In this document: positions 1 through 64,000 of the stretch, in pieces | Layout of the letters: each line of letters opens with the position of its first letter | How positions within the stretch are numbered: the stretch's first letter is position 1 | Assembly (NCBI GenBank): GCA_947184155.2 | Contig: CAMXCT020003779.1 | Location: forward strand, 912,165 to 976,164 | DNA from: Cladocopium goreaui | Lineage: Eukaryota > Sar > Dinophyceae > Suessiales > Symbiodiniaceae | Length of the DNA stretch: 64,000 bases | Direction: 5' to 3' | Made by a program: the position numbers and the translations under genes | Notes under the pieces: model-generated | Told to the model about the DNA's origin: nothing | What the model saw: only the letters and a program-made list of their open reading frames with translations | The model's database searches: none

Positions 1-91
1 ACTCTCGTGTTTGTTGGGGAAAATCCATCGTTTTTAATCTGTAAATGATCTATCAATGAGCTCAGCTTTCCACAGCTATCTATTCAATTAC

Positions 92-3000
92 CGGGCCAGG
101 TAGGCTTGGCGGCTGGATGGCCGGATCTTACAGAAATAGGCTTGCCGCTTCCAACAGAAAACACCCATGACTCATGGGATCTAATGAGGGTCAAATCACT
201 CAAAAACTGGTGGTTTATGATTCACCATGAAATGGCTAAATTATACTCAAAAATTTAGAATGAAGATTTACCCGCCAATTGATCCAGAGATTATACGTTT
301 CCCAATACATATGGTTATTGTCCTATGAGTAATCATAAGTAATCCCTGTTAATACATATCCCCACATATCATATCTTTGATGAAATGATTATATAATCAT
401 GTTGACAATATCCCATCTGGTTGACAATGGAACAACCCACTCCCCACCGTCTCCACGGCTCTTGGCCCCAAACTTGGTGATAGGGAACGGAACGTCCAAC
501 TCCCACTGGTACTTGGCCTAGCCATGTCAGCGATGGTGGCGTCCAGTGATGGCTGTCCCATTCAAGATACGGCGCTTCAGCGAGAGTCATGAATCGCGAA
601 TTTCCTAAACAACATAGAAACCAACATATTAATTAAGTTAATTAATTGTTGAACAACTAACTCACAATATATAATCATGTGTTTTTTTCTATTTGATACT
701 TATTCAACGTCGAATGTCATTTCGGGAGTTGAGTTTTGTCGGACTCAAGGATTGGCAAATCCCCAATCCGCCGTGATTCTTCATGGTGTGGCTGATAAGA
801 TCCAGGTAATTTTTTTGGGGGAATCCAAAATAGAACAACATGGAAAAACCTAATTTCAAAGGATATAATCAGCTATATAAGGCTGATTAATCAGAATTTT
901 AATTTCAAAGGATATAATCAGCAATATAAGGATGATTAATCAGAATTATAATTTCAAAGGATATAATCATAATCCAAATAGGACATTAATCAAAGGTTGC
1001 TCAAAGGCTAACTGGTTGGTGGTTGACCTACCCCTCTGAAAGATATGAAAGTCAGTTGGGATTATGAAATTCCCAATATATGATATGGAAAAATAAAATT
1101 CATGTTCCAAACTACCAACCAGCTATATAAGAATTATGTCCATGATCACGCATCCAGAAAAAAAAACTCTTGGTAACTAGCGGATTTACCGGAAGCGGGC
1201 TGACATGGAAGAACCATGGTTTCTCCCATCCTTGTTGATGGTAAGATCCCCAGTCTGGGTTGTTACCCAGTAATCAAACATAGCAATTGGAAATGAAATG
1301 CCCAATTTATGCTTGATTTTACCATTACCCTCTGGTTATGACTAACATAGCCATGGTATAGATGGCCCATTGAAATAGATGGTTTACCGTTCTTGAAAAT
1401 GGCGGATCTTTCCATGGCAAACTGTGTATGTCATAACCAGATGGTAACACCTCCATTAAAAAGGGGACTTTCCCTCCAGCCACCCACGTGATCACCGTGT
1501 CTGTTGGCCAAAATCCCAGATTTTGTCCTGATGTGAAAATGCCAATGTTTGATACGGCACCATATGGCACCCTTTTAATTAAACGTTATTGATAACAACA
1601 AATCCAAGATTAATCTTAAACATCCCTTAAGTGAGTGTTTAAAACGAAATGATGGCAAACGTCAACAATTCCAATGTCCAATGGATTTGTTTTTTTACCT
1701 CTCCCGTGTTCAACCAGTTCTGGTTGGTGGTGCAATAACCATCTTGAAAAATGATGGAGTTCGTCAATGGGAAGGATGACATCCCATATATGAAATGGAA
1801 AATAAAAGCCATGTTTGAAACCACCAACTGGCCATGATATCCCATGATATCCCATAGAAATAGTGGATTTACATGGCTTTACCCAGTAAAAATAGTGATT
1901 TTCCATAGTTACCGTTAGAAGAAACCAGTTCATATCTCCATTTTTCTGGATCACCTATGATCACCCGGCCCTCAAGGCCATGCCATGCCATGCCTGAATC
2001 ATCAGACGTTGCCAGCGCTGGGTGGCTGCCGCTGTCTTGTCATCCATGATGTCGTTGATCGCGTTGGTTGCCTCAAAACGTCCCAGCCAGGCTCCACGAG
2101 AATCCACGAGAATCCACCATGATTGGGTGAAAATTGGGGTCTAAACAATGTCATGCCAATATGATTCATTAATATTAATCACAAAAATGATTCATCTATA
2201 TGATAAAATATATAGTTTGTATAATTTATTGTATGTCTGTAATAGGACTACACATAGCTGGTCGTGTGATCTGAAACGCTTCCGGTTCCGCTTCAGTTCC
2301 AATGGTACCGCGCGTTGATTGAATCCGCCGAATCTCCCAAAATTATCATCTGGAATCCAGCATTGGTTTCCAGGAAAGCCGAGATATTTGGAAAAAAAAA
2401 CTGAGGCTTTCCAAAGATGTTTCCGAGCATGGAAAATCAATCAATCTAAGGACTCACGTATGTGTCAAAACCTGGATAACAGCATAACAAACGCAGGTTA
2501 GTCGTAGGTCTACATGGACTGTACACAACAACATGATAATTACCCTCCGGTAATTTAATGTAATTTAGTGTAGTTGTGGGAATTGTCAAATTATAGATGA
2601 TTTATCAGCAAAGATGGTGATGTTCCGTAGCTATACCAAACTGCCAGAGGATGATATGAAAGATGTTGACTTCCTATGGATCCCAAAAAAAATCTGAAAA
2701 GTTCTCGTGAGTTCTTTCACACCCACAAAATCATGACTTAAAACCTGGTTGGTGGTTGACCTACCCCTCTGAAAAATATGAAAGTCAGTTGGGATGATTC
2801 TTCCCAATATATATGGAAAAATAAAAGCCATGTTCCAAACCACAAACCAGGGAATATTGAATCGCTTATGAACCACTATATGTTCGTGTCACTTCTGAAC
2901 CCCCGTGGATCCGTCGCTATGGGTCTGTTGAGGGCCGCACCAATCGCAGCTCACCAATGCCGAAGTCAGTGATCATGTAACTGAGGTCCACCTCGGAAAT

Positions 3001-6000
3001 GATATCATTGGATATCTCTGGATTATACCTGGGTCTTCAATTAGCACCTTTTTTCTGCGAGCAGTTTTTGCTTATGCTCGTTCTGACATTTTATGCTCAC
3101 TGAAAGAAAGAATGCGCACTTATGTCTTGACGGACGGGAATTTACGCTTTTTCCCCGGGTATTTACGTTATTTCCCGGGAAGATACGCTTATAGTTTCGG
3201 ATTCAAAATGCACGAAGTGCAAAAATGAAGTTGTTCAATTACGCTCATTTGGAGAAAAAAACGCTTAAAGCAGAAATCTCTCAAATGAGCATTTATGTGT
3301 GCTTTTTCGACTATTATATACATGTATATATATATATACACAATTATACACACGTATAGATTAAGGAAAAGTTGAAGTTGAAACCAAAAATGTCCCCTAT
3401 AAAATATATTTCATGGGAAAAACCATGGTTTCCTGGAGATTTTCCCACCAGAACCAATCCCATGTGGGAAATACATGGGAAAACGATCCACAACTGGGAC
3501 TTGATCAAACACACAAGCGCTGCTGGTGAAAGCCCAGTATTGTTCTTGGTCAGACCTTCCATGTTAGATGATTAAGTCATATTAAGTCTTGAGTCTTGAC
3601 CAAATTATTTTTGATGTGTGTTACGTTGAATGAATCAATATAAGTCAATTCTCCAACGTTTTCATATATGTTTTCATGACTGAATCGTCCATTTTTGGTG
3701 TTTAAAAATTGGTAATACTACTTGTGACATCAACAACTTGTTGAAATTTGTTTGTTTTATTGATGGTGAAATCATTTTAAGTCCACCTAAATGTTCACCA
3801 TCCATATTAAGGTCAGTAAAGAAATAGAAAACAATCCCTCAATTATACCACTTTTATGGATAAACATGTAAAAACCATCAATATATATATATATGTATTT
3901 GATGGTGGTTGATTATTGCTGTACTAACATTCATATCCAAATATATCCCCCGTAGCACCTGGGGGTCCTTCTCCAACTTGTCCAAAGCATCTTCTGCCTG
4001 CTTCTGCAGGTCCTCGACCTACGATGTTTTTTTTCTTCGACCTTTTTCCGAGGGTTTCATTGGCAAAAATGGAGATTTCACTCTAGGTTTAGTTTCTGTT
4101 TTTTTGGAAAATAATTTGTTGGTTTATTGTTGGAGATGTCCATAAACATGACATTTTCCAACAATAAGATTCATGGAATCCAACCCTCATCGCTGTCATA
4201 TGGATCGGATATTCAGTCGCCATAGTCAGATCTAGAAAAAACATCCACCTAAAGCCCTAAAGCGGATCCATGGTGCTGGTATACATGCTAACATGACTGG
4301 GGTATATTGATGGGATCCATGGCACACCATATATGGCAGCACCATGGATCCGTCATGGGAGCTGAGTTGTCTGTTCTGATCTGCTGAAATCCACCGTGGT
4401 GCCGAATGCGACCGGCCTTTTTTCTGGCCTCCTTGATCTTTGCATCGTTGGCATCACCTGAGGTCGCTGGCGATGCGAAAAAAGACTCCGCAAGATGCCT
4501 GGTAGGTCGTAAATAGTGAGAAAATGCCAGAAACAATTTAATGGTACTCATACATATACTCATAGCATATGAAATAACCATGCTATAACAATGCCAAACA
4601 GTGTGTATGTGCTTAAAATAGTCTTAAATAGTCAATCAAGAACAGCAAAGAATCATGCAATTGATAGCAGCTGTGGGTCATCAGCTCCATGGCTGGCTTG
4701 AAAATCCCCTATAAATGCTGTTGTTAATGAAAAAAATCTATAAGGTGGATGTTCCGTTGCTATATGGCAGTGTGTCGAAACCCATGGAATCCCCTGTAGT
4801 TCACATCAAAATAGCTGGGTTAAAATGGATGTTCATCCCATTAAAAATGGTTTATATAGGTATTGATCCATAGCCATATGTTTATATGTTCGATATTGTT
4901 GGATTACCGCATGGTAAAATCATGTAAAATCCATGAAATTCATTGGGATTCCAGCAACCCTATGAAACCCAGGGACCTCCACAAAGAAAGATGGGGAGAT
5001 CACTCGTCATCAAGGGTTTGCCAGATGTTTCTGATCAGGTTATGTCACATACTTACAAGGTGCTTCCCCCTAAATCCATCTAAATCCGGCAACAACATCA
5101 GAAATTGTCTCGCAATTCCATGAGACTATGAACATCAAATAAATCTAATACGTAAAATCAGGGGGAACGACGCCACCAAAAATCATCCCAAAGTCCCAAT
5201 CATCCCAAGAAAAATACGACCCGTTGAAACATGTTGAAACGAAACGTGACGTTTCGGGCGCCTATGACCACTGCATCCTTAGGATTCATCTCAAATGGCC
5301 CCGGGATGCTGGGAATTCCCAGAAAATTGGCTGCTTTCGCAGATTCCGACAGACCTCCAGTGACATCCGGTGACCCAAGCGGCGGATGGTGACCATATCA
5401 TATAAAATATGTATGCACAAAATAGATCAGATATTAACATCTTCAGGGTTTATACATGTTTATCCCAATGACATACCAAATGAACATGACTTGAACCAGA
5501 CCATAGGGGCATTCGGTGCGACAACCATCCAACGAAGCATTACAGTCATATACTTTCCAAACAAAACGTAGTTGTAAACCAGGTGACAATGATGGTGCAA
5601 ATTTAGGTATTTGTCAGATAACTTCAACAATATGAAGTCAGGAAGCCACGTTTTTTGTGGGGCGAGAAACCGTTTGGCACGTATATGATATGATTATTGG
5701 TTGGATTATACATGGTTTGTATAGAGGGTGTGGCACCCTGCCAGCAATACCAAAGCAATTCCTCGGATGCACTCCAGAGGACCCATCCAGCCAAATTCGA
5801 CAGTATTTCGCTAGGTTTGTGCGGCTCTTCAAAATCTTAACCATTCTTGACCCCTGTAGTACTATAAAATATATGTGTAAAACATACCATTTAATGAAGA
5901 TGGTATCACCATAATATGATATAATGTGTATATATATATATTCATTTAACCTATGTACTATACATCAAAAAGATACTTATTCTATAACTCATATAAAGAA

Positions 6001-7095
6001 AAAATGCATTCATTAATCATATATATTATTATATATATTAGATATACCATATATATATTATTATATATCATATACCATTAATCATATATTATACCACTTT
6101 AAGACCTCAAGACTTAACCGATTCGCCAGCTTGGCGCCTAATGCACCCAGCAAACCACCGGAGATCACCGTGCGGCGGCCGCTACCGGACAGGAAGGCCT
6201 GGACGAGGAGATGCTACGTCGTTACCCTGGGACCATGGGAATGTCATGGGATTTATCATAATCTATCCATCATTTTCATGAAAAATGGGTATTTCATGGG
6301 ATTATAATCCATCATTTTCATGAAACATTGTTATTTAATGGGATTAATAATGGGAATACAATGGGAAATGGTTACTCCCGTCCCGTCTCAGTTATCTCGT
6401 CACACTCACCACTTACGGCGTACGTGTCTCGAGGAGATGGTTGGAAGGATTTGGATGGTCGCTGTCGCTTCGTGTCTGTCGTCATTTCCATTCTGTCGAT
6501 TTGGATGGATTTGGATTAATTATGATTAATTTATTTTATGGGTCTCTTTTCACTTCATTATAATATTATAAATCCACCCCGTGCGTCCCTCCTTGTCACT
6601 CTGTTCGTCGATTCGTCACCTCTCCTCCTCTCATAGTGACGCGGAGCGACTGAAAGGAAGGGACACGGAACAGATAAGAAAAGGAGAGGAAGAAACGACC
6701 CGGAACGACAGTGAACGGTTGGAACGGAGTGACGCGCCTGTCTCGCCCTTTCCCAACTCTCCTTGGATGTGCATCCCACTTAGTATGTGGTTTATAATCT
6801 ATATTAGATCCATATATTACCCATTATCACCCATTATCACCCATTATCACCCATATAATACCATATCCCATAGGATCCATGGTGCTGGTATATATGCTAA
6901 CATTGGGGGTATATTGATGGTAAATCTTACCATATATAGCAGCACCATGGATCCTATGGGCAGCCTATGGGTATGTGAGTGGGGATATTCCATTCGATTT
7001 CATGGGACCCGCAGCGTCCCGCCCCGTGCTCTGGCCTGACTGTACAGAGCACCCATGGCCCCAAGGAGGAGCACCGCGCGACTGGAGCGCTTCAT
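92..7095 (-). CDS. Unidentified minus-strand multi-exon gene; first exon resembles a signal peptide
   Basis: Candidate exons, in 5' to 3' order: 7009-7095, 6119-6198, 5269-5354, 4413-4466, 3959-4018, 2955-2991, 1994-2091, 513-604, 92-126. Each has an AG acceptor, a GT (sometimes GC) donor and an open, protein-like frame. The first begins with ATG at 7095 and reads MKRSSRAVLLLGAMG, a basic n-region followed by a hydrophobic core. The next in-phase exon contains SGSGRRTVISGGLLGALGA, an RR pair before a hydrophobic stretch as in thylakoid-lumen transfer domains. Together they would suit a bipartite plastid leader in a peridinin dinoflagellate (inference). Later exons give ESAKAANFLGIPS, DANDAKIKEARKKA, VEDLQKQAEDALDKL, DLSYMITDFGIG and FEATNAINDIMDDKTAA. 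Phases do not all join, so exons are missing or some ends are wrong. I do not recognise the mature protein. Confidence 0.4.
852..968. repeat. 49 bp tandem repeat, about 2.4 copies
   Basis: The block starting AATTTCAAAGGATATAATCA recurs at 852, 901 and 950 with a few substitutions. It is AT-rich and noncoding, between candidate exons. Confidence 0.7.
1012..1122. mobile_element. Palindromic element family C, copy 1
   Basis: Starts CTGGTTGGTGGTTGACCTAC and ends with the inverted counterpart ACTACCAACCAG, enclosing a conserved centre with CCCAATATATG. The family is MITE-like: the arms are inverted and there is no coding capacity. Other copies are at 2745, 8697 and 33351. Confidence 0.7.
1326..1446. 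mobile_element. Palindromic element family B, copy 1
   Basis: Arms are TACCCTCTGGTTATGAC and GTCATAACCAGATGGTA, with CCATGG boxes inside each arm. Nearly the whole 121 bp can fold back. Related copies lie at 10795, 16092 and 40112. Family B shares its outer 10 bp with family A. Confidence 0.7.
1711..1833. mobile_element. Diverged family C palindromic element
   Basis: Arms CCAGTTCTGGTTGGTGGT and ACCACCAACTGG, with a centre carrying CCCATATATGAAATGG and AAAATAAAAGCCATGTTT, related to family C but with a different middle. Confidence 0.5.
2745..2850. mobile_element. Palindromic element family C, copy 2
   Basis: Full-length copy of 106 bp running from CTGGTTGGTGGTTGACC to CCAAACCACAAACCAG. It sits in an intron of the minus-strand gene, about 100 bp from the candidate exon at 2955-2991. 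Confidence 0.75.
4264..4351. mobile_element. Palindromic element family E, copy 1
   Basis: Inverted arms GGATCCATGGTGCTG and CAGCACCATGGATCC enclose GGGGTATATTGATGG. A second copy at 6873 has the same arms and the same centre, so this is a dispersed element and not a chance hairpin. Confidence 0.7.
4761..4879. repeat. Dispersed repeat family D, copy 1
   Basis: Shared blocks are GGCAGTGTGTC, TGGATGTTCATCCCA and TAGGTATTGATCCATA. Related copies are at 10178 (same orientation) and 28648 (opposite). A short fragment occurs near 26103-26126. Confidence 0.6.
6873..6954. mobile_element. Palindromic element family E, copy 2
   Basis: Same GGATCCATGGTGCTG and CAGCACCATGGATCC arms as the copy at 4264. 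It lies in the intron just downstream (in transcript direction) of the candidate leader exon at 7009-7095. Confidence 0.7.
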
Positions 7096-7958
7096 GCCTA
7101 GCACGGATTCATGGAGTCCCCCTCGCGTCACCAGGCTGGTTCAATACACGTTCATGGTCGCTCCAGAAATCGAAACCAATTGGTATGTGAAGAAAAATCC
7201 ATACTAAAGCCAAGTTGTTAGTGACTAGTGGTTCTTCATGCAATTTGAATATGAAACATCTTGAAACACCATGGGTCTTTGTAAATGATGATTCCCCGAA
7301 TCCCAACCTTTTTTTCCAGCCTTTGGTCAGATCACTATAATTTCAATAAATATGAATATTGAAACACCATGGGTGCTTCAATATGTGTCTATCATTTGGG
7401 ATACTATTGATACATTTGGGATGATTGAGTATCAAATTGATATGAAAATGGTGTGATTAAACATTTCCCAAATTTCATTTGATGACTGGAATGATGCAAG
7501 GGGTACCCCCCATGACTTAGGAAACCTCCTTAAACGGTATCAAAAAAAACGATGTTGAATTATGTTGACTTATGAAATGCAAAATATTGCAAGATATTCC
7601 TTTGTCATTCTTTGTCATTATCCAAAAATCATAGAACCGAGGAATAGTTGGGATAGCATGTGATGACCTTTTCTTTGTCTGCGAAGTGTGGGGACATCTG
7701 AAAACACAAAACTTTGGCGACGAGCAGGGTGGCATCCAACATCAACATGGGAGACTCATGAGCTGGATGCGACTAATAAAACCCCAAAGTTTGATGTTAT
7801 TTGGGGTGGGTGACATAATATGACAACAAACTGGTTCATGACGGTTCGCTGGACGTTTTGACCCTTAGGTATATATATATATATACATATTAATATATAT
7901 ATATCTGGCCATATATCCATTCATATCCGTCACAGCCGCCACAGCCACAGAATGGCAC

Positions 7959-8065
7959 CTGTCATGGCTGTCTGCGAGAAACTCGACTGGTGAATCTGCT
8001 GATCGCTGCAGCCGTCTACTTCTGGAGCCGAGGACGGTGCCGGGACGATCCCACAGCTTTTTCAG
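7959..8065 (-). CDS. Candidate internal exon
   Basis: The acceptor is TTTCTGCAG and the donor AG|GTGCCA. Only one of the three minus frames is open; it reads [20 protein letters not shown] then [15 protein letters not shown]. The plus strand is also open here but lacks a matching splice pair. Product unknown. It lies upstream of the candidate start at 7095, so it probably ends a different gene. Confidence 0.45.
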
Positions 8066-11000
8066 CTGCAGAAATCTGCAGAATGCTGGGGAGTGAATTG
8101 AAGAATGGGGAGATTGACATAGATTGACTATTTGGGGGTTTCCATAGTCATGGGGGTACCCCAATAGCTGGATGGTTTATAATGGAAAATCCATGAAAAT
8201 CCAATTAAAATGGATGATTTGGACTCCCATTTTAGGAAACCTCCATTGAATTACCAAGAATGATACTGGAATTAGCAAGATTCATGGCGTCATGTTCGAC
8301 AAAAATTGGAGTCAAGGCAACGGGGCCCTCTTAGCAACCGAAAGGGCTTGCAATCACCAGTGCTATGGGAGTTTTGACTGTTGAAACATATAGTGAAATG
8401 ACGATTACCTGGTCCCTGGTCATCATTTTAGGATATGATACTATCGACTGAAATCGATGGTTCAAGAAATTCGAACTAGCCGGGCAGTGGATTTTGAAAA
8501 AGGATACATCCCATTCATTCAATTTCCAGAGGGCGAGTGAAATACTCGGATTTTCAGATGTTTGTCACTTGAGATGCTTCAGCATACACCTATTCATCAA
8601 CCATGCATTCCAACGTCAGAAAAAACACCCTGGTTGAAGGTCAGTGCAAGGAAATGGCGCATCAGCGAAATCCAAAGCCAATTGAAATATGCATTACTGG
8701 TTGGTGGTTGACCTACCCCTCTGAAAAATATGAAAGTCAGTTGGGAGTATTATGTCCAATATATGGAAAAATAAAAGCCATGTTCCAAACCACCAACCAG
8801 ATTATTTCAGTTGGAAAACCCGGTCTTGGGTCACCAAAGTCAGATGAATTCAACTCAACCACGCTGCTCCTTCTTTTTTTGCCCAGCGTCTTGACAGCTC
8901 TTAGATGGAATTAGACTAATTCAGGTGACTCATTCTTCACCCACTTCCTGCCAGATATGTTTGTCTCAATGATAATACTATGTTCCGGCAATCAAACATG
9001 ACAATTGGAAATCCCTTGCACATATATAAATGGAAATTAACAGCTGGGAAAGCCAACTTAATGTGGATTACATGTTGCTGCTACCATATTTTTCACCCCT
9101 GAAAGTGGAAGAAGTATTTCAATATCCAAGGCCTTCAGACCCCTCTTAAATGAGGCGAAGGTCGTCTATGCCACATGGTTTTAGCGGACCCTAAACAAGG
9201 CCAGACATGGACAGACTTGGTCCATTTTCCAAAGAATCTATGTGATATGACATCACCTACTTTTCCGTACAGACATACTGAGCTTTCCTAAAATGGAGGG
9301 CTACCCCCGTATCATCCAAGTTATTAGACCATTTGAGTATTGAAACCCATGGTGATTTGGGGATCTCCCAGACCTCAATCCCGGATCGTTTGGATTCAAT
9401 CTTGGTAATTGGATTCAATCAGTGGCTTGTCACTGCATATCACCCATTCCAAAAATTGAAGGGGGCCCACTAGTACCCAATGGCCTACACATTTACTGTG
9501 TATTATTCCCAAGCAATAATCCATAATAATCCAAACCTGTCACAAAGCATCCGTACCAACCATGTACTAAACATTGACAAACCTTTATAAACCATTCACT
9601 AAGCATTTAGTAGATATTCAAAGAACATCTTAAGTAACGATGATCTAAAAAAACTTGTCATTCAGGAAGATAAGTTTTGGAGCCTCTGGAGCCTCTCGGT
9701 TTCATGAAAACCATCCCATGAGCCCGTTGGGGGGTCACTTTACATCATCGTAAACCACCACTGGGGATGGTGACCATGGCAGGTTTACGACATGAAGATA
9801 TCCACTAAAAAGGATCGATGATCATGGACTATCATAAATAAAAGTGATGGTTTACGGAGAAAATCAGGAAGATACCACTCTGAAAATATCTGACTCTCTG
9901 GGTCACTTTACGGAATCACATCGCATCTTGATTTCAATTGGATCATCGAAGCGGTTCGCCGTGCTCACAGCATCTTCCGTGGTGGTACAATGGCCGAATG
10001 TCGACCTGCCACGGCACGTGCCGAGAGATTGAAGAGAAAATGGGGAACAATCGAGAAAGGGAAGTGGTACATAGATGGTGATCAACCACAAATTGGCGAT
10101 TTTTTTCACACACTGGGATTACTGAAAGATATGTCACAAACATTTCACGGAAATGGGTGGTTCATACAATCAACATTGATATGGCAGTGTGTCAAAACCT
10201 TGTACCCCTGGTGAACATCAAATAGCTGGTAAATGGATGTTCATCCCACTAAAAATGTAATTATCTATAGATATTGACCCATACCCATATCAACCAACAA
10301 TAATTGCTATTAGCGTGGTATTGAGGACAGCCGTGCTGGGCCAAGCGGGCCAAAATCGATCAGATCCGGGGGGAAAAAAAACCATCCGATGATGGCAACA
10401 TTCTGGCAACATTTCAGGGAAGGGCAGGGTGAAATTGTATGAAATTCTATGACTATTTAAGTTTTATTCTGGAAAAAAGGAAGAATTTCTAGTGAAGATA
10501 GGTAAATTCGATCGCCAATAACCACCACTTTGCAATTATCAGGATACAGCAACGTAGGAACACAGCCAACGATGAGTTTCCGGTGATGGAATCATAATCT
10601 TCACAAAATAACGCAAGTGGTTAATATGATGAATAATCAATTCACTAATAACTAATTAACAAATCAATAAATCACTATAATATCACATTATCAACACTCC
10701 CTCAAATTGAGATAGTTAAATCGTTAGATTTACAATAATTAGATCCTATCATATCTATTATATCAATTAAACCTACAGTACCTCTAACTAGATCTACCCT
10801 CTGGTTATGACTAACAGTTCGCCATGGTTAAGCAATGGCCTATAGAAATAGGTGATCTATTTACCGTTCTTAATAGCATGGTGATTTTTCTTTCCATGGC
10901 AAACTGTGAATGTCATCACCAGATGGTAAATACTATTGTTAATTCCAAAAAACATAAGTATAGTGATATATAAATTGGATCATCTCTTCCCTTGTAAGCA

Positions 11001-11238
11001 ACGGCGATTCTCGTGGAGCCAGATCTGTTGCCACCTGGAGCTTCGTGTGCAAAGGATGGAGCGTCAAAGACCAGCAGCAGCTCGGCGCCTCGGAGAAATG
11101 GAGCAAAATGTCCTGGTTTCCACAACGACTGGGACATATATATCACTATATCGTGGGTTATATCACTATATATAATAAAATATAGATATTATATAACATT
11201 GTATATTTTGTGTATGTATGTATGTATGTATGTATGTA

Positions 11239-11273
<35 letters not shown>

Positions 11274-14200
11274 ATGTATGTATGTATGTATGTGTGTGTG
11301 TATGTATGTTTGTGTATGTATGTTTGTGTATGTATGTATGTATGTATGTATGTATGTATGTATGTATGTATGTATGTATGTATGTATGTATGCATGTATG
11401 CATGTATGCATGTATGCATGTATGCATGTATGCATGTATGCATGTATGCATGTATGCATGTATGCATGCATGCATGCATGTATGCATGTATGCATGTATG
11501 CATGTATGCATGTATGCATGTATGCATGTATGTATGTATGTATGTATGTATGTATGTATGTATAATCAACTACATCCAATTTGGTTAAGAATCCCGTCCC
11601 CCAGTCATATGGTTAATAATGCTTAGTATCCATTAATAATGCTTGATACATGCGTCGTTCATCGTTGGAGAGTTGATACCCTGCCAGAACTGGGCCCTTC
11701 CCCCGAATACTAACCCCCCCCAAAAAATAATAAACACCTCAGGTAGTTTTTATTAGGGGGTAATTATTAGGCGAAGCTTCCCCCTAATACTAAATTTAAA
11801 ACTCTAATATAAAAAACTAGTTTTTTCTATTTGAAAATCGATTAGATTTCCTTTTAAACTCTAATTAAAATATCGCCAAAAATTGGATTTCGAAGCTTCC
11901 CCCTAATACTTAATTCAAAACCCTAATATAAAAAACATTTTTTTCTATATCAAAATCGATTAGATTTCCTTTTAAACTCTAATCAACATGTTGCCAAAAA
12001 TTGGATTTCGAATCTTTCCCCTAACATTAAATCAAAAACCTTAATATAAAATACGTGTTTTTTTGGATCTCAAAAGAAGGACCCTAATAAAAAAACACCC
12101 CGGGGTTGACTAGTTTTTATTATTAGGGGGTGAAAGCCTGAAATGGTAGCTTCATGTTTTAATTGTTTTCTAAAGGGGATCAACTAAAAATCAAATTGGC
12201 CAACCTCAAATTTTCAAAATTGGAGACAGACCCTAGTTTTTATTATTTGGGGGGTTTAGTTATAGGGGAAAGGGATTATTAAGGGGAAGGGATTCAGTAG
12301 AAATGTGTGACGGATCTTGCTTTTAATCCATCAAAGAGCTGAATCATTAGTATTTCATTAATCCCATAATTACTCCTAATATCCCATGCCACCAGTGTTT
12401 GGGACCCACAAATGCAGTAGATCCTTTTTTCTTCAGCGGTCGTTGACTAAGGGTATTTGCTATAAAGGAGAAAGGATCAACTGGCTATTCACTGTTTGAA
12501 AGGAACATGCCTGCTATCTGCTATGGGGCTGCAATTTCTCAACAAATACTGCCATTCAATTTTTGCGGGAATGCTCTTCCACGCACAGAACATCTTCACA
12601 ACAATGAATGAACGCCCGAAAGGAACCCTACTTGCTGTCTATTTGTGTATATAATAATATCATATTAATACATGTCCAGGCTCATGTGTATTTATAGAGT
12701 TACCTTCATCTCTATGTTCATCTCAAAACATTTACATTTATCATCTTACTGGTGCTCAGTAGGGAATGGATGGGAATGGGGGAATGGGATGATTATTGAT
12801 AGTTGTTGTGGATCATCCCCTCATTCCCTGCTAAGCACCAGTAATTCATTACTTCACATGATTTCATACGTACATCGCATACACAAATACCAACTGATGT
12901 ACACCAATGCATCTCCGCAATCAGCAACTGTGTGGCCGCACCATCGCAAACGCTCACCGCGGGAAACACCTCCAGGGAACAACAAACAGGACTGGGATGG
13001 ACTGAGCCGGGGATATGGCAACAACAGCTGTCTTTGGTGAGAGGCATGTGGGTTTGTTATGGTTTGTTTGAACATGTTCCCCACAACCCCCTGGTTCGCC
13101 CACACTCAAACAACACTGGCTATACGCAGTGATTTTGACTTTAAGTTTTCAGGATTCAGGGTTTTAATTTAGGGTTTAGGGTTTTAGATTTTAGGGTTTT
13201 GGTGTTTGTTGTTTTGGGAAGTAAAAAACTTAAACCCTGCGCAGGGATTTGAGCATGTCAAAGGATATGCGGGATTGGCCGCGGGCAAACCTGGGGGTTG
13301 CAGCGAACATGTTGGAACATCATGTACCCTCTGGTAATTTAACATAGCTATGGAAAATCACCATTTTTCATGGGAAAATCCACTATTAATGGTCATTTTC
13401 AATAGCTATTTTGACATAACCAGAGGGTATCCGAAATCCACTAATGAAGCATCACTATCCTGGTATCGCAATTTCGATGATTGAATCCACCCATCGACGC
13501 GCAGAAATCAAGCTGCAAAGGGCCGAAGAAACACATAAGTTGGTTAACTGCATTACTATTGTTGACGCTAGTTGTAGTTTTCTGTTGCAATGTTTCATAG
13601 GTCTAAAACTGGGTCACTTTGTAAAGTCACTGGTTGCTTAACCCAAATTTCACATCCCAACATATCCCAACAACGTGGCCGTTTTGAAAAAGGAGCAGCA
13701 CCTCCCCGCGGATACGGAGAACTTCGGTGTCTGGGATCTCTTTGCCATTTCGGAAGAACCTGACCGCTGCTTGCGGAAGACCCAAGAATCGAGTAAGAAT
13801 CGGTGGTGGGAAGCGGTGGCGCTTTAGCTGATCAAGTAAGATACCCTCTGGTAATTTAACATAGCTATTGAAAATGACCATTTATAGTGGATTTTCCCAT
13901 TGAAAATGGTGATTTTCCATAGTTATGTTAGTTTACCAGAGGGTAACAATCCCTCTAGTGAAGGTCAGTTCAAGTCTTCAGAAGCATAAAGGAATTCGAG
14001 TGATTCAGAGATTCGATTCTGATCATTCTGATCACTGGTTTGTCGACTATTCTATGAGTCACCTGCTTATACCGACCATCCCTGTCGAGTTCTGGATACA
14101 TTGGGTGATGAGAGACACACTTTAAAAAGACACTTACAGGTATTTCCATTTTTTTTGGCTCCTCATATCCAACAAATGTGTGTTTGATTCTAGTCTTGTT

Positions 14201-17200
14201 TAGCCGATAAGTCAATGCTTCGCATTTTACAATCATCCCCATTTGTGCAAGATTTGACTCCCTAACACAACCTGCAGGGTCCCTAAACCTCCTGGTTCTG
14301 GTTGTTGACTCCGGGGTTCCCAAATAATACATATGGGATTTGCTAACTATGTCCATGAAACCACCGCGAGCTCCCATTTGCTCCTCCGTATTTCATCATC
14401 CACCGGTTCTCATTTGTTGCTTCGGCCCTGATTGGATGTTGTTTTCCTTAATCCCCACAAACGTGTCTGTTTCATGCCAAAGTATACATGTAATATTCTA
14501 AGATGAACACATACACTAACTTGCCATTATTTTCCCAGGAGTTTATCAGGTTATCTTTCTATAATGGGGTTACTATAAGTATGTCAGATGGAGATATGTG
14601 TATATATATATGTATATGCAGAGCAACCACCAACAAAAATGCCACAAAGTTGGAAACCTGCGAAAACATCATTGAACTACCATCCTAGAAATATTAAGCT
14701 CTATCTTTTGGGGGTTTGATTTATGTATTTAAGGGTTATAGTAACATCTATAGTAACTAATAATGTAACATCTATAGTAAGTAATAATGTAACATCTATA
14801 GTACTGTAAGTAACATATATATTATATATTAACTACTATATTATATATATAGTAACTACTATATATATAAGCAGGAATCACCGCTTAGCTCAACCTGGCA
14901 GCTCACCTGAGATTCGGAATGTTCCCCTGACCGAAGGCAACCCCAATGATCTCGTCCTGTCGAGGCAGGCCCCAAGGCCCGGTGCCCAACTTTCAAAGAA
15001 CCGCGGGATGGGAAGGTGGGATAATCCATGGATACCCTCTGGTAAACTAGCAGTTTGCGAACTGGAAAATGACCATTGTTAAATAGTTGATTTAGCCATC
15101 AAAAATGGTGATCTTCCATAGTTTGTTACCAGAGGGTAATTATCCATGAATCAATGGGATTAATATTATGGGATTAATATCAATTTTTATGATTTCTAAT
15201 TGGGATTAATGGGACTAACCAATGGGACTATCCAATCATGGGATGATCAATAGGATATCAATGAATTATGGGATATGATTTTGACCCACTTTTGGATAGT
15301 CAATGGATCAATGGAGGGAATTTGGTTGGATTATCAATCCCAAGTCAAAAACGATTTTTTGTTGGATAGTGATGGATAACGCGGATGTGGTTCTTGCAGA
15401 GAAATTGCCGCGGTACACAAAATCATAGCGACTGATTGGCCTTCACCAAAGTTTACCGAGTGATAGCAACAAATTCCTGACCACGAAATGGAAGAAACAG
15501 CAGTAATCAACATCTGGATATGAAAATCCAGGTATATGTTCTGTATGTACATGTTATATGTATATCATTGTATATCTAGATTAGATATTAGATCTGAACT
15601 ACTCAAGAGTGGTACAGTAAACCATGCGTCCCATTTCGATCTGCTCCAAGAAAGAGCCTCCGGCCTTGTCCTTATGGTTCGATCGATGCCACAGCTGAGT
15701 TGTGAGCAGCTACCAAAAGTTGTTATTGGAAAGACTGCTGAGGTTGCAACCTGCTGGTAAAGAAATGTTTTTAGAATACAGGGAGTTCGACATGGATATC
15801 ATCTTCCAAACATTCACAGCCCAGTTCCCTTTTTGGGGTCCACCTGGTGGTCAAAACCTACTGCTTTCAGAAAAAACATCGAATCTACATCGATGTTCTG
15901 GCTATTTATCATGTTTTATCATGTGTTATTCCATGAATTCCTCTTGACCCCTTCCCATTCAGATCTTCCCACTTCGAAACGATCAAAACCATCACCGGAT
16001 CACCGAAACGATCTTACAACAAGCGCCTTCTGCAACGGCCCCCCCGGCAAGTCGCCACCAATCGCCTCGGGCGGCGAAGTATCGGAGCAGAGATGGTTAT
16101 GACTAACAGTTCGCCATGGTTAAGCCATGGCGCATAGAAATAGATGGTTTACCGAACTTAAAAATGGGTGGATCTTTCCATGGCAAACTGTTAGTCATAA
16201 CCAGATGGTATAATATAACACGATATGAATCTATTTTAACTGGCTGGTATATACATATTATATATACGTATGTATAGTGTGTATATATATATATATGCTT
16301 ACCCCACCCACCAGGGCCTTCCTTTTTTCCTCTTACATTGACTGTTTCATTGCGAGGTCAACCATCTGCTATCTGCTATCTGCAAAAACAACAAAAAAAA
16401 AACACAAAGTTTTTGGGAGACCTACTTTGGGATGGGGGAAGGGGAGAAGGCTCTCCAATGCATTGTTTTTTTGTTTTCGGTTTTCGCTTTTTTTTCCTTG
16501 CTAACCCTCCCCTTCCAAAACCCAACCCAAAACAAGTCATCCAAAATGTTTGCATGTTTACTCTTTCTGTTGTGGGGAAGAGGTGGTGAGCTAATATCTA
16601 ATCTAAATATATTATGTGCATCGCTATTTGGGTGGTTAAAGCACTCTAAACTCTACCTCCATTAGACTAGAAAAGGCTTGTGGCAAAATGCATTCGAAAC
16701 TAATAAACTAGACATGTATTTCTTTGAGGTCTGTGAAGACACTATTCTAGTGTTTCCATGTGATTGTGTTACAGTACTACCTTCCATTGAAATAAGTAAG
16801 CTACTTTTGTTAGAAAGGGAGGGCAACCCCCTGATTTGTTGAACAGCTTATTGGCATGTTCAATGAAATGGTTACCTTTGATACAGTGCCATCAATGCAT
16901 TCTGCGCTGGGCCAGCAAAAGTCCACCAAACAACCTGATGCTAATATGTTGTTTGTAGCCAGCTGGTCTCACACTAATGCCTTGCCATGGTGCAGTCTGT
17001 CATCGTTGAAGTTATATTCTAGTTAATAGATGTTAATGGTGGAAGTACATATATATATATATATGTATATAATGTTTCCTTGAAATTATATTCTAATTAA
17101 TAGTGAAAGTACATGTAATGTTGAATGAGTTTGAGCTGCGCAGCGCAGCAGTTGACCAGAAAGATGCAACACATTGAGCTAAAGGCAACATTGCAAACAA

Positions 17201-20200
17201 TATCAGGCAATGCATTTTTTTTCACTTGCTTTCATTGCCCAAAGAGAAATATGTGTATATATAGATATAGTCTATTAAGTTTTGTACCTGTGCTACATTC
17301 CCAGCTGCTTTGAAGAAATGAGGTTCTTCAAAGAAGTGCAGTTTTCCTTACAAAGCATCCACTTCAACCAAAAAAGTTGTTGTCATTCATAAGCTGGTGG
17401 TTGCTTTTGAGCTAATCAAATGTTTTTTTTTCAGGAAGAAATCTCTTTGTGAAGGTTGGGTTCTTTTTATAGAAAAACAATATTTGTTATCTACAATGAG
17501 TATTGTGTTCTAAAGTGCAGTATGCCTGTCTTCTTCCTTTATCATGGTAACAGCAACATTCCTTCAGACAGATGCTGTTTTCTTTAAAGGTTGAATACTT
17601 AACTTAAAATTACAATCGATTTAAACAGTTGAGTTTAAACAAGAGAAACAATATTGTGTCAAAATATGCAGTGTATCCTCCAAAGATGTAGCATTCCTCT
17701 CAAAGAAGCTCAGCTGGCCTTTATGTGTGAAAGTAGCACCATTTCTTGAAAAAAATGTAACACCCCTTTTCATCGAAACCCAGCTGCCATCTCTTTGGAA
17801 GGAACGCCATTTGTTTGAAGGAAAGGCTGTACTCACAAAAAGAAAGTTGAATCAGCTGCCTCTTTTTAAAGTTACACAATGTTTTGAAAATGTGTAACAA
17901 TCCTTTCAATGACACCATTTCTTTGGAAATACAGTATGTAACACTCCTTTCAAAGAAGTCCAGCTGCGCTCTACTGGGACAAGAACAAGATAATTTTACA
18001 TCTCCAAAGGCTTCACAGCTGAAAAGAAGAATTGCACATCCCAAGGAATACTACGCATGATTAGTATACAAGACTTTTTTAAATAATGACTTGACAAGAA
18101 TGCCTTGGCAAGATGAATCAGATTTGCTTCCGATTTTTTTCTGGATTTTCCTTTGGATTGATCTTACCAAACACATTAAAAAACACCCATTCAGAAATGG
18201 TGTTGTATATAAATGGGTGTGTTTTTTAATGGTGTTTATTCAGAAATGGGTGTTTTTTAATGATTCAAAAATGGTGTTTGGTTGATACATCACAGAAAAA
18301 GCTAATATAGCTAATTCAGAAATGGGTGTTTGATTGGATTGATTGGATTCAAAAAGCTGGTAATTTGTTTATTATAAAAATATGTTTTTTTTGCTCAAGC
18401 TAGGCACCAAAAACAGCTCAAGCTAGGCCCTGGTGGGGGTCACGGACCATCCCGTGGTCAAAACTTGGCTATCCCATGACGTCCTTTTTTGGTGGTGTAA
18501 AAAGCCCTTAAAAAAGGCGGCTGGGGGATGGAAAATGATGGAAAATGATGGAAATATAGAGGGTATATAGAAAGTATATAGAAAGTATATAGAAAGTGTA
18601 TGAAAGTATAAATATACCTTCTTGGTCTGCCAAGCATTTTCAATCCCTGGGATCGATATGATCTGATCTCTCCGTAGGTCACATCACATGTAGACATATA
18701 GAGGGGGCGACCCTCATTCTCAGCTGAGTCACCCATGAAGTTTGAGCATCTCCAATCTTGGAATCCAAACCTGCCAACGCAGCATTTCAGCTGCTCCAAC
18801 CTCTTGGAACTGAAGTGTTCATAGAAATATGATACTTGTGAGGACCAGTTTTTGACCGGAGAGAACAAACATGGAAAATCCCTGGGTTTGAGGAAACATA
18901 TGCAGAAAAGCCTCATATCTGGATATATCTGGCTGGTAATTCCATCGTTTCCTTATATATATAAATGTGCCATGAAAAAGACATTTCGGAAGTGATTTCT
19001 TCACTGGTCTAGCTCAAGTGCAGCCAGCCGTCAACGATCTGACGCATCAAAATGGACGTGTCATTTCGGTCATAAGATTTGGGTGATGGGATCCACATAC
19101 CAGCAACATCCAGCAACATACTCTAAAAGAATCCCGACAGAACAACATTAACTGACCTTCCAGCTGTGAATTTTACCTCAAGTGATTATACTAGAAAATA
19201 CCCTCTGGTAAACTAACATAGCTATGGAAAATCAGCATGTTTAATGGGAAAATCAACTATAAATGGTCATTTTCAATAGCTATGTCAGTCATTACCAGAG
19301 GGTAACTCATTTTTTCAACAATAATTGCAGTAGCCAATGCCTTAAAGCTCCATCATTCACAAAAACAAAACCATTTTTGTTGGAGTTCCCCAATGTTCGT
19401 ACGCGACATTGTTGAACCAAATTGAACCAAACAGTACCCAGTGAAGAACTGACTTTTCCCAATAGAAAGGGAACCCCTGGAGATACAAATTGTTTGTAAA
19501 ATAACATAGGGTTTATGTTGGATATAAACTAGTTTGATGGGTTCATAAACAAACTTAAAACTGGGGGAGGGCATTTTGTATCGAGTTTATTCGTTCACGA
19601 TACGAGTATCTCCAAACATGGTGGTGATCATATCCCACTTATCCCGGAGGGTTGCCACAACTAATGTCGCCTATTCCATTATCAACTGGTATGTTATGAA
19701 CCACTATCAGCCAATGTTGACCATCTGATGCGTTTGCAAAGCAAAGATATAAATCCCATAGAATATCACGTGCATGTCATAGAATACTGCTGTATCAAAT
19801 TATATCCTTAAACAGCGTACACATCAGCTATTGTCAACTGACATCTACAGTTTGATGATGTGTTGTGGCTGTAATGATATGTGTTCTATTGTTTGTATAA
19901 AACAATATAAAACCCCATTATTTTTGTAGATTCACTCATTCGATGTATCTGTCATAACCTAAGTTCACCATAGTGAACCTTGACAAGTACCCACAATAGG
20001 CATTATAGATATTTCATAGAATACTTCTATAGAATAATGCTCATTGTATCCATACTTTGCCTGTCATGGAAGTATAGAAGTATCATTATGGAGTCAATAA
20101 TCCTATTGTATAGTATGATACTTCCTGATTAGAATCTAAGTGCGTCCATGATGATATAGTGTTCCACATATGTTTCCAGGTTTCCGTAACTTTTCTATAT

Positions 20201-23200
20201 CTTCTTGGGGTGCTATAATTTATAATCCAGAATCATCCCATGATATGCCTATTCTGGGCTTACATCTATCTATATAAACATATATATATATATTATACAT
20301 ATCGTATTCATGTATGTATATAAATATATACAGTATCTGTATATTACCTATCTTCTATATCTACTATTTGGGGCTTGCTATCATATCCAAATAGTAGATA
20401 TATCATTCGATATCGAAAACTCAGTATTAGAGTCATATCATCATATCATCATATCATATCATACCCATTTGCTATATAATATATGTCCAAAATAGTAGAT
20501 ATAGAAAACCCATGAAAAACCGGTATTAGAGTCATATCATCATATAATATCCATTTGCAATATATATATATTATATAATATCTCCAGAATAGTAGATATA
20601 GAAAACCCATGAAAACCCAGTATTAGAGATATAATCATATCATATCATATTATATCATACCATATCATAACATATCATATCATATATCATATATCATAAT
20701 ATCCCATTATCCAGTATCAAATCATCAAATCATCAAATCAAATCTCAAATTATCTAGTTAAATATCATCAAATCATCATATCATAATATCCATTTGCGAT
20801 ATGTGTGTACATATATATATATATGGGTAAATTATAATGTTTCACTAACCTGAATTAAGGCCATTTTGGGGATGATTCCTCTTCTTAACCATGATTCCAG
20901 TGAGGTCGCAGTGAGATCGTTATAATTTACCCATATATATATATATAAATATATATATATATACCCAGTATCTCATATCCCATTGGAAAAGCCAGCACTT
21001 TGGCCCGCGGCGCACGTTGCCCGTTTAGCTCCAAGGCCACTCCGCAGAAGGCTCGGGAGGAGCTGCCCGGCTCCAACCTTTGAAGCGGTTCACCCAGAAA
21101 AAATGGGGAAAAACTGGATGTTTTTTCATGGTTGTTCACCACGTTTTTTTTAATAGTTGGATGGGAAAACTGGAGGTTTTGTTTACCATGTGTTGATATG
21201 TGTTCTATGTTTTTGGGATGTTCATTTGGGTAAAAATGTTCTCGGAATGGTCAAGAAATCCGAAGAATGGGAGCCTGACGTAGCTTAACTGCAAGAACTT
21301 GGGGATTTGGGGGTTCATTGGGGTTCAAGTTCTTGGGAGATGTGGGGCTGGCTGCCTGGCTGTTTTTCAGTAGCACTAAATATTTGGGATTGAACCCCCG
21401 GTTCAGCAGCAATTTGTGTCCAGCGATTCAACCCCTTCAATCCCTTCAAGATCTAGTGGAATGTAGTGGCATTGAATCCATCGCCTTCGGAACATTTCAG
21501 CTTTTGTTGGTCACATGTCTTTTGGTCATGGTCACTATTCAACCATTCACAACCATTCAAAGGTAGTACCCGATGACTTGATATGACTTGATATGACTTG
21601 ATCAATCTAATCTCAATTCGCCAAGGCACACTCGAACCTCCCAATATGCGCAATCTTGCTCCACCACGCAATTAGCAAGCCTCGAGACATGTCATCTCTC
21701 CATGCCGAGTCACACATTCCAGTCCGTGCATACTACACATAGGATGTGGCCAATGATGATATTGTCCCTGGGTCCCTACTTTCTTGTGCAGCAAGGGAGC
21801 CTACGTGGCTGCACCACTAACAACAAGATCATCATGATCAACATGATCAACATCATCGTCGTCGTCGTCGTCATCGTCGTCTTCGTCGTCGTCGTCACCG
21901 CTCATTCAATTATATCAGCATGGCATGACCAGAAAATCTATACCCTCTGGTATTTTAACATAGCTATTGAAAATGGCCCAGTCGAAACAGTGAGTTTATG
22001 AGTTTTCCCATTAAAAATGCTGGATCTTTCCAGTTCGCAAAATGTCAACGTTTACCAGGCCGGGTAATTGTTTCTCCCATTTCACATACAGCTTCATGAC
22101 TAGATCTTCACCAGAGGCCGATGACATCCGGTGACCTCAAAGAGTTCCCATTGAAGATTCCACTAGATATAACCAGATTTCGGATTTCTGGTTTAGATCC
22201 CCAAAGGTTGCTGAAAAACATCATATCAATATATATACCGTTAAAAACAAAGTTAGAATGCGGTTTTGGCTTCGCGTGATGGTGGCCCGTTTGGCCCCCC
22301 CCCCCCCGGCAGTCGCATTCTAACTGAGGAAACACCTGTAAATATGCAGAAACACAGTTAGAATGCGGCGCCAAAATTGGTAAGAAAATGTAAGTTTTGA
22401 CTGGTATTTTACAGGCGAAATACAGTTAGAATGCCTCCTCCTTTTCTTCTATATTGTTCCTTGCCCTTCCTTTTTTTCTATGTATTTTTCATTGATCTAT
22501 ATCTGCTGTAGTTTCCGGGGGGCATTTTATCTGTTGTTTTTTCCACTGTAACCACTTTTTTGACCTGCAGGGAACCTGGAGTGCCCTTGTTTTGAAGAAC
22601 CCAATGAAGAATTACTTACATAGAATTTAGGTCCCCAGTGAAAATAGTCATCATTTTTTTGAGGAACACCACCCAATTCCATTTGTTTTCATTGCAAAAC
22701 ATGTTTTTTTTTCATAGTTCACCCCTCGATTGCCCCAGCAAAACGCGTTGCAACACACTTTCCATGCTGAAATCGCAGTTGTCCCTTTGCGGAACTGGTT
22801 TGAATCACAGGCGGCTGCAGCAATCCATGCTTCTGTCAAAAACCTGAAAAGATTTATTTTCCTGGATCAAAATGGATAGCCGGAAATATTCTATGTATAT
22901 GTTATTTTTTTCCGATTCCGGAAGATGTTTTTCCCCACCTGCCAGGTGAGGGTTGTTAGATTTTATGTCAGTTGCCTCCTCCTCCTGCTCCTCCTGCTCC
23001 TCCTCCTCCTGCTCCTCCTCCTCCTCCGCCTCCTCCTGCCTCGTCCTCCTCCTCCTCGTCCTCCTTGTCATCCTTGTCGTCCTTGTCGTCCTCGTCGTCC
23101 TCGTCGTCCTCGTTGTCCTTGCTCAACTGCGACCCGCGATCCACAGTGTTCTCTGCCGGACCTCAACCACGACCACCCACGCCCAGTGTTCCCTGCCGGA

Positions 23201-26200
23201 CCTCAACCACGACCATCCTCGCCCAGTGTTCCCTGCCGGACCTCAACCACGACCATCCACGCCCAGTGTTCCCTGCCGGACCTCAACCACGACCATCCTC
23301 GCCCAGTGTTCCCTGCCGGACCTCAACCGCGAGTATCCACGCCAAGTGTTCCCTGCCGGACCTCATGAGATATGCCAGATAGAATGCCAGAAGATATGCC
23401 AGAACAGATATGCCAGATAGAATGCCCAGAAGATATGCCAGATAAATCCAGAAGATATGCCAGATAGAATGCCAGAAGATATGCCAGATACCAGAAGATA
23501 TGCCAGATATGCCAGATGCCAGAAGATATGTCAGAATATATGCCAGAAGATATGCCAGAAGATATGAGATGCCAGAAGATATGCCAGATGCCAGAAGATA
23601 TGTCAGATAGCCAGAAGATATGCCAGATAGAATGCCAGAAGATTTGCCAGATAGAATGCCAGAAGATATGTCAGATAGAATGCCAGAAGATTTGCCAGTA
23701 AGAAAATGTAAAAATGTCACGGTGGGGATCACACGAAGTAAAGTAATTTATTCTATGTATAGTTTTTTTACCGATTCCGGGAGATGTTTTTGAGGCCGAA
23801 ATTATCGATTTTGTATTCCATGTATCCCATCGGGATTATATATATATATTATATTTAAACACGCGTTTTTGCACATATCTGTACAACTTGAAGGGGAAAG
23901 CATTCTAACTGCTGAAATGCTGGTAAAAACAATTTCAAAGGGAACCGTTCTATTTCCGGAAATGCTGGTAGAAAACAATTTCAAGGGGGAAGCATTCCAA
24001 CTGCTGAAGTGTTTGTGTAAAAAACAACTTGAAGGGGGAAGCATTCAAACTGCTGAAAGGCTGGTAAAAAAACAATTTCAAGGGGGAAGCATTCTAATTG
24101 CTGAAATGCTGGTAGAAAAACAATTTCAAGGGAGAAATATTCTAACTGCTGAAAAGCTGGTAAAAAACAATTTCAAGGGGGAAGCATTCTAACTGATGAA
24201 ATGCTGGTAAAAAAACAATTTCAAGGGGGAAGCATTCTAATTGCTGAAATGCTGGTAGAAAAACAATTTCAAGGGAGAAATATTCTAACTGCTGAAAAGC
24301 TGGTAAAAAACAATTTCAAGGGGGAAGCATTCTAACTGATGAAATGCTGGTAAAAAGCCATTTCAAGGGGGGAAACATTCTAACTTATGACATGCTGGTA
24401 AAAAGTAATTTCAACGGGGAAGCATTCTAACTGCTGAAAAGCTGGTAAAAAACAAGTTCAAGGGGGAAGCATTCTAACTGCTGAAATGCGGGTAAAAAAC
24501 AATTTCAAGGGGAAAGCATTCCAACTGCTGAAATGCTTGTGTAAACAGCAACTTCAAGGGGGAAGCATTCTAACTGCTGAAATGCTGGGAAGCATTCTAA
24601 CTAATGAAATGCTGGCAAAAACAATTTCAAGGGGGAAGCGTTCTAATTGCTGAAATGCTGGTAGAAAGCAATTTCAAGGGGGAAGCATTCTAACTGATGA
24701 AATGCTGGTAAAAAGCCATTTCAAAGGGAAAGCATTCTAACTGCTGAAAAGCTGGTAAAAAGCCGTTTCAAGGGGGAAGCATTCTAACTTATGACATGCT
24801 GATAAAAACCTTTTCAAGGGGGGAAGCATTCTAACTGCTGAAATACTGGTAAAAAACAATTTCAAGAAAAGCATTCTAATTGCTGAAATGCTGGTAGGAA
24901 AGCAATTTCAAGGGAGAACCATTCTAACTGCAGAAATGCTGGTAGCAAGCAATTTCAAGGGGGAAGCGTTCTAATTGCTGAAATGCTGGTAGAAAACAAT
25001 TTCAAGGGGGAAACATTCTAACTGCTGAAATGCTTGTGTAAAAGCCACTTCAAGCGGGAAACATTCTAACTGCTGAAATGCTGGGAAGCATGCTAACTGC
25101 TGAAATGCTGGCAAAAAGCAATTTCAAGGGGGAAGCGTTCTAATTGCTGAAATGCTGGTAGAAAGCAATTTCAAGGGGGAAGCATTCTAACTGATGAAAT
25201 GCTGGTAAAAAGCCTTTTCAAGGGAGGATGAGGAACATTCTAACTGATGAAATGCTGGCAATGCAATTTCAAGGGGGAAGCGTTCTAACTGCTGAAATGC
25301 TGGGAAGCATTCTAACTGCTGAAATGCTTGTGTAAAAAACAAACAATATGAAGGGGAAACAGTCTAACTGCTAAAAGGCTGGTAAAAAGCAATTTCAATG
25401 GGAAAGCATTCCAACTGCTGAAATGCTGGTAAAAAGCAATTTCAACGGGGAAGCATTCTAACTGCTGAAAAGCTGGTAAAAAGCCGTTTCAAGGGGGAAG
25501 CATTCTAACTGATGAAATGCTGGTAAAAAGCTATTCAAGGGGGGAAGCATTCTAACTGCTGAAATACTGGTAAAAAACAATTTCTAGAAAAGCATTCTAA
25601 TTGCTGAAATGCTGGTAGAAAAGCCATTTCAAGGGAGACACATTTTACTGTAACTGCTGAAATGCTTGTGTAAAAGCAACATCAAGGGGGAAGCGCTCTA
25701 ACTGATGAAATGCTGGTAAAAAGCCATTTCAAGGGGGAAACATTCTAACTGCTGAAATGCTGGCAAAGCAATTTCAAGGGGGAAGCATTCTAATTGCTGA
25801 AATGCTGGTAGAAAGCAATTTCAAGGGGGAAGCATTCCAACTGCATTCTAACATCTGATGATATTCATAGTGCGGAGGCATTCTAAGTGAGGGATTTGTG
25901 CAAAGGGTTCTCCAAAAACAAAAAAACTTAAAACCCGGGTGGGGAGGCATTCTAACTGAAGGATTTTTTGCCGTGCGCGGGCCGCATTCTAACTGAGGGG
26001 GAGGAATATTTGGAATTCGCGGAGGCATTCTAACTTTCATTTTAACGGTATATATATATATATCAATAATGTAAAATAATGCTGTATGGTTCAAATCTGT
26101 GTATGGCTATGGATCAATACCTATACCATGTTGCAGGGAGGTGGACATCCATTATCATCCACAAAACACAGCAGTTTTATGATCTATTTGGGGATGGTTT

Positions 26201-29200
26201 GCTGGCACCATGATTGACAGAAATCTGCGTTTTGGGGGGAATCAACGTCCATAATGGTCCATAACCATCATGGACCATTGGGAAACTCAATTCGTTTCTC
26301 CAACTGAAGTTCCCCTTGAAACATACCCGTAGATGGGCCCATAGCGAAACACAGGTGAAAATCCCACTGGATTTTAGCCCCCGCAAAAATGGTTCCTTTC
26401 CAATATGGGGAGGAATCCAAACCTATGAAACGCATCCCCTGTGCTTGATCATGCTTGATCCATCTTGGGTGAACGGAGCATTCCAAAAAAAAGACTTGTG
26501 ACAGGTATAAAATGAACCAAAATGAATTGCCCATATATTCTCACTCTAGATGTACATTTGCGGAGAATTGAAACACCACATTTTTTGGGAGAATAAGAAT
26601 CTATAGATCCCAGCTATGGATTGTGAACTTTCCATAAAACTCCGTAGGTTTTTTTATCCGCCATCCCCAGCGACAAAAGCCACCAGCAGAACTCGGCTGC
26701 CGTACGCTACGCCATGACCGCTGACCAGCAGCCCGGCAGTATCGGAGTTGACCTGTCGTTGTATGGGTGGATTGTAGATTCAAACAAAAATGCCATGATA
26801 TAACTTAATTCATCTGGTTTTTGCTGGTTTTTATAATGTTCATTAATGTGGGAAGCCCAATAACAAACCTAGAATTTAGGGATGGTTTATAACATCCATT
26901 TACGGTGATTTTAGGGATGGTTTCATTATTGGGTCTTTCGGTTTCTGATTAATTAATTCACCCAGTTACTATGGGATACACCTAGTAAATCTGGCTCAAA
27001 CATGGGGTCCGGGTACCTGGGCTACCTTGGGTTACCTGTTTGAGCCCGAATTGGTCATTCACCAAAATAAATAGCAATCCAAGTTGGGTGTTCATAGCAA
27101 TCACCGCCAGGTTTTGTTTTTGCAGGGCTTGAACCACGAGGCTTTCATGATCCCACTGGATGAAATGTTGATGCCCGGTGCCAGAATTGGGGTTGATATT
27201 TGGGGAAGGTGCCGTTGTTGCAAACAATACTGTGATTATTATTGTATAGATATGCATTATATAGCTGGTGTGGTTTCTATTTATTCGTTGATCTACAAAC
27301 AAACTAATTTGGACAGGATATAAAATTGATTGCAAGTGCTCTACGAGCACATCCAAGTTTCAGAAGCCAGCCACTGTTTACTTGCTCCTTGCTATTGAAC
27401 CATCCTGTTTCAGGGTGCCCAATTTTCATCCCCCTTTCCCCATGTGTCGGGGGTGAGATCATGGCCACAATGGCCAGCCACATTGGTTCATTGCCCCACT
27501 CTGAGTAAATCATGCTACCCTCTGGTAAACGTACAAATAACTATGGAAAATCACCATGTTTCATGGGTAATTTCCGGTAAATCAACATAAATCAACGAAA
27601 ATTCTATGGCCATGATAGAAAACTGTTGGCAAACTGTTAGTTTACCAGAGGGTAAATCTCCATCTCTCAGGGAATTTGGCCCTTGCTGGTTTCACCAGGC
27701 CTTCACTTGTCCTCCGCGCTTGCCGATCTGCAACTTCGGCGGAGGCACCTCGCGTGAGCACTGCTGTGACCACCGGTGGATTCCCGGGGCACCCGGATGG
27801 GTGAAGATTTCCATGCGGAAAACATCGGAAAACCAATGGTTTCTATGGGAAAATGGTCTGATCATGGTGCGTTTTCTACACCTATATGTTGGTGTTTAAG
27901 GGGAGTAGCCTATTTTCAAAGAACCCCCATATGTTCCATGATTTTCCCACCACAAAAAGTTACGTGAAGGGGGAAAACATGGTTGGAGATATCATCCCAC
28001 CATAATCCCATCTCATAATCCCATGATATTCTCCAATGGTGATATCCGATCAGGAATCGAAAAAAAGAGAGAGGGAATAGAGAGAACTTCCCAACAGTTT
28101 CGCCACAGTTTTACCAGGACCCCGCACCAGGACTGCTTGCTCCTCATCCTGTCATCAGCGTGGTATATGCGTTACATGTGTTACATGCATCTGGATAGAT
28201 TCTAATTATCTATCATCATTCAAAAACGTGAGCTAAAGCTATTTTGGACTGGTTATATAGGCTAATCCTAATCGTCATGCCATATTTACATCAAAATCCC
28301 GCAATTCGAGGTCGTTATGTTTTATCCATATGATTCCATATGTAAATTTTGGGCTTCTCTGAAAACATGGTACCCCAAAAATTGATAAAAATTGATGGCT
28401 TATCGTATCTCCCCCTGACATTGCAATTGTGAGGCCCCCAATTTTTGGACAGACCAGTGGATGGACAACATCCTGCACCAGTTGGTAGATGGTTCATCCC
28501 AACATAATCCGATTATTTACAGCGTTTCATGCCAATATAGTTACCAACTGGTGCAGGATTTTGTTCATCTACGGTATGTGCTAAATAATGATGGTCGTGT
28601 CCTTGAGACAATGGCAAAGGGCAGATGGAGACTTGAAATATCTTGAAATGGGTATGGGTCAATACCTATAGATACATTTTTAGTGGGATGAACATCCATT
28701 TACCAGCTATTTTGGGGTTCACTAGGTACCAGGGTTTTGACCCATCCCCAAATATCTTTCTTCAATAGGAACAAGCCTCAAAACTCCGGGAGGAACCAAA
28801 CACCTCCGGACGCGGCACCTGATCATCTTGCCATTGGCGAACTCGTGTTGGAACTCGTCATTTTAGCATAGTGAAGCGGGGTAGAACTATCCTAGAGTCC
28901 AACTGAGATACTTGGGTAAGATGGTAAGTCCAAAAATTTGAAATATACCCCAAAATGGCTATGTTTACAGGCAACATCATGAGAAAATCATTGGATTTTG
29001 ACAGTTTCCCATGGGTTTTGCCCGAGAACGGCGCGCCCTTGGTGGGCAGCAGCAGCACACTGACCCTGGCGATGCGCGAGCCGCTGTTTGTTGGGCACTT
29101 GATGGGATAATGATGGGATACTGGGATATTCATGGATATACCCTCTGGTAAACGTTTACATAACTATGGAAAATCACCATTTTTAATGGGTACCTCAACT

Positions 29201-31775
29201 ATAAATGGCCATGTTCAATAGCTATGTTAAATTACCAGAGGGTAACTTGCGGATGGTAAAATCCAATCCATTCTGTCCCGGAAAGTCCCAGAGATTTGTC
29301 TCATCATTTTTCCAAAGTCACATCCACTGATTTTCTGATCATAAACCATCAACATCCATTTCTGAACCGTAAAACATATAGCCATAAATATCATCCATAT
29401 TAACCATTAATTAAACCACTTCATAACCATATTAGTCACCACTTCACATCACGATTTTCCAACGCTTCCAAAGCTCCCAGGCTTTTGACACATTTGACAC
29501 ATGTCACCATAGGGGCCCCCTTTTGGCCCCATATCAATGCCATATCCCATGTTATGGTGGTTATGAGTCCATGATATTCTATGGTTATACGTTATTATAC
29601 GACTCGTGATACCCATCGTATTTTGCTACCCAACTAGCATTTAGATCATAGCTAGAAATTCATCTAATTATCTAATAGAATCTAATTGCATCAGGTAACC
29701 CTCCCGGATCAACACGTGGCAGGACATGAATCGAGGTACCCTCACTGGTGAACCGACTTGTTGAGCTAAATCTCGAGCTTGAAATGTCAAGAGTATGCAA
29801 AACCAAGCATTTTGCGGCTGTATCTACAAGTGGCCGCTTGCTGTGGGATAAAGCCAACAATCAAGTCCAATTGCGTAACGGCAAATTAAATCAAATCAAA
29901 TAATTCATAATGATTTCATATATTCAAATCATCGTAAATATCCAGTACTGCACGGTCTGCACAGTGTATCATTCGGCCCAGCCTTGATTTGCGCCCATGG
30001 CCGCCCAGGACTTTGACCAGGCGCTGATTATTGATGATTCTGACGAGGTGTCAATTTTGTTGATGACTTTGATGATCCTATTGGATTTCTTGATGATCCA
30101 CATACGTATCCACATATGTCCACATCCGTGTTAGTTAAATCAGCCAAGTCCTAGTTCTTCTTGATTAATTTGTGAGATACATGACCATATTGAATGTCGC
30201 TGGTTAGCTCGCCACCCTTGGGCACCGAATTGATGTGGACTTCCGGCTTTTGTCCAAGCCGCCTGAGAGGCGGCTAAAGCACCCCGAGCTAAAGTGGATG
30301 CATCGTTGACAAATTTTGGGGATGTACCCAAAAAAAAATATGTAGAAACGCCATGGTTATAAGAAAACCAAGGCAGACTGATGCTACCAGGAGACACTCA
30401 TCAACTTCAAGGTTCATTCCAAAGATCTTACGTAGTCTTAATCGAGATCTAGTCAGGATCACAATCCTTCTGGTGAGGTATAGCCAATAGTACATGATTT
30501 AAGTTATTATTGTTGGTATATCAATTATGATTTCATGATACCAGATTTATATATTGATATATTATTATTATTGTTATAGTTTAACCAATCACAGGGGAGT
30601 ATTCAATACATTTAATTCATCCCGTTTCAAGTTGGCGTGTATCAAATTGAATCCCTAACGGACGGTTACTGGGATGGTTGATGATTGCTTTCCACTAAGG
30701 TCATCGAAGTTCTACTGCGGATGGAAGCGAAATCCTGCACCAGTTGAAAACGGTGGTAAACATCCGATGATTTATGGGGGTTCAACCGTCCCAAATATCC
30801 CAAATTGGTGCTGCAGGATTTCGCTGGCCCATCCACAGTAGTACTACTGTAGTATGTCCTAGTGTTAAAACCCTCGTGAAATTCTACGGCTTGATCATCA
30901 ACTGAGCTATCTTTGGGGCCCCACCTTCCCATCACCGCCCCGCTTTCAAAGTTGGGTCCGGTACACCGCCCCTTTTCTTTTTCCTCGGCGCCGCATCTGC
31001 ACAGGCCAGGTGTCCTCGGTGTCCTCCGGCAATGCTGAAATCAACCGGCCAATCATGATTAGATAGCTTTGTAAGATTATATAAGTATATGGGGGGTTCC
31101 ATAAATGGAGGTATCCCAAAATGGATGGTTTGTGATGGAAAATCCTTTTAAAGTGAATGATTTAGGCGTACCCCCATGTCAGGAAACCCCTGTAGAATTC
31201 ATCATTAGTTGAGATGTTTTTTTTATCATTACAACATCTGATCATGGCTAATCATGGCCATAGTGATATTTGTTATACCCTCTAATAAACGTTTACAATA
31301 CGTTTACACAACTATGGAAAGATCCACTATTTTGAACGGGAAAACTCACTATTTCTATGGCAATTTTCCAGTTCGCAAACTGTTCGTCATTACCAGGTTG
31401 GCTACTGGGCGTGGCAAGTCCTGGAGGGTCATCCCATCATGACTTCCTTTGGGCTCGTTGGTTTGGAATTCACCCACGTAGAGTCTCGTAGAGTCTCTTC
31501 AACATGCTCAAACCCATAAAAAAAAAAAAAAAAACTGCGGAAGATATTCTTAGTTTCCAGCCACGTTTATGTATGTCAATGTATGTTTTAATCAGCGATT
31601 CATCATCTTGATCCATTTCTGGCTAACTTCTAATTATCCTAAGTCATGAAGAGTTCGGTGCTAAAGCAGGATGACTCCCCTTACTAACCACGGTAACCAT
31701 GATTCCATTTCGAAGCCGTTCCAAGGGCGGCAGCGCCTCAACAGGAGCAGCTCTTGCCCGATGACTCGGAGGCTC
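7959..31775 (-). CDS. Series of candidate minus-strand micro-exons of one or more unidentified genes
   Basis: Candidate exons in transcript order: 31698-31775, 30967-31034, 30186-30262, 29983-30023, 29022-29083, 28819-28853, 27696-27763, 27105-27155, 26659-26752, 20999-21051, 18771-18809, 16018-16065, 15623-15694, 14907-14989, 13702-13827, 12942-12969, 11035-11088, 9969-10005, 7959-8065. Each is a GC-richer island of 28-126 bp with an AG acceptor, a GT/GC/GA donor and an open frame, in AT-rich repeat-filled surroundings. Fragments include [60 protein letters not shown] and [16 protein letters not shown]. Only some neighbours share phase (27105-27155 joins 26659-26752). I cannot say how many genes are present or what they encode. 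Some exons will be wrong, and others are surely missed. The orientation agrees with the assembled genes at 33-49 kb. Confidence 0.35.
8697..8800. mobile_element. Palindromic element family C, copy 3
   Basis: Intact copy from CTGGTTGGTGGTTGACC to AACCACCAACCAG, 104 bp, very close to the copies at 2745 and 33351. Confidence 0.8.
10178..10290. repeat. Dispersed repeat family D, copy 2
   Basis: Matches the copy at 4761: GGCAGTGTGTCAAAACC, TGGATGTTCATCCCACT and TAGATATTGACCCATACCC in the same order. Confidence 0.6.
10795..10928. mobile_element. Palindromic element family B, copy 2
   Basis: TACCCTCTGGTTATGACTAA to TCATCACCAGATGGTA with internal CCATGG boxes. It is inserted about 100 bp from the candidate exon at 11035-11088. 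Confidence 0.7.
11210..11565. repeat. Compound tetranucleotide microsatellite (TATG, TCTG, CATG)
   Basis: About 355 bp of TATG units, an inner TCTG block at about 11239-11271, TGTG variants, then a long alternating CATG-TATG section. It is open in several frames on both strands only because the 4 bp unit contains no stop codon. Confidence 0.95.
11772..12085. repeat. 118-119 bp tandem repeat, about 2.6 copies
   Basis: Units begin CGAAGCTTCCCCCTAATAC at 11772 and 11891 and a diverged CGAATCTTTCCCCTAAC at 12009. Each unit carries AAATCGATTAGATTTCCTTT. Both flanks (about 11716-11761 and 12087-12133) share ACACC and AGTTTTTATTA with a GGGGG run, so the array may sit inside an older AT-rich element. 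Confidence 0.7.
13161..13201 (+). repeat. Degenerate interstitial telomere-like TTTAGGG tract
   Basis: Five or so TTTAGGG or TTTTAGGG words in about 40 bp. Dinoflagellate telomeres are known to be of the TTTAGGG type, so this may be a remnant inserted at a healed break. It is short enough that AT-rich chance similarity is not excluded. Confidence 0.45.
13325..13429. mobile_element. Palindromic element family A, copy 1 (reference copy)
   Basis: 105 bp with inverted ends TACCCTCTGGTAATTTAACA and CATAACCAGAGGGTA. The inner blocks ATAGCTATGGAAAATCACCA and TGGTCATTTTCAATAGCTAT are also inverted, so nearly the whole element folds on itself. No ORF. About a dozen copies occur between 13 and 50 kb, always outside the exons I found. 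Confidence 0.85.
13702..13827 (-). CDS. Candidate internal exon (42 codons)
   Basis: The acceptor is GATCAG and the donor GGGGAG|GTGCTG, in phase 0 at both ends. The open frame ends [20 protein letters not shown], which has the look of a small beta-rich domain, but I do not recognise the family. A family A element lies directly upstream in transcript direction (13842-13945). Confidence 0.45.
13842..13945. mobile_element. Palindromic element family A, copy 2
   Basis: TACCCTCTGGTAATTTAACA to TGTTAGTTTACCAGAGGGTA, 104 bp, full length. Confidence 0.85.
14907..14989 (-). CDS. Candidate internal exon
   Basis: The acceptor is TTTGAAAG and the donor CTCAG|GTGAGC, a strong consensus. The frame reads [19 protein letters not shown] then GQGNIPNL, with uniform GC-rich codons in an AT-rich surrounding. 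Product not recognised. Confidence 0.5.
15033..15138. mobile_element. Palindromic element family A, copy 3
   Basis: TACCCTCTGGTAAACTAGCA to GTTTGTTACCAGAGGGTA. The inner arm has been remodelled (GTTTGCGAACTGG), as in family B. Confidence 0.75.
15623..15694 (-). CDS. Candidate internal exon (24 codons)
   Basis: The acceptor is CAACTCAG and the donor CGCATG|GTTTAC, in phase 0 at both ends. The frame is [19 protein letters not shown] then EMGRM. Product not recognised. Confidence 0.45.
16092..16210. mobile_element. Palindromic element family B, copy 3 (one end worn)
   Basis: GATGGTTATGACTAACAGTT to AACTGTTAGTCATAACCAGA with central CCATGG boxes; the outer TACCCTC of one arm is missing. Confidence 0.65.
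17320..18010. repeat. Degenerate AAAGAAG-CAGCTG repeat region
   Basis: Words such as TTTCAAAGAAGTCCAGCTG, CTCAAAGAAGCTCAGCTGG and TGTAACACTCCTTTC recur at irregular 60-90 bp spacing over about 700 bp. Copies are diverged, so the array is old. No gene seen. Confidence 0.45.
18771..18809 (-). CDS. Candidate 39 bp micro-exon
   Basis: The acceptor is ACACTTCAG and the donor TGGCAG|GTTTGG. Thirteen codons in phase 0 read [13 protein letters not shown]. The neighbouring minus ORF of 152 codons reads through intron sequence and is not credible as a protein. Confidence 0.4.
19199..19304. mobile_element. Palindromic element family A, copy 4
   Basis: TACCCTCTGGTAAACTAACA to CAGTCATTACCAGAGGGTA, 106 bp, full length. 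Confidence 0.85.
20386..20650. repeat. About 100 bp AT-rich tandem repeat, three copies
   Basis: Units begin at 20386, 20486 and 20582 with AATAGTAGATATA and contain CAGTATTAGAG or CGGTATTAGAG and runs of ATCATATC. It merges into simple ATCAT repeats up to about 20700. Confidence 0.6.
20808..20945. mobile_element. Short inverted-repeat element with ATATATGGGTAAATTATAA ends
   Basis: The left end ATATGGGTAAATTATAA and the right end TTATAATTTACCCATAT are perfect inverted repeats, flanked by TA microsatellite, around about 80 bp of unrelated core. MITE-like, no ORF. Confidence 0.6.
21941..22066. mobile_element. Diverged family A/B palindromic element
   Basis: The left end TACCCTCTGGTATTTTAACA is typical. 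The right end GTTTACCAGGCCGGGTA has drifted, and the centre mixes family A and B blocks. Confidence 0.6.
22974..23125 (+). repeat. CCT/CTG/GTC triplet-rich tract
   Basis: Runs of CTCCTCCTGCTCC followed by GTCCTCGTCGTCCTCGTC. They produce low-complexity poly-Ser, Pro or Leu reading frames that are not genes. Confidence 0.85.
23141..23365 (+). repeat. 40 bp minisatellite, about 5.6 copies
   Basis: The unit contains AGTGTTCCCTGCCGGACCTC and AACCACGACCATCC. Starts are at 23141, 23181, 23221, 23261, 23301 and 23341, with very few changes between units, so the expansion is recent. Confidence 0.9.
23366..23700 (+). repeat. ATGCCAGAAGATATGCCAGATA array
   Basis: Irregular 12-24 bp repeats built from CCAGAAGATATG and CCAGATAGAATG. 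The open frames here are by-products of the short unit. Confidence 0.85.
23890..25850 (+). repeat. About 49 bp satellite array, roughly 40 units
   Basis: The unit is roughly GCATTCTAACTGCTGAAATG, then CTGGTAAAAAGCAATTTCAA, then GGGGGAA. Variants alternate (CTGATG, CTAATTG, GTAGAAA). A block of about 140 bp near 24070 recurs almost exactly near 24213, showing segmental duplication inside the array. The last units break up into spaced GCATTCTAAC words up to the right terminal repeat. Confidence 0.9.
26659..26752 (-). CDS. Candidate internal exon (31 codons)
   Basis: The acceptor is ACGACAG. The frame contains [20 protein letters not shown] and ends VAFVAGDG, then GGCG|GATAAA, a GA-type donor. 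It joins in phase 0 with the candidate exon at 27105-27155 ([17 protein letters not shown], donor GTGATT). A hydrophobic strand and Gly-rich turns suggest a globular enzyme core, but I do not recognise the family. Confidence 0.5.
27516..27654. mobile_element. Palindromic element family A, long variant
   Basis: TACCCTCTGGTAAACGTACA to GTTAGTTTACCAGAGGGTA, 139 bp, with an extra inner segment (AAACTGTTGGCAAACTG). It lies immediately upstream (transcript sense downstream) of the candidate exon at 27696-27763. Confidence 0.75.
28470..28559. mobile_element. Palindromic element family F, copy 1
   Basis: Arms ATCCTGCACCAGTTGGTA and TACCAACTGGTGCAGGAT are perfect inverted repeats around about 54 bp. 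A second, more diverged copy is at 30732. Confidence 0.7.
28648..28741. repeat. Dispersed repeat family D, copy 3 (inverted)
   Basis: Reverse orientation of the copies at 4761 and 10178: GGGTCAATACCTATAGAT, AGTGGGATGAACATCCA and CAGGGTTTTGAC. Confidence 0.6.
29139..29244. mobile_element. Palindromic element family A, copy 5
   Basis: TACCCTCTGGTAAACGTTTA to TGTTAAATTACCAGAGGGTA, 106 bp. Confidence 0.85.
30186..30262 (-). CDS. Candidate internal exon
   Basis: The acceptor is GCCTCTCAG and the donor AATATG|GTCATG. The preferred frame is [19 protein letters not shown] then TSDIQY. Product not recognised; it lies about 0.7 kb below the candidate exon at 30967-31034. Confidence 0.45.
30732..30819. 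mobile_element. Palindromic element family F, copy 2
   Basis: ATCCTGCACCAGTTG and CAAATTGGTGCTGCAGGAT arms, diverged relative to 28470. Confidence 0.55.
30967..31034 (-). CDS. Candidate internal exon
   Basis: The acceptor is GATTTCAG and the donor GGGGCG|GTGTAC. Two frames are open: [20 protein letters not shown], or a second giving [16 protein letters not shown]. The latter would fit a polybasic tail of the adjacent Rab gene in phase, but no terminal cysteines follow. Assignment open. Confidence 0.35.
31276..31400. mobile_element. Worn family A/B palindromic element
   Basis: ACCCTCTAATAAACGTTTAC at the left and CGTCATTACCAGGTTGG at the right, with typical inner blocks CTATGGAAAGATCCA and GGCAATTTTCCAGTTCG. 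Confidence 0.5.
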
Positions 31776-32922
31776 CTGGTTGGTACGGTCCCAACCAGGT
31801 GCTATGGAGGTGAATCTGACCGGCAAAAAAGCATGTTTGACGAACACTTTACTTAAATATTAAATGGGATATATGGGATATATATATATCCTGTATTACT
31901 ATGTCTTACTAAATATTAACTGTTATTAGTTAAATTATGTTAAATTAATATTTCAAGAAATAAAATTGCTTGACCGGCACCAGAGAAACTTGAAAACCCG
32001 GCAATCTAAGAGTTTGCCATGGAAGCTGGCAATGCTTACGGGTAAATCATCTATCATCTACGAATGAGAATCAGTCAATGGCTATGTTAAGCTAGCAGAG
32101 GGTAAAGATGGTGGAACCTGTTGAGTAGAGACAACATGGGGCCTCAGAGTACAAATTGATTCATACACACATCCATCTAAAGATATAGCATGAATGCATG
32201 ATATACAGTGATACACATCTATATTTTTTTTCTAACACATATATATATATATACCATAAACCATAGTAAACCTATAAGTTGTAAACCAACTTACCTATCG
32301 GGGATGGATCACATTGCATCTGGGTACATGACCAGTATAACTTTGAGCCGGGCTCAAGCAGCTGGGATAGCCTGTGACTTACTTGACCACTTCCAGCTAC
32401 ATGTCTATTGTCATTATTCATCTGAAAACTATCATCGGAACCCCCCCAAAAAAAAGAAATGTGGTTGGGAAACTCATTTCGTAGCTCCAAGTGGCTCTCC
32501 ATGCATGGGGAATATGGATACCCCTAGCCCCTAGCTCCCAATCGCTCCCGCCAAACCACTGGATAGCTCAGATATCTGTTTCCGGTGACCATTGGTACAG
32601 CTTTTCATGTTCCATTTCTTGCTTTTATGGTCCCTTGATTAAATAAGTTGGTTTATAAACCCATCCTGTTGATTCATATCCACCAGGATCCAGCATAAAT
32701 TCACTGGTTAGCCTGTTGGGGGCCCCATATTGTTGAAAAAAGGTTGAATATATGATGGGTGTGTCCAAAAATCAAATTGCAATTTTATAGGCAAAATGAT
32801 CATAAACTCTGGAAATTGGTGGGATTTCCTAACATGTTCAGATAAACCCAGGATCTAAACCATGACAATGTGTGAACATGTATGAAGATATAGGAATTCA
32901 ACAAGCCCATCACCAGCTTAAC

Positions 32923-35900
32923 CCAGTGCTTCCCTGCCGGCCTTCCAAGCGCTGCGCGCCGGCATGGATGTTGGACGTCTGGGCAGATGGTGATGAGTTT
33001 CATCCAGCCATGAATTGATGATAGCCAGATGGTTGCTTAAATAATATCATTGGATTGGTTTAAGGGAAAATCTACAGGAAACCATGGTTTTTACCATCAA
33101 ATATAGGGCTTTCCTGTAAATTTTCCCATCATCCAATTCTATGATAATACCAATGTTCAAATACGAAAAGAAAAACAACAAAACAAGAAATGTTTATATA
33201 TTTGTTTTACGTACTGGTTCCGCTCTTTGTCTCGTTGATTTTTACAACATCCCCATGTGCCCACTGCCCTGAGCTTCCCTGACCATGCTGTGGGGATCAA
33301 TGAGACCTGCCACGGCCGGTGGAACAAGGATAGTTCTATGATATTCTATGCTGGTTGGTGGTATACCTACCCCTCTGAAAAATATGAGCTCGTCAGTTGG
33401 GATGATTATTCCCAATATATGGAAAAATAAAAAACGTTCCAAACCACCAACCAGTATGTGTTTCTTGCATGTGATTTTCGACAAGATAACTACATACTAT
33501 AAGTGACTATAAGATATACTAAGATAACCATCCCTCAAGAATGAGGGTCTTCACTCACTTTGGGTGCGTTGACGCAGCGTGTGACCCACCATTCGGCTCC
33601 ATTCAGCCGCACCATCTTCAATCTTGTTGAGGATCATTCGAGCCACTTTGATGAAGACATCCTCCACCTGATCCCGCCGAGGTTCCAACTGAGGTTGGCT
33701 CCAGCTCTCCGGGGCGAAAAAATGGGTACCAGACATGGGATGCAAGGTATGTGTCGCTCGTTAACACCGAATACCATCCTAACTTCGGACGAGTCGAACC
33801 CAAAAGGATGGCCATGACACCAGGATACCCAACCACAATCTTGGACGACTGTGGATTCCTATGCCATCACGACTTCACGTTAAAGTGGAAGACTCATATT
33901 TCCGACAAACAATCAATGATTTGGTTTAAGGCGGTTGAAGCCCGGAATATCTTTTATAATCGGAAACCGTTGATTTGATCATAAGATATGGGCTTTCCAG
34001 GTTTGCCCCCAGCGATGTTATCACCCGCTGGGCTGGCCGGACACCCTCGCCCGTCAAGGCGCTGGTTTCCAGGAAGAGGATGTCTCAGCGGGTGACAGGC
34101 TGACGGTTGCTGCTGTTCACATAACATAGCGCGGAAATATTAGTTGGTTGATAGGTTTCCCTGATATGGGTTAGGTATTTCTGTATTTTCAATAGTTCAT
34201 AGACGATTGCCACACTATCATCTGTTTCACAAATTATTTTCTGCCCATTGATGCCCTGGAATGTTGTTGTCCCATTGCGGACCCACTACACTATACTACA
34301 CTCTAACATGACTAGTAACAGGGGTTGGTAAATGTCCTAATTGTTGGCATCACCCAACGACAAAGGGAACATCATCTGCAACAAATACTTGTTCAAGTGA
34401 TGTGCAAATCCCGAAAACGGGACATTTTGCCAACCTCTGTAAAATCCCCATCCGCCATGACATGATTTTTTACCCTCAGACCAACTGGGTGCCCACCACC
34501 ATTCTCCTGTGCACAACGACTGGCTTCCAGAAAGGTCACTTCCTACAGGCCGCAGCGGATGAATGTAATAATGCCATTCCACCATTCCAGACGAAGGTCG
34601 CTTCGTTAACGCTAAGATTCAAAAAACATATATAAAAACATCTTTGATCTATCACAGATTCTACCCTCTGGTAAACTAACATAACCAGAACATAACTATG
34701 GAAAATCACCGTTTTTAATGGGTAAGTCAACTATAAATGGCAATTTTCAATAGCTATGTTAGTTTACCAGATTCTAAACCTTCGAACAAATAATTCTACA
34801 GCTTCTTGCGAAAGGTCCCTTTTAAGATTGACCACAATTCTGTGAGCTGACATGACATGGCTGAGGATGCTGGCTTTAAACAACCACGGTCCGACCACGC
34901 GCTCATTTGGGTGTCCAAAATCATGGGGTTCCCCAAATGAATCCTCTGTGTCTTCATGATTTGTTCCTATAAAAATGACCAGTATCATAGTGTTGATTGC
35001 ATATCCCATGCTTAGTTTATGTCGTAATTATGTATATATATATATGTGTAATTAGCATGTTCAGATTTTTTTTCATTCCACACGTCAGGCAAAGCCATAA
35101 AATCGTCTTCCTTTTTGGATCGTTGTTTATCCCGTTTCAGATGTTTCAGAGAATTCGGCCTATTTTTGTCATGTTTTGCAAAACCACTAGCCTAACTTAG
35201 TTGGATGGGTTTCTTGCCACATGTTTCATGGTGAAAAAACTTTCACAACCCCGTCTGTTTGCAGAAGCGATTGGGTCCCCAGGTCTCCCAACCCGCTTCT
35301 CTTTCAGGTCGACCTTGTTACCTTGATTTTTCGGAGTTTGACCCAGCCAATGGCCATTCTTAAGGGATACATGATGAGAAACTATGGACATCTGGCTGGA
35401 ATTCTTAAGGGATACTTATTTGAAATAAAGAAACCCCAAAAATCATAGGAATTTTGTATGGAATTGTTTGAATCCAGCCAAGCAGTTCTATGATTCTACA
35501 GTATATGATAGTATATGATGTTCATTGATGTTCTATGAAGGGTATTCCAGCAGAACACCCTGTCACAGTGTCTCGTGAACAGGGTGTATGGCTGGGCCTT
35601 ACGTTGGATGAAAGCATGCGATCAGCTAAATCAAGTGATTGATGGGATAATCCATCACTGTACGATTTCTTCGATCCATTGTGGAATTGTTTGCTTTGCG
35701 CGAACACCATTAGCCACGAATTCCATCGAATTCCTGCAGTAAAAGTACATCGTTTCAAAACCAATCGCAATGGCAAACTGGCAAAGCCTCAGATCCCGCA
35801 AACAACATCCAATGAGCGCAGGCATTTTATACATGCCTGGCTTGGGATGTTTTACAGTAAGGACCGTACCAACGGTGATGATGGAAATGTCAGCTCTGGC

Positions 35901-38900
35901 TAGAGTCCTGGTTGGTGCAGGGATACAGGGCGCTGCGGTACCTGGTGATACCAGAGGTACTTTAGTGTAGACTTCAATGATAGATGATATCTACTGCAAC
36001 ATATTGGGCATTTCCAGATATATGGGGGTACGCCCAGTCATCATCCATTCTACTGGGATTTTCCATGAAATGAACCATCCAGCTATTGGGGTATCCCCAT
36101 TTCTGGAACCCCAGTGGCCACTGGATCCATGAGTTGCTCCATCTGAAAGCAGCTGGGGAATGCAGAAAAACCAATGACTCTACTGACCCTTTGATGAGGA
36201 TTTTGATCAAGATCCATCAAGATCCAACAATCATCAATAATGGCTCAATAATCTACAGTGTCAACCTGGCGGATTTTTCTAAACCCAGGCGGATTTTCTG
36301 AATTTTTGAGCCAAGCCATGATCAACAGGTGATGGGTGGAGCCCTAGAAACCCACCCGTCTCCTCGCATCAGCTAACCAGTTCACCAAGTGATTGTAGGA
36401 ATCACCTGGGATGAATTTTTGATACGAATCGCTTGCCTGGGCCTGGGACAAAATAGAGGAGAACCCCACATATGATTTCTGGTGATACAAAACATAATGA
36501 TACTTCATATAGATTAGATCATATACTAGATATATGGATACAACATAATCATTAGATCATAAGATAAGTTTCATATGTAACCAACATGAGGATACCCAGG
36601 TCCCAAGACAAGACTTTAACTTTGTCGTTACAGTACAGATATGGTTATGTTCGGATTCGACCCCTACTGAGCTGCGGGCCATGGATCGTGTTGGCTAATA
36701 CGAGTACCAGTGAAATGTCAGTTTTCCACCGTCCACCAGCTTTTTCACTGTCCTTTTCTCGGACTTGTTACTCTCGGAGTACTTGAAGAGACATAGCCAT
36801 TTCTAAGTGAGGATAAGCATACATGTAGTAGTTTCCAAGGCTGCTTCCAAAAGACAACTGTGAACCTTGTCCATACGAACCACAAATAGCTAAACTTTAT
36901 TTTTTGGAAGTCCGAATTCCCATCACAACGATGGCAGCTTTTCTTCGCAGTCCCGTTGTTTTTTTGGATCATCGGATCACTGCCCAGGGGCGATTGGTGA
37001 TGTCGTAGACGATCAGAGCACCTGCAGCCTTTGCAGCACATGATGGGCATCTACTTGGTGGATCTTGGTGGTTGTTGTTGGTTGTAGCCCACCCAATACA
37101 AAATCATACAAAATCATACAAATGCAATATTTTGGTGACGGTGTTAGGATTTATCATCCCAAACATGGGTAGCTTGAGTTTTTGACCAAGATTTTTTCGA
37201 GGACATCAACCAATCAAAGGTGATTCCGTTGCCAGGTGATTCCTCTTGGAAGTTGCATGGTGCTAATAGATCTTTGGCGCCAGCAGCAAGGTGGTAACAA
37301 ACGGCGCTTTTTTCAGAAACACCCAAAACATCAAAACAGTACTTAAGTATTATATATAATATTATATACATACTATATATACATATATATATATATACAT
37401 ATATATATACATATATATATACCATTATATACCACATAGTCAAAAAAATATCCAAAGACTATGGCAATTGTGACCGCTTCAGAGTTGAACCAAAAAAAAC
37501 GGTCCATTCCAAGATCCCTCCGCTGCCAGTCTCTGAGTCTCCGACGCCGCGGTAGTAGCTTCGTGTCACCGAACGGTAACGCTCCTGGTAGCGCTGCAAT
37601 GGTAGGAATATGATGGCATGACACGGCATCCACCGAAGATTGGAACAAGATGGAACAAATCCTGTGAGTCACTGTGAAAACTCAAAATATTAGCCATAAT
37701 CAATCCATAATCAATCCATAATCCTGTTAGGACTGTTAGGACAGGACGGGTTATGACGGGTTCCCAGTGGAAGCAGCGGAAGCAATGGAAAGCTTGAAAC
37801 CACACCGCCAGGATCTGCCAGGCTTCCATCAATGGACAGCTGAAGGCTCGACCCAAGCGCCGCAGTGCCGCGAAAACTGCTATTCGGTTTATTTCAGAAG
37901 TTTGATGGGCACTGCAGGATGGAAAATGTAGAATTCGTAGTGCACAAACCTCACTATTCAAGCCTATATATAGAAAATCCTATGAATATCGACAAAATCG
38001 TTTCCAACCTGGACCTTGCGGGCAGCTACTTCTTGCTGGGACAGTTCACTTCGTCGATTTTTCCGTCACCTCCACCGTGTACTTCACAGCCCTGAAGTTC
38101 GGTGAGGATCCTTGGCGGCCCAGCCTGTACCAAGAACCACAAGATACTGCTTCACCATGCAGAAATTCTGGCGGTCGTGCCAACATCGACATTTGTCGGC
38201 CTTGCCCAAGGCTGCAGATCTGGCCATTGAGGGCAGATCCGTGTTCTGCGGATAAACTCGCAACCTTCTCTGACCCTTCTGGCAAGATGTTCAGCAGAAG
38301 GACAAGAGTCTCCGGGGAACTTGCCGAAAGGATAGTCAAAGCCAATGGCTGGGAAACCAACACTCGCCATAGCTCTAGCAGTCTTTCCGCTGGCAAAACT
38401 GTCTTGATGAATTCCACCAGTAAATCTAAATCTTCAGCGCATCTACGCCAAGTTTGCACAGCAATTTGAAAAACACTGTTCCTGCTTGAGGTGACTGCTT
38501 GAAATTTTTGTGCACACGATATCCGAAGAGGCACCTGACATTTTGCAAAGCACGGATCTGCGAAAACCCTTCAAAAGAAAGCTGCCAAGATTTCCGCCAA
38601 TTTTTAGGACTCAACCCTTGAGAGTATCCCACAAGCAAACTCAGCGTTTTTCCTCAGCAAGTGCTGCCATGCCTGCCTCTCCGCTTTCAGTTTCGGCAAA
38701 GACCAAATCTCTTTCAGTTTCTCACCGGTCTTGGTGTTGCTGATGGTAACGGCAGCAATCTGAGCCAGCCAGTCAGCCTCAACGGCCTCCAGCAAGCAGG
38801 AGCCGGAGGCAGGCTGGCAAGGAATTCGACATCAAAGGTGGCGATGGCGCTTGAAATAGTGCCGCCCAGGAAGTCTGCACTTAAGGCCCCAACAGCAAGG

Positions 38901-41900
38901 AAGTCTCCTGTTGCTGACGCGAATATCGACGTGACGCGAACCGCAACAGTCGAGGCTTCTGCCAGCAATGAGGGTCTAAGAGATGCCAAAAGTGGCAGGT
39001 TGTGCGGGTGCTACGTCTTGGTGGAAATGGTTTCGTGTGGACACTTGATCCTGCTTGGATCCTCTGTGCCTTTGAGGTCTGAATGTTCACATGCACGGGC
39101 AACCTCGGAGGCAAAGTTGTTGCCCTGCAAGACTCTTGCAGTCAGAGCATAGAAACCACCACTATCCAACGATGCAACACCATGCCTGAGGACTAAAAAA
39201 ATTGAGCAGGGATTGGATGAGGTGGAAAAAAAGCCTTGCCTACCTGCAGAAACTAAAAAGCCAGACGGCTGGCAAGATCATAACAACCTCATCACGCAGC
39301 AAGCGTCGAAATTCGGTCTGGAGCAAGGGACAACACACCAGGCAATAGGAAACATGTCCCAAACACCCGTCTCCCGTAGAGCTTGCTTCTTGGAGTATGT
39401 CCCTGCCACCCATCTAGCGGTGAAGTTTTTATCGCGGCAGCTCCTGCCCGGCCGTGTCCCAAATCTGCAGTTTGATGTTCCGACCTGCCACTGCAGAGGA
39501 TGGGACGGTTGCAGAGGAGAATCATGCACACGAATAAATGATTCATTACAGTAAATACACAGGTTCAACATCCCCATCTTAAAAAAAAAACATTCTCACA
39601 ATATATGTTATAAACATATATAAACTTATTGCCATTTCGAGTTCCCATCATCGAAACAGTCATAATTCATGAGATTTATGGGTAGTTAAGTTCAACTACT
39701 ACACTGCGGATCACACCGAAACGGCTCTTGGACGCATTTTACTTCCCTTCAACCAATGGTCCCATAGGTATAGACCCATCCCTATGCATTCCACTGTGTT
39801 ATTGAAAGTCCCTCTGATGTTGATGACATGCTGTTTCAATCCCATTGTTCTTTGCAAAATCAATGAACATCCCATTTTTGCCGAAAATAACCTGCAAGAA
39901 TCACTGAACAAGCCAGTTTTTGTTGGCAAAAATCATTCACCAGAACCAGAAAAACCACATAACCCATCCACAGTTTTCCACCAGCACCTCCAACAGTGAT
40001 GACTTTGGAGCCAAACCTGAACACAACACGCGCACACACACAGAGAATTTTGTAAAGTTAACCATGCATAGACATCAAGCATCATATTTCAACATGGACC
40101 TGTTTAAATATTACCATCTGGTTATTTAGCGTAGCCATGGAAAATCACCATTTTTAAGTTCGGTAAACCATCTATTTCGATTAGGGCCATCTATACCATG
40201 GCTATGTTGGTCATAACCAGAGGGTAATAACCATTATATATTACTATATATATTATAGACATGGTGCTGAGGAGATCGCAGTGGATTGATTTAAATTAGC
40301 TTTCCTGCAGAGTCTCGACTTTTACACTTTCTACGGAATCTGGAATCCAACAGATGACAGGGGTATACCAGATATGGGGAAAGATATAAGCAATGTATAC
40401 CAAATACTGATAAATCCAGTATACTGTAAACCAAATGCAAAATGGGGTGTCATGACGAGTACCATATGCAATCCCGTTGCTACAATGCGCACTGCTCAAG
40501 ATAGTTTTAAGCTAGCTAAGAACAACTCGATGCTTGCCAGTTGTCTTTTCTGCCTGCTTGGAGAATGGAGAAGGAAGACCACCAATAAAGGAGTCCGATT
40601 TCTTTTATTGCTTTGATCTGGTGAGCCATGCTGAACATGAACTGCAAATGAGCCAAACATAGCTGATGGGACCCTCTCCCATAACCTTTCCCTTATCACT
40701 CCGGGAAACAAATCAGTATGGAAAGAGTATAGGAACCTCATGAGAATGCGGGTCCCCTTAGGGGCGGTTCCCAAAAACTGTGGACGCTGTGGTTCGGGGA
40801 CAGCATAAACTTCTTCGCTGCAACCCTGACGTTGCTCCGCGTCTGACTTCAGGTGGCTATGGAGATAAAATTGATGTTATTACCCCAATCAACATATCGT
40901 TCATAGGGGGTGGCGAATATTGATCCTTTATGAAGATAAAGATGATGTTATTACCCCAATCAACATATTGCTCACAGGGGGTGGTGAATTTTGATCCCTT
41001 ATGAAGATAAAGATGATGTTATTACCCCAATCAACATATTGCTCATAGGGCGTGGCGAATTTTGATCCCTTATGAAGATGAAGATGATGTTATTACCCCA
41101 ATCTACATATTGCTCATAGGGGGTGGCGAATTTTGATCCCTTATGAAGATAAAGATGATGATTAGGATGATGGTGGTGATGATGATGATGATGATTGTAA
41201 GTGTGGAGCAACGTCCGGGTTGGGGCGAACTTCTTTCATCTATGACATTGACAACATGGTAATTGGTAATTCTTTGCTGTACAGGTACAAAAAACCCAAC
41301 TCCATATATGTTACAATCATATTCATATATATATAATTATATATATACATAAACATACATAAACATATTCATCAGGTCTATCACCGGACCAGTGCCATTC
41401 CCACCAGAGAGTCTCCCGACTCCACGCCGATGGTGTGGGAAGACCCTTTCTTGACTCAGCACAGGCGGTGGCTTTTCATGGCTCCAGCTATTCATTCGTA
41501 TGAGGTTCAATGATAGCTGCTATGTCAGCTATGTGTTGTAACATCATGTAACCATACAAGGAACATCAATAAGTTCTTGTGGTACATGTAACTGTTTTTA
41601 TGTAATCATATTATAAATATCCAAGTAAAGAACATCAAGTAATGATGAACTTATCGGAGATGCCGAGATGCCAATGCATGACTGAGCTGGGTGTCGGGAC
41701 ACTTGTTGTCGATGAACTGGTGAAGTAAACAGGACCTCGACTCGCATTCGCCACTGGTCATGATGGAAAAGGAATGAATATTTGAAACTTGAAACCATGA
41801 AAGATGTGGGTCAGGCTACAATTCTGATCAGTTGTATGTAGTTCCTGTCAGTTGTATCATTGTATCCAAATTATAAGTCATCATACTCAATCATGATCAA

Positions 41901-42349
41901 CCCATGTTTCACCCCACCCAGACATGTTACGTTTGTGGAGTTGCTTCAAGCTCAGCCTCCTCATCTACCCGAAAAAAAATACCGGTTTCCGTCTGTGTCC
42001 GGCACTTGCCCGCACCAGCATCACCTTGGGAACAGAATTTCTCCAGTCCATGAACTCCAAAATGGAGTTACAGTCCGAAAAAACCAATCAAGGAGGTCTA
42101 TGTATGTCTGATACGTACTTGCTCCATCTTGCTCCTAGACCAGCAGTTGTTGTTTCCATCTCGCGGAATCTCGCGCTTAAACCTGCGTCAGATATTGGTT
42201 CGCATGAGAGAGGGATGAGACTGATGCACAAATCGCTCATTTTTCTCACACCTATGCAGCCTATGCTATCCGAAAAACTCAGAAGACTCTGCTTCCAATG
42301 CAGCCACTCGACCAATAATGATGAACTTGAACAAGTAGTCATACTTGTC
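32923..42349 (-). CDS. RAB4: Rab4-type small GTPase, split into micro-exons
   Basis: Membrane-recycling Rab GTPase. Exons in transcript order: 42313-42349, 42006-42024, 41701-41735, 41421-41454, 39988-40016, 39444-39484, 37546-37584, 36992-37028, 36363-36405, 35870-35907, 35293-35321, 34500-34542, 34043-34083, 33613-33667, 33284-33306, and less surely 32923-32978. All phases match. In order they give DKYDYLFKF, the P-loop GDAGAGKS (lysine codon split by an intron), CLLHQFIDNK, switch I HTIGVEFGS, LQIWDTAGQER (G3), RSYYRG, ALIVYDITNR, NWLADAR, GNKVDL (G4), EVTFLEASRCAQEN, ETSAL (G5) and VARMILNKIEDG. The FGS and EVTFLEAS segments favour Rab4 over Rab2 or Rab14. The first codons and the C-terminal prenylation cysteines were not located. 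Donors are mostly GT, with GA after 39444 and 36363 and GC after 36992. Introns run 246-1859 bp and hold palindromic elements. Confidence 0.88.
33351..33454. mobile_element. Palindromic element family C, copy 4, inside a Rab4 intron
   Basis: CTGGTTGGTGGTATACC to AACCACCAACCAG. It occupies a third of the 306 bp intron between exons 33613-33667 and 33284-33306. Confidence 0.8.
34662..34776. mobile_element. Palindromic element family A, copy 6, inside a Rab4 intron
   Basis: TACCCTCTGGTAAACTAACA at the left with a short internal duplication (ACATAACCAGAACATAAC), and TGTTAGTTTACCAGA at the right, where the final GGGTA has mutated. Confidence 0.75.
38046..39152. pseudogene. GC-rich ORF-dense island inside a Rab4 intron; possible decayed coding insertion
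   Basis: Within the 1.86 kb intron between Rab4 exons 39444-39484 and 37546-37584, about 1.1 kb has higher GC and overlapping open frames on both strands: plus 38077-38469 and 38661-39152; minus 38046-38534, 38604-38795 and 38714-38989. On the minus strand a coding-like frame (ATFDVEFLASLPPAPA) appears to shift into another (LLEAVEADWLAQIAAV) near 38795, as in a frameshifted relic. I recognise no domain. It could be an inserted retroelement fragment or a retrocopy. Confidence 0.35.
40112..40226. mobile_element. Palindromic element family B, copy 4, inside a Rab4 intron
   Basis: TACCATCTGGTTATTTAGCG to GGTCATAACCAGAGGGTA, with CATAGCCATGG-type boxes; within the intron 40017-41420. Confidence 0.75.
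40862..41165. repeat. 71 bp tandem repeat, about 4.2 copies
   Basis: Units repeat every 71 bp (GATGTTATTACCCC at 40873, 40944, 41015 and 41086) and include CCCAATCAACATATTGCTCA and GGGGGTGGCGAATTTTGATC. They end in a TGATGA microsatellite. All lie within a Rab4 intron. Confidence 0.9.
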
Positions 42350-43029
42350 CTGCCGCAGCGGATAAGGGGTGCAACTCAAGGAGAAGAGGCAGCGCAGGCA
42401 TTTCATAAGAAACTCCAAATCAAGAAAAAAACTGAAAATGCAGACATATTCCAAAGGAATTGGTTGGGTTCCATGTCAGTTTTGGGGTGCTCAGGAGAAA
42501 AGCTTTGACATCCGCAGTTTTTTGGGATGCACTAATGAAGCACAAGCGGTTGGATCAAGAGCAATGTGACCATTGGATCTGGGTCGCCAAATCTCTTTGA
42601 ATGCAACCACTGTAGGATAAGTTGTCCAGAGTTGAGCACTGAAAAAGCCTCTGTGTCTGTGTGTGTGCCTCGAAAACCACGGTTCTCAATGACTTACTCA
42701 TCTACTGGCAGTGAGTAATTATCATATGTGTTTGAATTGGCTTTAGCATCAGAAGAACCCCCAAGGAATTGGTTTATCGTGTAAGATGGAAGTTGGAAGT
42801 TGATGGATCAGAAGCTAAAAATGGTGGAGTGTCCACTTGAAAAAGCTAGTTGACCAGAGGTAATATCATCACCCACTTGGGTATGGCTCAAAAAGAGCTA
42901 CCATTGGATGTGCACATGTTGCAATGTTTGGGATTTCAAAATCCAATGAATGTTGAGTGAAAATGTGTGTTGGGCCATACATAGCCGCCGTAGTAATTAT
43001 ACGGAAATCCAAGCAGGTTGGGTTCCCTC

Positions 43030-44342
43030 CTTTTCACTGTCCATGACCAGAAACTTGAGGCCTGCCGTGCCGAAAAAAGGCTCTGGAATGGTTTGGAAAT
43101 ATTGCAGAATTAGCTTCACCACGTCTGATGCGGTGGATGAAGAGATCTGCTCAAAGCAAGTCGGGGATAGCCCAAAGGATAGCCCATGTCGCTGCGGAAA
43201 GTCGGTGCCATGATGATAGGCCATGAGATTTGGGCATTCTCATCCCAATTTTGACCAATGGAAAGTCATTCCTGGACCATGGCTGGATTTGAGTGGATCA
43301 TTTCTGCGCGTGTTTGTGAATTCAGGGCCCCAACTTCCATGCCAACTTCAAGGTGTAAAGGAAACAAACAATAAACATCAATAAACACTTTGAAGCAACC
43401 TGCCACTTTCTATCTGCGTCAACAACTTTCTAGTTTTGGGAACACAGCTGGTTGAGTATAGAGCGAACCTCACACGGAAGAGAACAACAACCTACTCTCA
43501 CGGCACCTTGTTCAAGACCATCTTGAGTGAGCAACGAAAAATACCCCTATCCTTTCCCATCATAACAGTCGCTAAATGCGTATCCCTGGTGGGGGTTATC
43601 ACAATCCCCAATAAACCAGTTAGTAACAGTTAGTATAACATAGTATAACCTCCGACCAAGTGACCAATCAACCAGGAGCATTTTGAATGGCTCAAGTGAG
43701 GAATCAGTGGCTGTGACTGGCCGCTCTCCCAACTTCTGCCGGAAACACCGTATCTCCCAGCTATAGCACAGCATACCACAGCCAGATCCAATTAACATCC
43801 AGAAGCTTGGGTGCAAATCCCCAGAGTTGCAGCAAGCACGGTTCAAACACAACCGCCAGTCTAGTCACTGGGAACTTCTGCCGGATACATTTGGATACCA
43901 TCAACAAAGGTTAATGAAGTATCCGTTAAGTTGGTTGTGAATCAATACCCATGGATCATCCTTGGGATGAACATTACCAACCAGCTATATCCAGCTGTTT
44001 CAAAGGAGGAGGCTACCACAATCCCACGCCTGCAGCCTCAACGCATGGGGCAAACGATGGAGTATCCCCTGTGGCAAGGGATCGACAGATTTTGCTGGGG
44101 AGCCTATCAGCCTATCCTCAAATGACCTGCAAAAAGACACAGAAAAATTCACAAATGAAGAGCACGATGAGTCAATGAGTGTGTTCCAGCTTCCCAGTGA
44201 CTATCAGTGACTTTGGCAACTCCACTTCCCAGTGACTGCAACTACTTGGCACTTGGCTGCTGTTGGATTGCCACGTGGCCGGGATCGGAACCCCATTGGA
44301 ACCGCATTCCTACGATCTGCAGCCAGAACGACCAGCCCCGAC
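43030..44342 (-). CDS. Candidate exons of an unidentified gene between the lactonase and Rab4 genes
   Basis: Exon 44275-44342 (acceptor TTTTGGAG, donor GGCCAC|GTGGCA) reads RGWSFWLQIVGMRFQWGSDP. Exon 44030-44094 (CCCCAG acceptor, GC donor) is open in two frames. Exon 43030-43149 (acceptor GCTTTGAG, probable GA donor) reads SDVVKLILQYFQTIPEPFFG then TAGLKFLVMDSEKE. The FFGTAGLKFL stretch loosely resembles the GTAGLR segment of GDA1/CD39 nucleotidases, but this is weak. The exons need not belong to one gene. Between 42350 and 43029 I see no supported exon, so the Rab4 start codon exon is still unlocated. Confidence 0.35.
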
Positions 44343-45235
44343 CTCCAAAAGAGCTGCCGAAAAATGGTGTCCGCAGCCCACAGCTGGAGGTTATTACCCT
44401 TCTACTTTATGATCTTTATGCTGGTTGATGAAGCTGATTATAAGCTCCTGAGGATGGAACATGGTGAAGATAGATATTGTGTATGCTTTTTTCCCATATA
44501 GGCTTGTGTTTGGCTTCCAGAAGTCATGAATCTCTCTTAGCGGGTGGCGAAACCACCATCGCACGACAGAAAAACAAAGACCAAAGCTGTCAATCTCATG
44601 GAGTGAGTTGCCCTGAAAACTGCCAGAAGTGGTCAGGCTGGGAAGGGAACCACTGATAACCACTGGATTTGTGGGCCCAGTCTTACCTTCGTGTCTCAAT
44701 CTGGTGATGTTGCTCCAGACTGGGAGGGGGTTCTTCATGCCCATGGCATCATGATACTGCAGCTTGAGCCAAATGGGTGGGGGCAGCAAGGCACAGCTGC
44801 AACCCATCCTGCGAATTACAGGGGTTGTAACCTTTGTAAACGGGTGATGGGCCACCAACACATGAATATTTCCAACAACCGAAATGGTGCTTCACCACAG
44901 TGGATATGGGGGTATGCCGCGGTATGATCCCCAGAAAACCAGTTATTTCTTGTTTCTTTCACACATATGTACCATGTCCAAAACATTGTATGTGGTTTAT
45001 GGATGTTTGCAGTCATCTATCCCATTCCATGGGAAGCAAAACACATATAAACTGGTATAGCAAAACCCCAATGGAAAAACGATTGTCATTATTCCCATGC
45101 CCCAATTAAATCCGAGAATAAAGATAGAAAAAGGACTTAATCCAAGTTTTAACCATGCCACAGATTTCACCAACCAGCAACCATCATCTCCACCCCTCAA
45201 CATACGAGCACTGCAATTATCTCGACCACCTTTTC

Positions 45236-48200
45236 TCAGAACAAGGGCAAGATGCAGGCGGGCGCCGAGCAGCTGACTGAAACACCTGGTGCCGCTGGTG
45301 CCGTTGCATCCTCCAACAACTTTCCATTTCCATCAACTTGTTTCCATCATCTAATTACTTTCCTCCATGATACACCCAGCAAAACATGCTGCATTAACTT
45401 TCAGTTATGCGGTTGATTGATGTGTCTATTGATCATTTCGACCAAAACTCGACCAGTCCAAAGACATCAAAACGACATCATCATCATTGTCCAAAGCTCA
45501 GCCGTGGCTCCCAATGTTTGACACAGATTATGATTGTCGAATCATTGAGAATCGCTCCATCGTCATCAGGTCGCCATCAGGTCCCTGGGTCCCTCCGCGC
45601 CTATCTTGCTCAAGGTTCCAAGCTCAGGATTTCGCTCCAAGACCACCAGGGAATCGCTATTCTGCCAAGTCCAAGGTCAGCTTCGAAATGACATCTGACT
45701 ATGACATGGCCTGGGGGTCATGGAAGTACTATGATCAAAAAATGATTGTGATCAATGCTTAAGAGTGTTTAATACAAAGACTCATATGAATATCCCATGT
45801 TTGCTATATGTTTCACAATCTTCAATAATTCGTTTTGGGGAATTGATTGTAGAGTTGATCATTTTGAGCCATGGCAATACCATACCATTTTGGCTTCAAA
45901 AGCCTGGTACCCTGATGCAAAATTGAACAATGGAATGCCAACACAGGCTCCAAAACTCAAATCATGACCATGTGAGGGTTCCCCAAAATGGGCAACCCCA
46001 AGCCTCATTGGTTTGCCTGTCAAAAGCCGTCAATAACCAATAGATGATAACTATTGTATGAGTTTTAATACAACTTCTCATCACCATTAGATGAGTGTGA
46101 AATATTTAGTGTAATTAATTGGTGTGCCTATTAAAAAATATGATTAAACACATTCAATATATAAACTTGTAATGTTATTACCATTTAGATTTTTGTTTTA
46201 AACATCAATAACATTCAAAATAAACTTACCATAGCTATTGAAAATCACCATTTTTAATGGGAAAATCCACTCTTAATGGTCATTTTCAATAGCTATTTTG
46301 ACATAACCAGAGGGTAACATTCAAAATAAACTTGGATTCACTTGGATGAGAACTTGGGGTACCCCGCTGAAGAACCCCCCAAAAAAATCGGCGCCTGATT
46401 GCCCACGATGAGATACTGGTCCTTGCAACAAAGAGCCTCAATCTTGGATGAGAAAAAACATATGACCCACCACATGGCCATATTTCTTGTGGTGTTTAGT
46501 ATTGTTGTTTTTTTTACTCTACCTTAAATGACCATAGAAATAGGCCGTGTACAATAGAACAATTATCTTCAGCGCATTCGTCTGGCTTCAACTGTCGACC
46601 ACTGCAAGCTTGCTTTGGACCCTCTGAGAACTGGATGTTTCAAATCATGCCTGAGAAGTACATGTTGAGTCCCATCAGTTGAGTCCCATCAGTTGAGTCC
46701 CAGTTGAAACCACGCGCCACCGAGCCACGAAATCTCTTGGGCACTCCCTGGGTGGCCACTGGGCGACCATTCGCCCATCGTCAACGCTCGTGCTGCACAG
46801 CGCCACGGGCTCCAGATGTTCTACGAGACCATCCTCCAGCACCCTGAGCACCTCCGGTCAGTTGGAATGTTCGTTAAGCAGCTTAAGGATCCCCCCAAAA
46901 AAAACATGGTAAACCCTGGTAAACCATTTTTCAACATCATTGGTTTCTCAACCAGCAAGATATACTATCTATCTATGTATATATATATATATGGTTGCTT
47001 TATGATTGCTTGAACAAAAACATCAAGGCCCGAAATGGTTGGACCTCCCCAATGTTTGATCTGCTTAAGGCTTAAGATTGGCCCAGAAAATAAACGGCAA
47101 AGGTTGGTTGAATCAACATGAAACCATGAAAAGTTCTCGTGATTTTCCAGTTTTTCCAGCATCCAATTCTGGAAATTGCCTTCTTGTCCTATCATTAGAT
47201 ATGTGAAAAAATGTGAAAACCATAACATGTCAAATTCAAGTTGTGCCCTTCGTGCAGGCTAGTCGGCTGCAACTGAGGGCAAGTTCAGACCTACAGGAGC
47301 ATAAGTGGTTTTGTTTGATAACTAGAAATTGGCTATGCAGTATATAATGAATTGGCTGGTAGAGTCATTTCTGGCAGCAGCAATGCTTGCATGATGATGC
47401 ACGAGTTTGTTGATTAATGAATGCTTCATTCTCAGGCAGCCTGTGGAGTGTTATCAGTTTGGTGCTTTCGCTCGTTCCTGCTCGATGCAAGAGTGAAAGA
47501 GTTTAATGAGTCAGGGGAATGGGATTATTCGAAGAACTGGTTGGAAGCGTGGGCCGTCCTTGAATTTAAAATATGGCCCCTCAGCCGATCGAGGGTGAAC
47601 AAATTGAATTCATCAACAGCGGTCGACAGCCAACGGCTTTGAGACATACCCTCTGGTAGTTTATATAACATAGCTATGGATAATCACCATTTTCAATAGG
47701 CAAACAATCTACAAATGTGCCATCTAAACCAGTTCCCAAAGTCTATTTCGACCGTTTCGGGTAGCCATCCATTGGTGACTCGGCGCAGTAATGGAGTCAT
47801 GTCCACGATTGGAGACGTACAAGAACTTGCCATCTCCTGACTCAGTGGATCCCCGCACGCTGCCAGGCTGCCAGGCTCAGGAGAATTTTTGTAGCAAATG
47901 AACCACAACTTCATCATTATTACCCTCTGGTAAACTGATATAACTATGGAAAATATCATTATTTAATGGGTTTTATATGGTTTTATCCATTAATAATATT
48001 AAAATATGGAAATGATGATTACCCAATCGAAATTAGAAAAACCCATTAAAATGGATGTACCCGGCCTGGTAAACCATTTTATAGCTGGGTAATATTAGAA
48101 CAACTATTTCGATTGGGCCATCTATACCATAGCGGTTCGCTACGTTAGTCATTACCAGAGGGTATATCGTAAAACAATCATAGTCCTTGAGGTAGACATT

Positions 48201-49146
48201 CTTGATCCATAGCCATCATACGGTATGATCATCCCCCTAGTCCCATAGCTCTGTACCCACACGGGCCCTATGGGTGTTTCTGAATATCCGCTTAAGATAT
48301 TCTCATTAAGTAGCGAAGTTATCCAAAGTTCATGTTTCAGATGTGTTTTCACTGTTGAGTCACCATCCATTTTTTTGGCCATGGCATGGTGGTTTCACCA
48401 ACTCACCAAGATTCCCGGGTGAAATCACCGTTAAGGCACGGTTCTTGAGGCTTAAATCCATTTCAATTCCCATCAATTGGCTGGTACGAAAACCCCAAAT
48501 GTAGACATGGAGGATTACCCTCTGGTAATTTAACATAGCTATTGAAAATGACCCATTTATAGTTGATTTTCCCATTAAAAATGGTGATTTTCCATAGCTA
48601 TGTTAGTTTACCAGAGGGTAAGACTTGACTAAGGCCCCATAAATTGCCACCATCTGGGACTCCCCCCACCTGAGATGCGAATGGCCGCCGCTTCGGTTTG
48701 CCCCTCAGCGCCAGGCACCGTCTCGACGGGATCCGTGGGGAGCAATTCACCACTGCTGGCATCGTAGTGGCAGGCTATGACCTGAGCCCAAAAAGAGTCG
48801 GAAATCGGAGTTCAAGAACCGGAGATCATAGGGATATCATGGGGATATCATATTGATATATATATACATTATATATATAATTAATATATGTATAATATAT
48901 ATATATATATAATTATATATTATAGCCATTCCATATAACCAACAATATCATATTTGAAGGATTGTCTGGTTCAACTGTCACCCAAAATTTGAGGGGGAGT
49001 TTCAGCACTCCCCTCTTTAGAGGGCGCTGAAAAAAAACCGACCATGGGGGCTTCTCTGAAAATATGGCACTCCCATTCCAATGGATTCTCATCATCTTCC
49101 CCATGATTTCTGCCACCGCACCCAGATCCTTGAATACTTCAATACG
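45236..49146 (-). CDS. Lactonase (7-bladed beta-propeller, 6-phosphogluconolactonase-like), 3' half
   Basis: Exons in transcript order: 49117-49146 (tentative), 48670-48781, 47785-47836, 46726-46843, 46395-46421, 45601-45661, 45236-45285 with stop TGA at 45236-45238. Phases agree across every listed junction. The sequence follows the cyclase-2 type lactonase family (PF10282): HYDASSGELLPTDPVETV, AAAIRIS then GDGKFLYVSNRGHDSI, LEDGLVEHLEPV, CPRDF, DQYLIVGNQ, NSDSLVVLERNPELGTLSKI and the tail VSVSCSAPACILPLF. The family hydrolyses sugar lactones, as in the oxidative pentose phosphate route. Donors after 47785, 46726, 46395 and 45601 are GC. About half of the usual 340 residues are missing at the N-terminus. 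Upstream exons were not found below the accessory block that begins at 49.8 kb, so the gene may be longer than seen or broken. Confidence 0.75.
46224..46315. mobile_element. Palindromic element family A, left end truncated
   Basis: Begins inside the left arm (TTACCATAGCTATTGAAAAT) and ends normally with CATAACCAGAGGGTA; in a lactonase intron. Confidence 0.75.
47647..47712. mobile_element. Half copy of palindromic element family A
   Basis: TACCCTCTGGTAGTTTATAT to CACCATTTTCAATAGG; the right half is missing. Confidence 0.6.
47921..48164. mobile_element. Enlarged or nested family A/B element
   Basis: Outer ends TACCCTCTGGTAAACTGATA and CATTACCAGAGGGTA lie 244 bp apart, about twice the normal length. 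The inside carries family B blocks (ATTTCGATTGGGCCATCTAT) and AT-rich filler, suggesting one palindrome inserted in another. Confidence 0.6.
48516..48620. mobile_element. Palindromic element family A, copy 7
   Basis: TACCCTCTGGTAATTTAACA to TGTTAGTTTACCAGAGGGTA, full length; its end lies 50 bp from the donor of lactonase exon 48670-48781. Confidence 0.85.
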
Positions 49147-49423
49147 CTGACCTCCATCATTTTTTCTGGGCAAATCCCCTATGACAAGATTGGCCATTCA
49201 AAATGGCGAACGCATTAGGAAATGATGCTAGAACATGCTAGAACCTAGAATTGTGGTCAAAATTTTGAGACAACTCCAGATTGCTGGAGAAAAAGAACTC
49301 TAAACAGTTTAAACATATGTTCCTCAAATTTTCACATGGCAAGCTTTGAGCTCCGTTTCTGTGTGAAATCCAAGCACTGGATGGTTTGGTACCCAGACTT
49401 TCCAGGTAGTTACCTGGGGTCAA

Positions 49424-49684
49424 ATGCGCTTGCCAACCCACTTAGGCCTGGGAAAGCCGAAAAAAACTGCAAGGATAATCCACCAGGATCCTTTCAGTGG
49501 ACATACGCCCCTCATCTTCGACAAGAGGCGGTTGAAAGCAATTCATTCAGCACGTAGACTACCTGACGAGCATCCGTTTTGGGTGGTACCAAGGCAGCCG
49601 TTGAGAAATTACAATGATGTTGTAGCAGGTGCTTTTTTAAAGCTAGCCACGTCTCCAGATCCACCAAACATAGATGGTGTTTGA
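49424..49684 (+). other. Plus-strand coding-like fragment, unassigned
   Basis: An 86-codon plus-strand frame contains FDKRRLKAIHSARRLPDEHP and AGAFLKLATSPDPP with balanced amino-acid composition, unlike most shadow ORFs here. It has no clear start, neighbour or domain. It may be an exon or an old element fragment. Confidence 0.25.
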
Positions 49685-49797
49685 TGCCAAAAGGATAGGA
49701 AAGTCGATCTCAAGCATCTTGATCGTGATTGATTCTTCTATCTTGTCCGACTTTTCCGGGACACCTGTATACTATTGTATACTATTGTATTACAAGG

Positions 49798-49856
49798 TAC
49801 CCTCTGGTAATTTAACGTAGCTATGGAAAATCACCATTTTTGATGGGAAAATCCGA
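49798..49856. mobile_element. Left half of a family A element, interrupted by a minisatellite
   Basis: TACCCTCTGGTAATTTAACG through CACCATTTTTGATGGGAAAA, then the sequence changes abruptly to the CCGG-rich array. No right half follows within 1 kb. Confidence 0.7.
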
Positions 49857-50150
49857 GTATGGCGGTAACCGGCCGACCGGACCGGGCAACCGGCTGACCG
49901 GATCCCGGTTGACCCCTCCCCTCCCCGGTTGCCCGGTTGCCCGGTTGACCGGCTGACCGGGGCGGTTGCCCGGTTGACCGGCTGACCGGGGCGGTTGCCC
50001 GGTTGACCGGCGGAATGCCCGGTTGACCGGCTGACCGGCCGATCGGCCGACTAGGGGAAGAAATGCCCGGTTGCCCGGTTGACCGGCTGACCGGGGCGGT
50101 TGCCCGGTTGACCGGCGGAATGCCCGGTTGACCGGCTGACCGGCCGACCA
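49857..50150. repeat. GC-rich CCGGTTGACCGGCTGACCGG minisatellite
   Basis: About 290 bp built from GGTTGACCGGCTGACCGG and GGGCGGTTGCCC words, with a higher-order block of about 95-105 bp that recurs. GC content is far above the flanks. The minus-strand ORF through it encodes SAGQPVNRA repeats and is an artefact of a stop-free repeat. Confidence 0.9.
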
Positions 50151-50903
50151 AGGGACACAAAAAATCGAAGACAAGAACACGAGACAAACAAAAGCAACAG
50201 CAACACCAGACACAGAATAGAACCAAAGGCAAGATCAAAGCACTACAAGTAGCAGCTAACCTGCCAAAAACTGAAAACGTAAGTATTGAAAGTGGCAAGG
50301 ACACAAAAGCAGTTGAAGAGAAGAGGAGAGCAAAAAAGACCACGGAAGAAAAAAGAGCCTGAAGAAAAACACTGGAAAATAGAAAGCAAAACAGCAAAGA
50401 AAAAATTGACAGAAGAAAACTTTTTGGGAAAGTCTCGCTAAAAAATGTAGACCGGAACCATTAAAATGCGAAAAGGAACCATGGGAAATGCAAAGTCTAA
50501 GTAGGAAATTTGTTCCATGCAAGCACTAAACATAGACCTCAACCAACAAGTGTAAACTTGCATCACCCAAATTGTAACGTCGTAGCGGTAAAGTTAGAAC
50601 GGTCACGAGTAAAAATGTAAAGGGCAACCATGAAAATGGCAAAATGTAAGCATGAGAATCTTTGAAAATATATCGTGCCAAAAACATTCGAACCGTGAAA
50701 ACATGGACCAGGCGAGAATCGATACTCCACCTGACACATACCTGCGTCATTATCTTCTGTGAACCTGACAAGTAACATCTCTTCTAACTCTTCGCGGTTT
50801 CGAAGCGTTGCGGAGGCAAATAAAAAAAAAATATATATATATATGATTAGTGTAGACGATGCACAGGAGGACAAGAAATAGATGAAGTCCATGAAGCTGA
50901 TCC
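50151..50903. other. Unassigned AT-rich spacer
   Basis: I see no gene here. The plus strand is purine-rich between 50151 and 50450 (many AGAAAA and ACACAA words), which makes leucine- and phenylalanine-rich minus-strand ORFs that look spurious. A short TA microsatellite is at about 50830-50845. Confidence 0.5.
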
Positions 50904-50980
50904 TCGTTTCACGTGTAAAGACGACCCCCGCTTCGCGTGTACAGACGAACCCGTTTTCGCGTGTACAGACGACCCCCCGA
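50904..50980 (+). repeat. 25 bp tandem repeat, three copies
   Basis: The unit is about TTCGCGTGTACAGACGACCC, with the first copy variant. It ends about 130 bp before the left direct repeat of the retroelement. Confidence 0.75.
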
Positions 50981-51108
50981 CCTTAAGCTGCAAGGCAAGC
51001 GGCTCCGTAGCAGCAGCCCGTTGCAGCCGGATGACGACTCGTTGCACGGCACATGGAGAGAGGTGCTGATGGGCAGCGCTGGTTGTGTGAGGCTGCGATT
51101 GGCAAAAT

Positions 51109-51500
51109 GCCATGTGTGTGTGTGTGAAATCCGCTATCACTCATGCGGACCTGAGTTTCTGTTAACAAGTTGATTCAAACAATCCATCAGATGCAGGGGC
51201 GTGCAGCACCTTTGGCATACTGCACGCAACGAAGCTATTGCCATTGGTGGGAAGGGGAGACTGATCACCTCCCTGTACCTGCAGAAATTTGGTTTTGAAC
51301 TGTTGAACAAGCTGTCCATTTTCATGCGTATATGTTGCTAATTTGAGATTATCTCAGAAATCAGAGTTTCCCACTGCTTTCCCTACTCGACTGACCAGGA
51401 TTTTGGACCTAGGAACCCTCAAGGCATGAACTACTTCATCACTATAAAGTTCCTCATTCGAGTAATGTTACTCAGTAACATTCTCCCATCAGCAGTGTGT
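51109..51500 (+). repeat. Left direct repeat (pseudo-LTR) of the Penelope-like element
   Basis: Matches 58702-59089 almost base for base. I count about five differences, including one 1-bp indel near 51294. It contains conserved fold-backs: GCGTGCAG...CTGCACGC around a 13-base loop, TCCGC...GCGGA, and AATGTTACTCAGTAACATT. Its outer edge is a TG microsatellite. It lacks the TG...CA termini of true LTRs. Pseudo-LTRs like this are a known feature of Penelope-like elements. Confidence 0.9.
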
Positions 51501-51844
51501 AACGGGCACAGTGTCACTGACTTGTGACTGCCGTCCGCGTGTTTGGTGACACGCGTTGAATCGGTACCGGCCTTCCGGAAGAATAGTGGGGTACTGCAAT
51601 ACCTCGAAATCTGACGGGTATTAATTCCCGTGTGAATTGGCTTCAGGCCGAAATACATGAATCAAATACAATGCAAGATTTCACAAGATTTGGAATACGT
51701 CACAAGACAGCAGCAAGCCGTATGGCTGGAATTCTGAAAGACAGACACGAATTTATTACATTCTACACGTTCGGGCAACTCAGATCTGTTCTGTCATCAT
51801 TTAGTTCTTTTGTTTTTCACCTTTCCTCTGTATCTGTTTGAGCC

Positions 51845-53557
51845 ATGTCGAAATCTGATATTCCAGCTGCAGTACCAAAGTCGCGATGTCCACCTAGTCC
51901 TACTCCTCCACCATCCTGGATCACACCTGTAAGTCGCCAAAGTCGTCCTACAGTTCTTGAATTTACAGGACAATGCGGACAATATCGAATTGAAGGATCC
52001 AACATTCAAGAGACACGGGACTTACTCCAGACTGTTCTTCATACGGAGTCTCAACATGTTCAACATGTTCAACACATGCAGTTTCAACAAATGTTGACTT
52101 TGTCACAAAATATGATGTTCTCCAATGCTCTTGGCATTCAACCCAGCTCATTTCGTGCACCAATTGTTGATCGTGATGATCGAATGGACGGATCGAACGT
52201 AGTTTCTGGATTGGGCTCTCATTCTGCACTGCCCCCAGACACTGTGGAACGTCAGAACCGTAGCTCTCAAGTTGCACTGCCCTTAGTCACTGATGATCGT
52301 CAAAATCAGATCACATCAAATGACCGAGTGGATCGAGTACGTCCCACTGTTACAGCTGATTTACCAAGAGATGGAACGGTCCGGGTGCCTCTGACTTCTG
52401 AATCAGATCAACGGGATCGAGTTCGGGCATCAATGTTTATAGACCAGCCGTCAGTCTCAGTTGCTCCCATTCCACGTTGGGGATTGTTCGTACATTGTTT
52501 ACATGACCATCATGGACACAAGAAGACCTTCACTAGTGATCGAAGACTACCCGGACCTAGACCAAAGGTTACGACTCGCATTGGACGGCCTCCTTTGACT
52601 GTTGAAATTATTGAATTTTTACACCCTCAGAGTGATCAGATTTCTTTTTGGACGCTACCCACCACTGCCACATTTTGCTGTGATTGTATTACTTTAGAAC
52701 AACCTGAGAAATCACCTTGGTGGTTCCTATATCAGTGCATGGGCCGCATTCGTGAAGAACTCTATCAAGATCCTTACCGTATCAAGAATGCATATGAAAC
52801 TGGTGCACTCACTTTGGCAGTTGACAAATGGACGCCATCTTTGACATATTTTCAGCAACAATACTCTTTTCGAACTATTGACTCGATTGCGCTGTTAAAA
52901 CAACAACTTATGACTGACCATATGCAGATCCTCAAAGATGAGTATTCCGCCAAGTTTGAAAAATTCTCTTCAATCATCCATTCCGCACTCGAAGTATTGA
53001 TCTCTACTCTCCTTCTACATTCTGAAGTTTGGGCTTTCGTGGAGTGCATCGACTTACTCTTTGATCACCAGAATCAGTCTCTTGTGGCCATTGTCGCTCG
53101 CTTGGAACCAGTCGTTTTTACACAAGAACCAGAAATTCCTGCTGCAGAATACATATGTTACGCACACAACACGAATCCACAATCTGCTGCAGACAGTTTA
53201 TTCCATGGGTATATCAGACCATCATCCACTGACCCACAAGACGAGACATGGATCCCGGCATTGACCTTTTTCTGTCGTGGCGTTACTGTGGCAAGACCTG
53301 TTATGACCAGATCAGAGATGCTCACAACCTTGAGAAAGGCACAGAAATATTCCAATTTTACCACTGATCGTCCTACATGTTTGCTCGGTATGTCTAAATC
53401 AAGACAACCACATGTGACCAACGTTCTCGGCGGTGTTATTGGAGAACATGCTTGTACACACTATTTTGACAGTGTACATGGACGTGACAAACGTTGGGGT
53501 CTTCGTTCTCATTTGAGTCCGCTTAGCCATTTAGCTTGTATCATCCCATCATCATGA
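51845..53557 (+). CDS. Retroelement ORF1, 570 aa, function unknown
   Basis: The first ATG lies 345 bp after the left direct repeat and the frame ends at TGA 53555. The N-terminal 200 residues are polar and low in complexity, with loosely repeated blocks (ALPPDTVERQN, ALPLVTDDRQN). From about residue 215 the protein becomes compact, with several His and Cys (VHCLHDHHGH, TFCCDC), and helical between about 350 and 410. Residues 437-465 read ICYAHNTNPQSAADSLFHGY then IRPSS. That is shaped like the HxT...GxxxxS start of KptA/PARP-type ADP-ribosyl folds, though the similarity is by eye only and weak. It is probably the gag-like or accessory product of the element. No nuclease or RT motif is visible. 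Confidence 0.7.
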   Translation: MSKSDIPAAVPKSRCPPSPTPPPSWITPVSRQSRPTVLEFTGQCGQYRIEGSNIQETRDLLQTVLHTESQHVQHVQHMQFQQMLTLSQNMMFSNALGIQPSSFRAPIVDRDDRMDGSNVVSGLGSHSALPPDTVERQNRSSQVALPLVTDDRQNQITSNDRVDRVRPTVTADLPRDGTVRVPLTSESDQRDRVRASMFIDQPSVSVAPIPRWGLFVHCLHDHHGHKKTFTSDRRLPGPRPKVTTRIGRPPLTVEIIEFLHPQSDQISFWTLPTTATFCCDCITLEQPEKSPWWFLYQCMGRIREELYQDPYRIKNAYETGALTLAVDKWTPSLTYFQQQYSFRTIDSIALLKQQLMTDHMQILKDEYSAKFEKFSSIIHSALEVLISTLLLHSEVWAFVECIDLLFDHQNQSLVAIVARLEPVVFTQEPEIPAAEYICYAHNTNPQSAADSLFHGYIRPSSTDPQDETWIPALTFFCRGVTVARPVMTRSEMLTTLRKAQKYSNFTTDRPTCLLGMSKSRQPHVTNVLGGVIGEHACTHYFDSVHGRDKRWGLRSHLSPLSHLACIIPSS

Positions 53558-53942
53558 TCAATGATCATGGAAGTCACACAATTTTGTTGCGCTCCATAGA
53601 TCAAAAGCTGCGCTCTGTTGTATCACTTTTTGAGCGGTTTCATTTATCAAGCCATCTCTTCATGAGTCATTTCAGATTTCGTCCAAGTCACCTTTTTGTG
53701 AGTTACAGTCACATACGTTTGATGTTTTTCCCAGTGACGATTTCGAAATCAAGAGTATTTACATTTTGTTAAGTCTAATTCAGCTGCTGTTATTCTTGAG
53801 TACTTCAATTTGACTTGCATCAAAATTGTCTGGTTCTGTTCAAATTTTTTCACTACTGTTTTCCATGATTGGTATAATTCACAGTGGATCAAACCCGTCA
53901 GTAAGTCGTTCTTCAATCCGTTTGTGATCAGTATTTGGACAG
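53558..53942 (+). other. Spacer between ORF1 and ORF2 of the retroelement
   Basis: 385 bp, T-rich. A 78-codon frame overlaps the ORF1 end but has no protein-like composition. It could hold signals for reinitiation or splicing, but none is recognisable by eye. Confidence 0.4.
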
Positions 53943-55031
53943 ATGCAGTCTCAACGCCGAGATTCTCGATCCAGATCTCGACATCGCAGTCGTGGACATC
54001 GTCGACATGAGTCTAAGGAATACCGTGATCGAAGACGACCGCTGTCCCGGACCCAAGACCTCAGTCGTGCACGATCACCAGACTTACCTGATTCGTGGCA
54101 ATCCACACGAACCCATTATGACACAAAGACGGAGTATGGATTGACTTTTCCACGACATGTTGAGTCGACCAATTTTTCACGAAAGAACAATACATCTGGC
54201 ATTCCTATTTCTGATGTTAAGCTTGTCGACATTGTGGCCAACGGTCTTGAAAATTGGGCTTTGCGCCTTGTTGCCAATGGTAGGTATGTCGCATGTGAGA
54301 TGTTTCGAAATCGCCTTGAAGCCACATTTTCTACCATGCTTTTTCGTGAACTCTACCGACAAAAAGACAATGTTGATTTTGCGAAGCTCATCCAGCATTT
54401 GTCTTCAGAACCAGGTGATTCTCAAGATTGGAAATACAAGCTTTCAGGAATTGAGGCGTTGATTCAACAGACTGTTGATTTGTTCAAGACTTTGGCACCC
54501 AAAGATTCCAATCAATCATTGTTAGAAGAACTGGAAAGAATGAAGAAAGAGAACGCAGCTCTTCGTGCCAACCAAAGTCAAGTTCCTACTCAGGAAGGAT
54601 CACAGACTCAGAACACTGAGGAACCACCAGGCGGAACACTCCCATCCATGTTTCGTCAATCAGCAACAGAGGAACTCAGACGCCAAAAAAGTCAGTCGAT
54701 GCCAAGTATGCCGGGAGCCCAAGATGACCGTTCTCCACTCTCACAATATCGACGTGGACAAAACGCACCCATCTTAGGCACACACACACCCAAACATACC
54801 ATGACTGAACTCGACAAGTGGATCAAGAACAATGTTCCTAAGACGGAACAAGTCAATGTTGATGCCATGTTGAAGACCATTACTGACGAATACAATCAGT
54901 TTCCAGCCTCTGAAAGACCAAATTTAGAATCGATTCTTTCAGATTGGGGTCTCCCCAGTACAGTACTGGCCAAAACAAAGGCGGAATACAATTTGAAGGT
55001 TTTGGCCGCCGTTCAATTCCTTCGAAACTGA
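53943..55031 (+). CDS. Retroelement ORF2, SR-rich coiled-coil protein, 362 aa
   Basis: Starts with an arginine/serine-rich tail (RRDSRSRSRHRSRGHRRHES) that should bind nucleic acid. Residues about 75-180 are helical, and a short coiled coil follows (LLEELERMKKENAALRANQ). The C-terminal domain, about residues 280-362, contains ELDKWIKNNVPK and ESILSDWGLPSTVLAKTKAE. Layout and position suggest a gag-like RNA-packaging protein (inference). It ends with TGA at 55029-55031 followed by C, and the same frame stays open straight into ORF3. Confidence 0.75.
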   Translation: MQSQRRDSRSRSRHRSRGHRRHESKEYRDRRRPLSRTQDLSRARSPDLPDSWQSTRTHYDTKTEYGLTFPRHVESTNFSRKNNTSGIPISDVKLVDIVANGLENWALRLVANGRYVACEMFRNRLEATFSTMLFRELYRQKDNVDFAKLIQHLSSEPGDSQDWKYKLSGIEALIQQTVDLFKTLAPKDSNQSLLEELERMKKENAALRANQSQVPTQEGSQTQNTEEPPGGTLPSMFRQSATEELRRQKSQSMPSMPGAQDDRSPLSQYRRGQNAPILGTHTPKHTMTELDKWIKNNVPKTEQVNVDAMLKTITDEYNQFPASERPNLESILSDWGLPSTVLAKTKAEYNLKVLAAVQFLRN

Positions 55032-55106
55032 CATTTTGGATTAAAAACCAGTGAAGTAAGTCCTCCATCATCATGGGGGCAGCCATTTCGCAAGTATTCC
55101 AAGCAT

Positions 55107-57827
55107 ATGCATGGTGCAGAGACAACGAAGCTTGCCTCACATTTTCAGTCGCTGTGGTTTGCTAGCATCCAATTCATGATTTACACTTTGCAATTTTCTC
55201 CAGCTTTACCATGGCATGTACAGGAACGGATCATGTGGATACTTAGTGTTTGGACCATTTTTGCTTACATCATTCGACCTTTTTCAGCCAAAAATCGACG
55301 TCTTCTGACTATTTTGCGGCAGTGCGAACTTCCAGAAATTTTGTCATGGACATGGTGGAACAGGTCGAGCATCGTGTACTGTCGTTTACATTTTCGAAAT
55401 GCTCAGTTTTACATTGGCTCCACTGAACAAACCATGTTTTCGAGAGAACAGAGTCGGTTACGAAAATACCGACAGTTAAAGAAAGACCAACTTGCTTACT
55501 ACGAACCAGCTTTGAAGGCCTGGTCAGCACAACGCAATTATTTTCAATTTATTGGTTTTCCTTTACTCCAGACTGACGTTGACAAGCTTCTTGCAGTTGA
55601 AACAGCATGCCAAAGGACTTTTCGCCCCATTTACAATTGGCCTTGGATCAATCCTTTGATGAAACAACTTCGGATTGGTAAGCAACAATTCGGACCTTCA
55701 ACTTTGAAGACCAGTACTCAAGGGATGAAATTTGTGAAACGATTTCGCAAACGCAGTCTGCAAACTGCTCAATGCATTCTTAGTCGTCGGATTACGGATA
55801 CTACAAGTTTGTACATTTTCCTGTATTCCCTTGGTTCTGACACGCATGACAAGTTCATTTGTTCTCGCATTCTACGTTCGAAGTTGTCAAATGTGCAGTT
55901 GATTTTCTTGTTATGGCGCTTGAGCCACCATATGTCGGAACCTTTTCGGACCAGAGCACAATCTCAATTGCGTTATATTTTCAAATTCTATGCTACTGAA
56001 TCGCCACCAGCGAATATACCCATGCAGTTACAGGTTTTGTCGGATACAATGGAACGTCGATTTCGACAATGGTTGCTGGGATTCACTCACCATCATCGCT
56101 GTAACTTTCCCATTTTTCACAAAGTTCGTGCACCGTTTGTGACAGTGAAAAATCGAACTTTAGCTCAATATTTGTACAATTTTCGTTCTTTTCTAAAGTT
56201 GTGGACACCTCAGTTTCGCCCTCAGTGTGCTTGTCAGTTGTTTCCTCTTCATGTTCAACACAATCCACGGAAAACAGATCATATTTCATCCTTCGCCTCG
56301 GAATGTTTTCCACTGGATCCTATTCTGACTGCACATTTGGAAGATGAAGTTACACCTACGTGGACACAATTTTTCCATCAAAATACCTTCCAATTTGAAA
56401 AATGGTTACGACGTTGGAAACTTCGCCGAGATCTGATCCAGTATTGGCAGGCTTTTCTACAAGACTGTTGGAATTTGCAACTTGATTCAGGTCAGTTGTA
56501 CACTCAAAAACGTATTCGACAGGCTCGACAAAGGATCGACGGACTTATTGCTTCCCCAGCAGATCATTTTCCATCGTCTCTCACCTTACATTGTCCTGTC
56601 CAGTGGCACAATTTGCTGTGTAAGACATTTCAAGACACCTCTGTTTTTCATCTTTGTAGTGTTGATTCAGCCACTATTCTGAAGAATATTCAGTATGATC
56701 TTCCTGGATGGATCACTGACAGATATCCTTGGGCTTTCGATTTTCATTTATCATTAAGCAAGGCGTATATTCTTCCAAAACCGTCACGCTCGTTTATGAA
56801 AGCACGACCCATCGTTAATTACAGTCGATCTTGGCCAAAACAGATGGGTTATATTTTGTCTGTGGTGTTGCAAGATATTTTGAAAGTTGTTTATCCATCC
56901 TTACTTCGCTACAGTGATATCAACAAGGTGATGAACGAAATCAAATGCTTTTTCCAAATTGATCATGGTGCTGACCTTCTTCTCTTTCAGACTGATATTG
57001 CTGGTTTCTACAACCAAGTTGAACATGACCGCATTCTCGGATCTATTGAATTCGCCATTCATCAATATATTTTACAACATGGACAGACCTTCGATTCTGT
57101 ACTTCAAGCACACGTATATCAACATGAACGCACCCTGCGAGTTTTTAGAGGTCAATGGCGACAACACACCAAGATGTATCGTGATATTCGCTTGGGCGAC
57201 ATTCTACCTATTTGTAGCTTTCTGTTGAATCACAGTTTTTTCACCGTCGGAATGTCTACATTTTTACAAAAACGTGGTGCCAGCATGGGTAGTCAATGGG
57301 CACCTATTTTCTGTGCAGCTGTCGCACTCATGCGAGAACATACTTTTCTGTCCTGTTTTCGTCAATTTACCAATAATTCCACTTTTCATCATCGTTACGT
57401 TGACAATCGAGTGATGCTACTTCCTGTGGGACACTGGAACTCAGAAATGCAGTTATTTTGGAATCTTTCATTCTATTCACCTCCCATTCTACTTGAACAA
57501 GTTGAAGGATCTGAATTGTTAGGATACAACGCTGACGTGTTACAGCGTACAACTACATATCTTCAACCTGTGGACAAAGCGTTTCGTTCAACAAGGAGTT
57601 CAAGTACGACTAAGGCACTCACGTCCGGAGCTCTGGCCAGAATTCGTCTCATTTTGCAGAATACATGGCCCAGTTCTCTACAAATACCTCAAATTCAAGA
57701 TTTTCTGTCCATTTGGTCTCGACGACAACGTGATGTATTGTCTTCTACTTTGAGAAGTCAGATTATCAAATTGGTACGCTCACGTCATCCACAACTTGAT
57801 CCTGATTCTCTTTTTCACTTTGACTAG
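55107..57827 (+). CDS. Retroelement ORF3: N-terminal GIY-YIG endonuclease plus reverse transcriptase (Penelope-like, permuted type)
   Basis: 906 aa from the first ATG; the frame is open from 55032. The GIY-YIG nuclease spans about residues 88-180: IVY 89-91, FYIG 101-104, Arg113, catalytic Glu165 in AVETACQR, then FRPIYN. A CxC motif (QCACQ, Cys374 and Cys376) lies in the linker. The RT domain spans about 540-830: ILPKP...KARPIVNYS, motif A QTDIAGFYNQV (Asp630), motif B RGASMGSQWAP (724-733), motif C RYVDN (764-767). N-terminal nuclease, CxC linker and C-terminal RT match the Naiad/Chlamys-type Penelope-like elements and not LINEs or LTR elements. Motif C has Asn where most RTs have the second Asp. 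The frame is intact, so the copy may be young. Confidence 0.9.
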   Translation: MHGAETTKLASHFQSLWFASIQFMIYTLQFSPALPWHVQERIMWILSVWTIFAYIIRPFSAKNRRLLTILRQCELPEILSWTWWNRSSIVYCRLHFRNAQFYIGSTEQTMFSREQSRLRKYRQLKKDQLAYYEPALKAWSAQRNYFQFIGFPLLQTDVDKLLAVETACQRTFRPIYNWPWINPLMKQLRIGKQQFGPSTLKTSTQGMKFVKRFRKRSLQTAQCILSRRITDTTSLYIFLYSLGSDTHDKFICSRILRSKLSNVQLIFLLWRLSHHMSEPFRTRAQSQLRYIFKFYATESPPANIPMQLQVLSDTMERRFRQWLLGFTHHHRCNFPIFHKVRAPFVTVKNRTLAQYLYNFRSFLKLWTPQFRPQCACQLFPLHVQHNPRKTDHISSFASECFPLDPILTAHLEDEVTPTWTQFFHQNTFQFEKWLRRWKLRRDLIQYWQAFLQDCWNLQLDSGQLYTQKRIRQARQRIDGLIASPADHFPSSLTLHCPVQWHNLLCKTFQDTSVFHLCSVDSATILKNIQYDLPGWITDRYPWAFDFHLSLSKAYILPKPSRSFMKARPIVNYSRSWPKQMGYILSVVLQDILKVVYPSLLRYSDINKVMNEIKCFFQIDHGADLLLFQTDIAGFYNQVEHDRILGSIEFAIHQYILQHGQTFDSVLQAHVYQHERTLRVFRGQWRQHTKMYRDIRLGDILPICSFLLNHSFFTVGMSTFLQKRGASMGSQWAPIFCAAVALMREHTFLSCFRQFTNNSTFHHRYVDNRVMLLPVGHWNSEMQLFWNLSFYSPPILLEQVEGSELLGYNADVLQRTTTYLQPVDKAFRSTRSSSTTKALTSGALARIRLILQNTWPSSLQIPQIQDFLSIWSRRQRDVLSSTLRSQIIKLVRSRHPQLDPDSLFHFD

Positions 57828-58114
57828 ATACCATGACAGGAAACGCAGACAAAACAGTTGCTGGATTTCGCATTGTCGTGTTTTGTCGTCATTCGCCATC
57901 ACTTTCGTGAAGTCATTTGATGTTGGACATTTTCATCAATGGGCATTCTTTGACGTTTTTCATCTGAAGTTCGATAACGTCACATTTTTTCTTCTTTTTC
58001 ATTTACCTTTTCAGTTATGTTCATGTTGTGTTTTTCTCAACTCAGTTGTGTTCATCATACTTTTGCCGATTGCGAATCTTGACTTTGACAGTTCGAATCA
58101 CACGTTTTTGAATT
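57828..58114 (+). other. Spacer between ORF3 and ORF4 of the retroelement
   Basis: T-rich, 287 bp. A 111-codon frame here is almost entirely Phe, Leu and Val and is judged spurious. Confidence 0.5.
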
Positions 58115-58585
58115 TTGAAGAGTATATTTAAGCTCAAACTCAAACCAATCTATCTCCTTCTTACGATGCCTTCGTTGCGTGAACTTAGCAATACTTTGGA
58201 ACAGTGGTCCCTTCGGAAACGTCTCACCGATCGCTCCAGATCGCCAGTTCGGGAACCCTATATTTGTGATGGTCAGACACGTTCGAGTATCAAGAACGCT
58301 TCAGTTGAGTCTCGTTTCGAAAATGAAAGTGAACGATCCAGATCGCAAGTCCGGGAGCCCTATAGTTATGATGGTCAGACACGCTCGAGTATCAAGAACG
58401 TTTTGATCGAGCCACTTTCTGAAAATGCAAGTTCTACATCATATCGACGTCAAGATCGGTCTTTCACTGCAGCTGATGTTTCATCTGTTCAGTCCTCTTT
58501 CCCTTCAACCGATCGTTTTCAGAAGAGTCGCTCTCCAACGGGAACGCAGTCTGGACCCTTATTCTGTCCCAAGGAGACCATTTGA
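58115..58585 (+). CDS. Retroelement ORF4, small SR-repeat protein, up to 156 aa
   Basis: The more natural start may be the second Met at codon 18 (MPSLRELSNTLEQW). It contains two 34-residue-spaced copies of RSRSxVREPYxxDGQTRSSI (residues 40-61 and 74-95). The tandem is also visible in DNA as a 102 bp repeat, and the copies differ mostly by third-position changes, which suggests protein-level constraint. The RS dipeptides recall ORF2. Function unknown; nucleic-acid or splicing-factor contact is inference. Confidence 0.6.
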   Translation: MKSIFKLKLKPIYLLLTMPSLRELSNTLEQWSLRKRLTDRSRSPVREPYICDGQTRSSIKNASVESRFENESERSRSQVREPYSYDGQTRSSIKNVLIEPLSENASSTSYRRQDRSFTAADVSSVQSSFPSTDRFQKSRSPTGTQSGPLFCPKETI

Positions 58586-58701
58586 TTTACAGTGAACCTT
58601 TCCCATATGTTGTACAAGAATTTCTAGGACATGTATATATTGCAAACTGATACTGCGATGAAAAACAGCGTTCACCAGCAGCTGCCTCCCCTGCCGGGGG
58701 G

Positions 58702-59089
58702 GCCATTGTGTGTGTGAAATCCGCTATCACTCATGCGGACCTGAGTTTCTGTTAACAAGTTGATTCAAACAATCCATCAGATGCAGGGGCGTGCAGCACC
58801 TTTGGCATACTGCACGCAACGAAGCTATTGCCATTGGTGGGAAGGGGAGACTGATCACCTCCCTGTACCTGCAGAAGTTGGTTTTGAACTGTTGAACAAG
58901 CTGTCCATTTTCATGCGTATATGTTGCTAATTTGAGATTATCTCAGAAATCAGAGTTTCCCACTGCTTTCCCTACTCGACTGACCAGGATTTTGGACCTA
59001 GGAACCCTCAAGGCATGAACTACTTCACCACTATAAAGTTCCTCATTCGAGTAATGTTACTCAGTAACATGCTCCCATCAGCAGTGTGT
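58702..59089 (+). repeat. Right direct repeat (pseudo-LTR) of the Penelope-like element
   Basis: Copy of 51109-51500, offset about 7.59 kb. It ends in CAGTGTGTGTGTG, a TG microsatellite, after which the host sequence GTTTTAGCTAAGG begins. The high identity with the left copy points to a recent insertion or to copy correction. Confidence 0.9.
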
Positions 59090-59605
59090 GTGTGTTTTAG
59101 CTAAGGTAGAAGCATGTGCTTTGGACTGGACTATGTTCAAATAGGGCATGGGAAGTGCATGTCTGCATTGTGGTGAACTCAATAGATATCTAAGGGAACT
59201 GGAGTCTATGGAAACTGGGCGCTGCAAACCGAAAGCTGCAAACCAAGGCAGTGTAACAAGATTAAATACGATTTGATACGCTACAACCTAAGGCAAGTTC
59301 AGAGACCAAATGTCGTTAGTGTGCATATGCCGTGGAGGTTCGGTACAAGACACAAACTGCATGTTAGTTTCGTGGATGATGGAAAACATGTTGAAGAAAC
59401 AGAGACGACAGTACAGATACACATTGCACGGTGTCATGGCTGAGATGGAGGACTTTGGCAATGGAGATCGAACAGGAGACATAGAGGTTGGCAAGTAGGA
59501 CACATTTCGCACGAAAGTCGCTGCCGAAAATTTCATTTTGCTGCGGTTCGAACTCTGTCGGCTTTTTTTGTAAAGCGGGTGAAACAGCAGGAGGTCGGCA
59601 TGGAT
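59090..59605. other. Noncoding spacer between the retroelement and the transposase gene
   Basis: About 515 bp without a credible ORF. Given the transposase stop at 59606, it probably contains the 3' flank and possibly one end of that element, but I see no terminal inverted repeat, and the other end lies outside the window. Confidence 0.5.
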
Positions 59606-62600
59606 TTAGAGCTGCTGCGAAGCTGGTCGTCGAAATGGCAGCGTTTCCACTGCATCCTGGAAGTTGCGGCGCGCCATGAATTTTCGCTTCTTGGCCGCTG
59701 CCAGTTCTGCCTTTTTGATCCCCATGAGTTCGAGTTGTACATTGCGAGCGTGCAGCAATGACGCAAGGAAGAGAAGGCCACGCACTGGGGTCATGCGCCG
59801 CGCCGCCACCGCAATTTTGCGAACAAACGCAAAAGATTGTTCAGCTGCGCTGTCATTAATGTTGGGGAAGCTCGAGGCATGCGTCTGAGGCCACGTTTTG
59901 GGAAACGGGCGAGTGCCATCAGGCTTGCAGCCGCTGTGCCCTTTGCGAAAATGGAACTTGTCGATGACAAGGCGAAGCCGGCTGAGGGTACGAGCAACTT
60001 TGCTCATGCGGCGTCGTTTCTTGGAAGCCATGAAGCGCTGCAACGTGCACGCGCAATCGTAAAAGACCAGCGGCATGGTTTGCTGAAGTGTTCGCAGGCG
60101 AGTCTTCCGCTTGGCAGTCTTCAAATTGACATTGCGGCCGGCAGACAGAAACTCAAACAGCTCAGCCAAGAAAAAGTAGACCCCTGTTGGGGATTCGTGG
60201 GTGTACACGAGCTTGATGGCGCTGATGATTTGGCATTCCTTGACAGCGGCTAAAACGCCCCCACTGCGCCGTGCTGCACGAGATTTTTCCCATTGCCGGC
60301 GACACGCGTCATTTTTCTCGGACGCAGAGAACTGGACTTGATGTCCGACGCGTGGCTTTGATTGGCACTCTCGTGAAACGGGCTCCAACAAGGATTGACC
60401 ATATTGCTGTTGGTAGTGCGTGGGAACCAAGGCGCTTGATAGCGAAAAGGCTTGGCCTGTCTTGGTTTGGAAAGCATACCGCCGCGAACGCGGAATACGT
60501 TTGACAGAAAGAAGCGAAACTGGATATTGAAGCTTAGCGTGGCTCACAGCAAAACTCAACGCTTTCCGCGTTCGTCGACAAAGCGGGAAAAGCGCGACAA
60601 TATCTGGCGACTTGTGGCGACCAGCTTCGGTGCGAGAAAGCAGGGTTGCTGTCGTTGCGAGGAAGGAAAGGATCATTTGCAAAATGAGATCGCAACCAAA
60701 AATCGGGTCAGCATCTCGGAGGTGCACGGCGCAATATTTTCGACCAGGAATGGGAGCACTCTGGCATCCAGTCAGGCAATGGGCGTTCAGAGGCCTGCAA
60801 TCCCATACGCCCGCATCCGTGTTGGCGCACAGTTTGGTACGAACTTTGGCATTGCCGTCCACGCCTAGAATGCCTCGTTCGCACTTGGAACACTGGTGTT
60901 GCAGGAGCCAGCGACGCTGAAATTGGTGAAGCACCTGGTCTTCGAGTCCACGGCACCAGGGTTCCATGCCATTCTTGCCGACAAAGCAATTGATGGAAGT
61001 GCGATTGTTTGTCAAAAACTTGCACACGGAGTATTGCAGCCACGAATCGCGGAGATGCTTCTCCAGCGTTCGAATTTTCATGTGGAGCTTGGGCCGCAGC
61101 ACATTCACAATGCCTCGGAAAGAACCGCCGCAATGAAGCAGAATGTCGGTGACTTGGTCCAAGAAAGCTGTCGCAAAGACGATGTTTTGCGTGATGCAGA
61201 AGTAGCGTGGGTTGTCTTGCACTAGCATCCTAGCCCGCGCACCAGTTGCATCTTTGCCTTCAACCCACGGTCCAAAATAAGAGCGACTGCAGGAGCAGCA
61301 AGAGTAGCTGAGGAGCAGGACCTGTTCCACGCAATGCAAGCCAAGCGCACAAGGCACTGCGCGAGCGGCGGCACATTTGAGATGTGCGTGGCACGTCAGA
61401 CAATGTTTCACGTCTGGTTGAACGCATCTCGTGGGAATGTGCTTTGGCAAGTGGCACTCAGCTCCAAGCCAATGCGGGGCACGTCGGAGAAGCTTGCCAA
61501 GAATAAAGTCGCAGTCCCTTTCAGACAGGTGAAGATGGAAACATTGTTGTTGCAGCAATGCGTGCGCCACAGACGCTCGACATGCAGGATCCGCGTGGTG
61601 GAACGCGAGAACGAAAGCAGGCAACAAACTGAGGGACCCTGGGTACATCAACGAAGAGCACGCGTCGCTGTGGGTGGCCCCGGCTAACATCTCGGTTCCT
61701 GGAGGCGGAGGAGGAGGATTGTTAGGCGCTACCTGCTTGGCTGCCACGCGCTGGGATTTGACATTCAGAATTTTGGCACTGTGCTCGAAAGGGCGGGCGT
61801 CAGTGGCGTATTGCGTGAGCAGCTGCAAGCACTGCTCCATGCGCGGGACATCGAAATCGGGCGGCAACAGGACCTTCAAGTCGGCAGCATACAGAGTGGA
61901 GATAGACGCGGTCACCGTTAGGCAGGATTCTGCGTACTCCGCCAAGCTGTTCGCCTGCTTGTGCTGGAAAAGATGCAGCAAATTTGAAAATGCAACTTGG
62001 GAAGTTGGGCATTGCGGAGGCTTTCTTTTGCGCAGCCTGTGAGCCGCCTTTTCGGAGGTCCTGGTCAAGGCTGCCAACTGGCAATATTTCAGAAGCAAAA
62101 ACGCGTTTTGGCAATATGGCTTGGCAGCATCTCTTGGTAATGCCACGCCTGTGTCTTTTGCATGAAGTTTCTTCAGCAAGGTCCCCTGGTCAACCATGAT
62201 TGTGCTTGCGCTCGTGAGAACCCAGTGCGCAGCAACGAAAGCATAGAGTTTGTTGTCCGGGGAAAGGGCTTCCCACCAAACAGTGAAAGACGGGCTAGCA
62301 TCCGGCAACGAATTGGCAGGGGCAGCTTCTGCGCGAGCAGTTGGGAGAGTGTCGGTTTCGATCAAAGTGATAAGATACGGATACCTCTGCGCAGCAAGCT
62401 CGCGCAAGTCGTGCGTGTCCAAGGTGCTGACGAGGTTGGATCCCGGCGCGAGCAGTTGAGACTGCAAGGACAAATAATCGAAAATAGCTTTAGCCGGCTC
62501 CACGACTTCGCGAGAAAGCTCTCTGCTCCAAGCCGTGCCTGACTGATCGGCGGCAGAACACGCACGCGCCCAAGAATGCAACAACAGAGCCAAACGCCAG

Positions 62601-64000
62601 GGAAGTGATTTCAGTTTGCCGGCATGGCTGAAAAGCTTTGGGTCCTGCAAGTATGATTGTTCTTGCGTGAGAACTTGGGCGTCGTAGTGCTCTCGAAAAT
62701 AATCCAAGGCATCGGGGGCAAAGAAATATGGAATGAATTCCCGCGACGCATCAAAATCAGGAGCATTTGCAGTGTGAACGTTTTCGATTCTTGTGAGGAC
62801 AGAAACAAACTGGGTGAGCAATGAAGCTGGAAGGACCGGCGCACCTCGAGAGCGCGCAGCCCCCGTGGAATACACCGCAGGTTCGAGGACTGCGTCTGCT
62901 TTCTCGAGGCGGGGGCTGCTGTGAAACATGAGAAACCGACTTTGCATGCCCAAGGCACCATCTTTGGCCAGAAAGTCATGCCATTCCTCGACATGGAAAG
63001 TCATTGCTAAACAAAGGCATGTCTGGTGCATGGAGAAGCGGTTGTTATCCTTCACAACCGTCCTTTTCCAAATGGAGCCATTAAAGAGCTTGGACATAGT
63101 GGAGGCATTAAATCCGGAACCTTCTCCGTTGGCCAGCGCTCGGAGAAGGAACCGGCCTTCATCATATAATCCAATAGCCCGGTGCCCGTTGTGCGCCATT
63201 TGCATGCCAATGGCGGGCAACGAGCCTTCGTCGGAAAACAAGGCGGGCTTGTTGTTGTGGATGGCCGCCAATGCTTTCGACAAGGAGGTCTTGCGTTTTT
63301 TTGACGAAGGCTCATCTGGCTCCGCACCGTGTGCATCCTCCTCCTCTTCTGCCAGCTGCGCTTCCTTACGAGCTTCGTCCAGCGCCTTTTGGAGCAACTC
63401 CTTTTCAAAGCCAGAGACGATGTCTGCCAAGGCTGTCATGATGCCGCTTTTGTTGGCGCCGCTGTCGAGGCATAAGCCCAACCAAAGCAGCGGCGGCACG
63501 AGGAAAAATTCGTTGATGAACAGCCTGGCTTTGGAGCACGCAGTGCCAAGAACGGGTAGAAAAAGGAGGAAAGCCCATTCAAAGGGGCAGCCCGCTTTTT
63601 GGGCAAGGTTGTCTGTCATTGAATAGACGTCCGGCAAGGCATTTTTCAGCTGCTCATGTGGGAAGGGGGCAAGGTCGGCAAGGATGTATCGAGAGATCAG
63701 CTTTGCTCTTTCTGGATCTTTGCGGTACACGTCTGCAAAAGCTCGGTTGAAGTCTTCAGGTGTACCCCGAAGCAAATTGCCCGGCGAGGCTATACAGGCA
63801 TTGACTGAGTCGTCTTCCATGTGCGCAGGGCCCGACGCACCCGCTGTGCAACTGGCAGCGTCTGGCGAGGAAGTGAGTAACTCGCATGGCGTAAAAACTG
63901 TCAGCGCTTCACGGCTGAGCCGCTCGGTGAGCGTGGGTTCTGCCAGGTTCAATGGAACGGTCGCCACGCACGCTGCATGAGCCGTGGGCTGCGCCCGGCC
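59606..64000 (-). CDS. DUF3987-type P-loop ATPase fused to a KDZ-like transposase, 5' end outside window
   Basis: The minus-strand frame is open from the window edge to the stop at 59606. A GTG at 63967 is only a possible start, and numbering below is from it. An N-terminal ATPase-like part has Walker A-like DSGANKS (168-174), Walker B-like GLYDEGRF (266-273) and GMQSRFLMF with Arg344, the pattern of DUF3987 primase/helicase-like domains. An acidic loop and KKRK lie between them. A Cys-rich region follows (CLTC at 856, SCCSC near 890, CSKC at 1026). The C-terminal part matches KDZ (Kyakuja-Dileera-Zisupton) transposases: VDGNAKV (Asp1037), VFYDCAC (Asp1304), DKFHFRKGHSGC (1336-1347) and AAEQSF (Glu1376). 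There is no intron over 4.4 kb, unlike the host genes nearby. The product would act in the nucleus on element ends. Confidence 0.75.
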   Translation of the reverse strand, partial: GRAQPTAHAACVATVPLNLAEPTLTERLSREALTVFTPCELLTSSPDAASCTAGASGPAHMEDDSVNACIASPGNLLRGTPEDFNRAFADVYRKDPERAKLISRYILADLAPFPHEQLKNALPDVYSMTDNLAQKAGCPFEWAFLLFLPVLGTACSKARLFINEFFLVPPLLWLGLCLDSGANKSGIMTALADIVSGFEKELLQKALDEARKEAQLAEEEEDAHGAEPDEPSSKKRKTSLSKALAAIHNNKPALFSDEGSLPAIGMQMAHNGHRAIGLYDEGRFLLRALANGEGSGFNASTMSKLFNGSIWKRTVVKDNNRFSMHQTCLCLAMTFHVEEWHDFLAKDGALGMQSRFLMFHSSPRLEKADAVLEPAVYSTGAARSRGAPVLPASLLTQFVSVLTRIENVHTANAPDFDASREFIPYFFAPDALDYFREHYDAQVLTQEQSYLQDPKLFSHAGKLKSLPWRLALLLHSWARACSAADQSGTAWSRELSREVVEPAKAIFDYLSLQSQLLAPGSNLVSTLDTHDLRELAAQRYPYLITLIETDTLPTARAEAAPANSLPDASPSFTVWWEALSPDNKLYAFVAAHWVLTSASTIMVDQGTLLKKLHAKDTGVALPRDAAKPYCQNAFLLLKYCQLAALTRTSEKAAHRLRKRKPPQCPTSQVAFSNLLHLFQHKQANSLAEYAESCLTVTASISTLYAADLKVLLPPDFDVPRMEQCLQLLTQYATDARPFEHSAKILNVKSQRVAAKQVAPNNPPPPPPGTEMLAGATHSDACSSLMYPGSLSLLPAFVLAFHHADPACRASVAHALLQQQCFHLHLSERDCDFILGKLLRRAPHWLGAECHLPKHIPTRCVQPDVKHCLTCHAHLKCAAARAVPCALGLHCVEQVLLLSYSCCSCSRSYFGPWVEGKDATGARARMLVQDNPRYFCITQNIVFATAFLDQVTDILLHCGGSFRGIVNVLRPKLHMKIRTLEKHLRDSWLQYSVCKFLTNNRTSINCFVGKNGMEPWCRGLEDQVLHQFQRRWLLQHQCSKCERGILGVDGNAKVRTKLCANTDAGVWDCRPLNAHCLTGCQSAPIPGRKYCAVHLRDADPIFGCDLILQMILSFLATTATLLSRTEAGRHKSPDIVALFPLCRRTRKALSFAVSHAKLQYPVSLLSVKRIPRSRRYAFQTKTGQAFSLSSALVPTHYQQQYGQSLLEPVSRECQSKPRVGHQVQFSASEKNDACRRQWEKSRAARRSGGVLAAVKECQIISAIKLVYTHESPTGVYFFLAELFEFLSAGRNVNLKTAKRKTRLRTLQQTMPLVFYDCACTLQRFMASKKRRRMSKVARTLSRLRLVIDKFHFRKGHSGCKPDGTRPFPKTWPQTHASSFPNINDSAAEQSFAFVRKIAVAARRMTPVRGLLFLASLLHARNVQLELMGIKKAELAAAKKRKFMARRNFQDAVETLPFRRPASQQL

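Follow-up and report, generated by a model that had tools for sequence, protein, structure and literature searches.

Between positions 51109 and 59089 of the window (the whole stretch of 64,000 nucleotides that was analysed), direct repeats at both ends frame four same-strand open reading frames within a TG microsatellite. The features of the locus are as follows.

51109..59089: whole element
51109..51116, no strand assigned: TG microsatellite, left edge (target plus element end)
51117..51500, + strand: 5' terminal direct repeat (pseudo-LTR), 384 bp, matching 58707-59089
51501..51844, + strand: leader from the 5' repeat to ORF1, with a pyrimidine tract and then AG directly before the ATG
51845..53557, + strand: ORF1, 570 aa, C-terminal half conserved, without recognised domain
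53943..55031, + strand: ORF2, 362 aa, with SR-rich N-terminus, coiled-coil-like segment and conserved C-terminal domain
55029..55031, + strand: in-frame UGA at the ORF2/ORF3 boundary, proposed readthrough site (TGA in 21/21 family A copies)
55032..55106, + strand: open linker, read in the frame of ORF3; a hairpin is predicted at ~55051-55091
55107..57827, + strand: ORF3, 906 aa, with GIY-YIG endonuclease, CxC linker and reverse transcriptase (RT)
55359..55661, + strand: GIY-YIG endonuclease region (approximate) inside ORF3, with invariant residues
56226..56234, + strand: CxC motif, C374 and C376, invariant in five aligned sequences
56754..57506, + strand: RT core (approximate) inside ORF3, with invariant motifs
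58166..58585, + strand: ORF4, 139 aa SR-repeat protein, ATG start at 58166
58229-58330 and 58331-58432, + strand: two tandem units of 102 bp in ORF4, 81% alike
58707..59089, + strand: 3' terminal direct repeat (pseudo-LTR), adjoined 3' by the TG microsatellite

The first-pass annotation had described direct repeats of about 390 bp, four intact ORFs on one strand and a dinoflagellate host. The repeats measured 384 bp and share 98.96% identity with one indel, the TG runs lying outside both; the four frames were recovered at 570, 362, 906 and 139 aa, and the host genome holds 172 exact copies of the dinoflagellate spliced leader compared to 0 of the reversed control. For ORF4, the ORF tool chose the alternative start TTG at 58115, which gives 156 aa. 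The pyrimidine tract and AG of the leader could serve as a spliced-leader acceptor.

ORF3 was aligned as five sequences from four families. The order GIY-YIG, CxC and RT, as first annotated, was invariant among them. The YIG lies at aa 102 and the CxC at aa 374, and the RT, which begins near aa 550, has the Asp of motif A at aa 630, motif B' at aa 724 and the Asp of motif C, YVDN, at aa 766. Invariant residues of the nuclease were Y91, Y102-I103-G104, R113, R117, E165 and N177, and those of the RT were LPKP, KARPIV, DIAGFYN, GASMGSQ and YVDN; no invariant Cys or His was found before aa 330. Profile matches lay below the curated cut-offs, namely, PF01541 in one of four pieces scanned (family C, E=0.0099 over positions 3-74 of 78), with no GIY-YIG profile match in the window's own ORF3 protein, and RVT_1 in two of the five aligned proteins (best E=0.002). 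The distance from motif A to B' is 94 in ORF3 (92 in L032), compared to 118 in human TERT and 56 in L1, as a measure of spacing alone, without structure. In hhalign, motifs A, B' and C of ORF3 and human TERT fell in register, but not significantly (probability 0.8%, E 0.072), and the alignment to L1 covered 15 columns only. PDB searches with ORF1 and with ORF3 gave no match. Relatives of ORF1, ORF2 and ORF3 were not confirmed in viral_contigs, nor were those of ORF1 and ORF3 in genome_contigs.

In the host genome, 20 near-identical loci beyond the window were read, with the four-ORF order and repeats in 20/20, three of which are cut by contig ends; the repeats stand at both ends in the other 17 (one interrupted). 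Most reading frames are intact, in agreement with the recent activity initially proposed. The dN/dS values among these young copies were 0.82, 0.86, 0.54 and 0.72 for ORF1 to ORF4, a weak signal, in line with their recent origin; the conservation argument is based on the comparison between families. A tandem copy suspected at L011 was rejected, its flanks being unrelated DNA and the search string having missed the end of the 3' repeat. The identical left flanks of L014 and L018 and the identical right flanks of L010 and L026 were not counted as independent insertions but taken as assembly overlaps, since the contigs of L018 and L026 end close by.

The order ORF1-ORF2-ORF3 recurs in three other families (B to D), in which ORF3 is 43-50% identical, and as it is kept both across the loci and across these diverged families, ORF1 and ORF2 are integral to the element and not nested within it. 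The four-ORF description was narrowed for ORF4, since all 22 ORF4 matches fell within the window's own family (A) and none was found in the others; the conserved core consists of three ORFs. Some relatives are damaged, with ORF2 frameshifted in L030 and L031 and three stops in ORF3 of the family E copy. ORF1 is 25-34% identical to its aligned relatives and up to 59% to other genomic pieces. None of its Pfam matches passes the cut-off, the best being MoeA_C at E=0.012, and its C-terminal motif (HNT...G.IRPS...FY.RG) might, as a guess by eye, be ADP-ribosyltransferase-like. Nor did ORF2 have a Pfam match above cut-off or an assigned fold, its coiled-coil-type profile matches all being sub-threshold; more distant families gave matches to ORF2 only, at 27-35%. 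The SR-rich N-terminus, the coiled-coil-like segment and the place before pol suggest that ORF2 may be Gag-like.

Every one of the 18 copies with two readable ends sits in (TG)n, always on the same strand, and L030 (family C) and L031 (family D) have similar TG ends. For one insertion, three paralogous sites are empty; their TG tract is uninterrupted and their flanks are complete. Direct repeats at both ends also occur in L030 and L031, and no such pair was found around L029 (family B) or L032 (family D) within the stretch fetched; the family D copies on C2535 and C117 are spaced ~8.6 kb by their coordinates. Among family A copies, the repeats are complete and paired, and no tandem or inverted neighbouring repeats were found. 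They are tidier than typical pseudo-LTRs, which was counted against the reading as a Penelope-like element (PLE).

Chlamys and Naiad were reportedly described by Craig et al. in 2021 as PLEs with an N-terminal endonuclease (EN+). Such elements place GIY-YIG before the RT, carry a CxC linker, terminal direct repeats and a fingers-domain insertion between RT motifs A and B', and show a microsatellite bias; to our knowledge they contain no hammerhead ribozyme, and the Chlamys branch is without the CCHH motif of other PLE nucleases. By these features, the present element shares with both the N-terminal GIY-YIG, the CxC, the C-terminal RT, the long A-B' interval, the terminal direct repeats and the microsatellite insertion, as well as the lack of a hammerhead match (Rfam gathering threshold over the window, E up to 5 over the element), and with Chlamys a nuclease region without invariant Cys or His. 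By the same features, it would differ from Chlamys and Naiad in two conserved extra ORFs, the accessory ORF4, ORF2-UGA-ORF3 in one frame, the dinoflagellate host and a length of ~8 kb. Judged by sequence and flanking anatomy, ORF3 is probably that of a PLE of the N-terminal-nuclease, Chlamys-like kind, as had been put forward initially; the motif order and the (TG)n targets in 18/18 copies carry this assignment, with weak profile support. The element may also represent the distinct lineage that was first proposed.

ORF3 continues the frame of ORF2 after a single UGA in each of the five families read (A to E). When every row among the matches listed was counted, 45 of 48 ORF2-ORF3 pairs were in frame, compared to random-looking ORF1-ORF2 offsets in the control (17/22/18 of 57). 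An earlier count on selected rows (53 ORF3 places, 70 of the 114 for ORF2 and some of the 84 for ORF1) gave 47 of 50 in frame, with control offsets of 14/18/16 of 48. In the natural copy C1593, CGA replaces the stop, and ORF2 and ORF3 are fused in an open frame of 1321 aa. The protein encoded by the linker after the stop is similar between families A and B (differences at the three codon positions 10/6/16) and between C and E (6/5/10), and 0/2000 shuffles reached the score in either comparison; no similarity was found between linkers A-C, B-C and D-C, and the linkers of C and C1593 had no third-position excess (3/3/3).

The stop is followed by C in families A, B, D and E, extended to UGA-CUA in D and E, and by A in family C. 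Predicted hairpins follow it in A, B and C at a spacing of ~12-19 nt and are absent at the equivalent place in D and E (z +0.3 and +0.6). The family A hairpin reaches a z of -2.6 when 60 nt are taken and -0.3 with 100 nt; at the larger size, B2 alone kept a z below -2. The UGA-A of family C and the missing hairpins of D and E count against readthrough. The consulted part of PMC11166343 describes a readthrough signal in which UGA precedes CUA or CGG and a stem-loop frequently stands ~6-12 nt downstream. With the viral cases covered there, the element has in common UGA-C or UGA-CUA, some downstream hairpins and no early downstream AUG, and differs in that the putative site lies in a PLE and is known from sequence alone (PMC11166343). 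ORF2 and ORF3 are probably linked by Gag-Pol-like readthrough rather than being two independent proteins.

Alternatively, ORF3 could be made by termination and reinitiation or from its own spliced-leader mRNA, the common frame being incidental. Spliced-leader trans-splicing is a habit of dinoflagellates, copies of the leader are present in the genome, and reinitiation is possible in families A and D because the first in-frame ATG follows the UGA at codons 26 and 32, respectively. Families B, C and E, in contrast, have no early ATG (codon 64 in B, codon 89 in C and none in the E stretch read), the linker codons are conserved ahead of any ATG, and the fused C1593 copy and the frame bias relative to the ORF1-ORF2 control also argue against separate production, which we consider unlikely, if still the strongest competitor of readthrough.

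It is less probable that the two repeats are true LTRs and the element a retrotransposon of the LTR type that captured a nuclease. Both repeats are complete with fixed ends, the layout is Gag-Pol-like, and 8 of 17 repeat pairs agree at shared polymorphic sites, some with rare variants. The remaining 9 of the 17, among them the window's copy, have repeats that differ from each other and carry variants also present in other copies, unlike LTRs copied from one template. Moreover, integrase, protease and RNase H had no Pfam or NCBIfam match, ORF3 combines GIY-YIG and CxC with TERT-like spacing, and no target duplication was visible at the empty-site comparison, where one within the TG tract would escape view.

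Decoding of the UGA as selenocysteine instead of ordinary readthrough has a precedent in a related PLE clade, as Naiad elements of spiders and clams decode UGA in this way, and every separating stop read in families A to E is UGA. There is, against this, only one UGA, located at the protein boundary, the C1593 copy has CGA at its position, and SECIS had no Rfam match, whether at gathering threshold in the window or in the element with E as high as 5, which makes this reading very improbable. Least credible of all is an origin of ORF1, ORF2 or ORF4 as host genes or as nested insertions unrelated to the element, as might be thought from the restriction of ORF4 to one family and the lack of recognised domains in ORF1 and ORF2, since the ORF order is the same in 20/20 loci and the presence of ORF1 and ORF2 in families B to D refutes it for these two.

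The best explanation, with a probability of roughly 0.7, is a full-length, recently active N-terminal GIY-YIG PLE with a three-ORF core, a family-specific ORF4 and a proposed life cycle based on UGA readthrough. The element RNA would be translated into ORF1 and ORF2; most ribosomes would halt at the UGA that ends ORF2, the minority that pass it producing an ORF2-ORF3 fusion, comparable to retroviral Gag-Pol. ORF2, with its SR-rich part and coiled coil, may coat the element RNA, and the fusion may deliver both enzymes, nuclease and RT, to the particle. Nicking of (TG)n/(CA)n tracts would fall to the GIY-YIG domain, the 3' end of the CA strand would pair with the UG repeat at the RNA 3' end and prime cDNA synthesis, and the TG at the opposite end would let the cDNA join by microhomology. 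The seamless landing in TG repeats in one orientation is proposed to occur because TG at both ends allows this pairing and microhomology.

In the parts of PMC3846280 and PMC11167929 consulted, canonical Penelope/Poseidon EN+ PLEs likewise combine RT and GIY-YIG with pseudo-LTRs (193-218 bp in the A. vaga families), but their nuclease is C-terminal, they have a single ORF, and their pseudo-LTRs are often inverted or partial tandem, being direct only in most Pen1 copies. Terminons/Athena share a PLE RT with several additional ORFs and differ in being without endonuclease, telomeric and up to 40 kb long; the portions of PMC6431247 and PMC5408684 consulted do not mention a readthrough layout. Apart from Terminons, PLEs are described in the consulted part of PMC6431247 as elements of 4-6 kb having one ORF if a nuclease is present and two if it is absent. 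No description of a retrovirus-like ORF2-stop-ORF3 layout in PLEs was found in the literature searched, and what appears new here is ORF2-UGA-ORF3 in one frame across five families of a nuclease-bearing PLE.

The chances are about even that a lineage of nuclease-bearing PLEs in dinoflagellates independently evolved a Gag-stop-Pol arrangement, in which an SR-rich, coiled-coil protein that coats RNA would end at a leaky UGA and a fixed share of ribosomes would read on into the nuclease-RT, setting the Gag:Pol ratio in particles, together with a conserved ORF1. The locus adds, for a dinoflagellate, a young type of retroelement whose target, TG microsatellites, is clear, and the five families in one genome make the readthrough idea testable. 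If true, such a nuclease-bearing PLE, with two conserved proteins encoded upstream and an in-frame UGA ahead of pol, would point to an origin of Gag-Pol style stoichiometry beyond the LTR/retrovirus class as well.

The four-ORF unit in the window was found to be real: two direct repeats of 384 bp with 98.96% identity enclose four ORFs, all on one strand, as the first-pass annotation had described, and a TG run flanks each repeat on its outer side. The features in the window are listed below.

51117-51500, 5' direct repeat of the element
58707-59089, 3' direct repeat of the element
59606-63967, minus strand, uninterrupted ORF of 1453 aa in GC-richer DNA, adjoining the element, with a match to DUF3987 (PF13148, E=4e-22)
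23883-25844, minisatellite of about 2 kb with 47-bp units
13140-13207, short contig-internal array with TTTAGGG units, like the plant-type telomere repeat

Profile searches of ORF1 to ORF4 against Pfam and NCBIfam returned nothing above cut-off, the best sub-threshold matches being MoeA_C for ORF1 (E=0.012) and TIGR02449 for the coiled-coil-like part of ORF2 (E=0.0027), and no Rfam match was found over the window.

Near-identical copies, together with the window's element referred to as family A, were searched for in the host assembly (G000; 1.17 Gb, 6202 contigs), in which the window occupies C3779:912165-976164. Among the best 50 of 1714 candidates scored with ORF3, the 20 best matches, including the window's own, were full or nearly full copies with 99-100% identity. 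Besides the window, 20 near-identical loci were read, namely, the 19 other best ORF3 matches and contig C398, in which ORF3 is split. All 20 kept the ORF order of the window, a positive outcome for the search for such copies that the earlier annotation had proposed. Three loci (L015, L023, and L024) are truncated at the edge of a contig; both repeats are present in each of the remaining 17. Deletions of about 60 bp were located in ORF2 of L014 and in ORF1 of L018, and the 3' repeat of L009 is broken by a small insertion. This insertion of about 105 bp (approximately L009:8548-8653), with the inverted ends TTACCCTCTGGTAA... and ...TTACCAGAGGGTAA, looks like a MITE. Frames were intact in 17/17 (ORF1), 15/19 (ORF2), 17/20 (ORF3), and 19/19 (ORF4) of the copies aligned at full length. 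Judged from these sequences, family A is young, and the recent activity claimed earlier agrees with copies at 99-100% identity and mostly intact frames.

More distant relatives in the same genome form families B to E, and families B to D delimit the conserved part of the element. In comparison to the window, ORF3 identity was 50% in family B (L029), 45% in family C (L030), and 43% in family D (L031 and L032); ORF2, where aligned whole, showed 48% in family B and 36% in L032, and ORF1 26-27% in families B to D. In these three families, ORF1, ORF2, and ORF3 follow one another in the same order and strand as in the window, ORF2 being frameshifted in the copies read of L030 and L031. Two ORF3 match sets, merged into 55 distinct places, were compared with 114 ORF2 matches; 48 of the 55 places have a same-strand ORF2 match no more than 400 nt upstream, and at the remaining seven the ORF3 matches start at query residue 156 or later. 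The 22 ORF4 matches comprise 21 family A loci and contig C2669, which also carries ORF1, ORF2, and the repeats at 99%, and no ORF4 counterpart was seen 3' of ORF3 in L029 to L031. The ORF1-ORF3 unit of the four-ORF element first described is thus kept in families B to D, and ORF4, found only in family A, is an accessory to a core of three ORFs. The sequence comparison strongly argues for conservation of ORF1 to ORF3 across families. The copy on C2669 (G000:C2669:547257-553738, G000 being the host assembly) has ORF1, ORF2, ORF4, and both repeats and falls short of the window's copy by about 1.5 kb, probably owing to a deletion within ORF3. ORF2 relatives at only 27% identity were also observed, with near-equal scores on several contigs (G000:C535, C2, C1687, and others), and may belong to additional young families of this type.

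The GIY-YIG, CxC, and RT parts attributed to ORF3 in the first reading were recovered as invariant motifs in five aligned sequences, with profile scores below cut-off. The invariant positions are the GIY-YIG residues Y91, Y102-I103-G104, R113, R117, E165, and N177, the CxC pair C374/C376, and the RT motifs KARPIV, DIAGFYN, GASMGSQ, and YVDN. The catalytic status of individual residues of this kind is known from GIY-YIG enzymes. PF01541 (GIY-YIG) matched one of four pieces scanned, from family C (positions 3-74 of 78, E=0.0099), and RVT_1 matched two of the five aligned proteins (best E=0.002), both below the curated cut-offs. The window's own RT piece scored worse than its relatives (RVT_1, E=0.072), and the window's ORF3 gave no GIY-YIG profile match and no match in a PDB search. 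The distance between RT motifs A and B' is 94 residues (92 in L032), closer to the value for human TERT (118) than to that for L1 (56); in hhalign, ORF3 and human TERT had motifs A, B', and C in register, the alignment not being significant. By features that Craig et al. reportedly described in 2021 for the N-terminal-nuclease clade, the element is classified as a Penelope-like element (PLE) of this kind, on the grounds of its domain order, CxC, A-B' spacing, repeats, TG targets, absence of a hammerhead, and a nuclease region in which no Cys or His is invariant; its exact place in the PLE tree is weakly indicated.

The evidence for targeting of TG repeats is strong. Both outer ends were TG runs on the sense strand of the element in 18/18 copies with both ends readable, with lengths of 12-16 nt on the left and 6-14 nt on the right in 14 measured copies, and the inner repeat edges carry shorter TG stretches that are identical in almost every copy. 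The repeats of L030 (family C) and L031 (family D), with identities of 98.1 and 99.3%, start with TGTGTGTG and end with CAGTGTG. Within the stretch retrieved for L029 and for L032, a search for such a pair found none. The insertion at L020, a family A locus, sits in a dispersed repeat. This repeat (L020 flanks, L043, L044, and L045), the target of one insertion, has many genome copies and a TG tract beside sequence like AACATCTGAATAGATGTAAAACTT. With the joined L020 flanks as a query, 34 of the best 40 of 1437 candidates match at 83-87% from query position 42 or 51 through 314 and so span the junction. Three empty sites that were read have an unbroken TG tract of similar length at the element's position and complete flanks, so the L020 insertion entered a pre-existing TG microsatellite without loss; no longer duplication was visible against these sites, and one inside TG would be invisible. 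Flanks shared by L014/L018 on the left and L010/L026 on the right look like assembly overlaps, and independent sites are therefore probably slightly fewer than loci.

At polymorphic sites, the two repeats agreed in eight and differed in nine of the 17 copies with both repeats whole. In the window, the 5' repeat is of the L021 type and the 3' repeat of the L012/L027 type. The nine differing pairs are not what would be expected if both repeats of a copy derived from a single template when it inserted, but several pairs share rare variants, and assembly mixing may contribute. In a search for further repeats, all of the best 40 of 260 candidates lay on contigs with family A ORF matches. In the roughly 0.5-1 kb of flank read for family A copies, no tandem or inverted neighbours were present. 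On contigs C2535 and C117, family D copies are separated by about 8.6 kb.

ORF1 has a conserved C-terminal half and no Pfam match above cut-off or PDB match. The N-terminus of ORF2 is SR-rich, one segment weakly matches coiled-coil-type families, and the C-terminal domain is conserved, a layout that suggests a Gag or ORF1p analogue. In the window, the ORF1 ATG is closely preceded by a pyrimidine tract and AG, and the ORF2 ATG directly by AG, so ORF1 and ORF2 could be on separate trans-spliced mRNAs. The dinoflagellate spliced-leader sequence occurred 172 times (81 + 91) in the host assembly, compared to 0 for the reversed control, in agreement with a dinoflagellate host.

According to PMC6431247 and PMC5408684, PLEs are 4-6 kb long and have a single ORF when nuclease-bearing and two when not, and Terminons are the multi-ORF, nuclease-free exception; pseudo-LTR anatomy is treated in PMC3846280 and PMC11167929. 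Among the open-licence PMC papers listed, no description of a PLE with stop codon readthrough or of a PLE from a dinoflagellate was found.

An in-frame UGA separates ORF2 from ORF3. In 21/21 family A copies, ORF2 terminates with TGA and the codon directly after it already belongs to the open ORF3 frame, L027 having a frameshift further downstream. Families B, C, D, and E show the same arrangement in the copies that were read, and the separating stop is always UGA. By coordinates, 45 of 48 ORF2-ORF3 pairs share a frame, many being sibling copies, and the independent count is five families. The out-of-frame pairs are C645 (the frameshifted L027) and, by coordinates only, C690, whose ORF3 match starts at residue 22, and C1983, whose ORF2 match ends at 339 of 362. 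Of 57 ORF1-ORF2 offsets, 17, 22, and 18 fell into the three frames, a distribution like that of frames without linkage.

Stop context, first in-frame ATG after the UGA, and hairpin z 3' of the stop (60-nt window; 100-nt window). C1593 is a relative of family C; B2 is a further sequence.
A: UGA CAU; codon 26; -2.6; -0.3
B: UGA CAA; codon 64, inside the conserved part; -2.0; -1.2
B2: -2.5; -2.1
C: UGA AGU; codon 89, inside the conserved part; -2.1; -0.6
C1593: -1.6; -0.2
D: UGA CUA; codon 32; +0.3; +0.4
E: UGA CUA; none within the stretch read; +0.6; -0.1

Similarity of the linker at the protein level was reached by 0/2000 shuffles for A-B (10/6/16 differences by codon position, 23 codons compared) and C-E (6/5/10, 21 codons compared) and was marginal for D-A (12/2000); none was detected for A-C, B-C, and D-C (575, 955, and 1181 of 2000). 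The A and B linkers contain the splice-donor-like GTAAGT/GTAAGC, which sits 3' of the UGA, and a splice donor alone could therefore not remove the stop. C1593 has CGA in place of the stop and an open frame of 1321 aa, the only such fused frame among 114 ORF2 matches. With moderate confidence, ORF3 is predicted to be expressed as an ORF2-ORF3 readthrough protein, and ribosomal readthrough of the UGA, yielding this fusion, would be the route to the ORF3 protein.
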